Below, piece after piece: positions 1 to 64,000 of a DNA stretch of 64,000 nt. The position numbers were made by a program, and so were the translations under genes. The notes beneath the pieces were generated by a model. That model was given only the letters and a program-made list of their open reading frames with translations, was not told where the DNA came from and made no database searches. Each line of letters opens with the position of its first letter. Position 1 is the first letter of the stretch. Source of the DNA: an uncultured bacterium (GTDB taxonomy: Bacteria > Bacillota_I > Bacilli_A > RF39 > UBA660); contig CASEYV010000001.1 in the NCBI GenBank assembly GCA_949292245.1, forward strand, positions 116,433-180,432, written 5' to 3'.

Positions 1-2057
1 GCTTGATTTATTAGTAATTCATTATGTGTAACCAACATAATATTTTTATCACCATAATTTTGTAAAACATTAACCATGTTTTCAACACCAGATGTATCTA
101 ATCCCATTCTATCAATTACTTCATCAATAGCCAATAAATTTATATGGCAATCATTAAGTGCTTCCCAAGCATCTCTAAATGCTAATGTCAAAGCCGATGA
201 TATTCTACCCATTTCACCAGATGATACATAACCGTATTCAATATCCATCAATGATATACTTATTGACATATCGTTATTAAAAGAAACAGAATGTAAAGAA
301 CCTAATTTTTGTAAATAGTATTCAATTTTAGCATTTAAAAATTCCAATGATTTATCAAGAATAGTTTTTCTAATAAATGAATTAGGACTATTTAACAATT
401 TTAATAAAAATTCTTGATGGTTTAAATCATCAATTAATTTATTCAATGTTGATTCATCTACTTCAATAATATTTCCTTTTAACATTTCAATAGATTTTTC
501 TTGTTGTTCAAATGGATTTGATAATAATTGTTGATTATACAAATCTAAATTTGATTTAGTCGTTTTAACTTTTAAAACATGATTCATTATTTCTTCATAA
601 GAATTATAATAAGTAGATGGCTTTTCTCCTAAATCAACAATATTAATTTTTTCTAATTCTTTAAGTAAATTATTCTTTTTGTTTTCATTATCTTGCAATT
701 CCAATACATTTTGTTTAACATTATTTTCATCTTTTAATAATTGACTTAAAGATTCATATCTACTTGTTTTAAAAGTAAATGTTTGTTCGGAAAAATTAGA
801 TATAATACTATTTAATTCCAATATTTGTAAATCAACTTGATGTAAATGTTGACTTAATTCTTTTATTTTTTCTTGAATACCATTTTTCCATAAATTATAT
901 TTTTCAACATTCATTGGACTTCCACATGTTGGACAGACAGATGGATTAGTATTGTCTATCAAATCTTGATTTTTCTTAATATCAGAACTAATATTATCAA
1001 ATTCTTTTAATAATAATTGTAATTTTTGTTTATTGATATTATGCTCATTTTCAATTTTTTGATATTCTAACTGTTTTTTATGTTGTAATTCATTATATTC
1101 TAAAATTTCTTTTTCTTTTTCAAAATCAATATCTTGAATTTTTTGAAATTCTCCAATTAAGCGTTTAATATTAATATCATAATTTTGAATTTGAACCATC
1201 AAAGAATCTTTAAGTTGCTGATTTTGTTTATTCACCCCCTCTAATTCTAAGTATTTTTCAAGCAACTTAAAGTTCTCCATTTCTTGGTCAATATTAATTT
1301 TACTTAATTGACTCAATTCATATTCAGTTTGACTGATTTTATTTTTAATATCTTCATACCAAGCATTTTTAGCATTATTCATATCTTCATATTGCTTATT
1401 AATACTAGATAATAAATTATCATTTTGAGTTTTTATTGTTGTAATTTTAAACTGTTCGTTATTTAATTCATTTTTAGTATTTTTAATCAATTCTTTCAAT
1501 GAATTAATTTTTTTACTAATGACATCAATACCTAAAATTTTTTCAATAATATTTTTTTGATTTGTTGTTGATTGGTCTAAAAATACAGGCACTTTACAAG
1601 ATAAGCATACAATTTGATTATATACATCTTCATTCATACCCAAAACTTTTTCTATTTCTTTTTGTGTTTCTCTTGAATCCCCTTGTGATTCATCAATAAT
1701 TATATCATCACCATTTTTTAAAAATTTTAAAATAGATGGAGAACGTCCACGAATAATTTCATAATTAACATCATTTTTTTTAAATTTTAAAGAAACAACC
1801 ATGTTTTTCTTATTAATATTATTAATAAGATTACCTAAATTAACTTTATTTCCAATAGATTTTCCAAATAAAGCGTAATGTATAGCTTCAAATATTGATG
1901 ATTTGCCTGCTCCATTTCTATCTGAATTTGAATCCGATTTATCTTTATTTAATCCAACAATAATTTCATATTGCTTATTATTTAATTCGATAGTTTGTGG
2001 TATATTTCCAAAACTTAAAAAATTTCTAATAGATATTGATTGAAATTCTAAATTCAT
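1..2057 (-). CDS. 46: Recombination endonuclease subunit, T4 gp46/SbcC/Rad50-like (partial, C-terminus beyond window)
   Basis: ATPase subunit of the gp46/gp47 (Rad50/Mre11-like) complex, which resects DNA ends for recombination-dependent replication. The first residues (MNLEFQSISIRNFLSFG) match the usual SMC-type start. The Walker A motif DRNGAGKSS lies near residue 50, a CPTCG zinc hook sits mid-protein between two long coiled-coil arms, and the signature region SSGEMGRIS is followed by the Walker B segment LLAIDEVID. At least 685 residues are visible and the gene runs off the left edge. GAGG precedes the ATG at 2057. Its Mre11-like partner is at 5939-6988 on the same strand, separated by methylase genes and a GMP reductase; in T4 the pair are close neighbours. 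Family assignment is firm. Confidence 0.9.
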   Translation of the reverse strand, partial: MNLEFQSISIRNFLSFGNIPQTIELNNKQYEIIVGLNKDKSDSNSDRNGAGKSSIFEAIHYALFGKSIGNKVNLGNLINNINKKNMVVSLKFKKNDVNYEIIRGRSPSILKFLKNGDDIIIDESQGDSRETQKEIEKVLGMNEDVYNQIVCLSCKVPVFLDQSTTNQKNIIEKILGIDVISKKINSLKELIKNTKNELNNEQFKITTIKTQNDNLLSSINKQYEDMNNAKNAWYEDIKNKISQTEYELSQLSKINIDQEMENFKLLEKYLELEGVNKQNQQLKDSLMVQIQNYDINIKRLIGEFQKIQDIDFEKEKEILEYNELQHKKQLEYQKIENEHNINKQKLQLLLKEFDNISSDIKKNQDLIDNTNPSVCPTCGSPMNVEKYNLWKNGIQEKIKELSQHLHQVDLQILELNSIISNFSEQTFTFKTSRYESLSQLLKDENNVKQNVLELQDNENKKNNLLKELEKINIVDLGEKPSTYYNSYEEIMNHVLKVKTTKSNLDLYNQQLLSNPFEQQEKSIEMLKGNIIEVDESTLNKLIDDLNHQEFLLKLLNSPNSFIRKTILDKSLEFLNAKIEYYLQKLGSLHSVSFNNDMSISISLMDIEYGYVSSGEMGRISSALTLAFRDAWEALNDCHINLLAIDEVIDRMGLDTSGVENMVNVLQNYGDKNIMLVTHNELLINQ

Positions 2058-2067
2058 ATATTCCTCA

Positions 2068-2253
2068 CTATTTTGTTTTTTTATATTCTTTTATGGCTAA
2101 CAAATAAGATATTATTTCTTCTTCTGTATAATCATTTTTTAATAATTGGCAAATTATATCCCAATCTTCTCTTTTAATATTTAAAAGTTTGGTTATATTC
2201 ATTTCTTCTAAAACTTGCCATACTTCATCGTCTGTAAGAGATTTATTTTCCAT
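2068..2253 (-). CDS. Small acidic hypothetical protein
   Basis: A 61-residue protein just upstream of the gp46-like gene on the same strand, 10 bases before its start codon. An AAGGA ribosome binding site precedes the ATG. It is rich in Glu, Asp and Lys, has no membrane segment or signal peptide, and looks helical. Many T4-like phages carry small unconserved genes in this position. I do not recognise the family. Tight packing between two real genes and a good ribosome binding site support it as genuine. Confidence 0.6.
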   Translation of the reverse strand: MENKSLTDDEVWQVLEEMNITKLLNIKREDWDIICQLLKNDYTEEEIISYLLAIKEYKKTK

Positions 2254-2279
2254 ATTATATTCCTTTTAATATAATAGTA

Positions 2280-3101
2280 TTATTCAATATTTTCAATATT
2301 ATCTTTGAGATATTTGTATAATCTCATAACCGAAATTCTTTTTGCTGAAATTGAATTTACATATTCTCTAATTTTATTAAATTCTAATAATTCAATCATT
2401 TTATTTTTAATTTCTGGCTTATGACAATAAAAATAAACTTCTTGTGCATATTGACCAACATATTCAGGAACTTTTCCCAATGAACCATTACCCCAATTAC
2501 ACATAGCATAATCATAATTTGGATTTATTTCTTTATTTTTTTCTGTTTGATAATCACCATTTTTTCTTCTATGTTCAATAATTGTAATATCTTTTAAGGT
2601 ATAATCAGGTTTTGGATTTAATTGTCCATTTTTCGGTCTAACATATATATTAAAACAACAATGTAAATCTCTATCACTGTATTTAATAACACCCAAATCT
2701 TCTGAATAAATCAAATCAAAATCATACATTTGAAGATTATTGTTATATTGAGAAATAGGTTGAATAAATGCTATATAATCCCCTATTTGACAGCATTTTT
2801 TAAAAAATTTAACCGATAAAGCATTAGAATTACCAAAAGGTGGATTACCAATACATAATCTACCTTTTTTATATTCAATATTTTCTTCTAAAAAATTAGC
2901 TTTTATAATATTATCATTTTCAGGTTCAATATCATAAGCTGTACATTTTATTTGATTACTAAATGAACCATTACCAGCCGATGGTTCAATCACATCTGTG
3001 ATATCAGTAATACCATTTAATGTTAATTGATATATAGTTGTTTGTATCAATTTTAAAGCTAAATCATTTGGTGTATAATATTTGTCGTTTTTAATCTTCA
3101 T
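2280..3101 (-). CDS. DNA adenine methyltransferase, NPPF type
   Basis: Class I SAM-dependent DNA methyltransferase of about 273 residues. It has a SAM-binding motif, VIEPSAGNGSF, near residue 40 and the catalytic motif GNPPFGNS, typical of N6-adenine enzymes. The start is placed at 3101 (MKIKNDKYYTPND) rather than further upstream, because upstream codons run through the 3' end of the neighbouring methylase gene and give an unlikely leader. The first 11 bases overlap that neighbour, which suggests translational coupling. Such methylases usually protect phage DNA from host restriction; the target sequence cannot be read from the protein. No partner restriction gene is nearby. Confidence 0.75.
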   Translation of the reverse strand: MKIKNDKYYTPNDLALKLIQTTIYQLTLNGITDITDVIEPSAGNGSFSNQIKCTAYDIEPENDNIIKANFLEENIEYKKGRLCIGNPPFGNSNALSVKFFKKCCQIGDYIAFIQPISQYNNNLQMYDFDLIYSEDLGVIKYSDRDLHCCFNIYVRPKNGQLNPKPDYTLKDITIIEHRRKNGDYQTEKNKEINPNYDYAMCNWGNGSLGKVPEYVGQYAQEVYFYCHKPEIKNKMIELLEFNKIREYVNSISAKRISVMRLYKYLKDNIENIE

Positions 3102-3870
3102 AATTTTTCCATAATGTTTCAATAGCAGAAGAACCAGAATTTGGACTCTCAAAAGATGTTTTTGTAAATTTACCATCTAATATTTTATAAATTTCATTAT
3201 CATATCCAGATAACAACACTTTTCCTTTAAAGTCAAGTAATTTTTCACACAATTCTTTATGTTGTTCATCAGTCATTTCACATTCATATGTTTGATTTGA
3301 TAATCTAGTTTCTTTAACATACGGTGGGTCTAAATACATAAACACATTTTCTTTATTATATTTTTCAAGCAAGTCAAAAATATCACGATGTTCAATAATA
3401 ACTGATGATAATCTGTTATGAATTTCTGGTAATTTATCTATCATTGACAGATAATCAGATGTTGATTTACTCATATTTCTTCTTGAAATCAATGTCGTAG
3501 AGAATCCACCAACACCATTAAATGATGTTCTATTAACATATATAAAATAATATGCTCTATCTTCCAATGATATATCAGATTTTTTAAGCAATTCCTTATA
3601 TTCAGCTCTTAATTGAGAAGAATAAAATGATAAGTCCAATTTTTCTTTAAGTCGAAAAAACATATCCTTATCAGATAAAACTTTAAATAATGAATAAACA
3701 TTTTCTCCTAAATCATTATATATTTCAATACTTGATGGACTTTTTTTAAATAATATAGAAGCACCACCACCAAATCCTTCCACATATATATCATATTCTT
3801 TAGGAAAGTGATTTAATATAATATCTGTCATATAACTTTTACCACCATAATACTTAATTGGACTTTTCAT
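3091..3870 (-). CDS. Dam-type (D12 class) DNA adenine methyltransferase
   Basis: D12-class N6-adenine methyltransferase of 259 residues. The N-terminal SAM motif region IKYYGGKSYM and VEGFGGGASILF is followed by the catalytic DPPY (YLDPPYVKETR) near residue 185, the order seen in Dam and T4 Dam. The start at 3870 is chosen because AGGGG lies 7-8 bases upstream; the longer frame to 3906 has no ribosome binding site. It overlaps the NPPF methylase downstream by 11 bases. A second D12-class enzyme is at 5056-5946. Given the apparent lack of GATC in this genome, it either has another target or protects a few residual sites. Confidence 0.85.
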   Translation of the reverse strand: MKSPIKYYGGKSYMTDIILNHFPKEYDIYVEGFGGGASILFKKSPSSIEIYNDLGENVYSLFKVLSDKDMFFRLKEKLDLSFYSSQLRAEYKELLKKSDISLEDRAYYFIYVNRTSFNGVGGFSTTLISRRNMSKSTSDYLSMIDKLPEIHNRLSSVIIEHRDIFDLLEKYNKENVFMYLDPPYVKETRLSNQTYECEMTDEQHKELCEKLLDFKGKVLLSGYDNEIYKILDGKFTKTSFESPNSGSSAIETLWKNYED

Positions 3871-3883
3871 TTCGATACCCCTA

Positions 3884-5044
3884 TTAACTTTTACCAAACA
3901 CTTCATTTAATTGTCTATTAACTCTATAAAATGTTGTACATTTAGGAATATCTTTTAGCCTTCTAGCTCCGATATAGGACATTGTAGAACGAACACCACC
4001 TAAAATTTCTTGAATGACAATTTCAGCAGAACCTTTATATGGAATTTCTACTACTTTACCTTCAGAAGCTCTATAATTAGCCATACCACCAAAATGCTTT
4101 TCTTGAGCATATTCAGAAGACATACCATAAAATAATTTGAATTTTTTAACTTCAAATTTTGGTTCATATGGGTCATAATCTATAAAATCAGTATCATATG
4201 GAGCATTTGCATCTTCCCATTCATACTCATTTGTTCTAAACATTTTTGTAGTCAATTCGCCATCGGCTTCATCTGTTCCAGCAAGCATACCACCAATCAT
4301 TACAAAATCAGCCCCTGCTCCAAATGCTTTTGCAACATCACCTGCACAAGTACAACCACCATCGGCACAAACTAATCCACCAACACCATGGGCAGCATCA
4401 GCACATTCTAATATTGCCGATAATTGTGGTCGTCCTACACCTGTTAATTTTCTTGTTGTACATACAGAGCCAGGTCCAATACCAACTTTAACAATATCAG
4501 CACCATTTAAAATTAAATCTTGTGTCATATCACCTGTAACAACATTTCCAACCATAATTACAATATTAGGATAATTTTGTCTTATTTTTCTAACATATTC
4601 CAATAATTTTGGAATATAACCATTGGCAATATCAATACATAAATTATTGCATAAATTTTTATCTAAAATTTTAGTTACTTTGACATAATCTTCATCTTTA
4701 ATACCAGATGTTATAAAAATATAATCATTTCCACAAAGTTTATCATCATAAGTTTTTGCTTGTGCACCATTATCTGTCAAAAAATCATACAATTCTTCAT
4801 AAGTATAATGTTTTTGTAAACAGCAAAAGCATTTATTTTTCTGTAAAACTTTTGCCATTTCAAAAGTTCCTGTTGTTGCCATATTTGATGCCATAATACC
4901 GCAAGATGTTATATTCTTTGTTGCATATTTAAATTTATATGGTCTATAAACATCTGCTTCACTTCTTGAATTTAATGTTGTTCTTTTTGGTCTGAACAAT
5001 ACATCACAAAAATCAAGTTCAACATTATCTTTGATTTGAGTCAT
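3884..5044 (-). CDS. guaC: GMP reductase (IMPDH/GMPR family)
   Basis: Predicted to convert GMP to IMP with NADPH, feeding guanine nucleotides back into the purine pool. The active-site loop GIGPGSVCTTRKLTGVGRPQ carries the catalytic Cys, followed by ECADAAHG and DGGCTCAGDVAKAFGAGADF. These closely follow bacterial GuaC rather than IMP dehydrogenase, and there is no CBS domain. At about 386 residues it is some 40 longer than Escherichia coli GuaC, the extra being around residues 280-320. Three in-frame ATGs lie at 5056, 5050 and 5044. GGAG at 5051-5054 has correct spacing only to 5044, which decides the start. It sits between two methylase genes in what reads as one operon. Confidence 0.88.
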   Translation of the reverse strand: MTQIKDNVELDFCDVLFRPKRTTLNSRSEADVYRPYKFKYATKNITSCGIMASNMATTGTFEMAKVLQKNKCFCCLQKHYTYEELYDFLTDNGAQAKTYDDKLCGNDYIFITSGIKDEDYVKVTKILDKNLCNNLCIDIANGYIPKLLEYVRKIRQNYPNIVIMVGNVVTGDMTQDLILNGADIVKVGIGPGSVCTTRKLTGVGRPQLSAILECADAAHGVGGLVCADGGCTCAGDVAKAFGAGADFVMIGGMLAGTDEADGELTTKMFRTNEYEWEDANAPYDTDFIDYDPYEPKFEVKKFKLFYGMSSEYAQEKHFGGMANYRASEGKVVEIPYKGSAEIVIQEILGGVRSTMSYIGARRLKDIPKCTTFYRVNRQLNEVFGKS

Positions 5045-5055
5045 ATTCATCTCCA

Positions 5056-5946
5056 TTAATAATTTGTTATTAAAACTTCATCACTATCATTAACTTTATT
5101 AGTTCTTTGATAATTACAATTTCCATATTTTGAATTTAAATGATATATATTATATCTGTTTTCTGACCAATTTTTCAATATATCATTGGATAATCCATTA
5201 TTTTCTAAAACATTTGATAATGCCCATTTTACTTTTTTCTCGGTCAATTTATCTAAAATATTCAATAAATCCATTTCTTCTTTTATTGACCAACCATTAT
5301 TAGAAGTTTTTTCATTATAGCAAGCATTTGAAATTAAATATGGTGGGTCTAAATAAACAAAATCATTATCTTGAAATTTTCTTTCATTAATTAAATAATT
5401 TATTAAATCTCTAAAATCAACCGAATAAAATATACAATTATATTCTTTAATTTTATTACAAAATTCTTTTAAATTATTTTGAATATTTGAATTATAAAAT
5501 CTTTTTCCGATTGCAATATTAAATTCATTTTTTCTATTAAATCTAATTTGATTACTGAAAGCATTACAAATAAGTAAAAACAATTCATAACTATCAAGAC
5601 TTTTATTATAATCATTTCTTAATTGAATATAAGACTGTTTTTTATATTCTTTTTCTTCGTCCGTCATTTGTTCCCAAATTAAATTTTTGAAATCATATTT
5701 AAATTCTAATTTTTTAATTTCTTCATTTATTTTTTCAAATGATTCCTTATAAAATAATTCAATTAATGACGATACTTGTCTTAAAATATCATTATAAACC
5801 AAATTATTGGCATTAACATTTACTCCAACATTAAAGCCACCACCAAAAACATCATAAAAAGTATTAATATTTTGTGGAAACAACGGTAAAATTTGAGGTA
5901 ATAATTTTGTTTTACCGCCTACATAATTTAAAGGACATTTAATCAT
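5056..5946 (-). CDS. Second D12-class DNA adenine methyltransferase
   Basis: A 296-residue N6-adenine methyltransferase. It begins with the SAM-binding N-terminus MIKCPLNYVGGKTKLL, then TFYDVFGGGFNVG, and has the catalytic FVYLDPPYL near residue 200. This is the Dam/D12 order of motifs, but the sequence is clearly divergent from the 3091-3870 enzyme, so it is not a recent duplication. The start overlaps the last 8 bases of the Mre11-like gene and no strong ribosome binding site is present, so translation probably depends on the upstream gene. Role inferred: protection of phage DNA from host restriction. Confidence 0.85.
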   Translation of the reverse strand: MIKCPLNYVGGKTKLLPQILPLFPQNINTFYDVFGGGFNVGVNVNANNLVYNDILRQVSSLIELFYKESFEKINEEIKKLEFKYDFKNLIWEQMTDEEKEYKKQSYIQLRNDYNKSLDSYELFLLICNAFSNQIRFNRKNEFNIAIGKRFYNSNIQNNLKEFCNKIKEYNCIFYSVDFRDLINYLINERKFQDNDFVYLDPPYLISNACYNEKTSNNGWSIKEEMDLLNILDKLTEKKVKWALSNVLENNGLSNDILKNWSENRYNIYHLNSKYGNCNYQRTNKVNDSDEVLITNY

Positions 5947-6988
5947 ATTGAGCCAATTCCCTGTATATATTAATTAATTTATTATTATCAATTTCTTCAC
6001 CATTCATAGATGATATTAATTCTACAATATAATCGGAAATATTACCAATATTATAACACTTGTTATTTTTTTCATCTTTACCAGCAAGAATAATATCATC
6101 AATAATTTCTGAAGAATATATCAAACATTGTTTAACATTTTTCAATGATTCCAACTTCTCTTTTACTTGATTTAATTCTACTTGTTTAAGATTCATATCA
6201 TTTATCAATTTAATGTGCATATTATTTTCTATATTTAAATTTTGTAATTTACTTATTTTTATAGACGTATATTTTGGAGCATCTTTCCATTCATAATAAG
6301 TAACTTCATTTGTATCGGTGTCCAAAAGAGCAAAACCTTTATTATGCCAATCATCAACATCAGAAAAATCATGTGAAAAACAATTTCCAATATATGTAAT
6401 ATTATTTTTTTCTTGACGCATATGAAAATGACCAGACAAAATTCTTTTTGGACCTTGATAATCAGATGGATTATATTCTCCATCATATTTTGATAATCTA
6501 TTAAAAGAAAAAGATGGAATTTCAAAATGACCAAAAACATATTGTGGATTATATTGTTTAATCAAATCTGATAATTTTTCTTCTCCAATTAACCATGGAC
6601 AATATAAAAAACCATCTCGATAATAAGGTTCATCAATAATGTGTATATGATTAAATTCACCTTTAATTGGTGGAATACTAAACACATCTCTACGGTCTTT
6701 ATAATATAAATCGTGATTTCCTAATAAAAATTTTACATTTTTAGAACCTATATCTCCTAAAATTTCCAATCCTTTTATTCCATAATTTAATGTTTTAACA
6801 TTAATAGAATTTCTATTATGAAACCAATCGCCTAAAAATATAGTGCAACCCATTTCAAAATTATATAATTCACTTAATTTATCAGATTCTTTTTTAACCC
6901 ATTTCAAAAATTCAATACACTGTTCGTTAAATTCATCTGAATTTCCTTTAGCACCGAAATGTATATCTGTTAAAAGTATGTGTTTCAT
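5939..6988 (-). CDS. 47: Recombination endonuclease subunit, T4 gp47/SbcD/Mre11-like
   Basis: Metallophosphoesterase nuclease, the partner of the gp46-like ATPase. It shows the Mre11 metal-binding series in order: LTDIHFG, GDWFHNR, LGNHD, FGHFE and SGHFHMRQ. Length is 349 residues, close to T4 gp47. The start is set at 6988 (MKHILLTDIHFG) because GGAG lies 6 bases upstream; the longer frame to 7015 lacks a ribosome binding site and adds non-conserved residues. It is the first gene of the leftward recombination/methylase cluster and is served by a TTGACA-type promoter at 7016-7043. Confidence 0.9.
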   Translation of the reverse strand: MKHILLTDIHFGAKGNSDEFNEQCIEFLKWVKKESDKLSELYNFEMGCTIFLGDWFHNRNSINVKTLNYGIKGLEILGDIGSKNVKFLLGNHDLYYKDRRDVFSIPPIKGEFNHIHIIDEPYYRDGFLYCPWLIGEEKLSDLIKQYNPQYVFGHFEIPSFSFNRLSKYDGEYNPSDYQGPKRILSGHFHMRQEKNNITYIGNCFSHDFSDVDDWHNKGFALLDTDTNEVTYYEWKDAPKYTSIKISKLQNLNIENNMHIKLINDMNLKQVELNQVKEKLESLKNVKQCLIYSSEIIDDIILAGKDEKNNKCYNIGNISDYIVELISSMNGEEIDNNKLINIYRELAQYD

Positions 6989-7015
6989 ATATATCTCCAA
7001 TTTATCTTCCAACAT

Positions 7016-7043
7016 AGTATCATTTTAATAATTAAAATGTCAA
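7016..7043 (-). promoter_or_regulatory. Sigma70-like promoter for the 47-methylase-46 cluster
   Basis: On the minus strand TTGACA (7038-7043) is followed after 16 bases by GATACT (7016-7021); the alternative TACTAT (7014-7019) preceded by TGA would be an extended -10. The predicted start lies about 20 bases before the gp47-like start codon. This looks like a host-polymerase (early) promoter. Confidence 0.6.
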
Positions 7044-7049
7044 TAAATA
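7042..7049 (+). promoter_or_regulatory. Late-type promoter box AATAAATA before gp25-like gene
   Basis: AATAAATA differs by one base from the T4 late promoter TATAAATA and lies 24 bases before the ATG of the baseplate wedge gene, with the ribosome binding site between. It is one of a set of such boxes in front of virion genes. Confidence 0.5.
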
Positions 7050-7072
7050 TCTACATAATATAAGGAAAAAAT

Positions 7073-7462
7073 ATGGCATTTAATACAACATTAGGATATA
7101 CAACCATTAATGATGAATGGGAAACATTAACTGATAAAGAATTGGCTAAACACGATTTATTAATGAATCTTTATACAAGAAAAGGTGAATGTGATTGGAA
7201 TCCAGAATTCGGAACGACTATTTTAGATAAAATGTTTCAACCAAAAACAGAACAATTACGTTTAGATATAATTGATGAATTAACAACAGTTTTTGAAAAT
7301 GAACCAAGATTAACATTAAATAATATTGATACAGAACCATTGGATAAAGGTTGGATATTTTATTGTGAAATATCATATTTAAACGGTGTTCCAGAAGATT
7401 GGGATATTACAATAACAGAAAACGGTATTTCTTCTTCGTCAGAAGGAAATTATCCATTATAA
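7073..7462 (+). CDS. 25: Baseplate wedge protein, T4 gp25-like
   Basis: A 129-residue protein matching the gp25/lysozyme-like baseplate wedge family, found in nearly all contractile injection systems. Recognisable segments are LLMNLYTRKGECDWNPEFGTT (residues about 29-49) and a KTEQLRLDIIDEL helix, where family members carry the conserved EPR/core-bundle region (here ENEPRLTLNNI). It helps connect baseplate wedges to the first sheath ring. AAGGA precedes the ATG, and an AATAAATA box lies just upstream, consistent with late expression. The 7474 gene follows 11 bases later. Confidence 0.8.
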   Translation: MAFNTTLGYTTINDEWETLTDKELAKHDLLMNLYTRKGECDWNPEFGTTILDKMFQPKTEQLRLDIIDELTTVFENEPRLTLNNIDTEPLDKGWIFYCEISYLNGVPEDWDITITENGISSSSEGNYPL

Positions 7463-7473
7463 GGAGTAATTAT

Positions 7474-8049
7474 ATGCAATCATCTATATTATTACCAAAT
7501 ATGAGCGGAAAAATTGATTTTATAGGTAATCCTGTAAAAGCTGTAGCATATAATTCTCATAAAACTAATAAAAGAAGTAATACAATCGGAATTTATACAA
7601 CAAATTTTGTAGGAAGAATTTGGTTACAAGGTTCTTTAAAAGAAAATCCAGAAAACAAATTAGATTGGTTTATTATACCTTTAACCAAAGAAACACCTTA
7701 TGTTGAATTTGATAATTATAAAGATGATATAACTGTAAATAGAGAAAATAAATTTTATAATATTAATGGTTCATATGTATGGTTAAGAGCAATTTTAGAT
7801 AGAAAATCATATATTGATGTTTCTGATTCTCCTGTAAAACCATATGATATTCATACAAACTACACAATAACATCTGGAACGAATATAAATCCATATTATT
7901 CAAATGCTCCTTATATACCTGCAAAATTAAATCCTCAATATGACCCTGAATATTTTGAAGATTGGCAACCAAACTATAATTTAGCTTATAAAAGAACTGC
8001 TGTAAGTAATAAATTAGGTAATGTTGAAAAGGTTATATTATGTTATTAA
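7474..8049 (+). CDS. Probable virion protein, unknown fold
   Basis: A 191-residue protein following the gp25-like gene. The start at 7474 is chosen for its AAGGAG site 7 bases upstream; the frame is open further upstream but only through the gp25 gene. It is rich in aromatic residues and Asn, with beta-type segments such as GRIWLQGSL and VWLRAIL, and has no signal peptide or membrane span, which is typical of baseplate or tail components. The late-type promoter and the gp25 neighbour support a structural role. I do not recognise a specific family. Its last 10 bases overlap the next gene. Confidence 0.55.
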   Translation: MQSSILLPNMSGKIDFIGNPVKAVAYNSHKTNKRSNTIGIYTTNFVGRIWLQGSLKENPENKLDWFIIPLTKETPYVEFDNYKDDITVNRENKFYNINGSYVWLRAILDRKSYIDVSDSPVKPYDIHTNYTITSGTNINPYYSNAPYIPAKLNPQYDPEYFEDWQPNYNLAYKRTAVSNKLGNVEKVILCY

Positions 8050-8789
8050 CAAAATTATTATTAACAAAATTATTATTAAAAAATAGTAATAAATTACAAA
8101 ATTTATATGAAGTTTTTTCTTTTGATTTTTTGAATCAAAATCAATTAAAAAATTTAGCTAAACAAATAATAAAAAATATTAATAATAATACATTTATTGA
8201 AGATGGTGATTACGATATATACATTTCTCCGTTAAATATTCCAAATTCTGTTTTTGATATGATTGCCATTGATAATAATAAAGATGTAGATGATTTAAGT
8301 ATTATGGAAATTTTAAATAGTCCTTATACAGAAAAATATTTAATAAAATATATTATCAATGAATTTAAAGAAATATTCAATTATTTAAAATCACTTGGAA
8401 ATCCTTTAACATTATATAGATTTATTGATTTAAATTATAGTTCTGAAGAAAGAAATAAATTTATTGATAAAAATGATATGTTAAATCATATTTTATTAAA
8501 TCAAAATATACATTTAGGACGTTCATGGACACCAAATTTTGATAGTGCTGAAGAATTTGGTCAAAATAATTATGATGTTCATGATGGTATAATATTACAA
8601 ATTGAATGCTCACCCAATGTTATAAATTTACAACAAACATTAATATTAAGAAATTCATTTACATATTATAATTATGAAAATGAAATAGAATTAATAAAAA
8701 ACTCACCAATTTTATTAAAAAGAATTTATAAATTAGATGATAAAGGTATATGGAGACCTAGAAATATTAATAAAAATTATAAAGTTTAA
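8040..8789 (+). CDS. Putative ADP-ribosyltransferase-like protein
   Basis: A 249-residue protein whose C-terminal half shows the order of motifs of R-S-E type ADP-ribosyltransferases. These are Arg127 in TLYRF, the Ser-Trp-Thr strand in LGRSWTPNFDSAEEFG (about 159-174), and an acidic pair in NYENEIEL (E213/E215/E217). T4-like phages use Alt, ModA and ModB transferases to modify host RNA polymerase and ribosomal proteins, and Alt is packaged in the head. This gene sits in a virion operon (gp25 region), so an injected or baseplate-borne enzyme is possible. The N-terminus is helical and opens with a short repeat (LLTK twice). Fold assignment rests on motifs only. Confidence 0.45.
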   Translation: MLLTKLLLTKLLLKNSNKLQNLYEVFSFDFLNQNQLKNLAKQIIKNINNNTFIEDGDYDIYISPLNIPNSVFDMIAIDNNKDVDDLSIMEILNSPYTEKYLIKYIINEFKEIFNYLKSLGNPLTLYRFIDLNYSSEERNKFIDKNDMLNHILLNQNIHLGRSWTPNFDSAEEFGQNNYDVHDGIILQIECSPNVINLQQTLILRNSFTYYNYENEIELIKNSPILLKRIYKLDDKGIWRPRNINKNYKV

Positions 8790-9304
8790 TTACATTTTTT
8801 AATAATATCTTCTTTATATATAGTCAAAAATTCTTCTAAATCCGATACTATATATTTTTTATCTTGATAATAATATATAGCATGATTTCCTAAACGCTCA
8901 TCGATATCTAATAATTCGGAATCTATAACAATAAAACTTCCAGCTCTATTAATTTTAAAAGCAATAAACCAGAAATTATTTTCATCAACAATGTCTAATT
9001 GTTGGTCAATCCAAGAATCTAAAATAGGTATTGGTTTATCAATTAAAAAATGATGAAATGGGAATTCTTTATAAAATTTACATTCAACACACATTTTTTT
9101 CATTTCATCAGGTGGTAATATATCAGCCATAAAAGATAATATTTGTGTATCTGAAAGATAAGATTTACGACTTTTATTTGTTCCTCCTACAAAAGCTCCA
9201 GAACCATTTTTATTTCTTTCAAAGTGATATCCAAAAATATCAGATAATATTTTGGCACATTCTCTTTCCCAGCCATTACCTTTTGATTTTGATTTGCTTG
9301 ACAT
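8786..9304 (-). CDS. Putative PD-(D/E)XK nuclease, resolvase-like
   Basis: A 172-residue protein starting with a basic, Ser/Lys-rich stretch followed by GNGWERECAKILSDIFG, a helix typical of the N-terminus of restriction-like and Holliday-junction-resolving nucleases. A central ADILPPDE...CVECKFYKEF gives the D-x(n)-ExK arrangement of PD-(D/E)XK enzymes. Role inferred: DNA recombination, repair or resolution before packaging. The last 4 bases converge with the 8040-8789 gene on the other strand. Its start has an AAGGA site. It could instead be a nickase or recombination endonuclease of another subfamily. Confidence 0.5.
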   Translation of the reverse strand: MSSKSKSKGNGWERECAKILSDIFGYHFERNKNGSGAFVGGTNKSRKSYLSDTQILSFMADILPPDEMKKMCVECKFYKEFPFHHFLIDKPIPILDSWIDQQLDIVDENNFWFIAFKINRAGSFIVIDSELLDIDERLGNHAIYYYQDKKYIVSDLEEFLTIYKEDIIKKCN

Positions 9305-9337
9305 TATTTTTCCTTAAATTATTATATAAAATACTTA

Positions 9338-9889
9338 TCATAATAATCCAAGATTTCTTTCGTGCATCACTTTAAATTCTATATTTCTTTTTTTACAATA
9401 TTCAATAGCTGAAGCCCATTTCATTGAATTTTTAGCCACCATTAATTTATCATAACCATTTGAAGTTTCTTTTAAAGACGTTTCTTTTAAAGGCTTAATT
9501 TCTATTAAAACCTTTCTTAATTTTTTATCGTTATCAATATACTCTATATAAAAATCAGGTGTATAAAAACTCATACGATTTTTAATTGGGTCTTTATATA
9601 ATATTCTTATAACTTCACTACCCCATCTGATAATAGCATCCGTAGAATCGCACCATTCAGCAAACTGCTTTTCCCAACCACTTCTATAAACAATAGGTTG
9701 AGGTTCATCTGTTTCCATAATATTAATAACTTTTAAAGGTTTTTTTGGAATAAAAAAACCTTGTTTCCATTTTTTATTATGAGGTTTTTGATGATTTGAT
9801 AATTTTTCAGCAATAAGATTAACATATTGTTTATATCTTATTGCTGCATATTGTAAATCTATATTATTTTTAGATTCTATTACATCCAT
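9338..9889 (-). CDS. 4: Head completion protein, T4 gp4/gp50-like (PD-(D/E)XK fold)
   Basis: A 183-residue protein. Its core, YRSGWEKQFAEWCD (about 68-81), WGSEVIRILYKDP and YTPDFYIEY followed by KVLIEIKPLKE, follows the TnsA/T4 gp4-type nuclease fold (E in WEK, PDF and ExK). In T4, gp4 is needed to finish DNA-filled heads. A perfect TATAAATA box (9913-9920, minus strand) lies about 25 bases upstream, agreeing with late expression. GGGA is the ribosome binding site. Confidence 0.7.
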   Translation of the reverse strand: MDVIESKNNIDLQYAAIRYKQYVNLIAEKLSNHQKPHNKKWKQGFFIPKKPLKVINIMETDEPQPIVYRSGWEKQFAEWCDSTDAIIRWGSEVIRILYKDPIKNRMSFYTPDFYIEYIDNDKKLRKVLIEIKPLKETSLKETSNGYDKLMVAKNSMKWASAIEYCKKRNIEFKVMHERNLGLL

Positions 9890-9912
9890 TTAAAATCCCA
9901 TCTTTTTAGGAT

Positions 9913-9920
9913 TATTTATA
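9913..9920 (-). promoter_or_regulatory. T4-type late promoter TATAAATA before gp4-like gene
   Basis: A perfect TATAAATA on the minus strand, 24 bases before the ATG of the head completion gene. It lies just before the end of the 9922-10485 gene. Confidence 0.6.
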
Positions 9921-9921
9921 T

Positions 9922-10485
9922 TTAATTACCAATTATATCCTCGTATAATTCTAATTCACATTTTGAAGTATCTATATCATCACATAACATTATACAATCT
10001 GGATAAAATGATTCTTCATGTGTTTCTGGATTAACAATTCTGTTATCCCAATCTGAACTTTTTCCTAATGGCATAACTAATAAATTTTTCTTTGGTAACT
10101 TTGGAACAAAATGTTCAATAGCTGTTTGATTTACTGATTTAATAGAAATATTAACAATTTTTGGTATTCCTATATAAAAAGGATTAAATATAGCTGTTTG
10201 ATGTTCAAAATGTAGTAATTCTTCCACTGGAACTAATTGACATATAAAATCATGGTCATTTGTAATCATTATTCGCCAATTTAATGGGATTTCTAAACTA
10301 TATTTGTTTCCAACATTTAATTCTACAGTTGGATATCTATATAATATATATGTAGTTATTTTTTTAAAATAAAAATCCATATCTTCTTTATCAGCATAAT
10401 CAAAAACACACATTTTTGAATCAATTAATTTATTTGTTGGTTGATTCAAATTAAATGGTTTATTTTCTGGCAAAAGTATTTCCAT
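9922..10485 (-). CDS. Hypothetical protein between uvsW and gp4-like gene
   Basis: A 187-residue acidic protein of unknown family. Segments such as YSLEIPLNWRIMITNDHDFICQ and KKNLLVMPLGKSSDWDNRI suggest a mainly beta structure, with conserved-looking Trp and Asp residues in the C-terminal third. It starts 12 bases after the UvsW-like stop with an AAGGA site, so it is co-transcribed with uvsW from a late-type promoter. A virion or assembly role is likely from position only. Confidence 0.5.
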   Translation of the reverse strand: MEILLPENKPFNLNQPTNKLIDSKMCVFDYADKEDMDFYFKKITTYILYRYPTVELNVGNKYSLEIPLNWRIMITNDHDFICQLVPVEELLHFEHQTAIFNPFYIGIPKIVNISIKSVNQTAIEHFVPKLPKKNLLVMPLGKSSDWDNRIVNPETHEESFYPDCIMLCDDIDTSKCELELYEDIIGN

Positions 10486-10497
10486 TAATATTCCTTT

Positions 10498-11976
10498 TTA
10501 TTTCCAATTTTCAATATTTAATACTTTATAAGGAAATTTTTTATCCTCATAATAATGTATTCTATCATTAAAATGTTTTTTAGAAAATTTGGTGCTTGAA
10601 CATATATCATAAATATCAACATGTTTTTTATCTACACCAATTCTCAATCCTCTACCTATTGATTGAATAACACGAACAAAAGATTTACCAATATCTAATA
10701 ATACTAAATTAAATAATCTTGGTATATCCAAACCTGTTGAAGCTATTTGAGCTGTTGCGATTAAACATCTATTATTTTCTGTTTTAATAGAATCATATTC
10801 TTCAAATCTTTTTTTAGTTTTTATTGCTCCGCTTAAAAACACAGAATCTATACCTTGATTTTTTAATAATTTATCTAATTTTTCTCCTACGGCAATTCTA
10901 TTTACTAACACTAATGTATTACCACATTGTTGAGTTATACCCGCTAATAAATTGGCTATAAAATTATTTCTATCGTCATTATTGTATAGATATTCAACTT
11001 CATCTTGATAAGACATAAATTGAGAATTATCAATTAAACGAACGCACTTAATGTTGCAATCCGCTAATATTCCTTTATCTTGTAATTCTTTTGAATCAAG
11101 ATGATGAACTACATCACCTAATGATGTTAATAAAGCAAATTTATCACATTTATCTTTAGGAACTGTTCCTGTCAATCCCCATTTAATAGGCAATTCTTTA
11201 AATGTTGTATTACATATTTTTTGTAAATGATATGATTTACATTGATGACATTCATCAAATAAAATACCAACTACATTTTCTTTTAATTTTAATATTTCGT
11301 TGGCTGATAATTTTTGTTCTGAACTACCACGCTCCATAGAATTTATAGTTTGCCAAGTGCAAACTAATACTTTATGGTCAAATTCTCTTAATCCTAAACC
11401 AACAATACCGACATCTAAACCCAAATCTTTAAATACTTGAGCTGTTTGAACTGTTAAATCTTTACTTGGTTCAATAATTATAAATCTACCGTATTCAGTA
11501 ACTTTTTTTGCTAATGCAACAGAAATTAATGTTTTACCTGCACCTGTTGCTGCTTCAATAATAGCTCGTGGATTTTGTAAGCACTTATTAACTATATCGA
11601 CTTGGTGGTCAAACATAATAACAGATTGACCTTCAAATCGATGACCTTTACCCCATTTTTCTGATGATAAAAAGTTTTCATCTATTAAATCAAACTGTGG
11701 TGTTTCCAATAAATTATCCGGTTTTATAATTTCTACCTCATATTTTGACATATCAATTAAATTGAATATTTGTGGTAATAAATTAACAAATGTCTGTCCG
11801 GTTAATGTATAATAATTAGTATAACCATCCCAATGACCTAATTTATATTGAGGAGTAAATCTTGCTGTCGGAACAAAAACTCTAAATGTATCATAACATA
11901 TTTTTCTATCTATTTCATTCAATCCTTGAATTGAACAATTCACATAATCTTTATATGTTATTACTAATTTTGACAT
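10498..11976 (-). CDS. uvsW: ATP-dependent DNA helicase, T4 UvsW-like
   Basis: A superfamily 2 helicase of 492 residues. The N-terminal gp17-like domain includes TARFTPQYKLGHWDG. It then has Walker A ATGAGKTLIS (about 143-152), the DECH box LFDECHQC, the TGT motif WGLTGTVPK, and C-terminal motifs TGLDIPRL and QSIGRGLRIG. In T4, UvsW unwinds R-loops and branched intermediates and shuts off origin-dependent replication late in infection. A perfect TATAAATA box stands 25 bases upstream, which matches the known late timing of T4 uvsW. Confidence 0.9.
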   Translation of the reverse strand: MSKLVITYKDYVNCSIQGLNEIDRKICYDTFRVFVPTARFTPQYKLGHWDGYTNYYTLTGQTFVNLLPQIFNLIDMSKYEVEIIKPDNLLETPQFDLIDENFLSSEKWGKGHRFEGQSVIMFDHQVDIVNKCLQNPRAIIEAATGAGKTLISVALAKKVTEYGRFIIIEPSKDLTVQTAQVFKDLGLDVGIVGLGLREFDHKVLVCTWQTINSMERGSSEQKLSANEILKLKENVVGILFDECHQCKSYHLQKICNTTFKELPIKWGLTGTVPKDKCDKFALLTSLGDVVHHLDSKELQDKGILADCNIKCVRLIDNSQFMSYQDEVEYLYNNDDRNNFIANLLAGITQQCGNTLVLVNRIAVGEKLDKLLKNQGIDSVFLSGAIKTKKRFEEYDSIKTENNRCLIATAQIASTGLDIPRLFNLVLLDIGKSFVRVIQSIGRGLRIGVDKKHVDIYDICSSTKFSKKHFNDRIHYYEDKKFPYKVLNIENWK

Positions 11977-12000
11977 AATATCTCCAATAATATATTTCCT

Positions 12001-12008
12001 TATTTATA
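12001..12008 (-). promoter_or_regulatory. T4-type late promoter TATAAATA before uvsW
   Basis: A perfect TATAAATA on the minus strand, about 25 bases before the uvsW start. uvsW is a late gene in T4, so this is one of the best-supported boxes. Confidence 0.65.
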
Positions 12009-12033
12009 TTACTATAAATGATATATTTAATTC

Positions 12034-12041
12034 AATAAATA
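12034..12041 (+). promoter_or_regulatory. Late-type promoter box AATAAATA before 12075 gene
   Basis: AATAAATA lies 34 bases before the ATG of the probable virion gene and is divergent from the uvsW box about 30 bases away. Confidence 0.45.
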
Positions 12042-12074
12042 TTATTATAATTTATAAAATATTGAGGATTTATA

Positions 12075-12539
12075 ATGGCTGAAATTTTTAAAAATTTTAT
12101 TTCTGTATCAAAAACAGTTGGTGAAAAAATAATAGTTCCATCTGGAATAGTTGGTCAAAATACTGTTAATATATTATCTGGTGCTGAATCTATGGGTCAA
12201 TTATTAAGAGAAGAAGATTCTACAGCCCAAGTTCACTCATTATATATAACACAAGCAAGTAATCCAAGAATAAAAGGAACAAATAGATATAACGAATCAT
12301 TATTCAAACATATAGACTTAATGATTAAAGACGTTGATAATAGTGAAACAAAAGTTTATGCTGCATATGATATTCAAATAGTTCCTGGTTCATCATATTA
12401 TATAGAAAAAAATATTACATTAACACCAACACAATATTTAGTTATAGATATTCCATCTGGTGTCGGAAATAATGATACCGATTTAAATATCAATGTTATA
12501 GCTTCAACAGTTTTATTTGTAGAAGATAAAGAAGAATAA
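12075..12539 (+). CDS. Probable virion protein
   Basis: A 154-residue protein with a mainly beta pattern, no signal peptide, and a C-terminal beta strand pair (NINVIASTVLFVED). The context (late-type box upstream, its own GAGG site, strong terminator directly after the stop) suggests an abundant structural protein, perhaps a head or tail decoration or completion subunit. It is a single-gene plus-strand unit flanked by minus-strand genes. Specific family not recognised. Confidence 0.55.
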   Translation: MAEIFKNFISVSKTVGEKIIVPSGIVGQNTVNILSGAESMGQLLREEDSTAQVHSLYITQASNPRIKGTNRYNESLFKHIDLMIKDVDNSETKVYAAYDIQIVPGSSYYIEKNITLTPTQYLVIDIPSGVGNNDTDLNINVIASTVLFVEDKEE

Positions 12540-12568
12540 AAAAAGAGGTTTAAACCTCTTTTTTTATT
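12538..12568. terminator. Bidirectional terminator
   Basis: An 11-base perfect inverted repeat (arms 12541-12551 and 12552-12562, core AGAGGTTT) flanked by A-rich and T-rich tracts. It serves the plus-strand 12075 gene and the convergent minus-strand 12550 gene, whose stop codon lies inside it. Confidence 0.85.
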
Positions 12569-12813
12569 ATTTTTAATATATTTTTTTCTATTTCTTTTTT
12601 TAGATTAACATCTTCCAATATATAATCAACATCATCATTTAATACATTATCATTTTCTGTCATACATAAATAAGATAAAAATTCAGCTGTTGAATTAAAT
12701 ATCATTTTATCATTATCAGTTTTTAAAATAATTTTTTTCTGTATAGTATCTGGTGATGGAAATAATTTAAAAACATTATTATACATAATTTTCCATACAT
12801 CATTACTAAACAT
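12550..12813 (-). CDS. Small hypothetical protein
   Basis: An 87-residue acidic and lysine-rich protein ending inside the terminator. It starts 4 bases after the stop of the 12818-13396 gene, with TAAGGA upstream, so both are one unit. Mixed helix and strand, no membrane segment. Family not recognised. Confidence 0.55.
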   Translation of the reverse strand: MFSNDVWKIMYNNVFKLFPSPDTIQKKIILKTDNDKMIFNSTAEFLSYLCMTENDNVLNDDVDYILEDVNLKKEIEKNILKIIKKEV

Positions 12814-12817
12814 TTTA

Positions 12818-13396
12818 TTATTCCTTAGCTGATGCTGATTGTTTAAGAGCTGCTACCAAATCACTGATACTTGAATTTAATGAATTAATTTTACTTTCCA
12901 AGTTGTCAATACGACTTTCCATAGAATTAATTTTAGCATCTTGAACTGCATTAATTGGTGTTTTAATACCATCTTCTGAAATATGGAATTTAGTTACTTC
13001 TTTATTATTTTTTTCAGCTTCATATTGATTGATAGCATTAACAATTTCTTTTGGTGTCATTGTCATATCACCTGGTAATTCAACCTTAACTCTATTTTCC
13101 TCAACAACACGAATTTGCTTCAATGCTCTCAAAACAGATAACATTGTTTGTTTTGGATAACTCATAAAGAATTTTCTATCAAGAATTTTCCAAATTTCTG
13201 GAACTCTTTGACATTCATCACTATTAACAACATTAAGAAGTTCTGAACGTAAATCGGCATCCAATTTATCATATGCAACAACAGAACAAGTATCTGGGTC
13301 TGTATCATTTTGAAGTGCAATCAAAACATATCTATCACCAGAAATTTCATCTTGAGCATAATGTTTTAATGGTTTTCCTGTTAAATTATTTAACAT
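12818..13396 (-). CDS. Probable late virion or assembly protein with C-terminal coiled coil
   Basis: A 192-residue protein. The N-terminal two thirds is globular (ISGDRYVLIALQ, EIWKILDRKFFMSYP). The last 40 residues form a heptad-like coiled coil (SMESRIDNLESKINSLNSSI), which suggests a trimeric or dimeric assembly. Codon use is less AT-extreme than in neighbouring unknown genes, which in phages often marks high expression. A perfect TATAAATA box lies about 40 bases upstream and AGGAG precedes the ATG. Family not recognised. Confidence 0.6.
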   Translation of the reverse strand: MLNNLTGKPLKHYAQDEISGDRYVLIALQNDTDPDTCSVVAYDKLDADLRSELLNVVNSDECQRVPEIWKILDRKFFMSYPKQTMLSVLRALKQIRVVEENRVKVELPGDMTMTPKEIVNAINQYEAEKNNKEVTKFHISEDGIKTPINAVQDAKINSMESRIDNLESKINSLNSSISDLVAALKQSASAKE

Positions 13397-13435
13397 ATTT
13401 TTCTCCTATAAAATAAATTTACTCTTTTATAATTT

Positions 13436-13443
13436 TATTTATA
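13436..13443 (-). promoter_or_regulatory. T4-type late promoter TATAAATA before 12818-13396 gene
   Basis: A perfect TATAAATA on the minus strand, 40 bases before the start codon, followed by an AGGAG ribosome binding site. Confidence 0.6.
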
Positions 13444-13490
13444 GGGCATTTTTTTGATTTTTTGATTTTAACACTTTTAAAAATAATTTT

Positions 13491-14630
13491 TTATTTATTA
13501 TATTTTTTAATGATTATAGATTCAGTCAATAATTTTTGAATATTTGATTTATTAAATATTTGAACTAATTTTCTATATAATGGTGTTTTTTCTATTAATG
13601 TATTTCTTGCATAGATATATAATTCGTTATTAAAATTATACATATAATTATAGTTATCATCAGCAAATTCCATATCAGAGTTAGTATTTCCGCTCATAGC
13701 AAAATCTATTTCTTCAAATTGTTCCGCTCCATAATAACTATTATCATAACCATAATTATTAAAATATTCTTGTTTTAAATCTGTATGAATATAATCATAT
13801 CCATCAGCACAAATATAAACTCCATTTGTAACATCATATACAACTCTTAATTTGTCAAAACCTTTGGCATAATTAATCAATTCATATACTGAAGCTGTTA
13901 AGCAAATAGGATTTTCATCATCATTTAATGGAATTAATGATTCTTTTAATGCTTTTGTAAAATTTTTTATTTTTCCATTATTCAATACTAACAATGGATA
14001 AAAATAAATTTTTCTTACTCTTGGATATCTTTTTTTAACTGTTTGTAAAATATTAAATTTACCAGAATTTATTTCTTTACCAAGTTCATTGAAAACTTCT
14101 AAATTATGAATGTCATCATCTATCATTCTAACAGCGGTAAATTCACCAGATTTAAGATATTTTAAAATAACATAACGCTTTCTTTCAGCAACTGACTTGA
14201 TATTTGTTAAATTACCAGAGCGTTCAATATAAACATTTGGTATTTCGACATCAATACCATTACTTTTGAATGTTTTTAAAAATAATTCTTTATTATCAAA
14301 ATCAGAGCGAGCTGTTAAAAATATTACTTTTTCGAATTTATTGTTTTTCTTAATAGAATCTATTATTTTTTGAATTTTATTAACGATTGGTTCAATAGGT
14401 TCTGATGTTTTATTAAATACTCGTGAATCTTGAAATTCACTAAAATCATATTTTTCTCCATGTTTTAAAACATCTGTATTAAATTGTTTATTGTCTAATA
14501 CACGAACAACATTACCATCTTCATCTATTACTTTTACTTTAGCATAAGTATGAAAAGTGGTTTCATCAATATCAATAAATGATATTGAATGTCCCACTAA
14601 TCTATTATCTGATTCAAAAATATTTTTCAT
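13491..14630 (-). CDS. HAD-like phosphatase-domain protein
   Basis: A 379-residue protein. The N-terminal domain carries HAD superfamily motifs: ISFIDIDET (D20-x-D22-x-T24), VIFLTARSDF (motif II) and RMIDDDIHNLE (motif III/IV). This suggests a phosphohydrolase, perhaps a nucleotide or 3'-phosphatase like that of T4 polynucleotide kinase, although no kinase P-loop is present. The C-terminal 160 residues are Tyr/Asn-rich and unassigned. There is no ribosome binding site before the ATG; an AATAAATA box (14636-14643) ends only 5 bases upstream, so the message may be nearly leaderless. Confidence 0.6.
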   Translation of the reverse strand: MKNIFESDNRLVGHSISFIDIDETTFHTYAKVKVIDEDGNVVRVLDNKQFNTDVLKHGEKYDFSEFQDSRVFNKTSEPIEPIVNKIQKIIDSIKKNNKFEKVIFLTARSDFDNKELFLKTFKSNGIDVEIPNVYIERSGNLTNIKSVAERKRYVILKYLKSGEFTAVRMIDDDIHNLEVFNELGKEINSGKFNILQTVKKRYPRVRKIYFYPLLVLNNGKIKNFTKALKESLIPLNDDENPICLTASVYELINYAKGFDKLRVVYDVTNGVYICADGYDYIHTDLKQEYFNNYGYDNSYYGAEQFEEIDFAMSGNTNSDMEFADDNYNYMYNFNNELYIYARNTLIEKTPLYRKLVQIFNKSNIQKLLTESIIIKKYNK

Positions 14631-14641
14631 AAAAATATTTA

Positions 14642-14860
14642 TTAAATATCATAATTATCGCATATATCTTGAATCATATTTTTAACTTTAACAATATTAT
14701 CCAAAATATTTTTGACTTCTGGGTCATCTAAAATATTTTTATTGTTAATTGAATCAATACTACTAACCGTAAAAGTAATATTATTTAAACTACCATCTTC
14801 ATTTATTCCATTCGGATATATAATTTCAAATTCTTCATCATTAGTTAAGATAACTGGCAT
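14642..14860 (-). CDS. Small hypothetical protein
   Basis: A 72-residue acidic protein between DNA ligase and the HAD-like gene. It starts 10 bases after the ligase stop with AGAGG upstream. It has an N-terminal beta part (MPVILTNDEEFEIIYPNG) and a C-terminal helix with two similar ILDD/ILDN turns. Probably co-transcribed with ligase. Family not recognised. Confidence 0.5.
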   Translation of the reverse strand: MPVILTNDEEFEIIYPNGINEDGSLNNITFTVSSIDSINNKNILDDPEVKNILDNIVKVKNMIQDICDNYDI

Positions 14861-14869
14861 AATTAACCT

Positions 14870-16204
14870 CTAATCAAATCTACCATTTTCATAAACCATC
14901 AATAATATTGGAAATCTTAAAGAAATATTCCCATTTTGGTCAATAGTTTCTTCAAAATATTTAACTTTAATAGTTTTTCCAATAATATTTTCTGGATGTT
15001 CTTTCCATTCAATTCTTTGAGAATCAATTAATCCAGAACCAACTTTAACATCATAACCTTTATGTTCTATATGTAACGCAGAAACACAGTCAACATCTTT
15101 CATTGTTCCATCTATTAGCATTGGTTTAACACCAAGTTCAATAGATTTAACAATATATTCTGCATCAGAAAATTCTTTATACTTTAATAAATCAAAACTA
15201 CGTTTTCCTTTATAAAAATCATCTTTACGAAGCATTAAACCTTCCCAATTATTTTCTAATGCTTTTTCTTTCATACTATCAAATATATCCTGTGAATCAA
15301 TTTTAACTTGTTCAACTATTTTAATATGTTCAGAACATATCATATCTTTAAGTTCTAATAAATGATTATATCTATCACTAAATTTTCTTTTAGAAGTTTT
15401 ACTATCAAATTCTTCTTGTGTTAAAACATCAAAAATATTATATCTAATATTTTGAATAGTATGATTTTTACGGCGAATTTGTTTCATAATTCCTTGAAAA
15501 TCATCAGAACCATCTTCTGTAATTAAAGATAATTCTCCATCAAAAGCAAGACCTTTTAAACCAGTTATTTTATTAAATTCTTGTCTTAAAACATCCAATA
15601 CCCAAAATTCTTCGCCTTGTCTTGAAAAAAATGAACAATCATTATTAATTTGAGCTATACATCTAATACCATCAAGTTTACGAGAAGCATACCAAGAATC
15701 TTCTGTCCAATTAAATCTATTGGAATCAAATTTTTCACCAAGTGATACATTAAATGTTGGAATTAAATCTGGAATAACTTTATTTAAAGTTTTAGCATCA
15801 ATTCGGCATTTTAAATCTTTATCAATTACTCTAAGAATTATATCTTTCCAAGGCTCATAAACTTTAATAAAATTATTAACCATTTTAATTGCATCATGAC
15901 CTGTAACAATTCTATTATTTAAAGCCCATAATAGACTAAAAAAATCATAACTGTCATTAGTTATAATATCATCTACATCAATATCATCTACTAAATCTTC
16001 TCGTTTAAGAATATTTGCAGATGTTAAATAATATTTGTAATGATAATTATATACTGCATTCATTAATTTTGAAAACAATTTATTATTATTGTCATAAAAC
16101 TCTTTAATAACATTTTGCTTATCTAAATTAGAATTTGTTTCATTACATTTATCTATAAAATTCTCTAAATATTGCAAAATTTTAGTTTGTGTATTTTCTT
16201 TCAT
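14870..16204 (-). CDS. 30: ATP-dependent DNA ligase, T4 gp30-like
   Basis: Seals nicks during replication and recombination. It is 444 residues long, close to T4 ligase (487). The adenylation motif SRKLDGIR places the catalytic Lys at 176. Further motifs are FDGELSLI, WEGLMLRKDD (motif IV region) and LLKYKEF (motif V), with a C-terminal OB-fold segment (GSGLIDSQR). A consensus sigma70-type promoter lies upstream, and a perfect inverted repeat in the leader includes the ribosome binding site. Confidence 0.92.
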   Translation of the reverse strand: MKENTQTKILQYLENFIDKCNETNSNLDKQNVIKEFYDNNNKLFSKLMNAVYNYHYKYYLTSANILKREDLVDDIDVDDIITNDSYDFFSLLWALNNRIVTGHDAIKMVNNFIKVYEPWKDIILRVIDKDLKCRIDAKTLNKVIPDLIPTFNVSLGEKFDSNRFNWTEDSWYASRKLDGIRCIAQINNDCSFFSRQGEEFWVLDVLRQEFNKITGLKGLAFDGELSLITEDGSDDFQGIMKQIRRKNHTIQNIRYNIFDVLTQEEFDSKTSKRKFSDRYNHLLELKDMICSEHIKIVEQVKIDSQDIFDSMKEKALENNWEGLMLRKDDFYKGKRSFDLLKYKEFSDAEYIVKSIELGVKPMLIDGTMKDVDCVSALHIEHKGYDVKVGSGLIDSQRIEWKEHPENIIGKTIKVKYFEETIDQNGNISLRFPILLMVYENGRFD

Positions 16205-16211
16205 AAAAAAT

Positions 16212-16235
16212 TCTCCATATAAATTTATATGGAGA
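16212..16235. promoter_or_regulatory. Leader inverted repeat enclosing the ligase ribosome binding site
   Basis: A 24-base perfect palindrome immediately downstream of the -10 box of the ligase promoter. On the mRNA its 3' arm contains the GGAGA ribosome binding site, 8 bases before the ATG, so a hairpin would block translation. As DNA it could equally be an operator. The AT-rich stem would be only moderately stable. Confidence 0.55.
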
Positions 16236-16236
16236 T

Positions 16237-16265
16237 ATTATATTTAATTTAAAAATATTTGTCAA
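16237..16265 (-). promoter_or_regulatory. Consensus sigma70 promoter for DNA ligase
   Basis: On the minus strand TTGACA (16260-16265), 17 bases, TATAAT (16237-16242): both hexamers and the spacer match the consensus exactly. It overlaps the 3' end of the 16262-17386 gene. This is the best sigma70-type promoter in the window. Confidence 0.85.
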
Positions 16266-17386
16266 GAATATAATTTATCTAATTGACCTAATACATTTTT
16301 AGATGCTTCCGCCCATGTATTTGAATAATGATTATCATTTTTTATATATTTAGAATACATATTTTTTTCATTATCATATAAATTATTTTCAAAATATCTT
16401 AATTCTAAATCTGTTAAATTAATATTATTTGTAAATTTCCATTTATTATGTAAAATTGGCATATATTTTTTTATTATACTATATATAAATTTTGTATAAT
16501 TTAAAAATTCATCTATAAAAGCATTATTATAATGATTTAACGCAGATACCGCATAGGATTTATTGTTAAAATTATAATTTATGATATCCATTATATTATC
16601 TAAACATATTTTAGCATTAATTAAATCAAATTTATCGATTAATTGTTGAAAACATAATGAATAGAACATTAATTTAAAATAATTATTACTATTATATTTA
16701 AAATTTTTATTAATTAAGCATTTTTTAATAAAATCATTAGTTTCAACATATTCTAAACAAAATTGACCTATAAATTCATAAAATAATAAAAACATTTGTT
16801 CTCTTTTAGAATACATCATATGTTTAAATGCTTCTAAATTTGAAAATTCTATAATTTCATTAAATATTTTAGCTTCATATTCAAAAAAATCTTTGACCAA
16901 ATGGAAATTCTTTTCTTTTTCAGTATATTCAATAATTTTTTCATAAATTAATTTAGAATAATACATACAATGTAAAAATTCGGAATATTTTTCTTTTTCT
17001 GGTAAAACATTGTTTCTATATAATCTTAAAAATTTCATATTTCTGGCATTGAAGTCTTTTGTTAAGGACATATTACCATCTTCCATTTCACATAACCAAT
17101 ATAATTTGGTTTCCATATCCATTTTATCAAAATCTTTTTCAAATTCACTCAAATCATCACTAAAAGATAATTTTAATTCTAAATGATATTCTTCAGGAGT
17201 ATTTTTATATATATAATTTTGTAATTCTTTAATTATTTCATTACTATTTTCATAGTTATATATGATTTTTAAAAAATCAATGTCATTTTCTCCAAATATT
17301 TGCTTTGTAGCTTTTTCAGCCATAATTTTATAGTTTTCATCATCTTTAATTACATTATATATTCTTTCTGGCAAATAAAGTAACAT
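16262..17386 (-). CDS. Unknown protein closing the radical SAM operon
   Basis: A 374-residue, mainly helical protein rich in Tyr, Phe, Asn and Lys, with no transmembrane segment or recognised motif. The start codon overlaps the stop of the upstream radical SAM gene (TAATG) with AGGAG in the upstream coding region, so the two are translationally coupled. Weak repeated helices (for example EFLHCMYYSKLIYEKIIEY and YFKLMFYSLCFQQLIDKF) hint at a helical-repeat scaffold. From position it may be a partner, carrier or immunity-like factor for the maturation system, but nothing in the sequence proves this. Confidence 0.5.
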   Translation of the reverse strand: MLLYLPERIYNVIKDDENYKIMAEKATKQIFGENDIDFLKIIYNYENSNEIIKELQNYIYKNTPEEYHLELKLSFSDDLSEFEKDFDKMDMETKLYWLCEMEDGNMSLTKDFNARNMKFLRLYRNNVLPEKEKYSEFLHCMYYSKLIYEKIIEYTEKEKNFHLVKDFFEYEAKIFNEIIEFSNLEAFKHMMYSKREQMFLLFYEFIGQFCLEYVETNDFIKKCLINKNFKYNSNNYFKLMFYSLCFQQLIDKFDLINAKICLDNIMDIINYNFNNKSYAVSALNHYNNAFIDEFLNYTKFIYSIIKKYMPILHNKWKFTNNINLTDLELRYFENNLYDNEKNMYSKYIKNDNHYSNTWAEASKNVLGQLDKLYS

Positions 17387-18564
17387 TAATTTTCTCCTAA
17401 ATTAAAATAATCATACATATCTATATTTATGTGTGTATTATAACAGTAATCTATATTACCAATGATATTATTAATAATACGATTTAATAATTGAGATTTA
17501 TATTCTTCTGAAATATTATTAAATATTTCATCATATGTTGCTTTTAACTCCTTCATTTGATTACATAATACATAATTCACGGAATTATAATCATTTCTAT
17601 TCTTTTTTCTTTCAAATAAGCAACCACCATTACAAAAACCTTTTAAATCACAGTGCTTACAATCATTATTATTAAAAACATTATTCTCGATATCTTGAAT
17701 ATTTTCAGATACTCCCTCTTGTAATACTCCATTTTTCATTAATAAAAATTCATTATTATGATGTGATATTGAACAAGGTGAAATATCACCATCTATTGTT
17801 AAAAATAATTCAGAGCCGATTCCACAACCAGCATTTTCACGAAAAAAATAATTATTTAATTCTTTAATAAAAGCAGATGGATAATATTTGTTGTTTTCAT
17901 CTAATATATTATTAATAACTTGCTTATATTTTTCTTTAAAACTAAAATTATTAGTAGGTGTTTTATTCCAACACCAAGAATATATAAATCCATAATTTTT
18001 ATATATATTTTGTAATAAAAGCAAATCATCTAATGATTTTTCAGAAGCTATAACTGTATGAAAACATATATTTTTTCTATAATTTGATAATTCTTCCAAA
18101 TTTATATGCTCCAACACTTTAAATGGTTTATTATTAATTAAAACTCTTTCTTCCGAATAATTATCAAAAGATATAACAGTTTCATATAAAGGATATTTTT
18201 TAATTAATTCAATATGCTTATTATAATTAACACTCATTGATGTAATAACAGCTATATGTATTCCTTTATTACATAATTCATCATAATATTTTTCTAATAT
18301 CTTTTCTATTAAATCAATTTTTAATAATGGTTCTCCACCAAAAAATGTTATCAATTTAATATATTTTGTTTTTAATATACCTTCTTCAAACAAATAATAT
18401 AAATTTTCAATATCAAAATCTCTACTTTTACTGTAATTAACATAACAATATTTGCATCTCAAAGGACAATTATACGTTAAATTAATAAAAATTTCCGGTT
18501 TTTTATATCCATATTGTGATTTTTTTAAAAATCGACATATTGCTTTAATTTTTTCTGAAATCAT
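17386..18564 (-). CDS. Radical SAM/SPASM protein (maturase 4 of the operon)
   Basis: A 392-residue radical SAM enzyme. The [4Fe-4S] motif CPLRCKYC uses C33, C37 and C40, with the SAM-binding GGEP at 76-79. A C-terminal SPASM domain has cysteines at 247, 264, 302, 305, 311, 315 and 334 (CGIGS, DISPC, CKHC, CNGGC), enough to hold auxiliary clusters. SPASM enzymes typically modify peptides or proteins, for example sactipeptide thioether formation or sulfatase maturation. It overlaps both neighbours by one base (TAATG). The likely substrate in context is the Cys-tailed protein at 21377-22981. Confidence 0.88.
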   Translation of the reverse strand: MISEKIKAICRFLKKSQYGYKKPEIFINLTYNCPLRCKYCYVNYSKSRDFDIENLYYLFEEGILKTKYIKLITFFGGEPLLKIDLIEKILEKYYDELCNKGIHIAVITSMSVNYNKHIELIKKYPLYETVISFDNYSEERVLINNKPFKVLEHINLEELSNYRKNICFHTVIASEKSLDDLLLLQNIYKNYGFIYSWCWNKTPTNNFSFKEKYKQVINNILDENNKYYPSAFIKELNNYFFRENAGCGIGSELFLTIDGDISPCSISHHNNEFLLMKNGVLQEGVSENIQDIENNVFNNNDCKHCDLKGFCNGGCLFERKKNRNDYNSVNYVLCNQMKELKATYDEIFNNISEEYKSQLLNRIINNIIGNIDYCYNTHINIDMYDYFNLGEN

Positions 18565-19694
18565 TATAATCTTTCTTGGTTATTTGTTTTTATACCATTA
18601 TCATAATCTATTTTCCACATATTATAATTATATATTATATTATATAATTTTTCCATTTGTTCTTTCGACAATGATTTTAAAAAAATGTCTGTTTCTTCAT
18701 ATATTGAGGAATATATATTACAAGTATGAGAACAAATATTACACTGCCAATCATTTTTAAAATTCATTATTCTTTCATAACGGCAACCACCATCACAAAT
18801 AGATTTAAATTTACAATCTTTTTGACAATTTGATTTATATCTTAAATCTGTAATTATTTCTGTATCAACAAATGTATTTAAATTTCCTAATTTAAATCGT
18901 TCATCTTGCTGTGATAATATGGTGCAAGGATATATATCCCCATTTGGCTTAATAACAACATGTGTTCCAATATCACATGATATAACTGGTTGATTTTGAA
19001 TAACATTTGTAATAGTTTTCATTAAAAATCTAGGTATAAAAATAGTTTCATTAAATAAATCATTCTTAATATCATTATATACTTTATTTAATTGTTCTTT
19101 TAAATTTATATGATAATCATCTTTAAATGATAATTGATGAGCTATTGTAAAATCTCCACCAAATTTATATTTGTTATGCAAATCTTTAAATATTTTATAT
19201 GTATCGTAAAATGATTTAACCGAGATTTCATTTAAAACACATCTGCCTTCAAATATTCTTCCTTTTTTTAATTCATCAATTAAAGATTCATAAACTATAT
19301 TATTTGATATATTACCATTTGCCATTTTTCTTGTTGTATCATTACCGTCCCAAGACACTTGAATATCAAAATTAGTTCTATTTGGTTCATAAACTTCTTC
19401 CATAAATTTATGAAAATTAACAGTTCCATTTGTAACAACTTGAAATTGGAAATATTCTTTATAATTTTCAACTATTTTTTTAATTAAATCTATTTTTACT
19501 AATGGTTCACCACCAAAAAATATTAACCTTGGTTTATTAGAACAAGTAAACATATTTTTTATTTTTTCTACCCATTCATATGGAAATTCATTCATTATAT
19601 GTCTATTTTTTATATAGCAATATTCACATCTTAACGGACAAAATTCTGTAACCATTAAATAAGCATGATTTATAATAGGCGGTAATTTTACCAT
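18564..19694 (-). CDS. Radical SAM/SPASM protein (maturase 3 of the operon)
   Basis: A 376-residue radical SAM protein with CPLRCEYC (C19, C23, C26), FFGGEPL at 59-65, and a SPASM region beginning CDIGTHVVIKPNGDIYPC followed by CQKDCKFKSICDGGC and CNICSHTC. It resembles the 17386 gene in length and layout (an old duplication is likely) but differs in most residues outside motifs. The start overlaps the end of the intein-bearing maturase gene by 7 bases. Role inferred: post-translational peptide modification under anaerobic conditions. Confidence 0.88.
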   Translation of the reverse strand: MVKLPPIINHAYLMVTEFCPLRCEYCYIKNRHIMNEFPYEWVEKIKNMFTCSNKPRLIFFGGEPLVKIDLIKKIVENYKEYFQFQVVTNGTVNFHKFMEEVYEPNRTNFDIQVSWDGNDTTRKMANGNISNNIVYESLIDELKKGRIFEGRCVLNEISVKSFYDTYKIFKDLHNKYKFGGDFTIAHQLSFKDDYHINLKEQLNKVYNDIKNDLFNETIFIPRFLMKTITNVIQNQPVISCDIGTHVVIKPNGDIYPCTILSQQDERFKLGNLNTFVDTEIITDLRYKSNCQKDCKFKSICDGGCRYERIMNFKNDWQCNICSHTCNIYSSIYEETDIFLKSLSKEQMEKLYNIIYNYNMWKIDYDNGIKTNNQERL

Positions 19695-21361
19695 TTTCTA
19701 ACTCCGTTGTAAGCAGGTGAATTAATACCTGTTTCTGTATGAAAAACAGCATTTTCTTCTAAATGAAGATTATCAAACATTTTAGAACCACGCATATATT
19801 CATCTTTTGGTATATACAATGAATCGTGTTTAAACAATGAACTTATTTGTGAAGCATATTCATCATATATTTGAGTTTCAATAGGTAATATTGAACATAA
19901 ATTACAAAATCTTTTTGATAAACTTTTATTATGAACTAAATTAGAAGCTGGACATTCTGTGCATTGTAAATTACCACATTTTCTATGATTACATAAAGGC
20001 AAAACTAAAAATTCTTTTTCAAATTGTTTTAATTTTTCTTCGTTTATTCCGTCTGTTAAAGAACCAACTTTAAATGTTTTATGGTCACCAAAATATATAC
20101 AAGGATATATATCGCCATTTATATCTATATGATAATTATTTCCTAATTTTGAACATAAAAAGAAATTTTTAGGCATTTTTCTTTTTGTATATATTAATTG
20201 CCAATTATAATAATATAATTCTTCACCTTTATTTGAATATTCCAAATACAATTTAGCTATTTCGGTTAATTGTTTTCTAAATTCATCTGCAAATTCTACA
20301 CCGTGATAATTAGCTTCATGAATAAAGTAATATCCAAAATTAAAAACATTATTTTCTAAACAAAATTTATAACTTTCCGCCAAATCTGGTAATGTCATAG
20401 GTGTTATAGCTGGTGTAACACATATATCATGATTGTATTTTGTAGTGCCTAATTTTTTAATAACATTTTTAAAAAATTCATCGTCATATTTTCCTTTTGT
20501 TAATCTGGATTTTGAAGCACTATATATACCATCCCAAGAAATAGCCGTTTTATGAGGACATATTATTTTTCTATCACACCAATCATAAACAACATCCATA
20601 TTTGTGCCGTTAGTTACAACACATAATTCAAATTTAACATCTCTAATTCTTTCAACTTTTTTAAAAACTTTAGCAACATTCATAAAACAATCTGGACGTA
20701 ATGTTATTTCACCACCAGTTATCGTAACATCAACTCTATCTTCAAAAGGTAATATCATTAAAAGTTTTTCCAGATTTTCAAAATCTTGAAATTCTTGTGC
20801 ATGATATTTATATTCACCTAATTGATGACAATTATGAACCAAAATATTATTTGCAATATATGTATGTTCAGTTGTTTCAATATTATATACATAGTCATTA
20901 AAATCAATTTCTTCAATTAATTCAACATTATCTATATTAATAGGAGAATAATTTTCAAAATTATTAGTTATATTAAATTTAGGTAATTTAACAGATTTTA
21001 TTTTCTTTTCTTTTTTCTTAATTAATTTTTCAGCTGTTGTCCATTGATTTCTTCCATCTAAAATTGGATGTTCACCTGTAATTAATAATTTATTACCTAA
21101 TTTAGTATTAATTTGATATAATTTTTCAACATATCTTGGATTAAAGACATGTGTAACTTTAGCTGTTTTTAACTTTCTTTGTTTATTTTTTTCAGAAATT
21201 TCATTGAATGCAACAATTTCATCACCAATTTTAATATCTTTAATTGGTTTAACTGTTAAATCACTCATTGTTATCTGTGTGTCACCAGATACACAATAAC
21301 AACAATGTAAATTACATCCAGAATAGGCTTTTATTGATAATTTATTAATAGTTTCAAACAT
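19688..21361 (-). CDS. Radical SAM/SPASM protein interrupted by a mini-intein (maturase 2)
   Basis: The precursor is 557 residues, with a 155-residue intein at residues 23-177. Splicing gives a 402-residue radical SAM protein. Before the intein are C16, C20 and Y22; the intein supplies its own Cys1 at 23, and the +1 extein Cys178 follows. Only the spliced product has CNLHCCYC, the intact CxxxCxxC cluster motif. Downstream are TITGGEITLRPD and a SPASM-like region (DINGDIYPC, CNHRKCGNLQCTECP, CNLC). The unspliced form also has a CxxxCxxC (using the intein Cys1) but followed by intein sequence. The gene starts 15 bases after the stop of the Cys-tailed protein gene. Confidence 0.88.
   Translation of the reverse strand: MFETINKLSIKAYSGCNLHCCYCVSGDTQITMSDLTVKPIKDIKIGDEIVAFNEISEKNKQRKLKTAKVTHVFNPRYVEKLYQINTKLGNKLLITGEHPILDGRNQWTTAEKLIKKKEKKIKSVKLPKFNITNNFENYSPINIDNVELIEEIDFNDYVYNIETTEHTYIANNILVHNCHQLGEYKYHAQEFQDFENLEKLLMILPFEDRVDVTITGGEITLRPDCFMNVAKVFKKVERIRDVKFELCVVTNGTNMDVVYDWCDRKIICPHKTAISWDGIYSASKSRLTKGKYDDEFFKNVIKKLGTTKYNHDICVTPAITPMTLPDLAESYKFCLENNVFNFGYYFIHEANYHGVEFADEFRKQLTEIAKLYLEYSNKGEELYYYNWQLIYTKRKMPKNFFLCSKLGNNYHIDINGDIYPCIYFGDHKTFKVGSLTDGINEEKLKQFEKEFLVLPLCNHRKCGNLQCTECPASNLVHNKSLSKRFCNLCSILPIETQIYDEYASQISSLFKHDSLYIPKDEYMRGSKMFDNLHLEENAVFHTETGINSPAYNGVRKW
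20831..21295 (-). other. Mini-intein (155 aa, no endonuclease) in radical SAM maturase
   Basis: Residues 23-177 of the 19688-21361 product. Block A is CVSGDTQITM, block B is ITGEHPIL, and the C-terminal blocks F/G are YVYNIETTEHTYIANN and ILVHN followed by Cys+1. Penultimate His, terminal Asn and nucleophilic Cys1 and Cys+1 are all present, so it should splice. There is no LAGLIDADG or HNH insertion; a Lys-rich linker (about residues 93-103 of the intein) marks where an endonuclease would sit. The insertion is in frame, so this is not a broken gene. Confidence 0.92.
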
Positions 21362-21376
21362 TGATATATCTTTAAA

Positions 21377-22981
21377 TTAGTGTGTTCCACATTTTTGGTC
21401 ATGACATTGTTTTGTATTACAAGCCTGACAAGATACTTGACATCTATTTTGACAAGCAACTTGGCAAGTATATATACATCTATCATTTGAATCAAACCAA
21501 CCATCTCTTAATTTTAAGCATCTGTCCATTTTATCCAATAATTGTTCTAATTGTTGATAGTCTGCTTTTTTAACAACTTCTTCATTATTTAATGAGTAAT
21601 TTCTATTTACATCAAAAGTAAATGTGTTTTTTTGATTGGCTTCAATAGAATCTGGCATATATTCATATATTGTTTCAGATGTTTTAGCTGGATTATCTAA
21701 TAATTGTTGACCATTTTGTACATCATTTGGATTTGGTTTTAATTCAGAATATTTTTTAATACCACGAGCGGATAAATTTTCAGAAGTTTCGACACCAATA
21801 TAATTAGGTTGGGTAACATTTATTTTTAAATCACCGGTTAAACCATAAAATGTAAATCCCCCTAATTCCATAGTATCACCATCTGTTCTTCTAGCTCTAG
21901 TAACGACTAAACGATAATATAAATATGGTGTATTATTATTAATATTAAATGTTCTTGTTCTATTTTGACCCCAATTATTATCTTCATTAAGATGAGTATC
22001 AATAACTGTCCATCTATTATTATCATTAGATGCTTGTATAGTCCAATCACAAGGTGTTTCCCAATCGTATCTTCTGTTATCTGCTCTCATTAAATATGAT
22101 TTTAAAATTATATAATTTCCGATATTAAATGTTATTATAACTGGATTACTTGCTGAAGGATATCTTCCAAAATCAATAACCGAAGCATCGTTTCTAAATA
22201 ATCTATATGTATTATTTCCTAATTCTCTACAATAAACATTTAATGAATTGCTATTGTTAGAATTTATATTTGTCGGACTATTATAAGGTTTATCATAAAC
22301 CATTTCTGATTCTGATTCACCTGCTAATTTTCCATCAACAGAAGATATTGTTTCATTGACATAATATCTATCACCTGTCCATTCAACTACAAATTTTTTA
22401 TATGGATTTGATTCATATGAAATTATAATGAAATTTCCAACTAAATTTGTTAAATTTTGGTCAGAATATAATTTAACTTCATCATCTTCTTTAAAAGTTT
22501 GATAAGAATCTGTCCAATAAACAGTTTCATTAACAATATCATTAGCAGTATTATATTCTCTATATAAAACTTTATATGACTTTATTCTTCTTCTTTGATA
22601 TGTCGATGTTGTCCCATATTCTGATAATTTAAAATTGGTTGCTAATTGAGTATTTAAATTTCTCATACTTCTACGAATATTATTTTCATTTCCTAAGGTA
22701 TGAATTAAATTACTTTCAACAGAAATATCTTGATTTACTTCACCTGGTAATCCAGAATATGTTTTTCTTTTAGTATCTCTTACATTTAATGGTATAGTAT
22801 CATGCATAGCAATAGCCATACCTTTCCAGCCACCAACCCAACGACCGCCCCAATCAGGACCTTTACCAGACCATACTTTCCAAACACCATTCCAATTTAA
22901 TGCTTTATTTCTAAAACTTCTTCTAATTTCATCATAGATAGAGCGTTTAATTACTTCACCAGTTGTTTCATTATAATTCAT
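21377..22981 (-). CDS. Discoidin-like virion adhesin with cysteine-rich C-terminal tail, probable maturase substrate
   Basis: A 534-residue protein. Residues 28-55 are unusually rich in Trp and Gly (NWNGVWKVW, WGGRWVGGWKG). Residues about 280-380 resemble an F5/8 type C (discoidin) carbohydrate-binding domain (CDWTIQASNDNNRWTVIDTH, then YLYYRLVV and MELGGFTFYG). A helix at 470-490 leads into a tail with Cys at 488, 502, 506, 510, 514, 518, 521, 526 and 531, ending CGTH; only two other Cys occur in the preceding 487 residues. It lies between radical SAM maturase genes and overlaps the upstream one by 11 bases. Inference: a tail-fibre or surface protein whose Cys tail is modified. Metal binding or disulfides are alternatives. 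Confidence 0.7.
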   Translation of the reverse strand: MNYNETTGEVIKRSIYDEIRRSFRNKALNWNGVWKVWSGKGPDWGGRWVGGWKGMAIAMHDTIPLNVRDTKRKTYSGLPGEVNQDISVESNLIHTLGNENNIRRSMRNLNTQLATNFKLSEYGTTSTYQRRRIKSYKVLYREYNTANDIVNETVYWTDSYQTFKEDDEVKLYSDQNLTNLVGNFIIISYESNPYKKFVVEWTGDRYYVNETISSVDGKLAGESESEMVYDKPYNSPTNINSNNSNSLNVYCRELGNNTYRLFRNDASVIDFGRYPSASNPVIITFNIGNYIILKSYLMRADNRRYDWETPCDWTIQASNDNNRWTVIDTHLNEDNNWGQNRTRTFNINNNTPYLYYRLVVTRARRTDGDTMELGGFTFYGLTGDLKINVTQPNYIGVETSENLSARGIKKYSELKPNPNDVQNGQQLLDNPAKTSETIYEYMPDSIEANQKNTFTFDVNRNYSLNNEEVVKKADYQQLEQLLDKMDRCLKLRDGWFDSNDRCIYTCQVACQNRCQVSCQACNTKQCHDQKCGTH

Positions 22982-24323
22982 TGATTTTACCTTTATCCAT
23001 ATCCATTATTTCTTTATTAATATTTACCAACTGTTGAACTACCTTTTTTAAAACTTCGTTAAAATTAGGTAATATAATATCTTCCATATCTATAATTTTT
23101 TCATAAAAAGTTAATAGACTAACTGCATATTCTTGCGTAGTTGGATTTTTAGTTAATACTTCTTCAAATAAGTAATTTAATAATGAAATATTTTGAGCCA
23201 AAATATTTAAACGATGTGAACGAATATTGGAGCAATTTAATAAATTTAATTGATGTTCATATGCTACAGTAACTATAACAATGTTAATCATACATTGTAT
23301 TTCATTCATTTTATTACCATTACCATTAACAGTTAAATTTTCAGATGGACAACCACCTTTACAGACACTTCTTGCAATACAATCATCACAATCATATGCA
23401 CCACTAATTGTTCCATTATTAAATTCTATTTCTTTAATATCGTTATCATCAAAAATATTACCCATTACTAAATCACGATATTTATATGAAATAGCATGAC
23501 GTTGATGACAAGGTAAAATATCACCATTAACTCCAATAGAACAAGATGTAAATGTTCCTGCTGAACAAACTTTTGTTTGATAATCATTAAGAGGTATCAT
23601 TAAAACATTTTCAATATAATCTTCTATAAATTTAATTGTTATATTTTTCTTATTTTCATTGTCATTATAAATATCAAATAACCAATCCCATACTATATTT
23701 AAATTTTTATATAAATTCATTAATTGTTCTGCTGACCAAAAAACATCAGTAACAGGAACAGGAGCAATATTTACAATACCCATATCAACAATAGATTTTA
23801 TTGAATTTAATAATTCATTTACATCTTCTGGTAAAATTGTCATACGAGCTTCAATTAAATAACCTAGGTGTCTATTAATTAATTTTTCAACATTTTCTTT
23901 AACTTTGTCATATGAATTACATCTATTTCTATCATGTATTTCTTTTATACCATCAATAGACACTAAAATACCCAATTCATATTCTTCAATAATATCAATC
24001 ATATGTTCGTTTAAAATTGTTAAATTGGTTGTTACACCAAACGACATATTATATTTTTTATCCGAAGCATACTTCATAGCATGTTCTATTACTTCAAAAT
24101 TAAGAAATGGTTCTCCACCAAAAAAATTAACAACAAATGGAAATTTACCGTCATTTGTTAAAAGATAATTCTCATAACATTTATCGAGTATTTTTTCAAC
24201 ATTTTCAATACTCATTTTTAAATCATTTTTATTATTTTCAAAACAATAAGGACATCTTAAATTACAATTATTAGTTATATTTAATGTGACATCTCTTAAT
24301 TTAAAGTATTCATTAAATTTCAT
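22971..24323 (-). CDS. Radical SAM/SPASM protein (maturase 1, first gene of the operon)
   Basis: A 450-residue enzyme with CNLRCPYC (C20, C24, C27), VNFFGGEPFLNF near 65-76, and LVSIDGIKEIHDRNR, typical of anSME/SPASM-type proteins. A SPASM region follows: CSAGTFTSCSIGVNGDILPC, then CDDCIARSVCKGGC. A 110-residue C-terminal helical extension follows the SPASM domain. AAAGG-type ribosome binding site. Its stop region overlaps the Cys-tailed protein gene, so maturase and candidate substrate are translationally coupled. Confidence 0.88.
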   Translation of the reverse strand: MKFNEYFKLRDVTLNITNNCNLRCPYCFENNKNDLKMSIENVEKILDKCYENYLLTNDGKFPFVVNFFGGEPFLNFEVIEHAMKYASDKKYNMSFGVTTNLTILNEHMIDIIEEYELGILVSIDGIKEIHDRNRCNSYDKVKENVEKLINRHLGYLIEARMTILPEDVNELLNSIKSIVDMGIVNIAPVPVTDVFWSAEQLMNLYKNLNIVWDWLFDIYNDNENKKNITIKFIEDYIENVLMIPLNDYQTKVCSAGTFTSCSIGVNGDILPCHQRHAISYKYRDLVMGNIFDDNDIKEIEFNNGTISGAYDCDDCIARSVCKGGCPSENLTVNGNGNKMNEIQCMINIVIVTVAYEHQLNLLNCSNIRSHRLNILAQNISLLNYLFEEVLTKNPTTQEYAVSLLTFYEKIIDMEDIILPNFNEVLKKVVQQLVNINKEIMDMDKGKINEL

Positions 24324-24350
24324 ATAAAAATCCTTTTAATATTTTTGTAA

Positions 24351-24379
24351 AGTATATCATAAAAAAATAGATTAAACAA
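24351..24379 (-). promoter_or_regulatory. Candidate promoter of the radical SAM operon
   Basis: On the minus strand TTGTTT (24374-24379), 17 bases, TATACT (24351-24356), followed about 28 bases later by the first ATG. The -35 lies inside the terminator hairpin of the preceding gene. No TATAAATA box is seen here. Confidence 0.45.
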
Positions 24380-24399
24380 TATTGTTTAATCTATTTTTA
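24361..24399. terminator. Terminator after 24401-24964 gene
   Basis: A 16-base perfect inverted repeat (arms 24365-24380 and 24381-24396) with flanking A and T tracts, between the 24401-24964 gene and the radical SAM operon. Confidence 0.8.
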
Positions 24400-24400
24400 T

Positions 24401-24964
24401 TTACTCACAAAAATTTTTAGTCATTTCTTGACAAATTTTATTAAGTCTATCGGAACATAAATTATAATTTGAGTTATGACCTATTTTATAATAATATTTT
24501 AAATCATTACCCAAATAATAAAAATGCTTATCATCATAACCAATAAGTAAAAATTGTTTTTTACTTTTTTTGTTTTCTATGAAATATTTTTTAGCAAAAT
24601 TTAAAAAATCATTATATTTTTTATAATAGTCATCATTTTCATCTAAATCTTTAAATGTTGCTCCATTTCCAATAAACAATTTACCATTTTCACCAAAATA
24701 AATCGAACGTCTATTTGATGTATCGTAATCTAAAAATCTTTTAGGATTTAAATCCTTATCATATGAATATCTGGATAAAATATTTTTCCATTTATTATTG
24801 ACTTTAATAGAAGATACTTCTATTTCATCTACCATCGTAAATCCAAATTTTTTAGCTAATGATGAATAAATTGAATCTATTACAGTATTATTATTTTGTA
24901 ATAATACATAATCTTTATAATTTCTTTCAATAGCTTGATTTACTATATAATCTTTAAATCTCAT
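24401..24964 (-). CDS. Hypothetical protein
   Basis: A 187-residue Lys/Tyr/Asn-rich protein standing alone between two terminators with its own TTGACA promoter. Segments such as KQFLLIGYDDKHFYYLG suggest alternating beta strands. There is no signal peptide. GAGG lies before the ATG. The isolated unit with a strong host-type promoter suggests an early gene, possibly host-directed. Family not recognised. Confidence 0.5.
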   Translation of the reverse strand: MRFKDYIVNQAIERNYKDYVLLQNNNTVIDSIYSSLAKKFGFTMVDEIEVSSIKVNNKWKNILSRYSYDKDLNPKRFLDYDTSNRRSIYFGENGKLFIGNGATFKDLDENDDYYKKYNDFLNFAKKYFIENKKSKKQFLLIGYDDKHFYYLGNDLKYYYKIGHNSNYNLCSDRLNKICQEMTKNFCE

Positions 24965-24981
24965 AAAAACCTCATATAAAA

Positions 24982-25016
24982 AATGCTATATTAATTTTTA
25001 GTTAATATAGCATAAA
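24982..25016 (-). terminator. Terminator after thyX, overlapping the next promoter
   Basis: An 11-base stem (24984-24994 and 25002-25012) with a 7-base loop, followed on the minus strand by a T run. The -10 box of the 24401-24964 gene's promoter lies inside one arm. Confidence 0.8.
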
Positions 25017-25031
25017 AAATAATTTTGTCAA
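25004..25031 (-). promoter_or_regulatory. Sigma70-like promoter for 24401-24964 gene
   Basis: On the minus strand TTGACA (25026-25031), 16 bases, TATATT (25004-25009). Transcription would start near 24997, inside the loop of the thyX terminator, so the new transcript would lack the 5' arm and escape termination. Confidence 0.65.
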
Positions 25032-25039
25032 CACATTTT

Positions 25040-25693
25040 TTATTTTATTTCATCTTTGTATTCTTCAAAGATATCATCAAAAAGAACTGGAATTTTAGAA
25101 TGAAATTCATTCAATAACATCAACATAACTTCTCTTACAGATGGGTGTGCTGCTTTTGAACATCTCAATTTTAAAATATATCTCCACTCTCTCATATTTG
25201 CTTTAATATTAATTTCAGTTTTTAAACTATGTGGAAGAATCATTCGTAATTGGTCTGGTAAAGCCCCATTTTTAGCCATTTTCATATATGATTCTTCTAT
25301 ATTTTGCATAGTTTTAAACCAAATATCATATAATTCTGAATTTTCTTCTATATGACATGGCTTAATAAATGTTAATTCATTACCAAATTTTCCTTTAGAA
25401 TAATTACAATATCTCGTAGATTCAACTGCAAAAGAACAATGTCTATGTCTAGTTATATCTTTCAAAACACCTGTATCTGTAATAATTTTAACATGAATAT
25501 CAGCAAATTCTATCATGGCTGTATGACCCATATCAATTAATTTACTAATCATTTTAATTGCAGATGAAGTATCATCTGATATATTATTTTCCGTTTTATA
25601 ACAAGTTCTTGCTGCCTTTTCAATTGTTTTTAATATTACATCTGAATTTATATTAGATATAATTTCAACACTTGGCTTTACAATTTTTACCAT
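25040..25693 (-). CDS. thyX: Flavin-dependent thymidylate synthase
   Basis: Makes dTMP from dUMP using FAD, NADPH and methylene-tetrahydrofolate. The ThyX signature RHRHCSFAVESTR (RHRxxSxxxxSxR) is intact, with GHTAMIEFADIHVKI before it and LRMILPHSLKTE and NMREWRYILKLRC after it. It is 217 residues long, usual for the family. A phage serine hydroxymethyltransferase at 53900 would regenerate the folate cofactor. The ribosome binding site AGGAG lies inside the HNH nuclease gene, whose end overlaps the first 29 bases. Confidence 0.95.
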   Translation of the reverse strand: MVKIVKPSVEIISNINSDVILKTIEKAARTCYKTENNISDDTSSAIKMISKLIDMGHTAMIEFADIHVKIITDTGVLKDITRHRHCSFAVESTRYCNYSKGKFGNELTFIKPCHIEENSELYDIWFKTMQNIEESYMKMAKNGALPDQLRMILPHSLKTEINIKANMREWRYILKLRCSKAAHPSVREVMLMLLNEFHSKIPVLFDDIFEEYKDEIK

Positions 25694-26387
25694 ATTTTTC
25701 TCCTAAATTATTAACTATTTTTAAACATATATCATATAAATATTTTTCATTTCTATTATTTTTTAAAAAATTTAAATCTTTATGAACCCATTGAACATTA
25801 TCTTCAACATATCCTTTAGAGCTATCTATTCTATCTAATGAAGCTGTTTGATTTTTATGATTATTTTTATATTGTTTTTCCAAAACAATATCTAAACCAG
25901 ACAATGCACATTTTTTATTCTGTTTTAAATATAAATCCCATAAAAAATCTATTGATACATTAAAATCTAAATTTCTTAACCTTGCTCCCTTTTTACAAGC
26001 ATTATAATAAGTACCACTTAAATCCCCAACACCAGAATAAAGTGCTTCATAATTTTTACAACCACAAGAAATAATTTTATTATGAGTTAAGCTATATGAA
26101 TCTACTAATCTTTCTTTACCACATTCACATTTACATAACCACATTGTTTTGTCTTTTCTGGTGTTAAATTCACTCCAATGACAATAACGAATGACTGTTA
26201 AATAACCAAATTTCATATTTGTTAAATCTTTTCTTTTATATTTTCTTTTTATTCGTGATATATTATTTTCATTCAACCATCTCCATAATGTTTGTTTTGA
26301 AACAAAATATTTTTCACATAACTTTTTAATTCCATAAGAAAAATATTCATTATATAATTCATCACGACTAATAGGACATTTTTTCAT
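25665..26387 (-). CDS. HNH homing-type endonuclease next to thyX
   Basis: A 240-residue protein. It has an N-terminal helix-turn-helix-like segment (IKKLCEKYFVSKQTLWRWL), a zinc-ribbon-like region (CKCECGK, SCGC), and a C-terminal HNH-type core (KKCALSGLDI, then SLDRIDSSKGY and NVQWVHKDLN). This layout is common in phage free-standing homing endonucleases. It overlaps the start of thyX by 29 bases in another frame. Such enzymes often target sequences near their own insertion site, so thyX of related phages is the probable target. Confidence 0.75.
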   Translation of the reverse strand: MKKCPISRDELYNEYFSYGIKKLCEKYFVSKQTLWRWLNENNISRIKRKYKRKDLTNMKFGYLTVIRYCHWSEFNTRKDKTMWLCKCECGKERLVDSYSLTHNKIISCGCKNYEALYSGVGDLSGTYYNACKKGARLRNLDFNVSIDFLWDLYLKQNKKCALSGLDIVLEKQYKNNHKNQTASLDRIDSSKGYVEDNVQWVHKDLNFLKNNRNEKYLYDICLKIVNNLGEKYGKNCKAKC

Positions 26388-26445
26388 ATTATTACCTCAT
26401 TATCCACATAACTTATGTTTATATTTATATATTTATATATTGAGG

Positions 26446-26727
26446 TCATTTATTTCCCTTTAAATTATAATTTTCAAATACTTTATAATCTTTATAACCA
26501 AAATCTTTACAAAACTCAATAGCTTCATCTATTGTTGTAAAAATTCTCCAATCATCATAAAGCATATAATGTGAGCATCCATATACAATATTTTCATTAT
26601 CCAACTCTAAAATAAAAGCATAACCTTTATTATCAGATTGTTTTGAACATAATTGCAAAGGGAATTTCACATAATATGCTTTATCTAATTTTTTAATCTG
26701 ACTTACTCTTAATTGACTTAATTTCAT
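26446..26727 (-). CDS. Small hypothetical protein
   Basis: A 93-residue soluble protein starting 9 bases after the 26737-26973 gene with AAAGGA upstream. It has a central GYAFILEL strand, a short Cys/His stretch (VYGCSHYMLYDDWR), and a C-terminal helix. It looks like a small early T4-type gene. Family not recognised. Confidence 0.5.
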   Translation of the reverse strand: MKLSQLRVSQIKKLDKAYYVKFPLQLCSKQSDNKGYAFILELDNENIVYGCSHYMLYDDWRIFTTIDEAIEFCKDFGYKDYKVFENYNLKGNK

Positions 26728-26736
26728 CGATATCCT

Positions 26737-26973
26737 TTAGTCAAATGAAATTACGCTATCCAAAAGAAAACTTCTCCATTCTTTTTTATCAGTATCAATA
26801 CAACGAATCTGATTCTTATCATAATACATATCACTATATCCATAATCAGATACTTCCTCAATAACATCTGGTTTCAAAGTGGCATTCATAACACGTTTTG
26901 TTCCATCTTTCTTTACAAAAGTTACCGTGTGAACTCCTTCTTTCAACATTGAAATCACATTATCTCTATCCAT
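26737..26973 (-). CDS. Small SH3/Sm-like beta-barrel protein (WYL_2/DUF2693-like)
   Basis: A 78-residue protein with the pattern HTVTFVKKDGTKRVMNATL followed by IRCIDTDKKEWRSFLLDSVI. This matches small phage proteins of the WYL_2 (formerly DUF2693) Sm-like SH3 beta-barrel type. The function of that family is not established; related WYL folds bind nucleic acids or nucleotides. It is first in a short early unit with a near-consensus sigma70 promoter. Confidence 0.6.
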   Translation of the reverse strand: MDRDNVISMLKEGVHTVTFVKKDGTKRVMNATLKPDVIEEVSDYGYSDMYYDKNQIRCIDTDKKEWRSFLLDSVISFD

Positions 26974-27016
26974 ATCTTTAATCCTCTTTAAAATGTTATA
27001 ATCAATTTACATATTT

Positions 27017-27045
27017 TTTATAGCATTTTAATTTATAATTGTCAA
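27017..27045 (-). promoter_or_regulatory. Sigma70-like promoter for small early genes
   Basis: On the minus strand TTGACA (27040-27045), 17 bases, TATAAA (27017-27022), about 45 bases before the 26973 start codon. Confidence 0.8.
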
Positions 27046-28901
27046 GTGACATATCGTAAAATATGTTCATCATCACAATATCTCTGAAAGTCAATGTTTT
27101 CAATGAGTAATATATATAAAATAAGTAATATATTTTCTTCTTTAAAAGTTTTTTTGTTAATTGAGTTATAGTAATGATTTAATAAATTAAATAATTCATT
27201 ACTATTTTTTATATTAAATGATTTGCATGACCCTAGCATCCAATTTCTTGTTCTGTTTCTATAAGAAATTTCTTTAAGTGATAATGCTCTTAAAATAGCT
27301 TTTTTTAGGTATTGAAGTGATGTTTTAGCTAAAGGTGATGTAAGACTCAAATCTATGATAGATTGCTCTTGGATGGCTTTTAAATGAGAATCTGGTAATT
27401 GAAAACCTATTTTCTCGTTAATTCCTTTTACGAAGGATTTTTGATGATTTAAGTCATAAAACATTTTACCTATAATCTCTTTAGCGATATATGGTATTTG
27501 TTTATTGAGTATTTCTATTTTTTCATCAGAAAGATTTTTAATGTTAGCATTGTGTTTATTTCTTTCTTCAATGTAGTATTGAATGAATTTTTTTGTTATG
27601 TATGACTTAAATTTATCACTATCTAAGAATTTTAGTGTGATTTCTGGTAAGTTATTTATATTAGAGATATATCCATTAAATCTACTAAATGAAGTTATTT
27701 TATCTGGACATTTGTCATAGAATTTTTTAATATTGTTTTTTAGTTTATCGTATGACCAATTATTCAAATCTTTCGAGGATTTGTTTTGTGTTCTTATTAT
27801 TTCAACTGTTTCGTCTAATGAAAAACCTTGAATTTTACAAAATGGGACTAATTTAGACATCGTTTCATATCTTTTACCATTTTCAATTTCATAGAAATTA
27901 AGGTTTTTGAATTTATTATTAATGGTTTTGTTATCTCTTAATATAATATTTCTTTTGATATTCCAATAGTTTTCATACTTATTAAAGTTTTCTTCAGAAG
28001 TATGAAGTTTTTTAATGAAATTATTAATATATTCGGAATTACAAACATCAAAATTTAAGTTGTTTAAATAAGAATCGAATGTTTCTTCCCATAAATCAGA
28101 TGGTATAAATTCATCATAATTAAGTATATTTTCATCTTTTTTTATAGCAACATATTCGTATGATAATGGGAATCTTAAAATATTGTTAATGAAATTACAT
28201 TCAATTCTAATGTCATTATTGTTTAATTCTTTCATAAATTCAGAATAAAATTCTGTATTAGTAATTTTATGTGGTAATTTTAGTGCTGTGTGGATTCCAC
28301 CTGTGAAAGCATTTTGTTCAATATATAATAAATCTTTTACTTTTAAATTGGTAAAATCTAAAAATAATGTAAGTGTTTCTAATGCAGAACGGTCTTTATA
28401 ATTATCAATATCAATTAATAAAATATCCGAACCAATTTTTTGTGTTGAACCGAATGTTTTACCATCTACCATATACATGTTTGACAATGATAGATTGTGG
28501 TTTCTTAATTCATTTTTTTCAAAATTGGATAATTTATAATAAAATTTTATTTTTCTATTATTTGAAAAACAAGATAAAAAGTGGGATTTTAACATATCTT
28601 CGGTGAAGATTGCTTTTACTTCTCGTTGTTCATAACAATGTTCAGATGAATTCCAATAATTGATTGATATTTTCTTATTGTTAGATGTAATCCATTTAAA
28701 ATCTTTGTAATCTTGGGAAAAGTAACGTTTACCCCATCTGTAATTTGGAGTTGTAATATCTAAATTATATGATAAAATATCAAGGAAATTAAAAAAAGAA
28801 AGACCTTGAACATCTTTGAAAAATGATAGCTTGTGGGGCACCATCATTTTATTGAAAGCGTCAAGGTCTTGAAAGTATTTATCAGATAAGTATGTAAACA
28901 T
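27042..28901 (-). CDS. Putative archaeo-eukaryotic-type primase / replication protein
   Basis: A 619-residue protein. The segment DILLIDIDNYKDR (about 159-171) gives a D-x-D metal motif, and AFTGGIHTALKLP (198-210) gives the His-containing second motif of archaeo-eukaryotic primases; an LRFPLSYEY segment follows as a third conserved strand. FSLDETVEIIRTQN and the following helices resemble the PriCT region often found after such primase domains. No helicase Walker A motif was seen. It may replace the DnaG-like primase of T4. The codon choice (more TTG and GTT) differs slightly from its neighbours. Confidence 0.5.
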   Translation of the reverse strand: MFTYLSDKYFQDLDAFNKMMVPHKLSFFKDVQGLSFFNFLDILSYNLDITTPNYRWGKRYFSQDYKDFKWITSNNKKISINYWNSSEHCYEQREVKAIFTEDMLKSHFLSCFSNNRKIKFYYKLSNFEKNELRNHNLSLSNMYMVDGKTFGSTQKIGSDILLIDIDNYKDRSALETLTLFLDFTNLKVKDLLYIEQNAFTGGIHTALKLPHKITNTEFYSEFMKELNNNDIRIECNFINNILRFPLSYEYVAIKKDENILNYDEFIPSDLWEETFDSYLNNLNFDVCNSEYINNFIKKLHTSEENFNKYENYWNIKRNIILRDNKTINNKFKNLNFYEIENGKRYETMSKLVPFCKIQGFSLDETVEIIRTQNKSSKDLNNWSYDKLKNNIKKFYDKCPDKITSFSRFNGYISNINNLPEITLKFLDSDKFKSYITKKFIQYYIEERNKHNANIKNLSDEKIEILNKQIPYIAKEIIGKMFYDLNHQKSFVKGINEKIGFQLPDSHLKAIQEQSIIDLSLTSPLAKTSLQYLKKAILRALSLKEISYRNRTRNWMLGSCKSFNIKNSNELFNLLNHYYNSINKKTFKEENILLILYILLIENIDFQRYCDDEHILRYVT

Positions 28902-28930
28902 TTAATTTCCCACAAAATATATTTTAATGA

Positions 28931-28960
28931 ATTATACAATTTGTTTGATGTATTTTACAA
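28931..28960 (-). promoter_or_regulatory. Candidate promoter for the primase-like gene
   Basis: On the minus strand TTGTAA (28955-28960), 18 bases, TATAAT (28931-28936), 30 bases before the ATG. An AATAAATA box overlaps the region just upstream (28961-28968). Confidence 0.5.
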
Positions 28961-28970
28961 TATTTATTTA

Positions 28971-29744
28971 TTAACCTAAAAATGGCATTAATGTTACATC
29001 GCCACCAGGAACAAAATTGTTTAATTCTTTTGTTAATTCTTCTTTCATAGCTTTTGATTCTTGTTTTAAAGCATCACCATCTTGTGATACTGAACCATTT
29101 GGGCCAGGAAGATTACCAAAACGACTTCTTATTCTTCCTAATATTTCCATAGCTTCAGCTAAAGCCCAGTTTTCAATCCATAAAGAAGCAAATCTATCTT
29201 GTAATACTTCATACTCTGCTCTATCAACGTATGAATGTAATAATATAATTTCATCGTCAGAACGAGGATTTTCTGCTATTACTAATTTATGTGTATTAGG
29301 ATTAAATGAATAATTCATATACATACCAAACATTTTTCCGGCTGTTTTTAAATAATTGTTGTGTAATTCATATGTAACTAAACCACCTGTTCTTACACCA
29401 TTAATTGCACCTGCCATATAAACATTTGTCCAAGCCATAGCAAACGGGTCCATATTTTGACCACCCGTTGAACCAAAAGCTCTACCATAACCACGTCTGT
29501 ATATTTGTTGAATTTCAATAATTTCATCTGGAAGAATATACTCTTTTTGATTTTTTTTCAAAGTTAATAAAACTAATGATTCTTCAACATAAGCATCGCC
29601 ACGTTGTATTAATTTAGCTTCAGCTAAATCTATACATTTTTGTAATTGTTCATCGGTTAATTCAACATCAATCATACCTGAACCAAGTCTTGTTAATATA
29701 GAATTAACCATATTTTGTCTAACTTCAGTGATATTTGTATTCAT
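28971..29744 (-). CDS. Probable neck / head-tail connector protein
   Basis: A 257-residue protein with an N-terminal helical segment (ELTDEQLQKCIDLAEAKLIQR), a central beta region, and a C-terminal segment ALAEAMEILGRIRSRFGNLPGPNG. This type of layout is seen in T4-like gp13/gp14-type neck or adaptor proteins, which bridge portal and tail. Less extreme AT codon use suggests high expression. A perfect TATAAATA box is 25 bases upstream and AGGAG precedes the start. The exact T4 counterpart is uncertain. Confidence 0.5.
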   Translation of the reverse strand: MNTNITEVRQNMVNSILTRLGSGMIDVELTDEQLQKCIDLAEAKLIQRGDAYVEESLVLLTLKKNQKEYILPDEIIEIQQIYRRGYGRAFGSTGGQNMDPFAMAWTNVYMAGAINGVRTGGLVTYELHNNYLKTAGKMFGMYMNYSFNPNTHKLVIAENPRSDDEIILLHSYVDRAEYEVLQDRFASLWIENWALAEAMEILGRIRSRFGNLPGPNGSVSQDGDALKQESKAMKEELTKELNNFVPGGDVTLMPFLG

Positions 29745-29768
29745 TACATAAACTCCTAAATATATTAT

Positions 29769-29776
29769 TATTTATA
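29769..29776 (-). promoter_or_regulatory. T4-type late promoter TATAAATA before neck-like gene
   Basis: A perfect TATAAATA on the minus strand, 24 bases before the start codon at 29744. Confidence 0.6.
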
Positions 29777-29828
29777 TTGAAATTAGAATAGAAAATATAT
29801 TATTATTGATAATAAAAAAGGATAAAAA

Positions 29829-30239
29829 ATGATTATATCAGCAGGAGCTTTATTTAAATGCACAAAAACTGATAGATATTTTTTCTTATTAAGAAGTTCT
29901 ACCAGTTCATACCCATCAAGATGGGGATTAGTTGGTGGAAAAGTTCATCACGATGAACTTATTTTAGAAGGTTTGACAAGGGAAATTTCCGAAGAAATTG
30001 GATTTGTTCCTCAAATAGATAAATGGGTAGCTTTTAATTGTTTTACATCAATGGATAAAAAGTTTTGTTATCATTCAATTTTGTTGTTGACACCTGATGA
30101 ATTTATACCACAATTAAATCATGAAAATGATGGTTATGCTTGGGTAAAAATTGATAATCCACCAAAGCCTTTACACCCAAGACTTAGAGAAGTTATTACA
30201 TCAAAAGTTTTAATTGATAGTATAAAAAATTTTAAATAG
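29829..30239 (+). CDS. Nudix hydrolase
   Basis: A 136-residue protein with a complete Nudix box, GKVHHDELILEGLTREISEE (G-x5-E-x7-REUxEExGU), preceded by PSRWGLVGG. These enzymes cleave nucleoside diphosphate-linked compounds, for example oxidised nucleotides, NAD derivatives or capped RNA; the substrate cannot be predicted here. AAGGA lies before the ATG. It may share a transcript with nrdG-nrdD about 110 bases downstream, although that gap has its own late-type box. Confidence 0.85.
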   Translation: MIISAGALFKCTKTDRYFFLLRSSTSSYPSRWGLVGGKVHHDELILEGLTREISEEIGFVPQIDKWVAFNCFTSMDKKFCYHSILLLTPDEFIPQLNHENDGYAWVKIDNPPKPLHPRLREVITSKVLIDSIKNFK

Positions 30240-30319
30240 AAAAATGACTTAATTATCTAAGTTATTGATTTTACTTAATTTTTTAATTTTATAGATTAAA
30301 AAATTTTTTTGTTATTTGT

Positions 30320-30327
30320 AATAAATA
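30320..30327 (+). promoter_or_regulatory. Late-type box AATAAATA before nrdG
   Basis: AATAAATA lies 26 bases before the nrdG start codon. The AT-rich context makes a chance match possible. Confidence 0.35.
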
Positions 30328-30352
30328 ATAATACATTTTTAGGAGAAAGTTC

Positions 30353-30862
30353 ATGGTAAAAATTTTACAACCCATTACATCTACATGGTTAGATTATCCA
30401 GATAAAGAAGATAATAGTATTGTTGTAGTTATGATGGGTTGCGATAATGGTTGCCCTAAATGTCAGAATCCAGATTTTAAAAATCCACATTATAGTAATT
30501 TAACAAAAGATTATACTGTAGATGAATTAATCAAAGAATTAACTATATTATCAAAAAGATATCGAACAAATAAAATTGTTTTATCTGGTGGAGACCCATT
30601 ATCTTGTTTTAATATTGAGTTTACTAAAAATTTTTTAAAAAATAGTCCTTTTGATGTATGTGTTTATACGGGACATACAATCGAATATGTTAAAGAACAT
30701 AATATACAAGGATTTAAATTTATAAAATGTGGTTTATTTGACGAAACAAAATTTCAAGAGTCAAAAAAAACAGATGAAAAAATGATTTTTGCTTCTAAAA
30801 ATCAAAAATTATTTGACTCTAATTATTGTTGTTTAAGTCAAGATGGTATATACTATTTTTAA
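30353..30862 (+). CDS. nrdG: Anaerobic ribonucleotide reductase activating protein
   Basis: A radical SAM activase that installs the glycyl radical on NrdD. It has the cluster motif CDNGCPKC (C-x3-C-x2-C) followed by QNP, then VLSGGDPLS and VYTGHTIE, and an IKCGLFDE segment, all in the usual order for NrdG. It is 169 residues long, typical of the family. The start follows AGGAGAAAG. nrdD begins 28 bases downstream, so both form one unit. Its presence means the phage replicates at least partly without oxygen. Confidence 0.92.
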   Translation: MVKILQPITSTWLDYPDKEDNSIVVVMMGCDNGCPKCQNPDFKNPHYSNLTKDYTVDELIKELTILSKRYRTNKIVLSGGDPLSCFNIEFTKNFLKNSPFDVCVYTGHTIEYVKEHNIQGFKFIKCGLFDETKFQESKKTDEKMIFASKNQKLFDSNYCCLSQDGIYYF

Positions 30863-30890
30863 TTAATATATAAAATTTAAGGAGAAATGA

Positions 30891-33800
30891 ATGTCTGACA
30901 ATATGACAAAGAAAAGAATATTGAATGTTAAAAGTCCAACTATTGTAGATTCATATTATGAAGATGAAGATTTCCAAAAAGAATTAGATAAAGTATCTGA
31001 TGATATTTTAATTAATGCTGAAACTAATAGAACAATTAAAAATATTAGAAAAACATTAGCATCAGCATTAAAGAAAAAATATGGTTTTACAAATGGGGAA
31101 TTAAAAGAATTAACTTCAAAAATTTTGAAAATTCACGGTTTGGAAGCATCTAATTTTGATGCTTTGTCAAGTTTTGCAAAAATTTTAGAATCAAGAGTTA
31201 ACGATGTTTCTATTGATGATAACTCAAATAAAAATGAAAAAACTATTGCTGGTGTTAATAATGAAATTACAGCAGCTTTTAGAAAATTAGTTGGTTACCA
31301 TATGTTATATGGTGTAATGAAAGATTTGTATGGACAAGCTGAAGCTAAAGTTCTTTCTGGTGATTTGTATGATTTTTCATTGGGTTTATCAGATTCAACA
31401 AATATTCTTATTCCATATTGTTGGGCGTTAGATGCTTCTAAAATCGTATTAGAAGGTAGAAAATTTGGTCAATTACCATCAGCACCAGTTCATAGAGTTG
31501 ATTCATATATTTCAGCTTTGGACGAAACAACTCATCAAATGTCATCTCACTTGGCAGGAGCTATCGCTGTCGGCACATTTTTCTTGGATATTGCACACAT
31601 TTTAATTTATAAACAACGTGTCCCTTTTGAAAAAATTAAAACAGATGCTGTTATGAGAAAACATATTGAAAATTGTTTTCAAACTTTTGTACATTCTGTT
31701 AATCACTTATCAAGAAATGGTGTAGAATCTCCATTTACTAACATTTCTTTGTTTGATAGAGTTAAATTAAAAGGTTTAGTTGGTCCTGAAAACTATGGTT
31801 GGTATTTTGCTAATAAGAAAGAAGTAGCATTAGATAATGGTTTAGAAGATAAAATGTCAGCTGAACAATGGCAAGAATTTGTTATTAATTATATTATTGA
31901 ATTACAAGAAATTTATGCTAAATTCCATGAAAAAGGTGACCCATTAAATAATGGTATTCCATATAGATTTCCTGTTACAACTATGAATATTTCTAAAGAT
32001 GATGATGATAAAGTATTGGATGAAAAATTCTTTGATTTTGTTTGTCAAAGAGATATTACTAGATTTAATATTTTTACATCTAAAGGTACAAAAGTTGCAA
32101 GTTGTTGTTTTTCAGGAGACCAACCAATTCTTGTTCGTAATGCTAAAGATGTATATTTGACAACATTTAAAGATTGGAAAAATACAACACCTTATGCTGT
32201 TTATAAAGATAATTGGAAAGTATTTCATAATGGTTCTTGGGTTGAAGCTAATGAAGTTGTTTTACCATCAAGACAAATGTATAAAGTTACAACAACAAAT
32301 AATAAAACAATAATTGTTTCTGATAACCATTTACATGTAACATATAATGGAGAAATTCCAACATCTAAATTAACAACTGATGATTATTTAATGTTTAACA
32401 CTAAACCATTACAATCATATCCTGAAAAAGATGAAGGCTTAACATATAAAGATGGATATTTAATTGGTGCTTTTATTGGTGATGGTTCTTTTGGCGGAAA
32501 TATTGAATTGGCTTCTGGTAATAAAGAAATCTATACAATTAATCTTTCATTAAATAAAAATTGTTACCAAGAAATTATTAATGATATTGGATTACATTCA
32601 ACATATTCAATATTTGATGATAAAGAACTTGTTAGTGTCCGCATATGTTCAAAAGAGAAAGTTGCTTTTATAAAAAGATTTGTAAATGGATGTCATTCTG
32701 CTTATACAAAAGAATTAAATCCAAATGTTTTATTCCAATCACTTGAATTTAGAAAAGGTATTTTAGATGGTTGGTATGCAACTGATGGTGGTAATTCAAA
32801 CAGATGTTATACTATTTCTCCAAAATTAAGAGATAGTATGGAACTTCTTATTACATCTTTGGGATATAATTCAACTATTTCTGTTTCAGATAGAACTGGT
32901 GAAGTTGCTTTTATTAATGAAGAAACAGGTAAAGAATACTATAAAAATTATCCTTTATGGTGTGTTCGTTGGTATGATTCATCTAATAAAAGAACAATGA
33001 AAGATGTTTATAAATGGAAAAACAATTCAATGTATTTCAAAATTAAATCTATTGAAAAAGTTGATTATAATGATGAAAATATATATTGTTTTGAAATGAA
33101 AAATAAAGATGAACCATATTTCACATTACCAAATGGTATTATTACTCATAACTGTCGTTTGATTAATGATGCTGAATTATTAGATATGGGTTCATCTGTA
33201 AACTCTTTTGGTGGTTCAACAGTATCTATGGGTTCACATCGTGTTGTTACAATTAACTTTGCAAGAATTGCATATGAAGCTAATTCTATGGAAGATTTTT
33301 ATCACATTTTAGATAAAAGAATTAGAGGAGCAGCAAAAGTATTAAAAGCTCATAAAGTTCTTATCGGTAAGATGGAAGAAAAAGGTCTTGAACCATTTAT
33401 TACCCGTGGTTGGATTCGTATGGATAGATTGTTTTCAACATTTGGTATTTTAGGTGTTGTTGAAGCTAAAAAAATATTAGAAACTAAATTTGCTGACCAA
33501 ATTGAAGATGGTCAGGATGTAATGAAAGATTATTTAGTATATTTGAATAAACATTCGCAAGAATATGCTAAAGAATTAGGTTTATTCTCTAATATTGAAC
33601 AAATTCCTGGTGAATCTTATGCTGTAAGATTGGCAACTGTTGATAATTTAATCTTTGATGAAGATATTATTGATGCCCCATTATATGCCAACCAATTTGT
33701 TCCTTTATGGGAAGATGCAACAATTTGGGAAAAATTAGAAGCAGATGGAAAATATAACCAATTATTGACTGGTGGTGGCATTGTTCACGCTCAATTAGGT

Positions 33801-34079
33801 TCAAAAACAACTCCATCACAAAATAGAAAAATTATTGAATATGCAATTAAATGTGGTTGTGAACACTTTGTATTAAACTCTGTATATTCAAAATGTCCGA
33901 AATGTGGAGCGGTTTACGACCATAAAGTTGCAAGTTGTTCAAAATGCGGACATAATGAACATATGGAATACTTTACCAGAATAGTGGGTTATTTTACAAG
34001 TGTTGATTCTTGGAATCCAACACGAAAAAATTGGGAATTTCAACGAAGAACATTTATTGATGATTCATTACATAATTAA
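30891..34079 (+). CDS. nrdD: Class III (anaerobic) ribonucleotide reductase with intein
   Basis: Converts ribonucleoside triphosphates to deoxyribonucleotides by glycyl radical chemistry. The precursor is 1062 residues; an intein at 406-754 leaves a 713-residue enzyme. The mature junction reads KVASC joined to CRLIND, close to the central active-site region. At the C-terminus are zinc-binding CPKCG and CSKCG and the glycyl radical loop RIVGYFTS (Gly at precursor residue 1033), followed by SWNPTRKNWEFQRR as in T4 NrdD. It pairs with nrdG upstream and ends before a strong terminator. Confidence 0.95.
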   Translation: MSDNMTKKRILNVKSPTIVDSYYEDEDFQKELDKVSDDILINAETNRTIKNIRKTLASALKKKYGFTNGELKELTSKILKIHGLEASNFDALSSFAKILESRVNDVSIDDNSNKNEKTIAGVNNEITAAFRKLVGYHMLYGVMKDLYGQAEAKVLSGDLYDFSLGLSDSTNILIPYCWALDASKIVLEGRKFGQLPSAPVHRVDSYISALDETTHQMSSHLAGAIAVGTFFLDIAHILIYKQRVPFEKIKTDAVMRKHIENCFQTFVHSVNHLSRNGVESPFTNISLFDRVKLKGLVGPENYGWYFANKKEVALDNGLEDKMSAEQWQEFVINYIIELQEIYAKFHEKGDPLNNGIPYRFPVTTMNISKDDDDKVLDEKFFDFVCQRDITRFNIFTSKGTKVASCCFSGDQPILVRNAKDVYLTTFKDWKNTTPYAVYKDNWKVFHNGSWVEANEVVLPSRQMYKVTTTNNKTIIVSDNHLHVTYNGEIPTSKLTTDDYLMFNTKPLQSYPEKDEGLTYKDGYLIGAFIGDGSFGGNIELASGNKEIYTINLSLNKNCYQEIINDIGLHSTYSIFDDKELVSVRICSKEKVAFIKRFVNGCHSAYTKELNPNVLFQSLEFRKGILDGWYATDGGNSNRCYTISPKLRDSMELLITSLGYNSTISVSDRTGEVAFINEETGKEYYKNYPLWCVRWYDSSNKRTMKDVYKWKNNSMYFKIKSIEKVDYNDENIYCFEMKNKDEPYFTLPNGIITHNCRLINDAELLDMGSSVNSFGGSTVSMGSHRVVTINFARIAYEANSMEDFYHILDKRIRGAAKVLKAHKVLIGKMEEKGLEPFITRGWIRMDRLFSTFGILGVVEAKKILETKFADQIEDGQDVMKDYLVYLNKHSQEYAKELGLFSNIEQIPGESYAVRLATVDNLIFDEDIIDAPLYANQFVPLWEDATIWEKLEADGKYNQLLTGGGIVHAQLGSKTTPSQNRKIIEYAIKCGCEHFVLNSVYSKCPKCGAVYDHKVASCSKCGHNEHMEYFTRIVGYFTSVDSWNPTRKNWEFQRRTFIDDSLHN
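32106..33152 (+). other. Full-length intein with LAGLIDADG endonuclease in NrdD
   Basis: Residues 406-754 (349 aa) of the NrdD precursor. The N-terminal block is CFSGDQPILV, block B is around IIVSDNHLHV, and the DOD endonuclease motifs are YLIGAFIGDGSF and GILDGWYATDGG. The C-terminal blocks are IYCFEMKNKDEPYF and GIITHN followed by Cys+1. The acidic residue is present in both LAGLIDADG-like motifs (GDG and TDG), so the endonuclease may be active and the element mobile. Confidence 0.93.
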
Positions 34080-34080
34080 T

Positions 34081-34106
34081 AAAAAGGGCTTTTAAAAGCC
34101 CTTTTT
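34081..34106. terminator. Bidirectional terminator between nrdD and glycine-rich gene
   Basis: A perfect inverted repeat with core AGGGCTTTT/AAAAGCCCT and flanking A and T tracts, placed between convergent genes. Confidence 0.88.
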
Positions 34107-34716
34107 ATAATTTTGTTCTAACATATTTTAATATTATACCACCGGCAGTACCTCCACCATTTCCTCCACCTTGTCCCCAGTTATTTACTGTACTTATTGA
34201 AGCTCCGCCATAACCACTACCAAAACCACCAGAACCATTTTTACCGTTTAATAAAGATGCTGTATGTTGTAATGATTCATCAACAATTATTGTTCCGCCA
34301 CCACCATGACCACCTGTTGAACCATTTGTTCCTTGATTACATGTAATCATTCTAATTTCTTTAAAATTCATAAAACTTGGTTGAGTATTAGAACCTACTG
34401 TAAAAGTAACTGATTGTTTTATTGGATTGTAAAAATCACCAATAAATCCTGCTCCTGAACCACCACCTTGTCCCCATATATAACCGCCGTATGCCCATTG
34501 TGTACCATTACCACCACCAGCAATTAAAATTAAATTGTAAACTCCTTTTGGTAATAGAATGTCAAATGTTAAAGGACCATTTTGATTTTTTAATATAGTA
34601 TTTGGTTCGTATGGATTGGCAGTATATACTAAAGTAGAATTAAAGTATGCACTATCTATTTTTTGATTGTTTATATATAATTCTGATATTTCTTTGTTGT
34701 TAAAAAATAATGACAT
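34105..34716 (-). CDS. Glycine-rich tail fibre / adhesin-like protein
   Basis: A 203-residue protein. It starts at 34716 (MSLFFNNKEISELYING-like N-terminus), just after the stop of the small gene upstream; a longer frame to 34749 would overlap that gene and is less likely. The C-terminal half holds glycine-rich runs (YIWGQGGGSGAGF, STGGHGGGGTIIV, GSGGFGSGYGG, GQGGGNGGGTAGG), resembling the glycine-rich motif sandwich of T4-like distal tail-fibre adhesins (gp38 type) and other receptor-binding proteins. Role inferred: host recognition at the fibre tip. Confidence 0.65.
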   Translation of the reverse strand: MSLFFNNKEISELYINNQKIDSAYFNSTLVYTANPYEPNTILKNQNGPLTFDILLPKGVYNLILIAGGGNGTQWAYGGYIWGQGGGSGAGFIGDFYNPIKQSVTFTVGSNTQPSFMNFKEIRMITCNQGTNGSTGGHGGGGTIIVDESLQHTASLLNGKNGSGGFGSGYGGASISTVNNWGQGGGNGGGTAGGIILKYVRTKL

Positions 34717-34720
34717 TAAA

Positions 34721-34894
34721 TTATTCTGGTATACAATATAAAATACCATCCTCCATTGTTTCTGTCAATTCTGATACTAATTGAATTTTATTACTTAAGG
34801 TTGTATTAATTAAAGATATTTGATTATTTATATTTTCAATTTCATCAAGTAACCCATTGATTCTTTTTATATCTATTTTACTTATATCAGTCAT
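34721..34894 (-). CDS. Small coiled-coil protein (57 aa)
   Basis: A short gene directly upstream of the glycine-rich protein. GGAG lies 5 bases before the ATG at 34894, and TAA at 34721-34723 is followed 4 bases later by the next ATG. The product (MTDISKIDIKRINGLLDEIE...) is acidic with a heptad-like pattern of Ile and Leu, consistent with a small coiled coil, such as a fibre-associated chaperone or joint peptide. A perfect inverted repeat stands just before the ribosome binding site. Confidence 0.65.
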   Translation of the reverse strand: MTDISKIDIKRINGLLDEIENINNQISLINTTLSNKIQLVSELTETMEDGILYCIPE

Positions 34895-34903
34895 ATTTTC
34901 TCC

Positions 34904-34932
34904 TTTGAAGATATTTAATAAATATCTTCAAA
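34904..34932. repeat. Inverted repeat in the leader of the fibre unit
   Basis: A near-perfect palindrome (arms of at least 12 bases, TTGAAGATATTT and its complement) just upstream of the GGAG site of the 34894 gene, between divergent units. It could be an operator or an mRNA leader hairpin. Confidence 0.5.
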
Positions 34933-34953
34933 CTATTTTTTATATAATCTTTT

Positions 34954-34961
34954 AATAAATA
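34954..34961 (+). promoter_or_regulatory. Late-type box AATAAATA before 34991 gene
   Basis: AATAAATA lies 30 bases before the ATG of a virion gene, followed by AAGGA. Confidence 0.5.
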
Positions 34962-34990
34962 ATTTTATATAAAGAAATAAGGATTTAATA

Positions 34991-35566
34991 ATGCTATTTA
35001 ATGAATTAAATAAATCTCATATCAAAGGTCATTTAAGAATTTATGAAGAAGAAACAAATAAAGTTCTTTTTGATAAGCATAATGATATTCATCCAGAAAA
35101 TTTCTCAATAGCTTTGGCTAATTCATTATCAAATAATGGCGGTTATATCCAAGAATTGGCTTTTGGTAATGGTGGTGTTCGTGTTAATGCTTCAAATGAA
35201 TTTTTATATTCATCTCCACAAACAATTGGTAGAACAGCTTCATTATATAATGAAACTTATTTTAAAGTTGTTGACCAACATTCATCTGCAAATGTTGACC
35301 CAACAAGAAATTATATGACTGTATCTCATGTTAATGGTAATGTTTTTACAGATATATTAGTTCATTGCACTTTGGAAAAAAATGAACCAACAGGACAAAA
35401 TATTATTAATAAAGATAATCAAGTTATATCTGAATATACTTTTTCGGAAGTTGGATTGAGAACAAGTTCAGGTGATTTAATTACTCATATTTGCCATTAT
35501 CCTATAGCTAAATCTTCAAACATTACATTAATTTTTGATTATTTAATTAGAATTCAAATAGTATAA
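34991..35566 (+). CDS. Probable virion structural protein
   Basis: A 191-residue beta-rich protein with an N-terminus IKGHLRIYEEETNKVLFDKHNDIHPEN, followed by IQELAFGNGGVRV, SLYNETYFKVVD and a C-terminal EYTFSEVGLRTSSGDLITHI. This pattern (short beta strands with an FGNGG turn) is typical of small baseplate or tail-fibre network proteins of T4-like phages. It is a single plus-strand unit with a late-type box and its own terminator. Exact counterpart not identified. Confidence 0.6.
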   Translation: MLFNELNKSHIKGHLRIYEEETNKVLFDKHNDIHPENFSIALANSLSNNGGYIQELAFGNGGVRVNASNEFLYSSPQTIGRTASLYNETYFKVVDQHSSANVDPTRNYMTVSHVNGNVFTDILVHCTLEKNEPTGQNIINKDNQVISEYTFSEVGLRTSSGDLITHICHYPIAKSSNITLIFDYLIRIQIV

Positions 35567-35597
35567 AAAATCCGCCGAATTTCGGCGGATTTTATTT
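35565..35597. terminator. Bidirectional terminator
   Basis: A stem of ATCCGCCGAA with its complement, unusually GC-rich for this genome, with A and T tracts on both sides, between convergent genes. Confidence 0.9.
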
Positions 35598-36986
35598 TTA
35601 AAGAAAAGATTGAATTAATTTAGATGAAATAAGCGAAGTATCTAATGAAATTTGGCAATCATTAAGTAAATCCGCATTATTTTTCATAAGTAAATTATAC
35701 AAATCTAAATTATCGATACCGTTTTTGTTAATTTTTCTTAAATATGTTAATAATAATTCACCAGCTTTTGCTTGACCAAATAATTCAACCAAATTTTTTG
35801 ATGAAGCAATTTTAAATACTTCTGGATTGTATTTAATCATTTCTACCATTGCATTATATGTAAATGTTCTGATTGAACTTAGACCAAAGTTCTCAATAGC
35901 TTGTTTCATCATAAATTTCAATACTTCATCATTGTATTGTGGATTAGCCAACAAATGCTTAAATAAAGGTGTTAAAGAATTTCGTTGACCTAAATAATCC
36001 ATGTTGTTTTTTACCAAATCAAGATTAATAAATTTTGACAAATTTGTAATATTAAAATGATTTAAAAGTTGTCCAAGAACATTGATGTTTTTAATGACAA
36101 ATTTATTATCACTCATAGAATCAAGAAGAGTTCGTGGACTAAATGTGTAATTAGATAAGAATTTATCCAATACATCATCTTTTAGATGATTTAAAATTTC
36201 TGGATTATTAACAATTCTACTATATAATTTAGCGTAATTGTTTGTCTTAGTTTTTTCAACAAATTCTAATACTCTAAAGGACGGCAATGAAGCTCTAATA
36301 AAATCATCTCTTTTCAATCCATTTACTTCAACCATATCCAAACTGTCGTTTATTCTTTTAATCAAAGCAGTTAATTTTTTAATATAAAGAACGTTTTTCT
36401 TATGGTTATTAACATTTAGAAATGTTCTTGGTCCTCTCCATTCCAAAGTTCCTTGTGGATGGATTCTAAAAACTCTATATTTGTCATTATCGACTAATGT
36501 ATCTGAAAATGTTGAAATATAGTTTCTGTCCAAATAATGTTTAGCATTTTCCAAATATCTATAACTTGCATAAGTTCTATTAAAGAAATTGGTTTTATTA
36601 AATTTAAGAAAATCTTTATAAGATTCATCGGCAACCATGGAGGCAATAGCCCACGAAATGTTTTCTTTATTAATACCTTCAAAAGAAATATGGGTATGCA
36701 AACCACATGTTCGGTTGATTTTAACATTTAATGATGGTAAAGAATCAAAAAAGTCTAAAACCATTTTCAAATTTTTTGGTGTGAATTGAATAACAGGTGA
36801 ACTGTATTCAAAAGTGTCATAACCATAATCAGCTCTTAAAGAACCATCATGGTGCATATCACCTTGACCATTCAATCTTGTATTAAATTCCTTGGTTAAT
36901 TGATAACGGTCAATAGCACTATAGTTGTATGTTCCTTCTAATTCAAATCCAAAATAAAATTGATTAAGTAATTTTTTATTAGACAT
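35598..36986 (-). CDS. Amidoligase-family protein, paralog 1
   Basis: A 462-residue protein of the amidoligase (carboxylate-amine ligase, glutamine-synthetase-like fold) superfamily. Key motifs in order: FGFELEG (12-18), MHHDGSL (44-50) with FEYSSPV (59-65), CGLHTHISF (94-102), and RIHPQGTLEWRGPR (174-187). The predicted reaction is ATP-dependent amide bond formation on a peptide or cell-wall substrate, inferred for this superfamily from comparative genomics. The C-terminal 270 residues are helical and unassigned. It has its own TTGACA promoter (37022-37049) and is the last of three tandem paralogs. Confidence 0.75.
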   Translation of the reverse strand: MSNKKLLNQFYFGFELEGTYNYSAIDRYQLTKEFNTRLNGQGDMHHDGSLRADYGYDTFEYSSPVIQFTPKNLKMVLDFFDSLPSLNVKINRTCGLHTHISFEGINKENISWAIASMVADESYKDFLKFNKTNFFNRTYASYRYLENAKHYLDRNYISTFSDTLVDNDKYRVFRIHPQGTLEWRGPRTFLNVNNHKKNVLYIKKLTALIKRINDSLDMVEVNGLKRDDFIRASLPSFRVLEFVEKTKTNNYAKLYSRIVNNPEILNHLKDDVLDKFLSNYTFSPRTLLDSMSDNKFVIKNINVLGQLLNHFNITNLSKFINLDLVKNNMDYLGQRNSLTPLFKHLLANPQYNDEVLKFMMKQAIENFGLSSIRTFTYNAMVEMIKYNPEVFKIASSKNLVELFGQAKAGELLLTYLRKINKNGIDNLDLYNLLMKNNADLLNDCQISLDTSLISSKLIQSFL

Positions 36987-37021
36987 ATTTCAATTCCTCA
37001 TATTTGTTAATTTATGTGAGT

Positions 37022-37049
37022 ATATTATCACATAAATTATAAATGTCAA
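37022..37049 (-). promoter_or_regulatory. Sigma70-like promoter for amidoligase paralog 1
   Basis: On the minus strand TTGACA (37044-37049), 16 bases, TAATAT (37022-37027), 35 bases before the start codon. Confidence 0.7.
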
Positions 37050-37057
37050 CGATTTTT

Positions 37058-38662
37058 TTAAAAATTATTATCTATAATACTTGCATTCCAAAGAAATGGT
37101 TCGGTTACTCTTATACTCAATGGAATTTCTTCAAAATAATTGTTATTTTTTATTAGATGTTTGTTTTGTAGTTTTAACAGTATATTATTGATACATTTAT
37201 CTTTTTTATTTACATCATCTTTGATTTTCTCTACATTGCATAATGTATTAATTATATAGTTGTATGTAACATCTTGAAAATATCCTTGTTTAAAAAGTTT
37301 TATAATATATTTGAAGTTAATATAACTATGAGTAAGTAATAATTTTACTAAAATAGATTTGCTTCTATTACTAAATTCGGCATTTTTTAAAATGTATGAT
37401 ATTTCATCAACATTAATATTTTCTCCAAATGATTTTATATGATTTTCAAGGATTGAAAATAATGTGTATTCATTAACATTTTCAAAATCTTGTATATCAA
37501 TCAATTTAAAACATGCAGATAAAGAATAAATTATTTCGATTCTTTCGTTCAAAGAAAAATCCATATTTTTAAATTTATATAAATTATTATTGATGAAATT
37601 AATAATAATTTTCTTATTATCCGATGACCATTCTTTAGATAATTGGTTAATAAAATAATTAAAGAAAATTTTATTATTTATATCAAATAATAATGCTGGA
37701 TTATTAATAAATTTACTATATAATCTTTGTGTAATATTATAAAGATTATAATTTATTTGAGATTTTTTACCAAATGTATTGACTAAACCATAAATTTGCT
37801 TTCTATTGGCAATTTTTGATTTTGGTGATATTGATATGTTTTCAATACAAGGGGTTTTAAGTTCTTTAATTTTTTTGAAAAATGATGCTTTTGATATACC
37901 ATCTATGTAATTAGATGACATAATATCATTCATAATATGAATAATTTTATTAAGTTTGTTAATATACAAATCTATACCATTTGGCATCATTAAAAAGTTA
38001 CGAGGACCTCTCCATTCCAAAGTTCCTTGTGGATGGATTCTTAAAACATTGTATTTAAAGTCATTAATATTAACAACAAGATTTTTGAAATCTTTGTTTT
38101 TAATGTTTTCATTTATTTTAAATAAGAAATCTTTATCGGCATATCTTTTACTGAAAAATTCAATATTATCCAAATAACAAAATTCATTAATCCAATCCAC
38201 ATTAGAAGCGATATTAGCTATAATCCAAATAGCATCTTCTTCTGACATACCAGGAAAAGAAATGTGTGTATGAAATCCGCATGTTTCGTTAATACCGAAA
38301 TAATGCTTACTTAAGTCTTGAAAAAAGTTTTTGATTTTTAAAAGATTTCTTGGTCTGTATTTAAATACAGGAGAACTGTATTCAAAACTTTGATATCCTG
38401 ATTCATAATTTTTTAATGAACCATCATAATGTGTTCTACCTGTTCTTGCATTGAAACAAGAATTGATGTAATTATTAACTTTATCGTAAAAAGTTGAATA
38501 ATCACATTCACATAAATCATTACAATCTAATTCATCAAATGAATCGACATTTTCATAATCATTAATATCTTCAACATCATCAAAAGAAATGTATTCTGAA
38601 AGTTTTGCAAAACCTTCAAATTCGAATCCGAATCTAAAATCACTTACTAATTTTTTTGACAT
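37058..38662 (-). CDS. Amidoligase-family protein, paralog 2
   Basis: A 534-residue member of the same family, with an acidic insertion after the first motif (FGFEFEGFAKL, then an Asp/Glu-rich stretch at 25-60). Then come HYDGSL, FEYSSPVF, CGFHTHISFPGM, and RIHPQGTLEWRGPRNF, all catalytic-core positions kept. The C-terminal part is a long helical region of low complexity. It has a separate TTGACA promoter at 38698-38726. Divergence from the neighbours is high outside the motifs, so the duplication is old. Confidence 0.75.
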   Translation of the reverse strand: MSKKLVSDFRFGFEFEGFAKLSEYISFDDVEDINDYENVDSFDELDCNDLCECDYSTFYDKVNNYINSCFNARTGRTHYDGSLKNYESGYQSFEYSSPVFKYRPRNLLKIKNFFQDLSKHYFGINETCGFHTHISFPGMSEEDAIWIIANIASNVDWINEFCYLDNIEFFSKRYADKDFLFKINENIKNKDFKNLVVNINDFKYNVLRIHPQGTLEWRGPRNFLMMPNGIDLYINKLNKIIHIMNDIMSSNYIDGISKASFFKKIKELKTPCIENISISPKSKIANRKQIYGLVNTFGKKSQINYNLYNITQRLYSKFINNPALLFDINNKIFFNYFINQLSKEWSSDNKKIIINFINNNLYKFKNMDFSLNERIEIIYSLSACFKLIDIQDFENVNEYTLFSILENHIKSFGENINVDEISYILKNAEFSNRSKSILVKLLLTHSYINFKYIIKLFKQGYFQDVTYNYIINTLCNVEKIKDDVNKKDKCINNILLKLQNKHLIKNNNYFEEIPLSIRVTEPFLWNASIIDNNF

Positions 38663-38697
38663 TTTTTAACCTCGTATAATGAATTTGTTTTGCTCAT

Positions 38698-38726
38698 TAT
38701 ATATCAGTAAAAAATATTAATGTCAA
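38698..38726 (-). promoter_or_regulatory. Sigma70-like promoter for amidoligase paralog 2
   Basis: On the minus strand TTGACA (38721-38726), 17 bases, TATATA (38698-38703), about 36 bases before the start codon. Confidence 0.75.
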
Positions 38727-38736
38727 GATATAAAAT

Positions 38737-39855
38737 TTAATTTTGGTAAGAATATTTTGCAAACTCTGGACAAAGTTTAATAATATTATTAAGAATTTTT
38801 TTATTATTAAATTTCTTATATCTAAGAGGGATTATAAATGAATCAAATGGTGTATCTTTTTCATTTTCTATGAATAATTGTAATCGTTTAACAAAATATT
38901 GCCAATTCACTGCTCTATTATTTAATTTTGTTAAAATTAAAGGATTTTTATATATACTATCATAGATAGAATCATTGAAAACTTTATTTATATTTTCTTC
39001 TACATTTTCTAAACTAATTAATTTGAAAAAATTCTCTCTACTTATATTTGAAATATATTTACTATCCATTATTGTTGATATATCAGATACAATAATATAT
39101 AAATGTTTAAAGAAATCTTTTATAATTTGTAAATTATTCTTATTTAAGAAGTTACGAGGTCCTCTCCATTCTAATGTTTTTTGAGGGTGTAATCTAATTA
39201 AACGAAATTTTTGTGATGATAAATTTTCGGATAATGTTTTCCAATCATTTTTTAGGAATGAATTTTTAATATCATTTAAATAATCGTTTGGTGAATATTT
39301 AGTAATAAAATTATAATCTATATTATAAGAATCTTTAAATTTTTCAAAATGTTTTCTTATATCATCGTTTATAGCTATATTACATATTATCCAAGCCATA
39401 TCTTCAGTTGACATATTAGGAAAAGATAAATGAACATGAAATCCACAAGATTTATCAGTATATATTTTATATTTTCCATTCATTATTTCGTATAAGAATT
39501 TTATGGATTTTTGAATATTTAAAGGAGTAAATGTCATTACTGGTGTTGGAAATTCAAATCCACCTCTTAAATCATCAAGAGAGCTATCAAAATCTATTTC
39601 AATGTCGTTACCAAAATAATCAGCAAAATAATCCATCAAATCTGATTCTAAATTAGAAAAATTAACATGAGGTAAACCAAATTGTTGTTGGTCACCATAA
39701 CCATCAAATGTATCTTCATCATAATATTCATCGGAAAAATATCCACCATCATCGTGTTCTAAATAATCATTGATGACATTTTTACCCATATATGCTTCTA
39801 ATTCAAAACCAAATTTAAATTCACTATGTAATAATGTTTCTAATAATTTACTCAT
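38737..39855 (-). CDS. Amidoligase-family protein, paralog 3
   Basis: A 372-residue member with FGFELEAYMG, a long acidic Tyr/Asp-rich insertion (about 30-60), FEFPTPVMTF, CGFHVHLSFPNM and RLHPQKTLEWRGPRNF. The Gly of the HPQGTLEW motif is Lys here, and the HxDGSL motif of the other two reads DSSLDDLRGGFEFP, lacking the paired His, so activity or specificity may differ. It is first of the three in transcription order. Confidence 0.7.
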   Translation of the reverse strand: MSKLLETLLHSEFKFGFELEAYMGKNVINDYLEHDDGGYFSDEYYDEDTFDGYGDQQQFGLPHVNFSNLESDLMDYFADYFGNDIEIDFDSSLDDLRGGFEFPTPVMTFTPLNIQKSIKFLYEIMNGKYKIYTDKSCGFHVHLSFPNMSTEDMAWIICNIAINDDIRKHFEKFKDSYNIDYNFITKYSPNDYLNDIKNSFLKNDWKTLSENLSSQKFRLIRLHPQKTLEWRGPRNFLNKNNLQIIKDFFKHLYIIVSDISTIMDSKYISNISRENFFKLISLENVEENINKVFNDSIYDSIYKNPLILTKLNNRAVNWQYFVKRLQLFIENEKDTPFDSFIIPLRYKKFNNKKILNNIIKLCPEFAKYSYQN

Positions 39856-39882
39856 ATTTTATCCATAATTTATATATACAAA

Positions 39883-39890
39883 TATTTATT
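39883..39890 (-). promoter_or_regulatory. Late-type box AATAAATA before amidoligase paralog 3
   Basis: AATAAATA on the minus strand lies 27 bases before the ATG. A back-to-back AATAAATA on the plus strand lies 20 bases away. Confidence 0.35.
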
Positions 39891-39909
39891 ATTTACAATT
39901 TTATATACA

Positions 39910-39917
39910 AATAAATA
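39910..39917 (+). promoter_or_regulatory. Late-type box AATAAATA before DHH gene
   Basis: AATAAATA lies 33 bases before the ATG at 39950, followed by TGGAG as ribosome binding site. Confidence 0.4.
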
Positions 39918-39949
39918 TTTGTATATATTTTATACGTTTTGGAGAAAAA

Positions 39950-41515
39950 ATGAAATTTGAATTATTTGAATCTGGATTACAAAATATTAGACAATTAGCT
40001 AAAGAATATAATAAAGCTATAATTTATTTTCATATTGATTTGGACGGTGTTACATCTGCCATTGCAATGAGAGAATATTTGAAAAAATATGGAATTCAAA
40101 CAATACAAGCTCAAAAAATACAATATGGTTCAATGGAATATGCAATTACTAAACCACAAACAAAAGATATATTACCTGTATTGGTTGATTTTGCTCATGG
40201 TAAAGCATTTATGAAAATTCATACCGACCATCATGATAAACAAATACAATATCAAGGAGCTTCAAATCAATTTAGACATTCTAAATCTAATGCCGAAACA
40301 ATTTCAAGTGTTATATCTGTATCGGATATATTTTCAAAAGAAGATGTTAGAATTATAAACATGATAGATTCTGCTGGATATAAAGATGAAGGTGTTAATC
40401 CTTGGGATATGTTAAAAACTACTGTATCTGTTGATAAAAACGAATCATCTTGGAAAAATCACTTGAAAATGGGTATGGCTACTGGTAAATTGTTATTAGC
40501 ATATAAAAATAGACCTAATTTTTTAGAAGATATTGTTTTAAATTGTGAACCATCATTAATTTCAATGTATAATTATATATTAAGAGTAATCAATCAACAT
40601 ATTGAAAATAAAGATAAAGGTTGGTTTTCTCCACAAACTATTGAACAAAATTCTCAAAATTATTTTGATAAACAATCAACCAGAACTATTAAAAACGGAA
40701 CAGTTGAATCAATAAAAGGTATGAAAAATGGTGAATCTGTTTTAATTGATGATGTTATATTCCAAATAGGTGGTGGAGCTATGACAAAAACAGGTTCATT
40801 TGATAGATATACTGCGTTTAGATTATATCCAAATGCTAAGTATTTTATTATGTTATGGCATACTATTGGAATGATGCAAGTATCAAAAAATCCATGGAAT
40901 AATTCAGATGACGATATTCATTTAGGTCATATTGTTTTAGATGATATTTTTCAAAGAAAATATAAAAGATTATTGGATAAACCTAAATATGATATTTCAT
41001 TGTTAGCTATAAAAATGGCTTTTGAACAAAATATTACAGCTGAAAACGAAAAGAATGTTGCGGGTTTTGATTATGAAGAATTTAAAAATTTATTTGAAAG
41101 AGATTTTTCAAATATGTCGGATAAACAACAATATGTTATTAATAAATGGATGGGATTTAAGCCTTCGGCATTTATATACGGTAATAATGAGAAGAAAAAT
41201 ATAGAAATTGATAAAGCTATTAAATTTTTATCATATTTAAAAATACCTTTGACAGATATTATTGAAAAATCATCTGGTGGACATCCTGGTATTACAAATT
41301 TAAGTGGATTTGCATTTTTAGATGAACAACAAAAATTAAATTCTATATTAGCAAAAGGTGGAAATCCTTATTTAAAAGATAAAAATGAAGATGAAACAGA
41401 TGATGTTAAAAGTAAATTTAAAAAGTTTAAATCTGATGATAAAGTTGATTCAACATCAACAAAGATTTTAAAATCTATAGCACAAGATGTTGTTAAAACA
41501 TTAAATAATAGATAA
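39950..41515 (+). CDS. DHH-family phosphoesterase
   Basis: A 521-residue protein whose N-terminus has YFHIDLDGVTSAIAM (DxDG motif), VLVDFAHG, and HTDHHDKQI (the DHH motif), followed by NMIDSAGY (motif IV Asp). This is the RecJ/oligoribonuclease/cyclic-dinucleotide phosphodiesterase superfamily, Mn-dependent. A later segment IGGGAMTKTGSFDRYTAF may belong to the DHHA1-like substrate domain. The substrate could be single-stranded DNA, short RNA or a signalling dinucleotide; the last would be a counter-defence role. Ends at a strong terminator. Confidence 0.7.
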   Translation: MKFELFESGLQNIRQLAKEYNKAIIYFHIDLDGVTSAIAMREYLKKYGIQTIQAQKIQYGSMEYAITKPQTKDILPVLVDFAHGKAFMKIHTDHHDKQIQYQGASNQFRHSKSNAETISSVISVSDIFSKEDVRIINMIDSAGYKDEGVNPWDMLKTTVSVDKNESSWKNHLKMGMATGKLLLAYKNRPNFLEDIVLNCEPSLISMYNYILRVINQHIENKDKGWFSPQTIEQNSQNYFDKQSTRTIKNGTVESIKGMKNGESVLIDDVIFQIGGGAMTKTGSFDRYTAFRLYPNAKYFIMLWHTIGMMQVSKNPWNNSDDDIHLGHIVLDDIFQRKYKRLLDKPKYDISLLAIKMAFEQNITAENEKNVAGFDYEEFKNLFERDFSNMSDKQQYVINKWMGFKPSAFIYGNNEKKNIEIDKAIKFLSYLKIPLTDIIEKSSGGHPGITNLSGFAFLDEQQKLNSILAKGGNPYLKDKNEDETDDVKSKFKKFKSDDKVDSTSTKILKSIAQDVVKTLNNR

Positions 41516-41518
41516 AAT

Positions 41519-41550
41519 AAAAAAGGCTCTTAATTAAGAGCCTTTTTTAT
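41519..41550. terminator. Bidirectional terminator
   Basis: A perfect palindrome with core GGCTCTTAATTAAGAGCC flanked by A and T tracts, between convergent genes. Confidence 0.9.
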
Positions 41551-43243
41551 TACAATATTTAAGTAATTTATTTAAAAATGAAATTTTGGATTCTAATAAT
41601 TTGTTATTAGTATGAATTATATTAAATAAAGCAGATGATACTACGAAAGCTGATTTTGATTTATCATCTTGTAATTGTTCATATAATTCGGAAGCAATTT
41701 GTTTAATGTTTTTTGAATTACATTCATTTAAAGATGATTTAACATTAAGATTGTTTTCAATAATATCGTTTGATATAATAGATGATATTGGAGAAAAATG
41801 ACGTAATTCATTTGTTAAAATTTTCATATCATTGTCTTTTTCTTCATTTAATATTTTTGTTTTGTAATAATTACTTTTAGCTTCTTCTATTGCCAAATAT
41901 TTTAATGCTGAATGTTCAATACCCAATGTTTCGTTTAAATTTTTAAGATATTCTGTATAATCAATATTATCTTCAACTGATTCAAATATTTTTTCATTAA
42001 AACAATTTTCAGAAGATTTTAATTTTTCAACAGTTTCTTTAAATATTTTTTTGAATTTTGGAATATATGTTCTAATTGAATAGTTATCTTTATATTCAAC
42101 GATAAATGAAGCTATATTATTATATTTTATAGTTTCAAATACTATATTTTTACATATTTGTGAATTTTTATCACCACCGTTGTTGATATATTGAGCTATT
42201 GATTTAATACCAGCTGATAATTTATCATTAAATGCGATTTTTTCACCTTTATAATTTTCAATTATGTAAGCATATTTTTGTTTAATTGGATTATGATTTT
42301 TTGTAAGCCATAAATCCAATAAATCTTTTTTAGAAACATTATAAGTTTCTAAAATTTTGTGTTTTTTAATTTCTTTTAATAAATCTAATCCTGATTTAGC
42401 GTTTTCAGATACTGAAATTAATTTATTATAAGCATTGATTAAATCTTCTTTATTTTCTTTAATTTTCGCTTTATAAACTTTAACATTTTCTAAAAAGAAT
42501 AAAGTTTTATTTTCATTATTTGAAAATGGGATATTATTAATATATTGTTGTTTTACATATGAATTTATGTTATTAATATTATTAATATTTTCATAAAGTT
42601 TATTTAATGCGGAATCATTTAATGATTCAATAAATTCATTTAATTCTTTGTATGTTGAAATAGATAATAATTTTGATAATTCATTATTACTTAAAGAATT
42701 TAAATCTTTTAAATTTGAAATTTGATATAATGATTCTTTTAATATTTTTTCTGCATTTTGATTTTTTATTTCTTCTGACATATAAAAATCAGATGGTTTT
42801 TTAGTATTTTTAGCTGTTAAAATAATTGATTTAAATGCTTCTACTAATTCTTTTTTCATATTTAAAGATTCATTCATTTCTTCATCATCCTTATTATCGG
42901 TAATAATACTAGATTTTATTAAATTATATATTTTTCTTTGGTCTAAATTATCATACACTCTTATTTGAACAGATACACCATTTAATATAGCTAATTCACG
43001 CATACGTTGAATGATATTTTTCATTTTTTCATCAACATTTTTTTTATCTTTCCACAAATAAATGACAGGGTTGTCCTCTGTCATAAATTCAATCATCATA
43101 TTTTCATTGTGAATATAACCCCATACTGCATCATCTATATCTAATGTAGTATTACCATCTTCATCGTAGAACTTTAAAGATAAATTAAAATCTGAACTAT
43201 GTAAAATATTAACTATATCATTTTTTAATGAAGTGTATTTCAT
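41534..43243 (-). CDS. Large helical protein of unknown function
   Basis: A 569-residue Lys/Asn/Glu-rich protein, mostly helical with coiled-coil-like stretches (residues about 180-300 and 380-560). The N-terminal 110 residues look globular (LSLKFYDEDGNTTLDIDD, VIYLWKDKKN). No signal peptide or transmembrane segment. A minus-strand AATAAATA box (43271-43278) lies 28 bases before the start and AAGG precedes the ATG, pointing to late expression, perhaps an internal head or tape-associated protein. Family not recognised. Confidence 0.5.
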   Translation of the reverse strand: MKYTSLKNDIVNILHSSDFNLSLKFYDEDGNTTLDIDDAVWGYIHNENMMIEFMTEDNPVIYLWKDKKNVDEKMKNIIQRMRELAILNGVSVQIRVYDNLDQRKIYNLIKSSIITDNKDDEEMNESLNMKKELVEAFKSIILTAKNTKKPSDFYMSEEIKNQNAEKILKESLYQISNLKDLNSLSNNELSKLLSISTYKELNEFIESLNDSALNKLYENINNINNINSYVKQQYINNIPFSNNENKTLFFLENVKVYKAKIKENKEDLINAYNKLISVSENAKSGLDLLKEIKKHKILETYNVSKKDLLDLWLTKNHNPIKQKYAYIIENYKGEKIAFNDKLSAGIKSIAQYINNGGDKNSQICKNIVFETIKYNNIASFIVEYKDNYSIRTYIPKFKKIFKETVEKLKSSENCFNEKIFESVEDNIDYTEYLKNLNETLGIEHSALKYLAIEEAKSNYYKTKILNEEKDNDMKILTNELRHFSPISSIISNDIIENNLNVKSSLNECNSKNIKQIASELYEQLQDDKSKSAFVVSSALFNIIHTNNKLLESKISFLNKLLKYCNKKGS

Positions 43244-43270
43244 ATGTATGCCTTATATATTATTATAAGA

Positions 43271-43278
43271 ATATTTAT
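43271..43278 (-). promoter_or_regulatory. Late-type box AATAAATA before 41534-43243 gene
   Basis: AATAAATA on the minus strand, 27 bases before the start codon. Confidence 0.4.
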
Positions 43279-43344
43279 TATAAACTATTAAAAAGAGTGA
43301 AACTAATAGTAAATATTTTTATAAATTAGTAAATGGAATGATGT

Positions 43345-44421
43345 ATGAAAGTTAAATTACCACAAGGAACAGGTGCAATTAAAAAATCTAAGCCATATAG
43401 ATTGATGACTGATAATCAAAAAATGGTTTATAATATGGTTTATGACTCGGTAAATGGACCTTTATTTTTTGCTGAAAATTGCTGTTATGTTAATAGAAAC
43501 GGATTACAAAATTATGTTCCGTTTGATTATCAACGAGAAATGTTATTTAATATGCACAATTATAGCAACTTAATAAGTTTATTTTCAAGACAAAACGGAA
43601 AAACTATTACATCAGCGATATACATATTATGGTTTGCAATGAAATATTCATTAAAGGAAATATTAATTTGTGCTCAATCAAAAGATGCAGCGATGGAAAA
43701 CTTATCAAAAATCAAACTTACATATGAATATTGTCCTGATTTTCTAAAAAAAGGTTTGGTTTCTGATAATAAATCTACACTTATATTTGATAATGGTTCA
43801 AGAATTATTGTAAGACCTTCAACGATTAAAGCTCCTCGTGGTCTTTCACCAGCTATTGTATATGTTGATGAGTTTGCTTTTATTGGACAACAAAAATCTT
43901 CTGATAATGCTTTGGAAATGCAAGAAGAATTTTATGGAGCATTATCTCCAACTTTATCAGCTTCAAAAGGTAAATTGTTTATTACATCTACACCAATATC
44001 AGAAACAGATTTATTTTATCGTTTGTGGAGTGGTGCTATTAAAAAAGTTGATGACCATGGTATGGATATATTACCTGATTATATTTTAAAAATAAATGGT
44101 GAATTATATAGAGATTTTCATTTATTTAAAACAAAAAGAGAAGCTGAAAAATATGCCAAAACTATTAGAACTGACACTAATAAAGTTGAAGTTGTAGAAA
44201 AATCTCCTAGCGGAAATAATAGTTTTCAATCTCAATTAGTTAAATGGGATGCTTGCCCGTTAAAAGATGAAGAATGGGCAAAAGCCGAATTAAAACGTGT
44301 TGGTGCTGAAAAATTTGCCAAAGAGTATAATTGCTTAAGTGGTGATAATGTTGTATCTCTTATGGACGAACAAGGAAATATAATCAAAACTAAATTGGAA
44401 TTATTATATAATTTTTATTAA
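43345..44421 (+). CDS. 17: Large terminase, N-terminal half (ATPase) fused to split-intein N fragment
   Basis: A 358-residue protein. Residues 1-329 form the packaging ATPase: Walker A SRQNGKTI (81-88), Walker B IVYVDEFAF (171-179, Asp-Glu 175-176) and the coupling motif FITSTPIS. Residues 330-358 begin with the intein block CLSGDNVVSL and end at a natural stop. The last extein residues KFAKEYN continue as CEFIGQSNS, which is found at the start of the C-half extein at 51261. Trans-splicing would give a 589-residue terminase, close to T4 gp17 (610). Without splicing there is no nuclease domain. Confidence 0.93.
   Translation: MKVKLPQGTGAIKKSKPYRLMTDNQKMVYNMVYDSVNGPLFFAENCCYVNRNGLQNYVPFDYQREMLFNMHNYSNLISLFSRQNGKTITSAIYILWFAMKYSLKEILICAQSKDAAMENLSKIKLTYEYCPDFLKKGLVSDNKSTLIFDNGSRIIVRPSTIKAPRGLSPAIVYVDEFAFIGQQKSSDNALEMQEEFYGALSPTLSASKGKLFITSTPISETDLFYRLWSGAIKKVDDHGMDILPDYILKINGELYRDFHLFKTKREAEKYAKTIRTDTNKVEVVEKSPSGNNSFQSQLVKWDACPLKDEEWAKAELKRVGAEKFAKEYNCLSGDNVVSLMDEQGNIIKTKLELLYNFY
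44332..44418 (+). other. Split intein N fragment (29 aa) in terminase
   Basis: Residues 330-358, starting at Cys with CLSGDNV and ending KLELLYNFY before the stop. It contains only block A. Most split inteins have an N part of about 90-120 residues; this short type matches the atypically split class known from metagenomic terminase inteins (AceL-TerL type). Confidence 0.9.
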
Positions 44422-44461
44422 AAATATATAATTGATTACACCCTATATAATTTTCTTTCAT

Positions 44462-44469
44462 CATAAATA
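44462..44469 (+). promoter_or_regulatory. Candidate late-type box CATAAATA before tail sheath
   Basis: CATAAATA lies about 72 bases before the sheath ATG and matches 7 of 8 bases of TATAAATA. It is farther from the start than the other boxes. Confidence 0.35.
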
Positions 44470-44540
44470 TATGTAAAGACTTTTATAAGGTTTTTAAAAG
44501 TTTATTTTTAAGAAAACAAATAATTATATAGGAGAAAAAT

Positions 44541-47500
44541 ATGTCAGAATTAGCAAAAAGTCATATTGAGATTATAGATGATTCTTCATATGGAGCTGGA
44601 AATTCTACTATTATTCCATTGTATGTTTTTGCAACAGAACAAGATAAAATAATAGATGAAACAACTGGTGAAATAGCCGTAGGAACAACAAAATCTGTTG
44701 CCAATGAAGTCGTATTGTTAACTTCTCGTAAAGATGTTACTGATACATATGGTATTCCTAAATATACAACTGTTGATGGAACACCACAACATGGCGATGA
44801 ATTAAATGAAGTTGGTTTATACGGTTTATATGATGCATTAGGAAATTCTTCATTGGCATATGCTATTAGAGCAGATATTGACTTAAAACAATTGAAAGCA
44901 TCTAAAGCAGAACCTACTGGAAAAGTAGCTAATCAAACATTATGGTTTGATTTAACAGACACTTCTTATGGTATGTTTAGAGCTAATGGTAATTCAAGAC
45001 CAGCTGTAGCTTGGGATAGAATCGAAAATGTGTTATTACCAACATCATCTGATTTAGATGAATCTGGTAAACCAAAAGGAACATATGGAAATTCTGGTGA
45101 TATTGCATTTACCTCAATAGATAATAAACAAGTTGCTTATGAAAATATTGCTTCTGAATGGTATGAAATTGGTTCAGAAGAATGGATTAAACAATTCCCA
45201 TCATCAGCTCGTGGTCAAGCTGACGGAACATTTACATCAGGTGCTAAATTAACAATTAATGATGTAGAAGTAACATTAACTGGTACAACTGTTGGTGAAG
45301 CTGTTGAATCTATTAATAATAAAAGTATAGCTAATATTGTAGCATTAGAAGAAAACAAAGCATTAGTAATTCAAAATACACAAACATTATTAAAAATCGT
45401 TCAAGATGCAAATAAAGCATTAGAATCATTAGGATTTAAAGTTGATGGTGATAATGCAGTAATTGATACTGTATCTGTTTTCCATAAAACACACTCTCAA
45501 GTTCCTAACGGTAATGTTGCTGGTTCTATTTGGATTAAAACAACAGAACCTAACTTTGGTTCAAAATATGTTATGAAACAATATAATTCAACAACTGATT
45601 CTTGGACATCTATCACAATGCCTGTATATGGTTCATTGATTGAAGCTGAACAAGTTTTTGGTCCAGCATTAAATCCAAATTCATTAATTGTAAAATATGA
45701 TGATGCTTCATTGGCTGAATCTAAAATTTTACAATTTGGTTCATTAGGATTAAAAATAACAGGTACAAAACCAAATCCAACAATTACTAATAGTCAAGCA
45801 ATAACTCTTAGAACATTAGTTAATGGTGAAGTAAAAACATATTTGATTAGAGCATTTAGTGATACAGTTGAAAACTTTGCTAAAGCAATCAATAATGCAA
45901 AAATTCCAACAATCGTTGCTGATGTAACATCTGAAGGATATTTGAGAATTGTTTCTTCAACAGGTAATACTATTGATTTACAAGATGTTGAAGAAGGTAA
46001 TATCTTAGATACTGTTGGTATTGCTTCTGGTGAATCAGGTAAATGGGTTGAACCAAATTATGAAGCAAGTCAATTTGAATTGACATCTAATGCTCCATAT
46101 GGAACATATTGGTTTAATGATGAATTAAATGTTGATATTATGGTTAATAATGGTTCAAAATGGATGGGTTATAAGAATATGTATGAATGTGCTGAAATAT
46201 TCAAAACATCTGAACAACCTGTTCAACATGAAGATGGTTCAGTTTTAGTTGAAAATGATTTATGGGTAAATACAGCTTCTGCAAATTATCCAGAAATTTA
46301 TAGATATTATGACGGTGAATGGGAATTAGTAGATAATACTGACCAAACAACACCATTAGGTATTGTATTCGCAGATGCTCGTGAAAATGCAGGTCCATCA
46401 TATAGTGGTTCATCACACGTTGAATTTTCAGAAGATTATAAAGATTTAGTAATTTCTGATTATGTTGACCCAAATTGTGTAAATCCATTGACATATCCAG
46501 CAGGTATGTTATTATTTAACACATTGTTCTCAACAAATAATGTTAAAGAATTTACAAATGAATATGGAAATGCTGTTAAAGAATTAGGTGAAACATTTAA
46601 AGTTGGTGAATCAGAAGAATTTACAACTCCTGGTTCATTAGCAAATCCTAAAACAACAAGATGGTCAACAATATCTGGTAATGATGTTGACGGTGCAGGA
46701 TTATTTGGTAGAAAAGCTCAAAGAGCTATGGTAATTAGAGCTTTAGCAGAAGCAATTCAATCTAATGACGATATTCGTTCACAAGATTATGACTTCTTCT
46801 ACGCAACTTGCCCAGGTTACCCTGAATTAGATGATGAATTAGTAGCATTAAATTCAGATAAAAAAGAAATGTTCTACATTGTTTCTGATACACCAGCTAG
46901 ATTATCACCAAAAGCAAATGATATTATAGCTTGGGGTTCAAATAAAAATAATGCTACATCTCATGGTGAAGATGGTCGTGTAATTAGAAGTGCTTATATG
47001 ACACGTCAATATCCACCAATGGGATTAACATCAAATGTTGACGGATTAGAAATAGCTGTTCCATCATCAATAGCCAAAATGAGAAACTTATTAACATTAC
47101 CAAGAGGAATGTTCGCAGCAGGAACTCAATATGGTCAAGTTAAAAACTTAGCTTCTGTTGGTTATATTGATGCTGAAAATGAATATTCACCAATTACAGT
47201 AAAAACTGGTTTAGGTGAAGTTATAACAGCACAATCTATGAACCCAATTATGCCACAACGTAACACAGGATTGTTATTCTGGGGTGAAAATACAGAAAAT
47301 AGTTATACTTCATCATTATCTGATGAACACGCTATCTTAACTATTTTAAGATTGAAACGTGAATTAGAAGAAGCATGCTTACCATTCTTCTTCCAACCAA
47401 ATACCGAAGCATTGAGAAAAGATTTTGATGCTACATTGAGAAGTATATTCAATGATTATGTTGGTAGAGATGAATTGTATGACTATACATTAGTTACTGA

Positions 47501-47636
47501 CCGTTCTGTAAATACAAATGAACGTATTGAAAGAAAAGAATTATGGGCTGAATGTGCAATCGAAATTGTTAAAGGTGTAGAACAAATCTATATCCCAATC
47601 AGAATTGTTAAAACAGGCTCAATATCTGGTGAATAA
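44541..47636 (+). CDS. 18: Contractile tail sheath protein, T4 gp18-like (enlarged)
   Basis: A 1031-residue protein; T4 gp18 is 659. The N-terminus (DDSSYGAGNSTIIPLYVFAT) and C-terminal domain (NPIMPQRNTGLLFWGENT, HAILTILRLKRELEEACLPF, then IPIRIVKTGSI) match the conserved sheath core that forms the inter-subunit handshake. The extra mass lies in the middle: residues about 150-560 contain beta-rich repeats such as NQTLWFDLTDTSYGMF, GSIWIKTTEPNFGSKYVM and YGTYWFNDELNVDIMV, which look like duplicated surface domains. Higher G/C use suggests strong expression. AGGAG precedes the ATG and a strong terminator follows. Confidence 0.85.
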   Translation: MSELAKSHIEIIDDSSYGAGNSTIIPLYVFATEQDKIIDETTGEIAVGTTKSVANEVVLLTSRKDVTDTYGIPKYTTVDGTPQHGDELNEVGLYGLYDALGNSSLAYAIRADIDLKQLKASKAEPTGKVANQTLWFDLTDTSYGMFRANGNSRPAVAWDRIENVLLPTSSDLDESGKPKGTYGNSGDIAFTSIDNKQVAYENIASEWYEIGSEEWIKQFPSSARGQADGTFTSGAKLTINDVEVTLTGTTVGEAVESINNKSIANIVALEENKALVIQNTQTLLKIVQDANKALESLGFKVDGDNAVIDTVSVFHKTHSQVPNGNVAGSIWIKTTEPNFGSKYVMKQYNSTTDSWTSITMPVYGSLIEAEQVFGPALNPNSLIVKYDDASLAESKILQFGSLGLKITGTKPNPTITNSQAITLRTLVNGEVKTYLIRAFSDTVENFAKAINNAKIPTIVADVTSEGYLRIVSSTGNTIDLQDVEEGNILDTVGIASGESGKWVEPNYEASQFELTSNAPYGTYWFNDELNVDIMVNNGSKWMGYKNMYECAEIFKTSEQPVQHEDGSVLVENDLWVNTASANYPEIYRYYDGEWELVDNTDQTTPLGIVFADARENAGPSYSGSSHVEFSEDYKDLVISDYVDPNCVNPLTYPAGMLLFNTLFSTNNVKEFTNEYGNAVKELGETFKVGESEEFTTPGSLANPKTTRWSTISGNDVDGAGLFGRKAQRAMVIRALAEAIQSNDDIRSQDYDFFYATCPGYPELDDELVALNSDKKEMFYIVSDTPARLSPKANDIIAWGSNKNNATSHGEDGRVIRSAYMTRQYPPMGLTSNVDGLEIAVPSSIAKMRNLLTLPRGMFAAGTQYGQVKNLASVGYIDAENEYSPITVKTGLGEVITAQSMNPIMPQRNTGLLFWGENTENSYTSSLSDEHAILTILRLKRELEEACLPFFFQPNTEALRKDFDATLRSIFNDYVGRDELYDYTLVTDRSVNTNERIERKELWAECAIEIVKGVEQIYIPIRIVKTGSISGE

Positions 47637-47652
47637 CTGTAAAAATAATTAA

Positions 47653-47690
47653 AAAATAAACCGCTAAAACATTTTAGCGGTTTATTTTTA
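47653..47690. terminator. Terminator after tail sheath
   Basis: A long stem (AAATAAACCGCTAAAA with its complement) followed by a T-rich tract. Confidence 0.88.
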
Positions 47691-47719
47691 TTGTAAATAT
47701 ATATTTGTTGATGTATAAT
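47691..47719 (+). promoter_or_regulatory. Sigma70-like promoter for the 47743-52043 unit
   Basis: TTGTAA (47691-47696), 17 bases, TATAAT (47714-47719), directly after the sheath terminator and 24 bases before the next ATG. It would drive the unit that ends with the C-half of the terminase. Confidence 0.7.
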
Positions 47720-47742
47720 TATGAAAAAATAAAGGAAATAAT

Positions 47743-48372
47743 ATGAAAATACCATTTGGATTAACATTATCTGGATTATTATTAAAAGGTAAAGATAGAG
47801 AAAGAGCTCGTATAGAATATGAGTTATCTGGTCGTGATAAAGAAATAAGTTTATTATTATTGGATTATGATAATACTGAATTACAAAAATTGACTGATTA
47901 TCAAATAAAAAAATTAAATATTGATAAAAAATATAATTTAATTAATGAATTTGATTATGAAATTCAGTTAAATAATATAAATCCGTTGAATAAATCTGAA
48001 ACAGAACAAAAAATATCTGAATTGGATATATATTTGAAATATGATAAAATAAACAATATAGAATATTGTAAACAAAAAAATGATATTTTAGGAAAACCTT
48101 GGGTTGCTATTAAAACCGATTATGATGAAAAAAATGACCCTGATAATTTAGAAATTGAAGTTGCTTATAATAAAACATTTATTGAAAAAATGCGTCAAAA
48201 AGGTTTGCCAGGTGATACTGATGAAGAAATAGCTGAACAATGGTTAAAATTGTTTATGATAGCTAATTTAGAAGAAGATGATTTGCGTATGGTTGATGAT
48301 GAATATACCGAAGATTCAAAATCAATAGTAACTAAGAAAAAAATTGGTGATAATATGATAATTATGGGATAA
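47743..48372 (+). CDS. Hypothetical protein with two SHOCT-like repeats
   Basis: A 209-residue protein with N-terminus MKIPFGLTLSGLLLKGKDRE. Two similar helical repeats follow: LNIDKKYNLINEFDYEIQLN (about 59-78) and LDIYLKYDKINNIEYCKQKN (about 95-114), both of the pattern aromatic/Lys-x-x-x-Ile-Asn-x-x-Glu/Asp-Tyr. These resemble short oligomerisation repeats (SHOCT-type). An acidic C-terminus follows. It precedes the flap nuclease gene by 6 bases, so a replication-associated role is possible. Family not recognised. Confidence 0.5.
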   Translation: MKIPFGLTLSGLLLKGKDRERARIEYELSGRDKEISLLLLDYDNTELQKLTDYQIKKLNIDKKYNLINEFDYEIQLNNINPLNKSETEQKISELDIYLKYDKINNIEYCKQKNDILGKPWVAIKTDYDEKNDPDNLEIEVAYNKTFIEKMRQKGLPGDTDEEIAEQWLKLFMIANLEEDDLRMVDDEYTEDSKSIVTKKKIGDNMIIMG

Positions 48373-48378
48373 TTTTAT

Positions 48379-49428
48379 ATGAAAACTTTTTTAATAATTG
48401 ATATTTATAATTTGTATTATAGAGCATTACATGCTATTAATTCTAAGGATTCTTTGGAATTACAAGAAGGATTGATGTTACATACTTTAATATATATGAT
48501 AAAAAAAGCGTGTGATAAATTTAATCCATCACATTTGGTTGTATGTTCTGATGGTCATAAATCTTGGAGAAAAAAATATTATTCTGCTTATAAAATGAAC
48601 AGAATTGAAAGATTACAAGATAGAACACCAGCAGAAGCTATGCGTGAAGAAAGATTAAAAAGTATTTTTGAAAATGAATTTTTACCATTTATAAAAGAAA
48701 AAACAAATATCTCATTTTTAGAATGTAATGAAGCAGAAGCTGATGATTTGATAGCAAGATTTATTAAATTACATAATAATGATTTAAATATCATATTAAG
48801 CACTGATAATGATTTTATACAACTATTATCCGATAATGTAATTATATATAATTCTATGGAAGATAGAATTGTATCTAATAAATGTATGATTTCATCTATT
48901 AATAATGTTCCAATTAAATTTTCTATTAAAGATGGTAAAATAAGTGTATCAAGAACCGATTGTTTATTTAAAAAAGGTGAAACTAATTTAGTTCCTATGG
49001 AAAATTGGGTTCAATATGCGTTATTTTCTAAATGTATTCGTGGAGATAAATCTGATAATATATTTTCAGCTTATCCTGGAATTAGAGAAAAATCTACAAA
49101 AAATACTGTTGGAATGTTAGATGCTTTTGCTGATATGGCTACAAAAGGTTATAATTGGCAAACTTTTATGAATTCTACTTGGGAAACTCCATTCGGAGAA
49201 AAGAAAATAGTTAAAGAATGCTATGAATTTAATAAAAGAATTATTGACTTAAATGAAATACCAGATGATATTAAAAATAATATAGATAAATCTATTAAAG
49301 AATCATTAAAAATAAATGGAATAAATCAGGTAGGATTTAATTTGGCAAAATTTTTGAATAGATGGAAATTAGAAAAATTATTAGAATCTATACAAAATTT
49401 TTCATCTTATTTTAGTAAGACTTATTGA
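48379..49428 (+). CDS. rnh: 5'-3' exonuclease / flap nuclease, T4 RNase H-like
   Basis: Removes RNA primers and flaps from Okazaki fragments. It is 349 residues long. FEN-family motifs: FLIIDIYNLYYRALHA (metal Asp at the N-terminus), ECNEAEADDLIARF, ILSTDNDFIQLL, and RGDKSDNIFSAYPGI (helix-hairpin-helix/metal site), all in order. The T4 counterpart is the rnh product. It is inside the 6.5 kb stretch that separates the two terminase halves, and its end overlaps a TTG-started extension of the next frame only; the next ATG is 8 bases later. Confidence 0.88.
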   Translation: MKTFLIIDIYNLYYRALHAINSKDSLELQEGLMLHTLIYMIKKACDKFNPSHLVVCSDGHKSWRKKYYSAYKMNRIERLQDRTPAEAMREERLKSIFENEFLPFIKEKTNISFLECNEAEADDLIARFIKLHNNDLNIILSTDNDFIQLLSDNVIIYNSMEDRIVSNKCMISSINNVPIKFSIKDGKISVSRTDCLFKKGETNLVPMENWVQYALFSKCIRGDKSDNIFSAYPGIREKSTKNTVGMLDAFADMATKGYNWQTFMNSTWETPFGEKKIVKECYEFNKRIIDLNEIPDDIKNNIDKSIKESLKINGINQVGFNLAKFLNRWKLEKLLESIQNFSSYFSKTY

Positions 49429-49436
49429 GGTTAGAA

Positions 49437-50174
49437 ATGGAAATTAAATTATATAATGATGATTGTATAAATGTTATGAAACAAATACCTGATGAAAGCA
49501 TAGATATGATTTTATGTGATTTACCTTATGCTGAAACAGGCAATAAATGGGATAAAATGCTTGATTTAAAAGAAGTTTTTAAACAATATGAACGAATAAT
49601 TAAAGAAGATGGTGCTATTGTTTTAACAGGAACATTTAAATTTGGTGTAACATTATATAATATAGCTCCTCATTTATATAAGTATGATTGGGTATGGGAA
49701 AAAGATAATGGGACAAATGCTCCAAATGTTAATCATCAACCATTTAGAATACATGAAATGGTATTTGTTTTTGGTAAGGGTAGAGTAACAAACGGAACTA
49801 GAATTCCAATGAAATATAATCCACAAAAAACAGATGGAACACCTTATTGTCAGAAATCTGGTCGAATGAGTGAAAATTGGAAAGGTGGATTAAAAAATAT
49901 TGTTACTAATAATGCAAGTGGATTAAGACACCCAAAAACTATTCAAAAATTTGTTAGAGATAAAGGTGGTTTTCACCCAACACAAAAGCCTGTATCTATG
50001 ATGGAATATTTTATCAAAACATATACAAATGAAGGTGATACAGTCTTGGATAATTGTATGGGTAGCGGTTCAACTGGTGTTGCTTGTATTAACACAAATA
50101 GAAATTTTATTGGTATTGAATTAGATGAAAAATATTTTCATATTGCAAGTAGGAGAATAAATGGGGATAATTAA
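49437..50174 (+). CDS. DNA methyltransferase (beta class, DLPY)
   Basis: A 245-residue methyltransferase. Near the N-terminus it has the catalytic MILCDLPYAETGNKWD, then FHPTQKPVSMMEYFIKTYT and the SAM motif VLDNCMGSGSTGVAC near the C-terminus, which is the beta-class order (N4-cytosine or N6-adenine). The ATG at 49437 has GAGG 6 bases upstream; an upstream TTG would overlap the nuclease gene. A related enzyme follows immediately, overlapping by 14 bases. Confidence 0.85.
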   Translation: MEIKLYNDDCINVMKQIPDESIDMILCDLPYAETGNKWDKMLDLKEVFKQYERIIKEDGAIVLTGTFKFGVTLYNIAPHLYKYDWVWEKDNGTNAPNVNHQPFRIHEMVFVFGKGRVTNGTRIPMKYNPQKTDGTPYCQKSGRMSENWKGGLKNIVTNNASGLRHPKTIQKFVRDKGGFHPTQKPVSMMEYFIKTYTNEGDTVLDNCMGSGSTGVACINTNRNFIGIELDEKYFHIASRRINGDN

Positions 50175-50940
50175 ATTATATAATGGTGATTGCTTAGAAG
50201 TAATGGATAAATTAATTTCTGATGGAATCAAAGTGGATGCTATTATTACTGACCCGCCATATTCTGTGACACGAAGTAAGTGGGATAAAATTATACCTTT
50301 TGAAGATATGTGGAATAAAATTAAGCTATTAAGAAAATTTGGTATTGCTATTGTATTATTTGGTAATGAACCTTTTAGTTCTTTATTACGATTAAGTAAT
50401 ATAGACGAATATAGATATGATTTTAAATGGGTTAAAAATCATCAAACAGGGTTTGCAAATTGTAATTATAGACCAATGAATAAATATGAAGATATTATTG
50501 TTTTTAGTGAATGTAATGCTTCATCTGGTGGAAAGTTAAACGCAATGAAATATAATCCACAAGGTTTAGTAAAAATTAATAAAATTAAAAAGAATACTTC
50601 TAAACGTCAAGGGTTAATATCCTATGCTAATAACAATATGGATAAAAATAATCAATTATTACAAGAAGGAAGTGAATATATACAAAGATATACTAATTAT
50701 CCATCTAATGTTTTGCAATTTAATTGTGAAAGTAAATATGTTCATCCAACTCAAAAACCATTAGATTTAATGGAATATCTTGTTAAGACATATACAAATG
50801 AATGTGATACTGTATTAGATTTTACTATGGGAAGCGGAACAACAGGTGTTGCATGTAAAAATACTAATAGAAATTTCATAGGTATTGAAAAAGATGAAAA
50901 GTATTTTGATATTGCTAAAAATAGAATTAATAATTCGTAA
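50161..50940 (+). CDS. DNA methyltransferase (beta class, DPPY)
   Basis: A 259-residue enzyme of the same class as its upstream neighbour: AIITDPPYSVTRSKWDKI, then VHPTQKPLDLMEYLVKTYT and VLDFTMGSGTTGVACKNTN. The shared blocks show that the pair arose by duplication, but their central target-recognition parts differ, so they probably methylate different sites. AGGAG lies 6 bases before the ATG, inside the first gene. The C-half of the terminase begins 11 bases after its stop. Confidence 0.85.
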   Translation: MGIIKLYNGDCLEVMDKLISDGIKVDAIITDPPYSVTRSKWDKIIPFEDMWNKIKLLRKFGIAIVLFGNEPFSSLLRLSNIDEYRYDFKWVKNHQTGFANCNYRPMNKYEDIIVFSECNASSGGKLNAMKYNPQGLVKINKIKKNTSKRQGLISYANNNMDKNNQLLQEGSEYIQRYTNYPSNVLQFNCESKYVHPTQKPLDLMEYLVKTYTNECDTVLDFTMGSGTTGVACKNTNRNFIGIEKDEKYFDIAKNRINNS

Positions 50941-50951
50941 AAAGGTAATTT

Positions 50952-51260
50952 ATGTATAAAATTTTAACTAATAATGGTTGGAAAAAATTCGATGGTATTA
51001 AAAAAATCGATAATCAAGAAGTTATAAAATTAACTCTTGAAAATGATAATTTTATTGAATGCACAAATGACCATAAAATTTATATAAATTGCTTTGAATA
51101 TGTTGAAGCTAAAACATTAAAAATAGGTGATTATGTTTATACTGATGATGGGTTAATAACCATAAAAAATATTGAAAATGTTGGTATAAAAGATGTATAT
51201 GATATTTTAAATGTTGAGGATGGTAATAAATTTTTTGCTAATGATATTTTAGTTCATAAT
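50952..51260 (+). other. Split intein C fragment (103 aa) in terminase
   Basis: Starts at its own Met (MYKILTNNGWKKF) and ends ILVHN before Cys+1 at 51261-51263. Blocks B, F and G are all in this fragment, complementing the 29-residue N fragment. Together they total 132 residues, a minimal intein without an endonuclease. Confidence 0.92.
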
Positions 51261-52043
51261 TGTGAGTTTATCGGTCAATCTAATTCATTGGTTGATTCTA
51301 ATGTTATTAGAAATATGTTATTAGAGTTAGAATCGGTTACATATAAATTTTTAGTTGATAATGATATAAAATTTTATGATGATTTGAAGCCTTATAAAAA
51401 ATATATTGTTACAATAGATACTTCTATGGGATTGGAAGAAGACTATTCTGCAATTCAAGTTTTTGAATTTCCTGGATTTATACAAATAGCAGAATGGCAA
51501 GCCGATAAATTAAATCAAAATTTACAAGTTGAAAAAATGAAAAACTTGACAGATTGGATGTATTCTGATATTAAAAGTAAAGGTAATTTACATCCAGAAA
51601 TTTATTGGTCATTGGAAAACAATGGTTCTGGTGAAGGTTTTATATGTGCTTTACGAGAAAAAGGTGGAACAGAATATATTAAAAGAGCTAATTTGATTAC
51701 AGAAACAGGTAATAAAAGAATTGGTTTTACAACAACATCAAGGACTAAACCAATGGCTTGCTCACAATTAAAAATATTATTAGAATCTAATCGTATGAAA
51801 ATAAATTCTCGTAATTATGCTATTCAATTATCAAATTTTTCGGCTGATTCAGCTATGTCATATTCAGCAAAAGGTGAATCACACGATGACTTGATAACAT
51901 CATCTTTAATAATGATAATGGTTTATTTACAAGAAAAAAATAGATTAGATTTAAATATGGAAATAATGAATTATAATAATATAAGGGCTCAATTAAAACC
52001 AGAAAATATTGAAGATTCTCCAATTATTTTTTCTATAAATTAA
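50952..52043 (+). CDS. 17: Split-intein C fragment fused to large terminase C-terminal (nuclease) half
   Basis: A 363-residue protein. Residues 1-103 are the intein C fragment (FIECTNDHKIYI block B region; DVYDILNVEDGNKFFANDIL and VHN at the end). Residues 104-363 are the terminase nuclease domain, starting CEFIGQSNS, with metal-site motifs VTIDTSMGLEEDYSA, YWSLENNGSGEGF and SHDDLITSSL, as in T4 gp17. It has no ATPase motifs, so it must join the 43345-44421 product to package DNA. AAAAGG precedes the ATG. It lies at the end of a different transcription unit from the N half. Confidence 0.93.
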   Translation: MYKILTNNGWKKFDGIKKIDNQEVIKLTLENDNFIECTNDHKIYINCFEYVEAKTLKIGDYVYTDDGLITIKNIENVGIKDVYDILNVEDGNKFFANDILVHNCEFIGQSNSLVDSNVIRNMLLELESVTYKFLVDNDIKFYDDLKPYKKYIVTIDTSMGLEEDYSAIQVFEFPGFIQIAEWQADKLNQNLQVEKMKNLTDWMYSDIKSKGNLHPEIYWSLENNGSGEGFICALREKGGTEYIKRANLITETGNKRIGFTTTSRTKPMACSQLKILLESNRMKINSRNYAIQLSNFSADSAMSYSAKGESHDDLITSSLIMIMVYLQEKNRLDLNMEIMNYNNIRAQLKPENIEDSPIIFSIN

Positions 52044-52046
52044 TGC

Positions 52047-52074
52047 TTGACATTTAGTTTTTTTAGTGTATATT
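52047..52074 (+). promoter_or_regulatory. Sigma70-like promoter for small early genes
   Basis: TTGACA (52047-52052), 16 bases, TATATT (52069-52074), directly after the terminase C-half stop codon and 36 bases before the next ATG. Confidence 0.75.
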
Positions 52075-52109
52075 TCATATATAAGTTGATTATATGAAAG
52101 GAATAAATT

Positions 52110-52397
52110 ATGAAAAAGGGTGATATTTTAGTTTATACAAGTTGGAATTTAAAATCTGAAATTTATAAAATTATTAAAATGACTGAAAAAACTGTTACTG
52201 TTGTTGAACTTGAAAAGGAAATTGTTGAAAAAGAACAGCAGACAGCTCTTTTTAGATGTAATAAAGTTATGCCGTCTGATAAAATGATTGGAGTACCTTT
52301 TCGCCGTAAAATTGGAGAAAATGAAACTGTTAAAGTAGGAAAAAATAAATATGCTAAAATTTGGGATGGTAAATTGATTTTTGACCGTTTTATATAA
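52110..52397 (+). CDS. Small basic hypothetical protein
   Basis: A 95-residue basic protein, mainly beta strands (KKGDILVYTSW, KIIKMTEKTVTVVELEKE, KYAKIWDGKLIF), similar in feel to SH3-like small early phage proteins. AAGGA lies before the ATG. First gene of a unit behind a TTGACA promoter, so likely early. Family not recognised. Confidence 0.5.
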   Translation: MKKGDILVYTSWNLKSEIYKIIKMTEKTVTVVELEKEIVEKEQQTALFRCNKVMPSDKMIGVPFRRKIGENETVKVGKNKYAKIWDGKLIFDRFI

Positions 52398-52413
52398 AAA
52401 TGGAATTATAAAA

Positions 52414-52446
52414 ATGTCTATTAAAGAATATATTAAAATACAATCA
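52414..52446 (+). repeat. 33-bp direct repeat, copy 1
   Basis: The first 33 bases of this gene are identical to 53099-53131, the start of the paralogous gene 685 bases downstream. Identity stops abruptly after that. Confidence 0.8.
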
Positions 52447-52875
52447 GATATATGTGAAAATATCATAATGAAAAATTTATTTTTGAAATTAAAAGATAAA
52501 TTTTATCCTATTGTTTATGAAAATAATTATGATGATAACTATAAAATTGATGTTGATAAAAAAATAAATTCTAATAATGCTTTTAATAAAAGAAAAGTTA
52601 GAGTTTATTTAGATAATAACAAGACATCATTAGGATTAATTGATTCTGATGGATATGATATTAAAATAGTTAATAATGAAAAATTAGAATTTCAAATGAT
52701 ATGTGAAGGAATTAGTTATTATTATAATAAAACAATGGAAAGAATGTTTTATCGTGAAACTAATTCACGATTGATTCATGTAATTAATAAAGATAACTAT
52801 AAAGAGCATAAATCTAATATAAACTTTATAAAAGATTATTGCTTTAATGATGGAGAAATGGTAAAGGTGTTGTAA
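52414..52875 (+). CDS. Hypothetical protein, MSIKEYIKIQ family copy 1
   Basis: A 153-residue protein. The start at 52414 is chosen because its N-terminus MSIKEYIKIQS is shared, base for base over 33 bp, with the start of the 53099 gene; the longer frame uses TTG and overlaps the previous gene. Both contain a short basic/Tyr-rich beta region and end in a similar ...NYKEHKSN/...YNRFKS segment. It resembles small host-directed early genes that duplicate in tandem. Function unknown. Confidence 0.5.
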   Translation: MSIKEYIKIQSDICENIIMKNLFLKLKDKFYPIVYENNYDDNYKIDVDKKINSNNAFNKRKVRVYLDNNKTSLGLIDSDGYDIKIVNNEKLEFQMICEGISYYYNKTMERMFYRETNSRLIHVINKDNYKEHKSNINFIKDYCFNDGEMVKVL

Positions 52876-52877
52876 TT

Positions 52878-53099
52878 ATGGAAAGAATGACGGTTAAAGA
52901 ATATTATGATAATCCACAGCAATTTAAAGATGAAGTTTTGAGTATCAATGTTAGAAAATTGACTGAAATTTCTGATAAGGATTTGATTAAGAAATTAAAA
53001 AGATGGATTAAAGAATATTGGAAAGATGATGGTTCTATGTTTCTTTATGAATCACAGTATGCAAGATTACAAAATATATTAAAGGATAAAATTGATTAA
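52878..53099 (+). CDS. Small hypothetical protein
   Basis: A 73-residue helical, charged protein between the two MSIKEYIKIQ paralogs. Its own N-terminus MERMTVKEYYDNPQQF distantly recalls theirs (x-VKEY versus x-IKEY). Its stop codon overlaps the next ATG by one base (TAATG), so the two are coupled. Function unknown. Confidence 0.5.
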   Translation: MERMTVKEYYDNPQQFKDEVLSINVRKLTEISDKDLIKKLKRWIKEYWKDDGSMFLYESQYARLQNILKDKID

Positions 53100-53131
53100 T
53101 GTCTATTAAAGAATATATTAAAATACAATCA
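53099..53131 (+). repeat. 33-bp direct repeat, copy 2
   Basis: Identical to 52414-52446. A tandem duplication or gene conversion is the simplest explanation. Confidence 0.8.
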
Positions 53132-53548
53132 AAAGAATGTAAGAATAAAATTCTTAAAGAAATTTTTTTAGATTTATATGATGTGTTTTTTTATGAAAAT
53201 AAAAAAGCTAATAAAAATTATTATACCATTGAAACATTTTATGCAAAGGATAAATGTGCACCAAAAGTTGTAGCTGATAATATTAAAAATAAAAAAATAT
53301 ATATTTTACCTGACTATAATAAAGAAGATAAATCTGTTACAACAAAGAATATGCAAACAGGGTATAAATCTACAATATCCGAAGATATTGTAGCGGATAA
53401 TGGTGATATATATGACTTTTATGCTGAATATCAATCGTATAAATTCTATAAATTTAAAGATGAATATTATATTCGATTAAATAATTCAAATGTTGTTTCA
53501 AAAATAAATGAATATAATTATAATAGATTTAAATCTATATTAGAATAA
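53099..53548 (+). CDS. Hypothetical protein, MSIKEYIKIQ family copy 2
   Basis: A 149-residue paralog of the 52414 gene: identical first 11 codons, then diverged. It contains a strand-rich middle (YYTIETFYAKDK, IYILPDYNKED) and the conserved C-terminal NxYNxxRFKSI segment. A terminator follows the stop directly. Function unknown. Confidence 0.5.
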   Translation: MSIKEYIKIQSKECKNKILKEIFLDLYDVFFYENKKANKNYYTIETFYAKDKCAPKVVADNIKNKKIYILPDYNKEDKSVTTKNMQTGYKSTISEDIVADNGDIYDFYAEYQSYKFYKFKDEYYIRLNNSNVVSKINEYNYNRFKSILE

Positions 53549-53577
53549 AATCAGAATTTGCAAATTCTGATTTTTTT
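53547..53577 (+). terminator. Terminator overlapping the lipoprotein promoter
   Basis: A stem AATCAGAATTT with its complement (about 53548-53572) followed by seven T. The -35 box of the next promoter lies in the hairpin. Confidence 0.8.
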
Positions 53578-53586
53578 GTATATACT
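53558..53586 (+). promoter_or_regulatory. Sigma70-like promoter for lipoprotein-glyA unit
   Basis: TTGCAA (53558-53563), 17 bases, TATACT (53581-53586), 34 bases before the lipoprotein ATG. Confidence 0.6.
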
Positions 53587-53619
53587 ATATTTGTATTTTA
53601 AATATTGTAAGGAGAAATT

Positions 53620-53865
53620 ATGAAGAAATTTTTAACTGTGTTTGGTTTTTTGTTGGCATTATCAGCTTGTGCTGTACCTTGTGATAATTCTTATTATGGA
53701 CGAGAAGAAACTTATACTGTTTCACAACCAGTTGAAGTAATTTATCGTAAAACAACTTATAGAACTGTTTATGAACCAAAAACTTATAAAGAAGTAACAA
53801 CTGAAAGAAGACCATATAGAAAAGTTAATTGTTATAGAGTTAATCAACAAAATTATTGTAATTAA
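53620..53865 (+). CDS. Phage-encoded lipoprotein
   Basis: An 81-residue protein with a signal peptide (MKKFLTVFGFLLALSAC) and lipobox LSAC at 14-17, so the mature protein would be a 65-residue lipoprotein anchored at Cys17. The mature part is basic and Tyr/Thr/Arg-rich with repeated strands (TYRTVYEPKTYKEVTTERRPY) and three more Cys. Phage lipoproteins are often superinfection exclusion factors (receptor blockers) or outer-membrane spanins; no endolysin or inner spanin is next to it, which favours the former. AAGGAG site. It precedes glyA. Confidence 0.75.
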   Translation: MKKFLTVFGFLLALSACAVPCDNSYYGREETYTVSQPVEVIYRKTTYRTVYEPKTYKEVTTERRPYRKVNCYRVNQQNYCN

Positions 53866-53899
53866 TAATTTATATTATATAACATAAGGAAATAAATTT

Positions 53900-55252
53900 A
53901 TGAGTAAAGTATTTGATTTAATTGAAAAAGAAAGAGTTAGACAAGAAGAAGAAATTTGTTTAATTGCTTCTGAAAATTATACATCAAAAAATGTTATGAA
54001 AGCAGTTGGTTCTATTTTAACTAACAAATATGCTGAAGGTTATCCTAATAAAAGATATTATGGTGGTTGTAAATTCGTTGATGAAATTGAGCAATATGCT
54101 ATTGATAAAGCTAAAGAATTATTTAAATGTAATTGGGCAAATGTTCAACCTCATTCTGGTTCACAAGCAAACCAAGCAGTTTATTTAGCTTTATGTAAAC
54201 CTGGTGATACAATTTTAGGTATGGACTTAAATGCGGGTGGACATTTAACCCACGGTTCAAAAGTATCTGCATCGGGAAAATTATATAATGCTGTATCTTA
54301 TGGATTGGATGAAAATGGTATTATTAATTATAAAGAAATTGAAGATAAATTATATGCACATAATCCAAGAATTTTAATTGTTGGTGCATCAGCATATTCA
54401 AGAATTATTGATTTTGAAAGAATTAGAAAAATTGTTGATGATTATAATTATTGGATAACGAAGGTTGCCCCTGATAATGATGATGGGTCAAGTAGACCAG
54501 AAAATGATGTTATATGTTATTTAATGGTGGATATGGCACATATGGCTGGATTGGTTGCTACTGGATTACATCCATCTCCTTTGCCTTATGCTGATGTTGT
54601 AACTTCTACTACTCACAAAACATTAAGAGGAACAAGAGGTGGTATTATTTTATCAAATAATGAAGAACTTGGTAAAAAAATTGATAAAGCTGTCTTTCCA
54701 GGAATTCAAGGTGGTCCTTTGGAACATGTTATTGCAGGTAAAGCAATTTGTTTTGAAGAAGCATTACAACCAGAATTTAAACAATATCAAGAACAAGTTT
54801 TAAAGAATATTAAAGCTATGGAACAAGTTTTTAATGATAGAAAAGTTAAAATGGTTTCTAATGGTTCTGATAATCATTTGATTTTATTAGATTTAAGAGA
54901 TAAAGGTATTTCTGGTAAACAATTAGAAGATGCTTTATCCGATATTGGTATCGTTGTTAATAAAAATGCTATTAAAGATGACCCAAGACCAAAAGTTGAA
55001 ACATCTGGTATTAGATTAGGAACAGCTTGTATTACAACAAGAGGTGCAAATGAACAAGATGCTCAATGGATTGCTACTTTAATTTGTCATATAATTGATA
55101 TTTTAACAAATGAATATGATTATGAAGGTTGTGAAATATTAAGATTTAATAGGGAAGATTTAAATGATTTAACTGAAAAAGAATTAGTTTTGCATCATAT
55201 GAAATCAGAAATTAAAACTTGGTGCAATAATCACCCTATTTATAAGGATTAA
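53900..55252 (+). CDS. glyA: Serine hydroxymethyltransferase
   Basis: A PLP enzyme converting serine and tetrahydrofolate to glycine and methylene-tetrahydrofolate. It is 450 residues long. Recognisable segments: [45 protein letters not shown], the PLP lysine motif [13 protein letters not shown], and [13 protein letters not shown]. It is full length with an insertion around 190-205 ([13 protein letters not shown]). It would supply the one-carbon donor for ThyX encoded at 25040. Rare but known in large phages; probably acquired from a bacterium. Confidence 0.95.
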
Positions 55253-55254
55253 TA

Positions 55255-55545
55255 ATGAAATTACATAATTCAGAATTTGAAGAATTTGAAGAAATGTCAT
55301 TGGAAGAACTTCATAAAAGAGCTTATGAAAGTATTGATAGAGAAGATTATCCTTTTAATGATAATACTAAAGAATCACTAGAATCAGAAGAATTTTCTAT
55401 TGGAATGTATATTGAAAATCCTTATGATTATGGTTCACCAGAATATCTTTCTGCTATGGAAAAAATAAATGCTAATAGAGAAAAATATCGAAAAAAGGTA
55501 TTAGAACGTCAATACATTAAAAATTCTTTTAATAGAGAAAGATGA
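55255..55545 (+). CDS. Small acidic hypothetical protein
   Basis: A 96-residue acidic protein starting 2 bases after the glyA stop, with AAGGA in the glyA end, so translationally coupled. Glu/Asp-rich N-terminal half (SEFEEFEEMSLEEL) and a basic C-terminal helix (ANREKYRKKVLERQY). Function unknown. Confidence 0.5.
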   Translation: MKLHNSEFEEFEEMSLEELHKRAYESIDREDYPFNDNTKESLESEEFSIGMYIENPYDYGSPEYLSAMEKINANREKYRKKVLERQYIKNSFNRER

Positions 55546-55547
55546 AT

Positions 55548-55576
55548 TTGACAAATTTATTATAATAATATAAAAT
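55548..55576 (+). promoter_or_regulatory. Sigma70-like promoter placed just before a terminator hairpin
   Basis: TTGACA (55548-55553), 17 bases, TAAAAT (55571-55576). The predicted start near 55583 is inside the 5' arm of the hairpin, so transcripts from here would lack a complete hairpin, whereas readthrough from glyA would terminate. Confidence 0.75.
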
Positions 55577-55606
55577 GGCTCTATAAATTTATAGAGCCAT
55601 TTTTTT
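55574..55606 (+). terminator. Terminator after the glyA unit
   Basis: An 11-base perfect stem (55577-55587 with 55588-55598, core GGCTCTATAAA) followed by a run of seven T. Confidence 0.85.
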
Positions 55607-55615
55607 GAGGTTATT

Positions 55616-55840
55616 ATGGATAGAGATTATGTATTAAAAAGTTATTTTAATAAAGTTTCGGAAGCTAAGAAACAAAATATACGAGAACTTCGTATGTCGG
55701 TTAAAGAATTAGATGATATTGGATATATATTGTATGAATTGTTATCTGAATATTATAATAAAACTATTGATATAGTAAAAAATTCTTCTCCATCAGTAGA
55801 AGAAGAATTTAAGATGGATGGTGGAACTTTTAAAAATTAG
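55616..55840 (+). CDS. Small hypothetical protein before DNA polymerase
   Basis: A 74-residue charged, helical protein, with TGAGG before the ATG. It is 10 bases upstream of the DNA polymerase start, in the same unit behind the 55548 promoter. Function unknown. Confidence 0.5.
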   Translation: MDRDYVLKSYFNKVSEAKKQNIRELRMSVKELDDIGYILYELLSEYYNKTIDIVKNSSPSVEEEFKMDGGTFKN

Positions 55841-55850
55841 GAAATAACTT

Positions 55851-58784
55851 ATGTATGTCGGAACTTATTTAGATTCAAGAAATAATTTATTGTATGTTAA
55901 TGAAAGAATTAATGGACAACGAACAATAACAAGTTATCCATTGATTTTGGAGTATTATGTTCCGGATAATGATGGATATTATATGGGATATGATGATGTT
56001 AGATTGAAAAAAATATCATTAAAATCATATAATGAATATAGAAATCATAAGATTTCTTGTCAAGAATCTAATATTAAAACATACGAGTTAAATTTTAATT
56101 TAACTAATAAAGTTTTATATAAACAATATAAAGGTTGTTCTTCACCAGAATTACATAAATCTTATATTGATATTGAAGTAGATAGAAAAGGTTTTGAATA
56201 TTTAACTGTAAAACAATTAGTTGATGAAGCATGTTGTCCAATTAACGCTATTTCTATATATAATGATTGGATGAATATTTTATTTACATTTATGTTAAAA
56301 CCAGAAACATTAACATTTGAAGAAGCACAAAATATATGTAATAAGTTTGAAAATACATACTTATTTAATGACGAAAAAGATTTATTAAAAGCTATTATCG
56401 CTGTTTTAGAAGATACAGATGTAGCTACAGGATGGAACCTTTCATTTTTTGATACTCCGTATATAGTTAGAAGAATAACAAATGTATTGGGTGAAGAAGA
56501 AACTTCTAAATTGTGTTTGTTTAATCAAAAACCAAATTTAAAAGAAAAAGTTAATAAATTTAATGATAAGAATATTACTTATGAAATCCCAGGCAAATGG
56601 TTTGTGGATTATATGGAGTTGTATATTAAACATGAACAAGGCAGAAAAGAATCTTATTCATTAAATTCTATTGCTGAAATAGAACTTAAAGAACAAAAAG
56701 TTCAACATGACGAATCTTTGGAAGATATGTATCGTCAAAGATATGAAGATTTTATTAAATATAATAGACAAGATACTATGCTTGTTTATCGTATTGATAA
56801 AAAGAAAAATTATATTAATCTTCATAATGCACAAGCTCATGATATTTGTTGCTCTCTTGACCAAACAATGGGAACAGTAGGTTGGGTTGACCAAGCAATT
56901 ATCAACGAAGCTCATAATAATAATTTACTTGTTCCAGATAGAATTGAAGGTAAAAATTCTGAATTTGATGGTGTAGTTCCACCAGGAGCATATTGTGCAG
57001 ACCCAATCATAAAGGGCTTGGTTAGCGACATATTTAGTTTTGATATGAATTCACTATATCCAACAACAATTAGAACATTAAATTTAAGTCCAGAGACTAT
57101 TTTTGGTCAAGTTGAATTATCCTTAACATTACCATATCTTTGGAACAGAATAAGAACAGAAAATTTATGGAAAAATGTTTCTAAACAAATACCAGATTGG
57201 GGAGCAGCTTGGGGTGGCTTGTGGTCTGTATTGGAATATGATGAAATTATGAAACAATCTGATACAGTATTAACATTGAAATTGGAATCTGGTGAAAGAG
57301 TAGATTTAACAGCTAAAGAAATATATGGCTTAGTATTTAATGATGATAACAATTTATGTATTTCAGCTACTGGAACTATTTATAGAACAGATAAACAAGG
57401 ATTAATTGCATCTGTTTTAGGAAAATGGTATTCAGAAAGAAAGAAACTTAAAAAAGAATTGTTTAAATATGAAACAATGGCTTCAGGATTTATTGTTGAC
57501 GATGCAGATTTGTTAAATTTATTAAAATCTACTAAAATAACATATATTGATAATGATGTTAAAGAATATGATTTTGAAAAAATAAAAGAATTATTAAATG
57601 TTGATAAATTTGATGAATTAGTAAAATTTATGGGAGAAAATCATTTATATTTAAATGATAATAATGTTATAGTTTCTGAATATGAATCATATTTTGAAGA
57701 AAGACAAGCATATTATGATTTGGCTCAATATGTTAAAAAAATTCAATTAAATAGTTCTTATGGAGCTTTATTAAATTCCGCTTCAACATTTTATGATTTT
57801 CGTATGGGTTCATCAACAACAATGTCGGGAAGAAAAGTTGTTCAACATTTGACTTCAAAAGCTAATGAATTGTTATGTGGTGTTTATGCTGATAAAGGAT
57901 ATTGTGCAGAATATAATGATACTGATTCAGTGTATTGCTATATAAACAATGATTATTTTAAGAAAGCACATCCAGATTTTGAATTTACAAAAGAAAATAT
58001 TATCGCATTTTCAAATGATGTTGCTGATAAAATAAATGATTCTTTTCCAGAACATTTAATGAAAATATTCCATTGTAATGAAGAACGTGCTTCTTTACAA
58101 AAGGCAGCAAAAGAAGTAGTTGCCAGTCGTGGTATATTTGTTTCTAAAAAAAGATATGCTTTATTAGTATATGAACATGATGGATATAGAAAAGATATAG
58201 GCGATATCGGTGAAATGAAAATTATGGGATTACAAGTTAAAAGAAGTGATTGCCCGCAATTAGTTAGAAATTTACTAAAAGATATGTTAAAATCTTTGTT
58301 ACAATATGGTAGTAAAGATAAATTGATTGATATATTAAAAGAGTTTGGTGAAAATAAATGGAAATTGTTAAAACCTTGGGAAAAAGGGACACCGAAGGCT
58401 TGTAATAAATTAACATATTATACTGAACAATATATTGCAACAAAAAAATGTTCTGTTGGTCAGGTTATGGCTTCTATTAATTGGAATATGTTAATTGATA
58501 TTTATAAGGATAAAAGAACACCAAAAATTTTAGACGGTAATAAAATTATAGTTTGTAAATTGAAACCAAATAATGCTTTCAATATGAATAGTGTAGCTTT
58601 TCCTGTTGATTTAGCTATATTCCCAGAATGGTTTAAGTCATTACCATTTGATGAACAATCGATGAAAGATTCTGTAGTTGATAATACTATTGATACTATT
58701 TTTGGTGTATTGGGTTGGAAATTGTCATTAGAATCAGCATTAAATAAAGTTGATGATTTAGATGGATTTTTGACATTTGTATAA
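55851..58784 (+). CDS. 43: Family B DNA polymerase, T4 gp43-like
   Basis: The replicative polymerase, 977 residues. The 3'-5' exonuclease motifs are SYIDIEVDRKG (Exo I), ATGWNLSFFDTPYI (Exo II) and KYNRQDTMLVY (Exo III). The polymerase motifs are FSFDMNSLYPTTI (A), VKKIQLNSSYGALLNS (B) and EYNDTDSVYC (C). All catalytic residues are present and no intein is inserted. A Trp-rich loop (IPDWGAAWGGLWSV) sits between motifs A and B, longer than in T4. The clamp-like gene follows 35 bases downstream. Confidence 0.95.
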   Translation: MYVGTYLDSRNNLLYVNERINGQRTITSYPLILEYYVPDNDGYYMGYDDVRLKKISLKSYNEYRNHKISCQESNIKTYELNFNLTNKVLYKQYKGCSSPELHKSYIDIEVDRKGFEYLTVKQLVDEACCPINAISIYNDWMNILFTFMLKPETLTFEEAQNICNKFENTYLFNDEKDLLKAIIAVLEDTDVATGWNLSFFDTPYIVRRITNVLGEEETSKLCLFNQKPNLKEKVNKFNDKNITYEIPGKWFVDYMELYIKHEQGRKESYSLNSIAEIELKEQKVQHDESLEDMYRQRYEDFIKYNRQDTMLVYRIDKKKNYINLHNAQAHDICCSLDQTMGTVGWVDQAIINEAHNNNLLVPDRIEGKNSEFDGVVPPGAYCADPIIKGLVSDIFSFDMNSLYPTTIRTLNLSPETIFGQVELSLTLPYLWNRIRTENLWKNVSKQIPDWGAAWGGLWSVLEYDEIMKQSDTVLTLKLESGERVDLTAKEIYGLVFNDDNNLCISATGTIYRTDKQGLIASVLGKWYSERKKLKKELFKYETMASGFIVDDADLLNLLKSTKITYIDNDVKEYDFEKIKELLNVDKFDELVKFMGENHLYLNDNNVIVSEYESYFEERQAYYDLAQYVKKIQLNSSYGALLNSASTFYDFRMGSSTTMSGRKVVQHLTSKANELLCGVYADKGYCAEYNDTDSVYCYINNDYFKKAHPDFEFTKENIIAFSNDVADKINDSFPEHLMKIFHCNEERASLQKAAKEVVASRGIFVSKKRYALLVYEHDGYRKDIGDIGEMKIMGLQVKRSDCPQLVRNLLKDMLKSLLQYGSKDKLIDILKEFGENKWKLLKPWEKGTPKACNKLTYYTEQYIATKKCSVGQVMASINWNMLIDIYKDKRTPKILDGNKIIVCKLKPNNAFNMNSVAFPVDLAIFPEWFKSLPFDEQSMKDSVVDNTIDTIFGVLGWKLSLESALNKVDDLDGFLTFV

Positions 58785-58819
58785 AATGGTGATAATATAA
58801 TTAAAAATGGAGAATTAAA

Positions 58820-59566
58820 TTGTTAAAAGAAACTTTATATGAAGCTGACAAATTATTTAATAAATTTGATTTGAATACTGTTGTTGTATATTCATCTTCT
58901 GATAATCATTGTTGTATGTCTTGCCATACAAATGATGATTTAGCATATTTATATGTTAAAAATAAATCAGAGGGATATACCGATAAAGAATTTTCTATAC
59001 GTTCTTGGAATTCTATACATTCAATTTTGTCATCATTTAATAATGATGACACTTTGAATATAAAAGTCGAAAAAGATAGTGAATTTTATCCGAATGTATT
59101 TAAGATTTCTCAAAATAGAATTAAAATGACATATTTCTTACAAAATTATTCATTTTTATCAAATCAATCAGAATTATTAGATGAATATAAAAATAAAAAA
59201 TTTGAACTTAATAAATTAACAGAAGGTAATGCTGATGATTTAGATGAATCATATGTTAAAGATATTACAAAATTAAGTTCATTAACAAATGAAAAATATT
59301 TTAGAATAGGTGGTTCTGATAATAATTATATATATTTTGGTGATGAAAATCAATCAATAGATAATGGTAAAATTGATATTGGTAATATAGGCGGATATAA
59401 TCAATGGAAAAATGAAATGTATTTTTCTGTAGATTATTTTTCAGCTATGTATCGTTCTTTAATGGATTGTAATATTAAAATTAAATTTACTCCTCAACAA
59501 ATTATTATGATTGGTGAGAATGATAATACTATTAAGGTGGGAATTTTAAGAGGTAAAAATATGTAA
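58820..59566 (+). CDS. 45: Probable sliding clamp, T4 gp45-like
   Basis: A 248-residue protein following the DNA polymerase. Repeated beta-alpha-beta segments (SIRSWNSIHSILSSFN, then FKISQNRIKMTYFLQNYSFL; YFSAMYRSLMDCNIKIKFTP near the end) fit the two-domain clamp layout, and length is close to T4 gp45 (228). Clamp proteins vary widely in sequence, so the call leans on position. The start is TTG at 58820: GGAG lies 7 bases upstream and the only nearby ATG is followed at once by a stop. A terminator follows the stop. Confidence 0.5.
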   Translation: MLKETLYEADKLFNKFDLNTVVVYSSSDNHCCMSCHTNDDLAYLYVKNKSEGYTDKEFSIRSWNSIHSILSSFNNDDTLNIKVEKDSEFYPNVFKISQNRIKMTYFLQNYSFLSNQSELLDEYKNKKFELNKLTEGNADDLDESYVKDITKLSSLTNEKYFRIGGSDNNYIYFGDENQSIDNGKIDIGNIGGYNQWKNEMYFSVDYFSAMYRSLMDCNIKIKFTPQQIIMIGENDNTIKVGILRGKNM

Positions 59567-59567
59567 T

Positions 59568-59606
59568 AAAAAAGAGAAGAAATTATTTCTTCTCTTTTAT
59601 TTTTAT
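59568..59606. terminator. Bidirectional terminator
   Basis: A stem AAAAGAGAAGAAAT with its complement, flanked by A and T tracts, between the clamp-like gene and the convergent 59603-60052 gene. Confidence 0.85.
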
Positions 59607-60052
59607 TGTTTTTTATGAAATATATATTTTATTGCTGTTGATGGCATACCCATTCTATTATTAAATGTAACATAAACAGCTGGTTGTCCATATTTGTCTT
59701 CTCCATAGGTATCATCAATATCTGTAACTTTATATTCATTACCTTCTGAATCAACAAAAATATCATTTATTTTTATATTTTCTTCATTATATTCTTCGTT
59801 TATTTGAATACCAGAAATTCTTAATGTTTCGGCAATTTCTGAATCATATTCAGAATCATATGAATGTATTTTACGTTCTTCTGGTAAGTCGTCATTATAT
59901 GTTGTATCACCATTACCATACATAATTTGAACTTCACCGCCATTTATTTCAACATTTGTTGTATCAAAAACATTCCCTTCACCATCTTCAGTAATTACTA
60001 ATGATTCAGGGTCACATTTTGATAATAATTCAATTAATGTCTTAACTTTCAT
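59603..60052 (-). CDS. Probable virion protein with an EISEALRIAG-like motif
   Basis: A 149-residue acidic protein. Residues about 69-90 (DSEIAETLRISGIQINEE) closely match two copies of the same motif in the scaffold-like protein at 62108-63829. The N-terminal half may be a small beta domain and the C-terminal part a beta-rich domain (KINDIFVDSEGNEYKVTD). The end of the motif, IQINE, fits the (I/L)-x-E cleavage preference of T4 prohead protease. It starts 1 base after the 60054-60602 gene, so both are coupled. Function unknown. Confidence 0.55.
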   Translation of the reverse strand: MKVKTLIELLSKCDPESLVITEDGEGNVFDTTNVEINGGEVQIMYGNGDTTYNDDLPEERKIHSYDSEYDSEIAETLRISGIQINEEYNEENIKINDIFVDSEGNEYKVTDIDDTYGEDKYGQPAVYVTFNNRMGMPSTAIKYIFHKKQ

Positions 60053-60053
60053 T

Positions 60054-60602
60054 TTAGTCCTCTGTATTAGTATGCTTTTTCATATCAAGTTCTTTAAAAC
60101 CTTGTTGATATTTTTTAGCTTCATTTGATTGTAATGATTTAACTAAATCTTCGTTATATTTGTCACCATAATAATCTTCTGGATTGATATTGTCAAGTTC
60201 TTTATCATTTAATAATATAGGAATATAATCTTCATCTTTATATTCTAAATAATTATCATCTATTTTTTCCAATGGTGATTCGGCAGTTCTTACGATAACA
60301 AATGCTCTATCAATATTTAATTGTGTGCATATTTCATTTTTAATTTGATTTTCTGTAATAGGATATTCAAAATCCATATCCATTTTATAAATTGTTCCAA
60401 AAAATCCTTTTAATCTAGCAAAGGCAGTTGGAGCAGATGCTAATGGTAATGCTTCTGGATTTGTTCTTTTAATCATACCTTTAACTTTTAATATTGTATC
60501 TAAATTTTTAAAATCCATATCTTTAACATCAGCAGCTAATTTAATTCTAAATGAATATGTTTTTTTCATAGAATCTAATATTTTTTTTAAATCAATAGCC
60601 AT
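60054..60602 (-). CDS. Probable virion assembly protein
   Basis: A 182-residue protein with N-terminus MAIDLKKILDSMKKTYSFRIKLAADV and a C-terminal acidic, Lys-rich tail. The middle (IYKMDMDFEYPITENQIKNEICTQLNIDRAFVIVRT) looks like a ferredoxin-like alpha/beta unit. An AATAAATA box lies 31 bases before the ATG and AAGGA precedes it. Position between the tail terminator gene and the scaffold gene suggests head or tail assembly. Family not assigned with certainty. Confidence 0.5.
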   Translation of the reverse strand: MAIDLKKILDSMKKTYSFRIKLAADVKDMDFKNLDTILKVKGMIKRTNPEALPLASAPTAFARLKGFFGTIYKMDMDFEYPITENQIKNEICTQLNIDRAFVIVRTAESPLEKIDDNYLEYKDEDYIPILLNDKELDNINPEDYYGDKYNEDLVKSLQSNEAKKYQQGFKELDMKKHTNTED

Positions 60603-60632
60603 TGTTAAAATCCTTTATTTTAATTATAAAAG

Positions 60633-60640
60633 TATTTATT
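60633..60640 (-). promoter_or_regulatory. Late-type box AATAAATA before 60054-60602 gene
   Basis: AATAAATA on the minus strand, 30 bases before the start codon. Confidence 0.45.
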
Positions 60641-62002
60641 TTAAATATAAGATATTCTCCACATACCGCTTCTATATTTTTTGTTAATGACATCATACCA
60701 TATATTATAATCTTCATTATATGAATATAAATATTTGGCATCTGATAAATCTCTGACATAATATATAGCTGGTTGTTCTTTTGGGTTTAACATTAATGTC
60801 CAATACCCATCTTTATATTCTATAATACAATTTTCATCTATTTTTTCCAATGTATTACCATTTAAATCTTTTAATGTTCCCCATATAGATGTATTGTTAC
60901 CAATAGATTCGTCTAATAAATATCTTTCACCATTTATATTTGATGGTTCATAATCATGTGGATTAATAATTGCATCTATTGGTTGTAAATTTTCTGATGG
61001 TAATAATTCTTGGTTAAAATTCCAAAATGCTTGTGTTGAATTTCTTTCGTTTATTTTTATTGGACCATAAATTGATTTCTTTTTATCAATATCATATGTA
61101 ATTAAACAATGAACATATACATTTTCTTTATTTGTATTATAATTTATTCCGTAATATTTTAATAATTGATACCAATTTGTAATATTTTTATTTGGTTGTA
61201 ATGTTAAAATATTGTTATCAGTAACGGTTATATAATTATTTGTTGGTGTATGAACTGTTCTAATAGAATCACCTTCACCCCAACTTAATGTATCTTCTAC
61301 AACATTTCCTTCACCGATTTCGGTTATAATATTTTCAACTAAAGTATTATATGAAATTAAAGCAGGAGCATCTAAATTTGTATTAATTTCAAAAGTTAAA
61401 TCCATGGCATCTAACTGTGATGAATCTAAATTAGAAGTTCCTTTAGAACTGTAATTTACACCTGTTAATGTAATAGCTGTTACTCTTGACCAATCTAATG
61501 GATTTTCAGAAGTTTGTAATTCTAATGTTGGTGAAAATAACATTCTTATTTGTTCAAATAATTGAAATTTATGAGTTTGCATTGTTGTTAAAATATATAA
61601 TTTAAATACAATTCCTATTGGTAAAGGGTTTAATCTTTTAATTTCTTGTGAATTTCCCAATTCGTATTCATAATTTCCTAAATCTTCATTAAATTTTTTT
61701 TCATTAAAATCAGAAATATATTCATGATATGGAGAACCGCTTATTAAGTTATTATTTAAACGTAATTCACTAATAGTTAAAACCATTTTTGGAGATGATT
61801 CTATAACAGTATCTGTATTATTGTTTATTAAATTTAATGCTGATTTATCGGTGCTCATAAAAACACATGGGACACGTCTTAAATCTTCTTCTCCATTATC
61901 GTTTAAACCATTTGATATGTAAAAATTAGAAAATAATCTTTGTGTGTGTAAAATTAATGTTCTTATTTGTGCGTTATACCAGTAACCAACATTAGCTGTC
62001 AT
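60641..62002 (-). CDS. 15: Tail sheath stabiliser / tail terminator, T4 gp15-like (extended)
   Basis: The first 230 residues follow T4 gp15: YWYNAQIRTLILHTQRLFSN, RRVPCVFMSTDK, SPKMVLTISELRLN, RLNPLPIGIVFKLYILT, and FQLFEQIRMLFSPTLELQ, then LTFEINTNLDAPA. gp15 caps the tail tube and sheath and joins the tail to the head. At 453 residues it is much longer than T4 gp15 (272); residues about 245-453 form a beta-rich extension of unknown role (NITNWYQLLKYYGINY, GYWTLMLNPKEQPAIYY). A perfect TATAAATA box lies 30 bases upstream. Confidence 0.7.
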   Translation of the reverse strand: MTANVGYWYNAQIRTLILHTQRLFSNFYISNGLNDNGEEDLRRVPCVFMSTDKSALNLINNNTDTVIESSPKMVLTISELRLNNNLISGSPYHEYISDFNEKKFNEDLGNYEYELGNSQEIKRLNPLPIGIVFKLYILTTMQTHKFQLFEQIRMLFSPTLELQTSENPLDWSRVTAITLTGVNYSSKGTSNLDSSQLDAMDLTFEINTNLDAPALISYNTLVENIITEIGEGNVVEDTLSWGEGDSIRTVHTPTNNYITVTDNNILTLQPNKNITNWYQLLKYYGINYNTNKENVYVHCLITYDIDKKKSIYGPIKINERNSTQAFWNFNQELLPSENLQPIDAIINPHDYEPSNINGERYLLDESIGNNTSIWGTLKDLNGNTLEKIDENCIIEYKDGYWTLMLNPKEQPAIYYVRDLSDAKYLYSYNEDYNIWYDVINKKYRSGMWRISYI

Positions 62003-62032
62003 TATAAATCTCCATATATTTCTTTATGAATA

Positions 62033-62040
62033 TATTTATA
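62033..62040 (-). promoter_or_regulatory. T4-type late promoter TATAAATA before gp15-like gene
   Basis: A perfect TATAAATA on the minus strand, 30 bases before the gp15-like start codon. Confidence 0.65.
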
Positions 62041-62070
62041 TCTATTAATATATGAGTATAATAAACGTAA

Positions 62071-62078
62071 GATAAATA
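62071..62078 (+). promoter_or_regulatory. Late-type box GATAAATA before scaffold gene
   Basis: GATAAATA matches 7 of 8 bases of the late consensus, 29 bases before the ATG, followed by AAAGGA. Confidence 0.5.
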
Positions 62079-62107
62079 ATTTTATATTAATAAAAGGAAA
62101 ATTTGTT

Positions 62108-63829
62108 ATGGATAAACAAAATAATAGTTTAGAACAAAAAAATTTTTTTAAAAAGTTTGATTTAAATGTTCAAAAATATGTTAAAGATGGGACTTCTTTG
62201 CCACAAGCTGTTTCACTTGTTTCAAAAGAATTTAATCTTAATCCTTATAAAATAATTAATGATTATTATCCAGAAATTAAACCAGAAGAATTAAATTCTT
62301 ATAAAGATATTAAAACCGAGGAAGGTTCATTTGTAACATTGAAAAACGATTCAAATCAAAATCATTATGAAGTAATAAATATTAATAACAAAGATGCTAT
62401 TGTCCTAAGAAATACAGACAATAATGAAGAAATTACAGCATCAGAAAGCGAAATAACACCTGTAATTACGGAGAATAAAATGAATAAACTTAATGAAGCA
62501 CAATATAATATTTCAATCGATGGATTGGAAACACAAGATGCTGCTACATTATCACAAATGTTAAATTTAGCAAGTCAAGCTGAAAGTTCTAATGCTTCTA
62601 TGATTGCACCTGATTCTTTACAAAGTGATATGGCAGTAAATCCTATGCCAATGGATATGGAAAGTGGTATGCCAATGGATATGGAAGAACCAGTTGTTGA
62701 CGATATGAGTATGGAAGAACCAGTTGTTGACGATATGAGTATGGAAGAACCAGTTGTTGACGATATTGAATTTGACGAAGAATTACCAATGGGTGAAGAA
62801 CCAATGGGTGAAGAACCAATGGGTGAAGAACCAATGGGTGAAGAACCAATGGATATGGAATCTCCTATTGACGATGCAATGAATTCTAATAATTTAGAAG
62901 ATGGTGAAATGTCAATGGATGATATGATAGATAATAATATGTTTGATAATCCAATGGAAGAAGAATTTGATTATGATGCTTTAATTAAAGAAGCATTAGA
63001 TTCAATAAAAGAATCAGAAGAAATTATACCTGCTGATGATTTTATAGATGATAATGGTGAATTAGAAGGACAACAAGTAGATTATGCTGAAGAAATATCT
63101 GAATCTGATGATTTTGATGATGAAATTTCAGAAGCATTAAGAATAGCTGGTGTTGAATTAACTGAAAAATTTGATAGTGATGAATCAATGGATAAAGGAT
63201 TTGATGAAAATCAAGATGCCATTGCCATTAATAATGGAACATACGGTAAAGAATTTGAAAATGAATTATATGATTTAATAACTTCTGAAATGGGTGAAGA
63301 TTTCTTCTCTGATGAAGAAGATGATGGATATGAAGCAAGAAACGCTATCGAAGATTTCGGTCGTGAATTAGATGGTTTTGATGAAAACAAAATTGACGAA
63401 TACTATCAATCAATGAAAGAAATTTATCAAGAAAGAAATAATCCAAGTAATTTTGATGATGAAATTTCAGAAACATTAAGACTTGCTGGTGTTAAATTAG
63501 ATGAAGAAGTAGCTGAAGAACCTACTGTATCAAATGTTGAAACTATTAATAAAGATTTAGAAGACCAAGAACCTGAATATCAAGAAGTTGATACAACAAC
63601 TTTTGGTAAAGAAGCAAGCGAAGGTATGAAACAATCTATGACATTTGAATCTACTCTTGATAAAAATAAAATTAAATCAATATATGAAACTGCTAAATCT
63701 ATGTATGCTAAAAAAGATACAAATGATTGGTTAAGTTTGGATAGAAGATATATTGAAAAACTTATCAAAGAAGGTGTTTGCTACGAAAAAGCGAGTAAAA
63801 TAATTTTGGAAGCTAAAAAAGGTGCTTAA
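62108..63829 (+). CDS. Probable prohead scaffold/core protein with acidic repeats
   Basis: A 573-residue, highly acidic protein directly before the probable capsid gene, the place of T4 gp22-type scaffold. Residues 1-110 form a small domain (YKDIKTEEGSFVTLKND). Acidic Met/Glu/Asp repeats follow at about 190-250 (SMEEPVVDDM three times, then MGEEP four times). Two copies of an EISEALRIAGVELTE / EISETLRLAGVKLDE motif are near 340 and 455, each ending in L-x-E, like T4 prohead protease sites. An internal in-frame ATG at 62480 with its own GGAG site could produce a shorter form. Confidence 0.6.
   Translation: MDKQNNSLEQKNFFKKFDLNVQKYVKDGTSLPQAVSLVSKEFNLNPYKIINDYYPEIKPEELNSYKDIKTEEGSFVTLKNDSNQNHYEVININNKDAIVLRNTDNNEEITASESEITPVITENKMNKLNEAQYNISIDGLETQDAATLSQMLNLASQAESSNASMIAPDSLQSDMAVNPMPMDMESGMPMDMEEPVVDDMSMEEPVVDDMSMEEPVVDDIEFDEELPMGEEPMGEEPMGEEPMGEEPMDMESPIDDAMNSNNLEDGEMSMDDMIDNNMFDNPMEEEFDYDALIKEALDSIKESEEIIPADDFIDDNGELEGQQVDYAEEISESDDFDDEISEALRIAGVELTEKFDSDESMDKGFDENQDAIAINNGTYGKEFENELYDLITSEMGEDFFSDEEDDGYEARNAIEDFGRELDGFDENKIDEYYQSMKEIYQERNNPSNFDDEISETLRLAGVKLDEEVAEEPTVSNVETINKDLEDQEPEYQEVDTTTFGKEASEGMKQSMTFESTLDKNKIKSIYETAKSMYAKKDTNDWLSLDRRYIEKLIKEGVCYEKASKIILEAKKGA
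62470..62482 (+). promoter_or_regulatory. Internal ribosome binding site and in-frame start in the scaffold gene
   Basis: GGAG lies 7 bases before ATG at 62480 (codon 125), which begins MNKLNEAQYNIS. The remaining 449-residue product would lack the N-terminal domain. Nested in-frame scaffold products are known in other phages (lambda C/Nu3). Confidence 0.5.
62681..62770 (+). repeat. Three 30-bp tandem repeats
   Basis: Units at 62681-62710, 62711-62740 and 62741-62770 (last unit diverging at its end) encode the repeated SMEEPVVDDM segment. The first two units are identical, so copy number probably varies between isolates. Confidence 0.9.
62786..62845 (+). repeat. Four 15-bp tandem repeats
   Basis: Four identical 15-base units (CCAATGGGTGAAGAA) encode the repeated PMGEE. 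The lack of any synonymous change between copies suggests recent expansion by slippage. Confidence 0.9.
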
Positions 63830-63846
63830 TTAAGCACCTTTTTTAT
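63815..63846 (+). terminator. Terminator after scaffold gene
   Basis: A perfect palindrome AAGGTGCTTAATTAAGCACC plus flanking bases with a T tract; it includes the stop codon of the scaffold gene. Confidence 0.85.
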
Positions 63847-63899
63847 TAAGTATCGTTATATCATTTTAATATAAAGAAAATAATGACGAGTAAATTGGT

Positions 63900-63907
63900 A
63901 ATAAATA
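63900..63907 (+). promoter_or_regulatory. Late-type box AATAAATA before probable capsid gene
   Basis: AATAAATA lies 31 bases before the ATG at 63938, followed by TAAGGA. Confidence 0.5.
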
Positions 63908-63937
63908 ATAATATTAGAATGTTATAAGGAATTTAAT

Positions 63938-64000
63938 ATGGCTATTACAAATTATGCACAAAGTTGGAAAGATGTTTATGACCAATATAAATCAGTAGTT
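63938..64000 (+). CDS. Start of probable major capsid protein gene (partial)
   Basis: Only 21 codons are visible (MAITNYAQSWKDVYDQYK...). A TAAGGA site and a late-type box precede it, and it follows the scaffold-like gene and a terminator, as gp23 follows gp22 in T4. The product is inferred from position alone. Confidence 0.45.
   Translation, partial: MAITNYAQSWKDVYDQYKSVV

Follow-up and report, generated by a model that had tools for sequence, protein, structure and literature searches.

Radical SAM enzymes with SPASM or twitch domains catalyze many chemistries. Most sactipeptides and ranthipeptides are small and secreted. SCIFF, which is matured by ScfB/CteB, is a short clostridial peptide in which Thr is the acceptor residue, and the CXXX-repeat peptides of the TIGR04114/TIGR04115 model pair carry a cysteine at every fourth residue and are encoded beside a SPASM maturase. 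Radical SAM enzymes are also common in phages of anaerobes. PapB, a radical SAM/SPASM enzyme, forms Cys-Asp/Glu thioethers (PMC9413430) in PapA, a cysteine-rich leader-core peptide with a four-residue periodicity. QhpD forms Cys-Asp/Glu thioethers within a full-size protein (PMC8326336), the gamma subunit of bacterial quinohemoprotein amine dehydrogenase; the product of this one maturase is a functional protein and not a released peptide. Among phages, the Campylobacter myophages CP220 and CPt10 carry 11-12 radical SAM genes, which were read as metabolic and for which no substrate was proposed (PMC2853527). Among the open-access papers searched, we found none that describes phage virion protein maturation.

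The phage operon analyzed here resembles the PapB, SCIFF and CXXX-repeat systems in pairing radical SAM/SPASM enzymes with a cysteine-rich predicted substrate of four-residue periodicity. It differs from SCIFF in its virion-like context, from PapB and QhpD in encoding several maturases, and from PapA in that the substrate, S, is a large virion-like protein whose predicted modified part is C-terminal. We consider it probable that the operon serves as a cassette for virion-protein maturation, in which SPASM enzymes form S-to-C cross-links within the Cys tail of S. If so, phage particles would contain enzymatically formed thioether or related cross-links, a chemistry otherwise described for natural-product peptides and for one cofactor enzyme.

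Organization of the operon

The window, that is, the whole 64-kb stretch of DNA analyzed, is part of a 283.5-kb myophage contig (giant, gut-type bacteriophage). An earlier note on this DNA had described six coupled genes on the minus strand. All six open reading frames were found, translationally coupled in the order A-S-B-C-D-E, with junctions of 1-11 nt overlaps or a 15-nt gap. They are listed below with their internal features (L-numbers are loci compared with the window).

22971..24323, minus strand: maturase A, radical SAM/SPASM, 450 aa, first operon gene (PF04055 E=3.1e-16; NF047865 200 bits)
21377..22981, minus strand: S, 534 aa, virion-like, predicted substrate (phrog_17517 match; N-terminus and Cys tail common to L042 and L043)
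21752..22594, minus strand: variable middle module of S, about residues 130-410 (alignment; mostly missing from the 274-aa L042 relative)
21389..21520, minus strand: Cys tail of S, residues 488-531, conserved core 502-532 (Cys positions; column conservation in seven full tails)
19688..21361, minus strand: maturase B, radical SAM/SPASM, 557 aa encoded, 402 aa if spliced (PF04055, PF13186, PF14890)
20831..21295, minus strand: intein in B, residues 23-177, 155 aa (PF14890, TIGR01445, TIGR01443; junctions)
18564..19694, minus strand: maturase C, radical SAM/SPASM, 376 aa (PF04055, PF13186; orthologues in L043, L044, L126 and L139)
17386..18564, minus strand: maturase D, radical SAM/SPASM, 392 aa, paralogue of C (27%) (PF04055, TIGR04085; orthologue in L139)
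16262..17386, minus strand: E, 374 aa, conserved all-helical partner, without family match (profile matches in relatives; AF2)

The gene content given in the earlier note was thus recovered, but the note had missed both the 155-aa intein in B and the conserved status of E. DNA ligase and ThyX genes adjoin the operon in the window and tail genes are not its neighbours there, a location that was counted against the cassette reading. Neither this operon nor the compared ones contained a recognisable exporter, protease or immunity gene.

E is not a maturase. Profile matches to it were found in L043, L044, L126 and L139, each time immediately downstream of the maturases. Its AF2 model is all helical (mean pLDDT 83.9); Foldseek gave no significant match (best E 0.16). 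It resembles TPR-like solenoids in the VIA list (best Z 10.5), but no family is claimed because helical models commonly reach such values.

Maturases A-D and the intein in B

As the earlier note had proposed, all four proteins are radical SAM proteins (PF04055 in 4/4). They combine this domain with a CxxxCxxC motif and a C-terminal set of SPASM cysteines, the features that define radical SAM/SPASM maturases. The SPASM assignment exceeds the model cut-off for B, C and D (PF13186 or TIGR04085), while A falls just short of it (PF13186 20.3 bits, cut-off 21.5) and has Cys253/272/312/315/321/325/344.

NF047865, the PapB family model, is the best NCBIfam model for all four enzymes, with scores of 58-200 bits that stay below its cut-off of 340 (A 200, C 89.8, B 72.5, D 58.1). 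The match of A is full-length (E=5.6e-59). A also matches the SCIFF maturase model TIGR03974 over its full length (122.6 bits, E=1.9e-35, cut-off 425), the QhpD model TIGR03906 (E=7.7e-36) and, at 90.3 bits against a cut-off of 350, the CXXX-repeat maturase model TIGR04115. The PapB, SCIFF-maturase and QhpD models each cover nearly the whole of A, and PapB and QhpD, which make thioethers, offer a precedent for S-to-C cross-linking. The labels sactipeptide, SCIFF or PapB-type were not retained, since neither the model cut-offs nor the substrate motifs (see below) agree with them. Sulfatase maturation enzymes were also considered for A-D and rejected: TIGR03942 scores lie far below cut-off and no sulfatase is found among the operon genes or neighbours.

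Orthologues of A are found beside tail proteins in L042 (59% identity), L043 (53%), L126 (40%), L141 (40%), L139 (36%) and L044 (34%). Those of C share 63% identity in L043 and 34-39% in L044, L126 and L139, and D has an orthologue in L139 (36%), in identical gene order.

The intein of B (PF14890 44.8 bits, cut-off 35.8, E=1.5e-11; TIGR01445 and TIGR01443 also match) interrupts the CxxxCxxC motif, between CNLHCCY and CHQLGEY. In the unspliced frame the apparent third motif Cys is therefore the first residue of the intein, and the insertion point implies that the real third cluster-binding Cys is the +1 residue, Cys178. C23, the C-terminal VHN and C178 are the residues expected of a splicing-competent intein, and spliced B is 42% identical to its intein-free L043 orthologue. 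A precedent for inteins in radical SAM proteins is the Rv2578c family: NF038136 spans the radical SAM motif and the intein start of B (E=2.7e-15). This is a different, non-phage radical SAM family without SPASM tail maturation. Long maturase spans elsewhere (L046, L048, L066 and others), considered as possible inteins, were found to be tandem maturase genes.

Co-conservation of maturases and Cys tail

The nine-Cys tail reported for the 534-aa protein was confirmed. S has Cys at 251, 311, 488, 502, 506, 510, 514, 518, 521, 526 and 531, so that 9 of 11 lie in the last 47 residues (hypergeometric P 7e-9), and, maturases excepted, it is the sole open reading frame on the 283.5-kb contig with at least six closely spaced Cys. 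In seven full tails the columns are near-invariant while the rest of S is divergent; the signature is a 3-3-3-3-2-4-4 Cys spacing with invariant CQ pairs and a CHxQxCG end. This periodicity is strikingly similar to the CQxxCQxxCxxxC of SCIFF. The SCIFF-type acceptor Thr is not conserved (position 523 is T,T,F,H,Y,G,T in the seven tails), no Asp/Glu stands four residues after any tail Cys as in the CX3D/E motif of PapA, and no TIGR04114 match was found in S at E 0.01. The residues conserved near the tail Cys are Gln, Ser/Thr and His. The lack of conservation of the known acceptors (Asp/Glu, Thr) was counted against the cassette reading.

Intact S proteins measure 199-534 aa and differ in their middle modules; the N-terminal ~190 residues and the Cys tail are common to S, L042 and L043. 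The discoidin-like domain proposed in the earlier note is a weak match (PF00754 E=0.028, below cut-off); a better one is to the phage tail protein phrog_17517, over residues 276-380 in the middle module (E=1.8e-12). The S proteins of L044 and L141 also match tail families, and S is most likely a modular phage structural protein, tail- or fibre-associated. Its AF2 model (pLDDT 33) was unusable and was left out of the fold search.

A-S-B-C-E is present in L043, L044 and L126 (with rearrangement), and L139 has the complete A-S-B-C-D-E; most identities are 28-63%. When patterns from S only (HTLGNEN, CN[TF][KS]QCH) were searched, the loci retrieved had maturase A directly upstream, and the Cys tail adjoins SPASM enzymes wherever the flank is present. 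The earlier note had named loss of the tail with all maturases kept as the case that would contradict it; no such case was found in the compared operons. Together, these comparisons strongly support the prediction that the target of the maturases is the Cys-rich end of a phage structural protein. The proposal that the phage modifies its own adhesin or fibre tail is partly supported: the maturase-tail pairing holds, operon and tail being co-conserved in divergent phages.

Two loci were counted against the cassette reading: in L042, A and S have no B, C or E in their vicinity, and in L141 the S tail is truncated and A is the only maturase on the contig. Scans of viral contigs with S alone or A alone, and tblastn of S against cultured phages, found nothing. 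Most of the fecal "Bacteriophage sp." matches to A that were opened proved to be bacterial SCIFF loci including the SCIFF peptide, probably host DNA, and were set aside.

In the proposed mechanism, S would begin with an N-terminal module, continue through a variable, beta-rich middle and a short predicted helix, and end in the 30-residue Cys tail. E, probably a helical scaffold or chaperone, would present S to the enzymes, and A, helped by B, C and D, would bind and oxidise the tail, with one bond formed per turnover between the sulfur of a Cys and a carbon in the side chain of a residue close by. The best-conserved candidate acceptor is Gln, which stands at +1 and +5 relative to the CxxxC cysteines. 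This would leave the protein, in a phage infecting anaerobes, with a rigid end that resists reduction and proteases.

Cys-repeat proteins beside SPASM enzymes in other phages

The earlier note had suggested a neighbourhood search for CxxxC-tailed proteins beside SPASM genes in other phages, and a pairing of Cys-repeat and SPASM genes was found in dozens of them. Among 66 distinct viral loci from IMG/VR, picked by similarity to the maturase, 46 have a same-strand Cys-run open reading frame within 3 kb of the A-like SPASM enzyme, compared with 7/80 bacterial SPASM loci (Fisher p=6e-15). The density of such frames at the viral loci is 0.213/kb within 1 kb versus 0.005/kb past 3 kb. The controls were these distance bins and the bacterial SPASM loci; an NrdD-based scan intended as a control set gave one locus.

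Several of these Cys-repeat proteins are small (128-200 aa) and without known structural domain. This, the secreted nature of most sactipeptides and ranthipeptides, and the position of the window operon away from tail genes would fit modified proteins that are not virion parts but released or injected RiPP-like effectors, for example against competitors or the host. We regard this as unlikely, given the absence of a recognised exporter, protease or immunity gene, the size of S and its counterparts (199-747 aa), which in several phages include tail-type modules, and the tail-fibre or baseplate proteins present in 4/10 sampled neighbourhoods. In L077, moreover, a C-terminal Cys run lies on a clear tail-fibre protein (phrog_2631 E=2.7e-32).

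Less probable still is a tail that binds metal (Zn, Fe-S) or forms disulfides, with the radical SAM enzymes modifying another target or merely loading or protecting it. The regular CxxxC/CxxC spacing and the conserved His of CHxQxC do resemble a metal site, and phages of anaerobes commonly carry such enzymes (11-12 genes in the Campylobacter phages; PMC2853527). The tail nevertheless stands beside SPASM enzymes in every case with a flank, the first S of L044 has Ala and Ser at C526 and C531 while retaining HNQ and the remaining Cys, which is unexpected for an obligate tetrathiolate site, and runs of up to 92 Cys in other phages are unlike metal sites. Non-cross-linking changes of the tail (C-methylation, epimerisation, Cys oxidation, desulfurisation) fit the diversity of SPASM/twitch chemistry and the four different maturases, which suggest more than one reaction, but are very improbable: the thioether-forming enzymes (PapB, SCIFF, QhpD) are the group nearest to A, and Cys is what defines the substrate.

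Cross-linking within virion proteins remains the preferred reading, and the pairing of these enzymes with Cys-rich, often tail-fibre-like proteins across unrelated phages suggests that phages cross-link parts of their own particles. We lean slightly towards the broader view that SPASM enzymes serve many phage lineages for cross-linking the Cys repeats of tail, fibre or other proteins of their own virions. There would be at least two chemotypes, with C-[Q/E]xx and C-[S/T/G]xx repeats, and such virion maturation would form a class of chemistry not recognised before. If so, this would explain the puzzling radical SAM gene clusters of jumbo phages and phages of anaerobes, and would provide a new source of peptide cross-linking enzymes. 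Such cross-links would be missed by standard proteomics with fixed Cys alkylation, and the cross-linking reading is directly testable in a laboratory phage.

It would also give a function to unannotated Cys-repeat frames in cultured phages, examples of which occur in SPN3US-type jumbo phages. The Salmonella phage SPN3US has two radical SAM genes and three unannotated Cys-rich frames (L223 3097-3489, 3500-3904 and 3920-4126); its virion spectra were searched, in the published work, against 273 annotated proteins with Cys carbamidomethylation fixed (PMC10052503). The SPN3US papers gave nothing usable on gp99-gp103, because genes appear to be numbered differently there and in RefSeq. In the Campylobacter phage L121, one radical SAM gene lies near a Cys-repeat protein (11158-12762). 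The NCBIfam CXXX-repeat models already cover part of the wider class: the phage-like locus L040 nearly reaches the TIGR04115 cut-off (300.6 of 350 bits) and exceeds that of TIGR04114 (21.3 of 20).

The maturase operon and the cysteine tail of S

The contig that carries the window at positions 116,433-180,432 (283,511 bp in all, 25% GC) encodes tail sheath, baseplate wedge, sheath stabiliser, head-tail adaptor, large terminase, DNA polymerase and anaerobic NrdD proteins. This gene content identifies it as jumbo myophage DNA that was placed in the bin of a small bacterial genome. The six open reading frames (ORFs) of the minus-strand operon were found where the earlier note had placed them, and its description of A, B, C and D as radical SAM proteins with SPASM regions was confirmed. 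They are transcribed from right to left in the order A (450 aa), S (534 aa), B (557 aa), C (376 aa), D (392 aa) and E (374 aa). Adjoining genes overlap by 1-11 nt, except S and B, which are separated by a 15-nt gap.

S contains 11 Cys residues, nine of which lie in the last 47 residues (P=7e-9), exactly at the positions first read from the sequence. Among the 269 contig ORFs of at least 100 aa, the only other one with at least 6 Cys in the C-terminal 50 residues encodes a radical SAM protein of a second cluster. Outside the maturases, no contig ORF but S has a run of at least 6 closely spaced Cys. The spacing C-3-C-3-C-3-C-3-C-2-C-4-C-4-C is the same in all seven full-length tails, in which C502, C506, Q507, C510, Q511, C514, C518, Q519, C521, H527, Q529 and G532 do not vary. 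The residues C526 and C531 are also conserved, except in one of the two S proteins of viral locus L044 (Ala and Ser there). The S proteins of loci L044, L126 and L139 have little in common except the tail, and a 274-aa relative in L042 keeps the N-terminal module and the tail while its middle is absent; the Cys tail is a module. At L141, a 747-aa S homologue (4050-6293) ends in a truncated Cys tail (SCQINCQTSVQKS, then stop), and A is the only one of the maturases on this 59-kb contig. L141 is a natural partial system.

The conservation of E had been overlooked in the earlier note. With a three-sequence profile, relatives of E were detected in L126 (E=3.5e-16) and L139 (E=1.4e-8), in both cases directly following the maturase genes in the downstream direction. 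The structure of E is confidently predicted (pLDDT 83.9) and all-helical, and structure comparison gave a TPR-like general shape with no decisive match.

The second cluster on the same contig (L021, G000:C1:4391-13862) comprises seven radical SAM genes: one MiaB-like, one SPASM and five from an unnamed subfamily. They directly follow two small proteins (237 and 190 aa) and tail-fibre-like genes. The 237-aa protein has a poly-Ser run near its C-terminus, and the cluster may be a further maturation cassette, one whose substrate is of a Ser type.

Recurrence of the operon and of the maturase/Cys pairing in phages

An alignment of three maturases, run against viral contigs, retrieved 79 loci. Genes, gene order and tail pattern are conserved in related operons, including L139, which was retrieved through its tail and not through a maturase.

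Gene order in related viral operons (identity in parentheses)
L043: A (53%), S (382 aa), B (42%), C (63%), E (28%)
L044: A (34%), S1 (521 aa), weak E-like 393-aa protein, S2 (203 aa), C (34%), E-like, B (30%)
L126: A, S (327 aa), 290-aa protein, C, B, E-like
L139: A, S (199 aa), B, C, D (36%), E; identical to the window order

No intact operon with maturases kept and Cys tail lost, the arrangement that the earlier note had set against its own proposal, was found among the compared loci.

A neighbourhood search covered the 66 viral loci left after removal of near-duplicates, with ORFs read in the standard code only. A Cys-run ORF (at least 6 Cys spaced 1-4) on the same strand and no more than 3 kb from the maturase was present in 46 of these 66 loci, whose IMG/VR contigs can include host DNA; the three seed maturases included two already known to lie near Cys tails, although the ranking used similarity to window A. 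The density of Cys-run ORFs fell from 0.213 per kb less than 1 kb from the maturase to 0.005 per kb at distances above 3 kb. Antisense examples numbered just five. The same test was positive in 7 of 80 bacterial SPASM loci, at least two of which are the same loci as viral records (Fisher p=6e-15 against the viral count, the bacterial set being drawn with a different alignment, A2). The maturase/Cys-run pairing is general in phages. Two chemotypes are distinguished by the residue after Cys, mostly Gln/Glu (the window's group) versus Ser/Thr/Gly, and both are present on the L126 contig.

In the crAss-like phage Phass-1 (L036 6932-9668; TAG recoded, code 15), two radical SAM genes are followed by a 174-aa protein whose Cys-rich C-terminal tail is undetectable in the standard code. 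In Campylobacter phage CP220 (L121 11158-12762), the 21-bp repeat that has been published as lying within a gene codes for repeats of the CNCNYCTC type, and a radical SAM gene follows 2 kb downstream; similar CxC repeats lie near SPASM genes in loci L098 and L055.

Virion proteins and the proposed modification

S matches tail family phrog_17517, and its counterparts in L044 and L141 have matches in families of minor tail or tail-fibre-assembly proteins. The Cys protein of viral locus L077 is a tail-fibre protein (phrog_2631, E=2.7e-32), in which the C-terminal Cys run adjoins a segment with a match to phrog_6085, a family that lacks annotation. Tail-fibre or baseplate proteins are among the large neighbours in 4 of 10 sampled loci, and a fifth has a minor head protein match. 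In two cultured jumbo phages, phiEaH2 and SPN3US, two or three small, unannotated, tandem Cys-rich ORFs lie between a virion structural gene on their upstream side and a radical SAM pair just downstream of them; in this region GenBank has wrong-frame calls or lacks the ORFs.

Cys-rich ORFs of cultured jumbo phages
SPN3US: L223 3097-3489, 3500-3904 and 3920-4126
phiEaH2: L122 5087-6131

Matches to a Hoc-like head-decoration family with Cys runs adjoin SPASM maturases in L067 (9080-10750) and L084 (9163-10686), and the same loci are also present in genomes of Peptoniphilus and Ezakiella (L157, L158).

Window proteins reached none of the PapB, SCIFF or CXXX-repeat family cut-offs, and the S tail lacks both the CX3D/E motif and the SCIFF Thr motif. 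Cys-repeat/maturase pairs had already been catalogued in the CXXX-repeat models of NCBIfam, close to whose cut-offs locus L040 lies. Literature searches of an open-access library turned up no paper in which radical SAM enzymes mature a virion protein of a phage. We rate the enzyme class as known, and the kind of substrate and its biological setting as new.

Among SPASM enzymes, those akin to PapB, ScfB and QhpD join side-chain carbons to Cys sulfur (PMC9413430, PMC8326336). The predicted modification of the tail of S, a putative virion protein, by the maturases is well supported by genomics. We infer that A would initiate cross-links along the tail, which B, C and D would extend or diversify; the retention of A and S alone in L042 suggests that A is the core enzyme. 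The likeliest acceptor in the window chemotype would be Gln at +1 or +5. E may present S to the maturases, and the outcome would be a rigid, stable S terminus.

An intein in maturase B and an apparent one in the terminase

An intein in maturase B had also escaped the earlier note.

Intein-related features of the window
20831-21295: intein in maturase B, 155 aa (PF14890, E=1.5e-11)
43345-44421 and 50952-52043: halves of an apparently intein-split large terminase

The B intein sits between CNLHCCY and CHQLGEY, inside the catalytic CxxxCxxC motif; the L043 orthologue is intein-free (GCNMNCSYC). Splicing brings the +1 extein Cys, a cluster ligand, into third place among the motif cysteines, so that B should be inactive before splicing. 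Family NF038136 provides a precedent for inteins within radical SAM proteins.

The N-terminal half of the terminase terminates in an intein start (EYNC/LSGDNVVSL) and the C-terminal half opens with an intein end (ILVHN/CEFIGQ). The two halves, which are possibly joined by trans-splicing, are separated by tail sheath, methylase and other genes.
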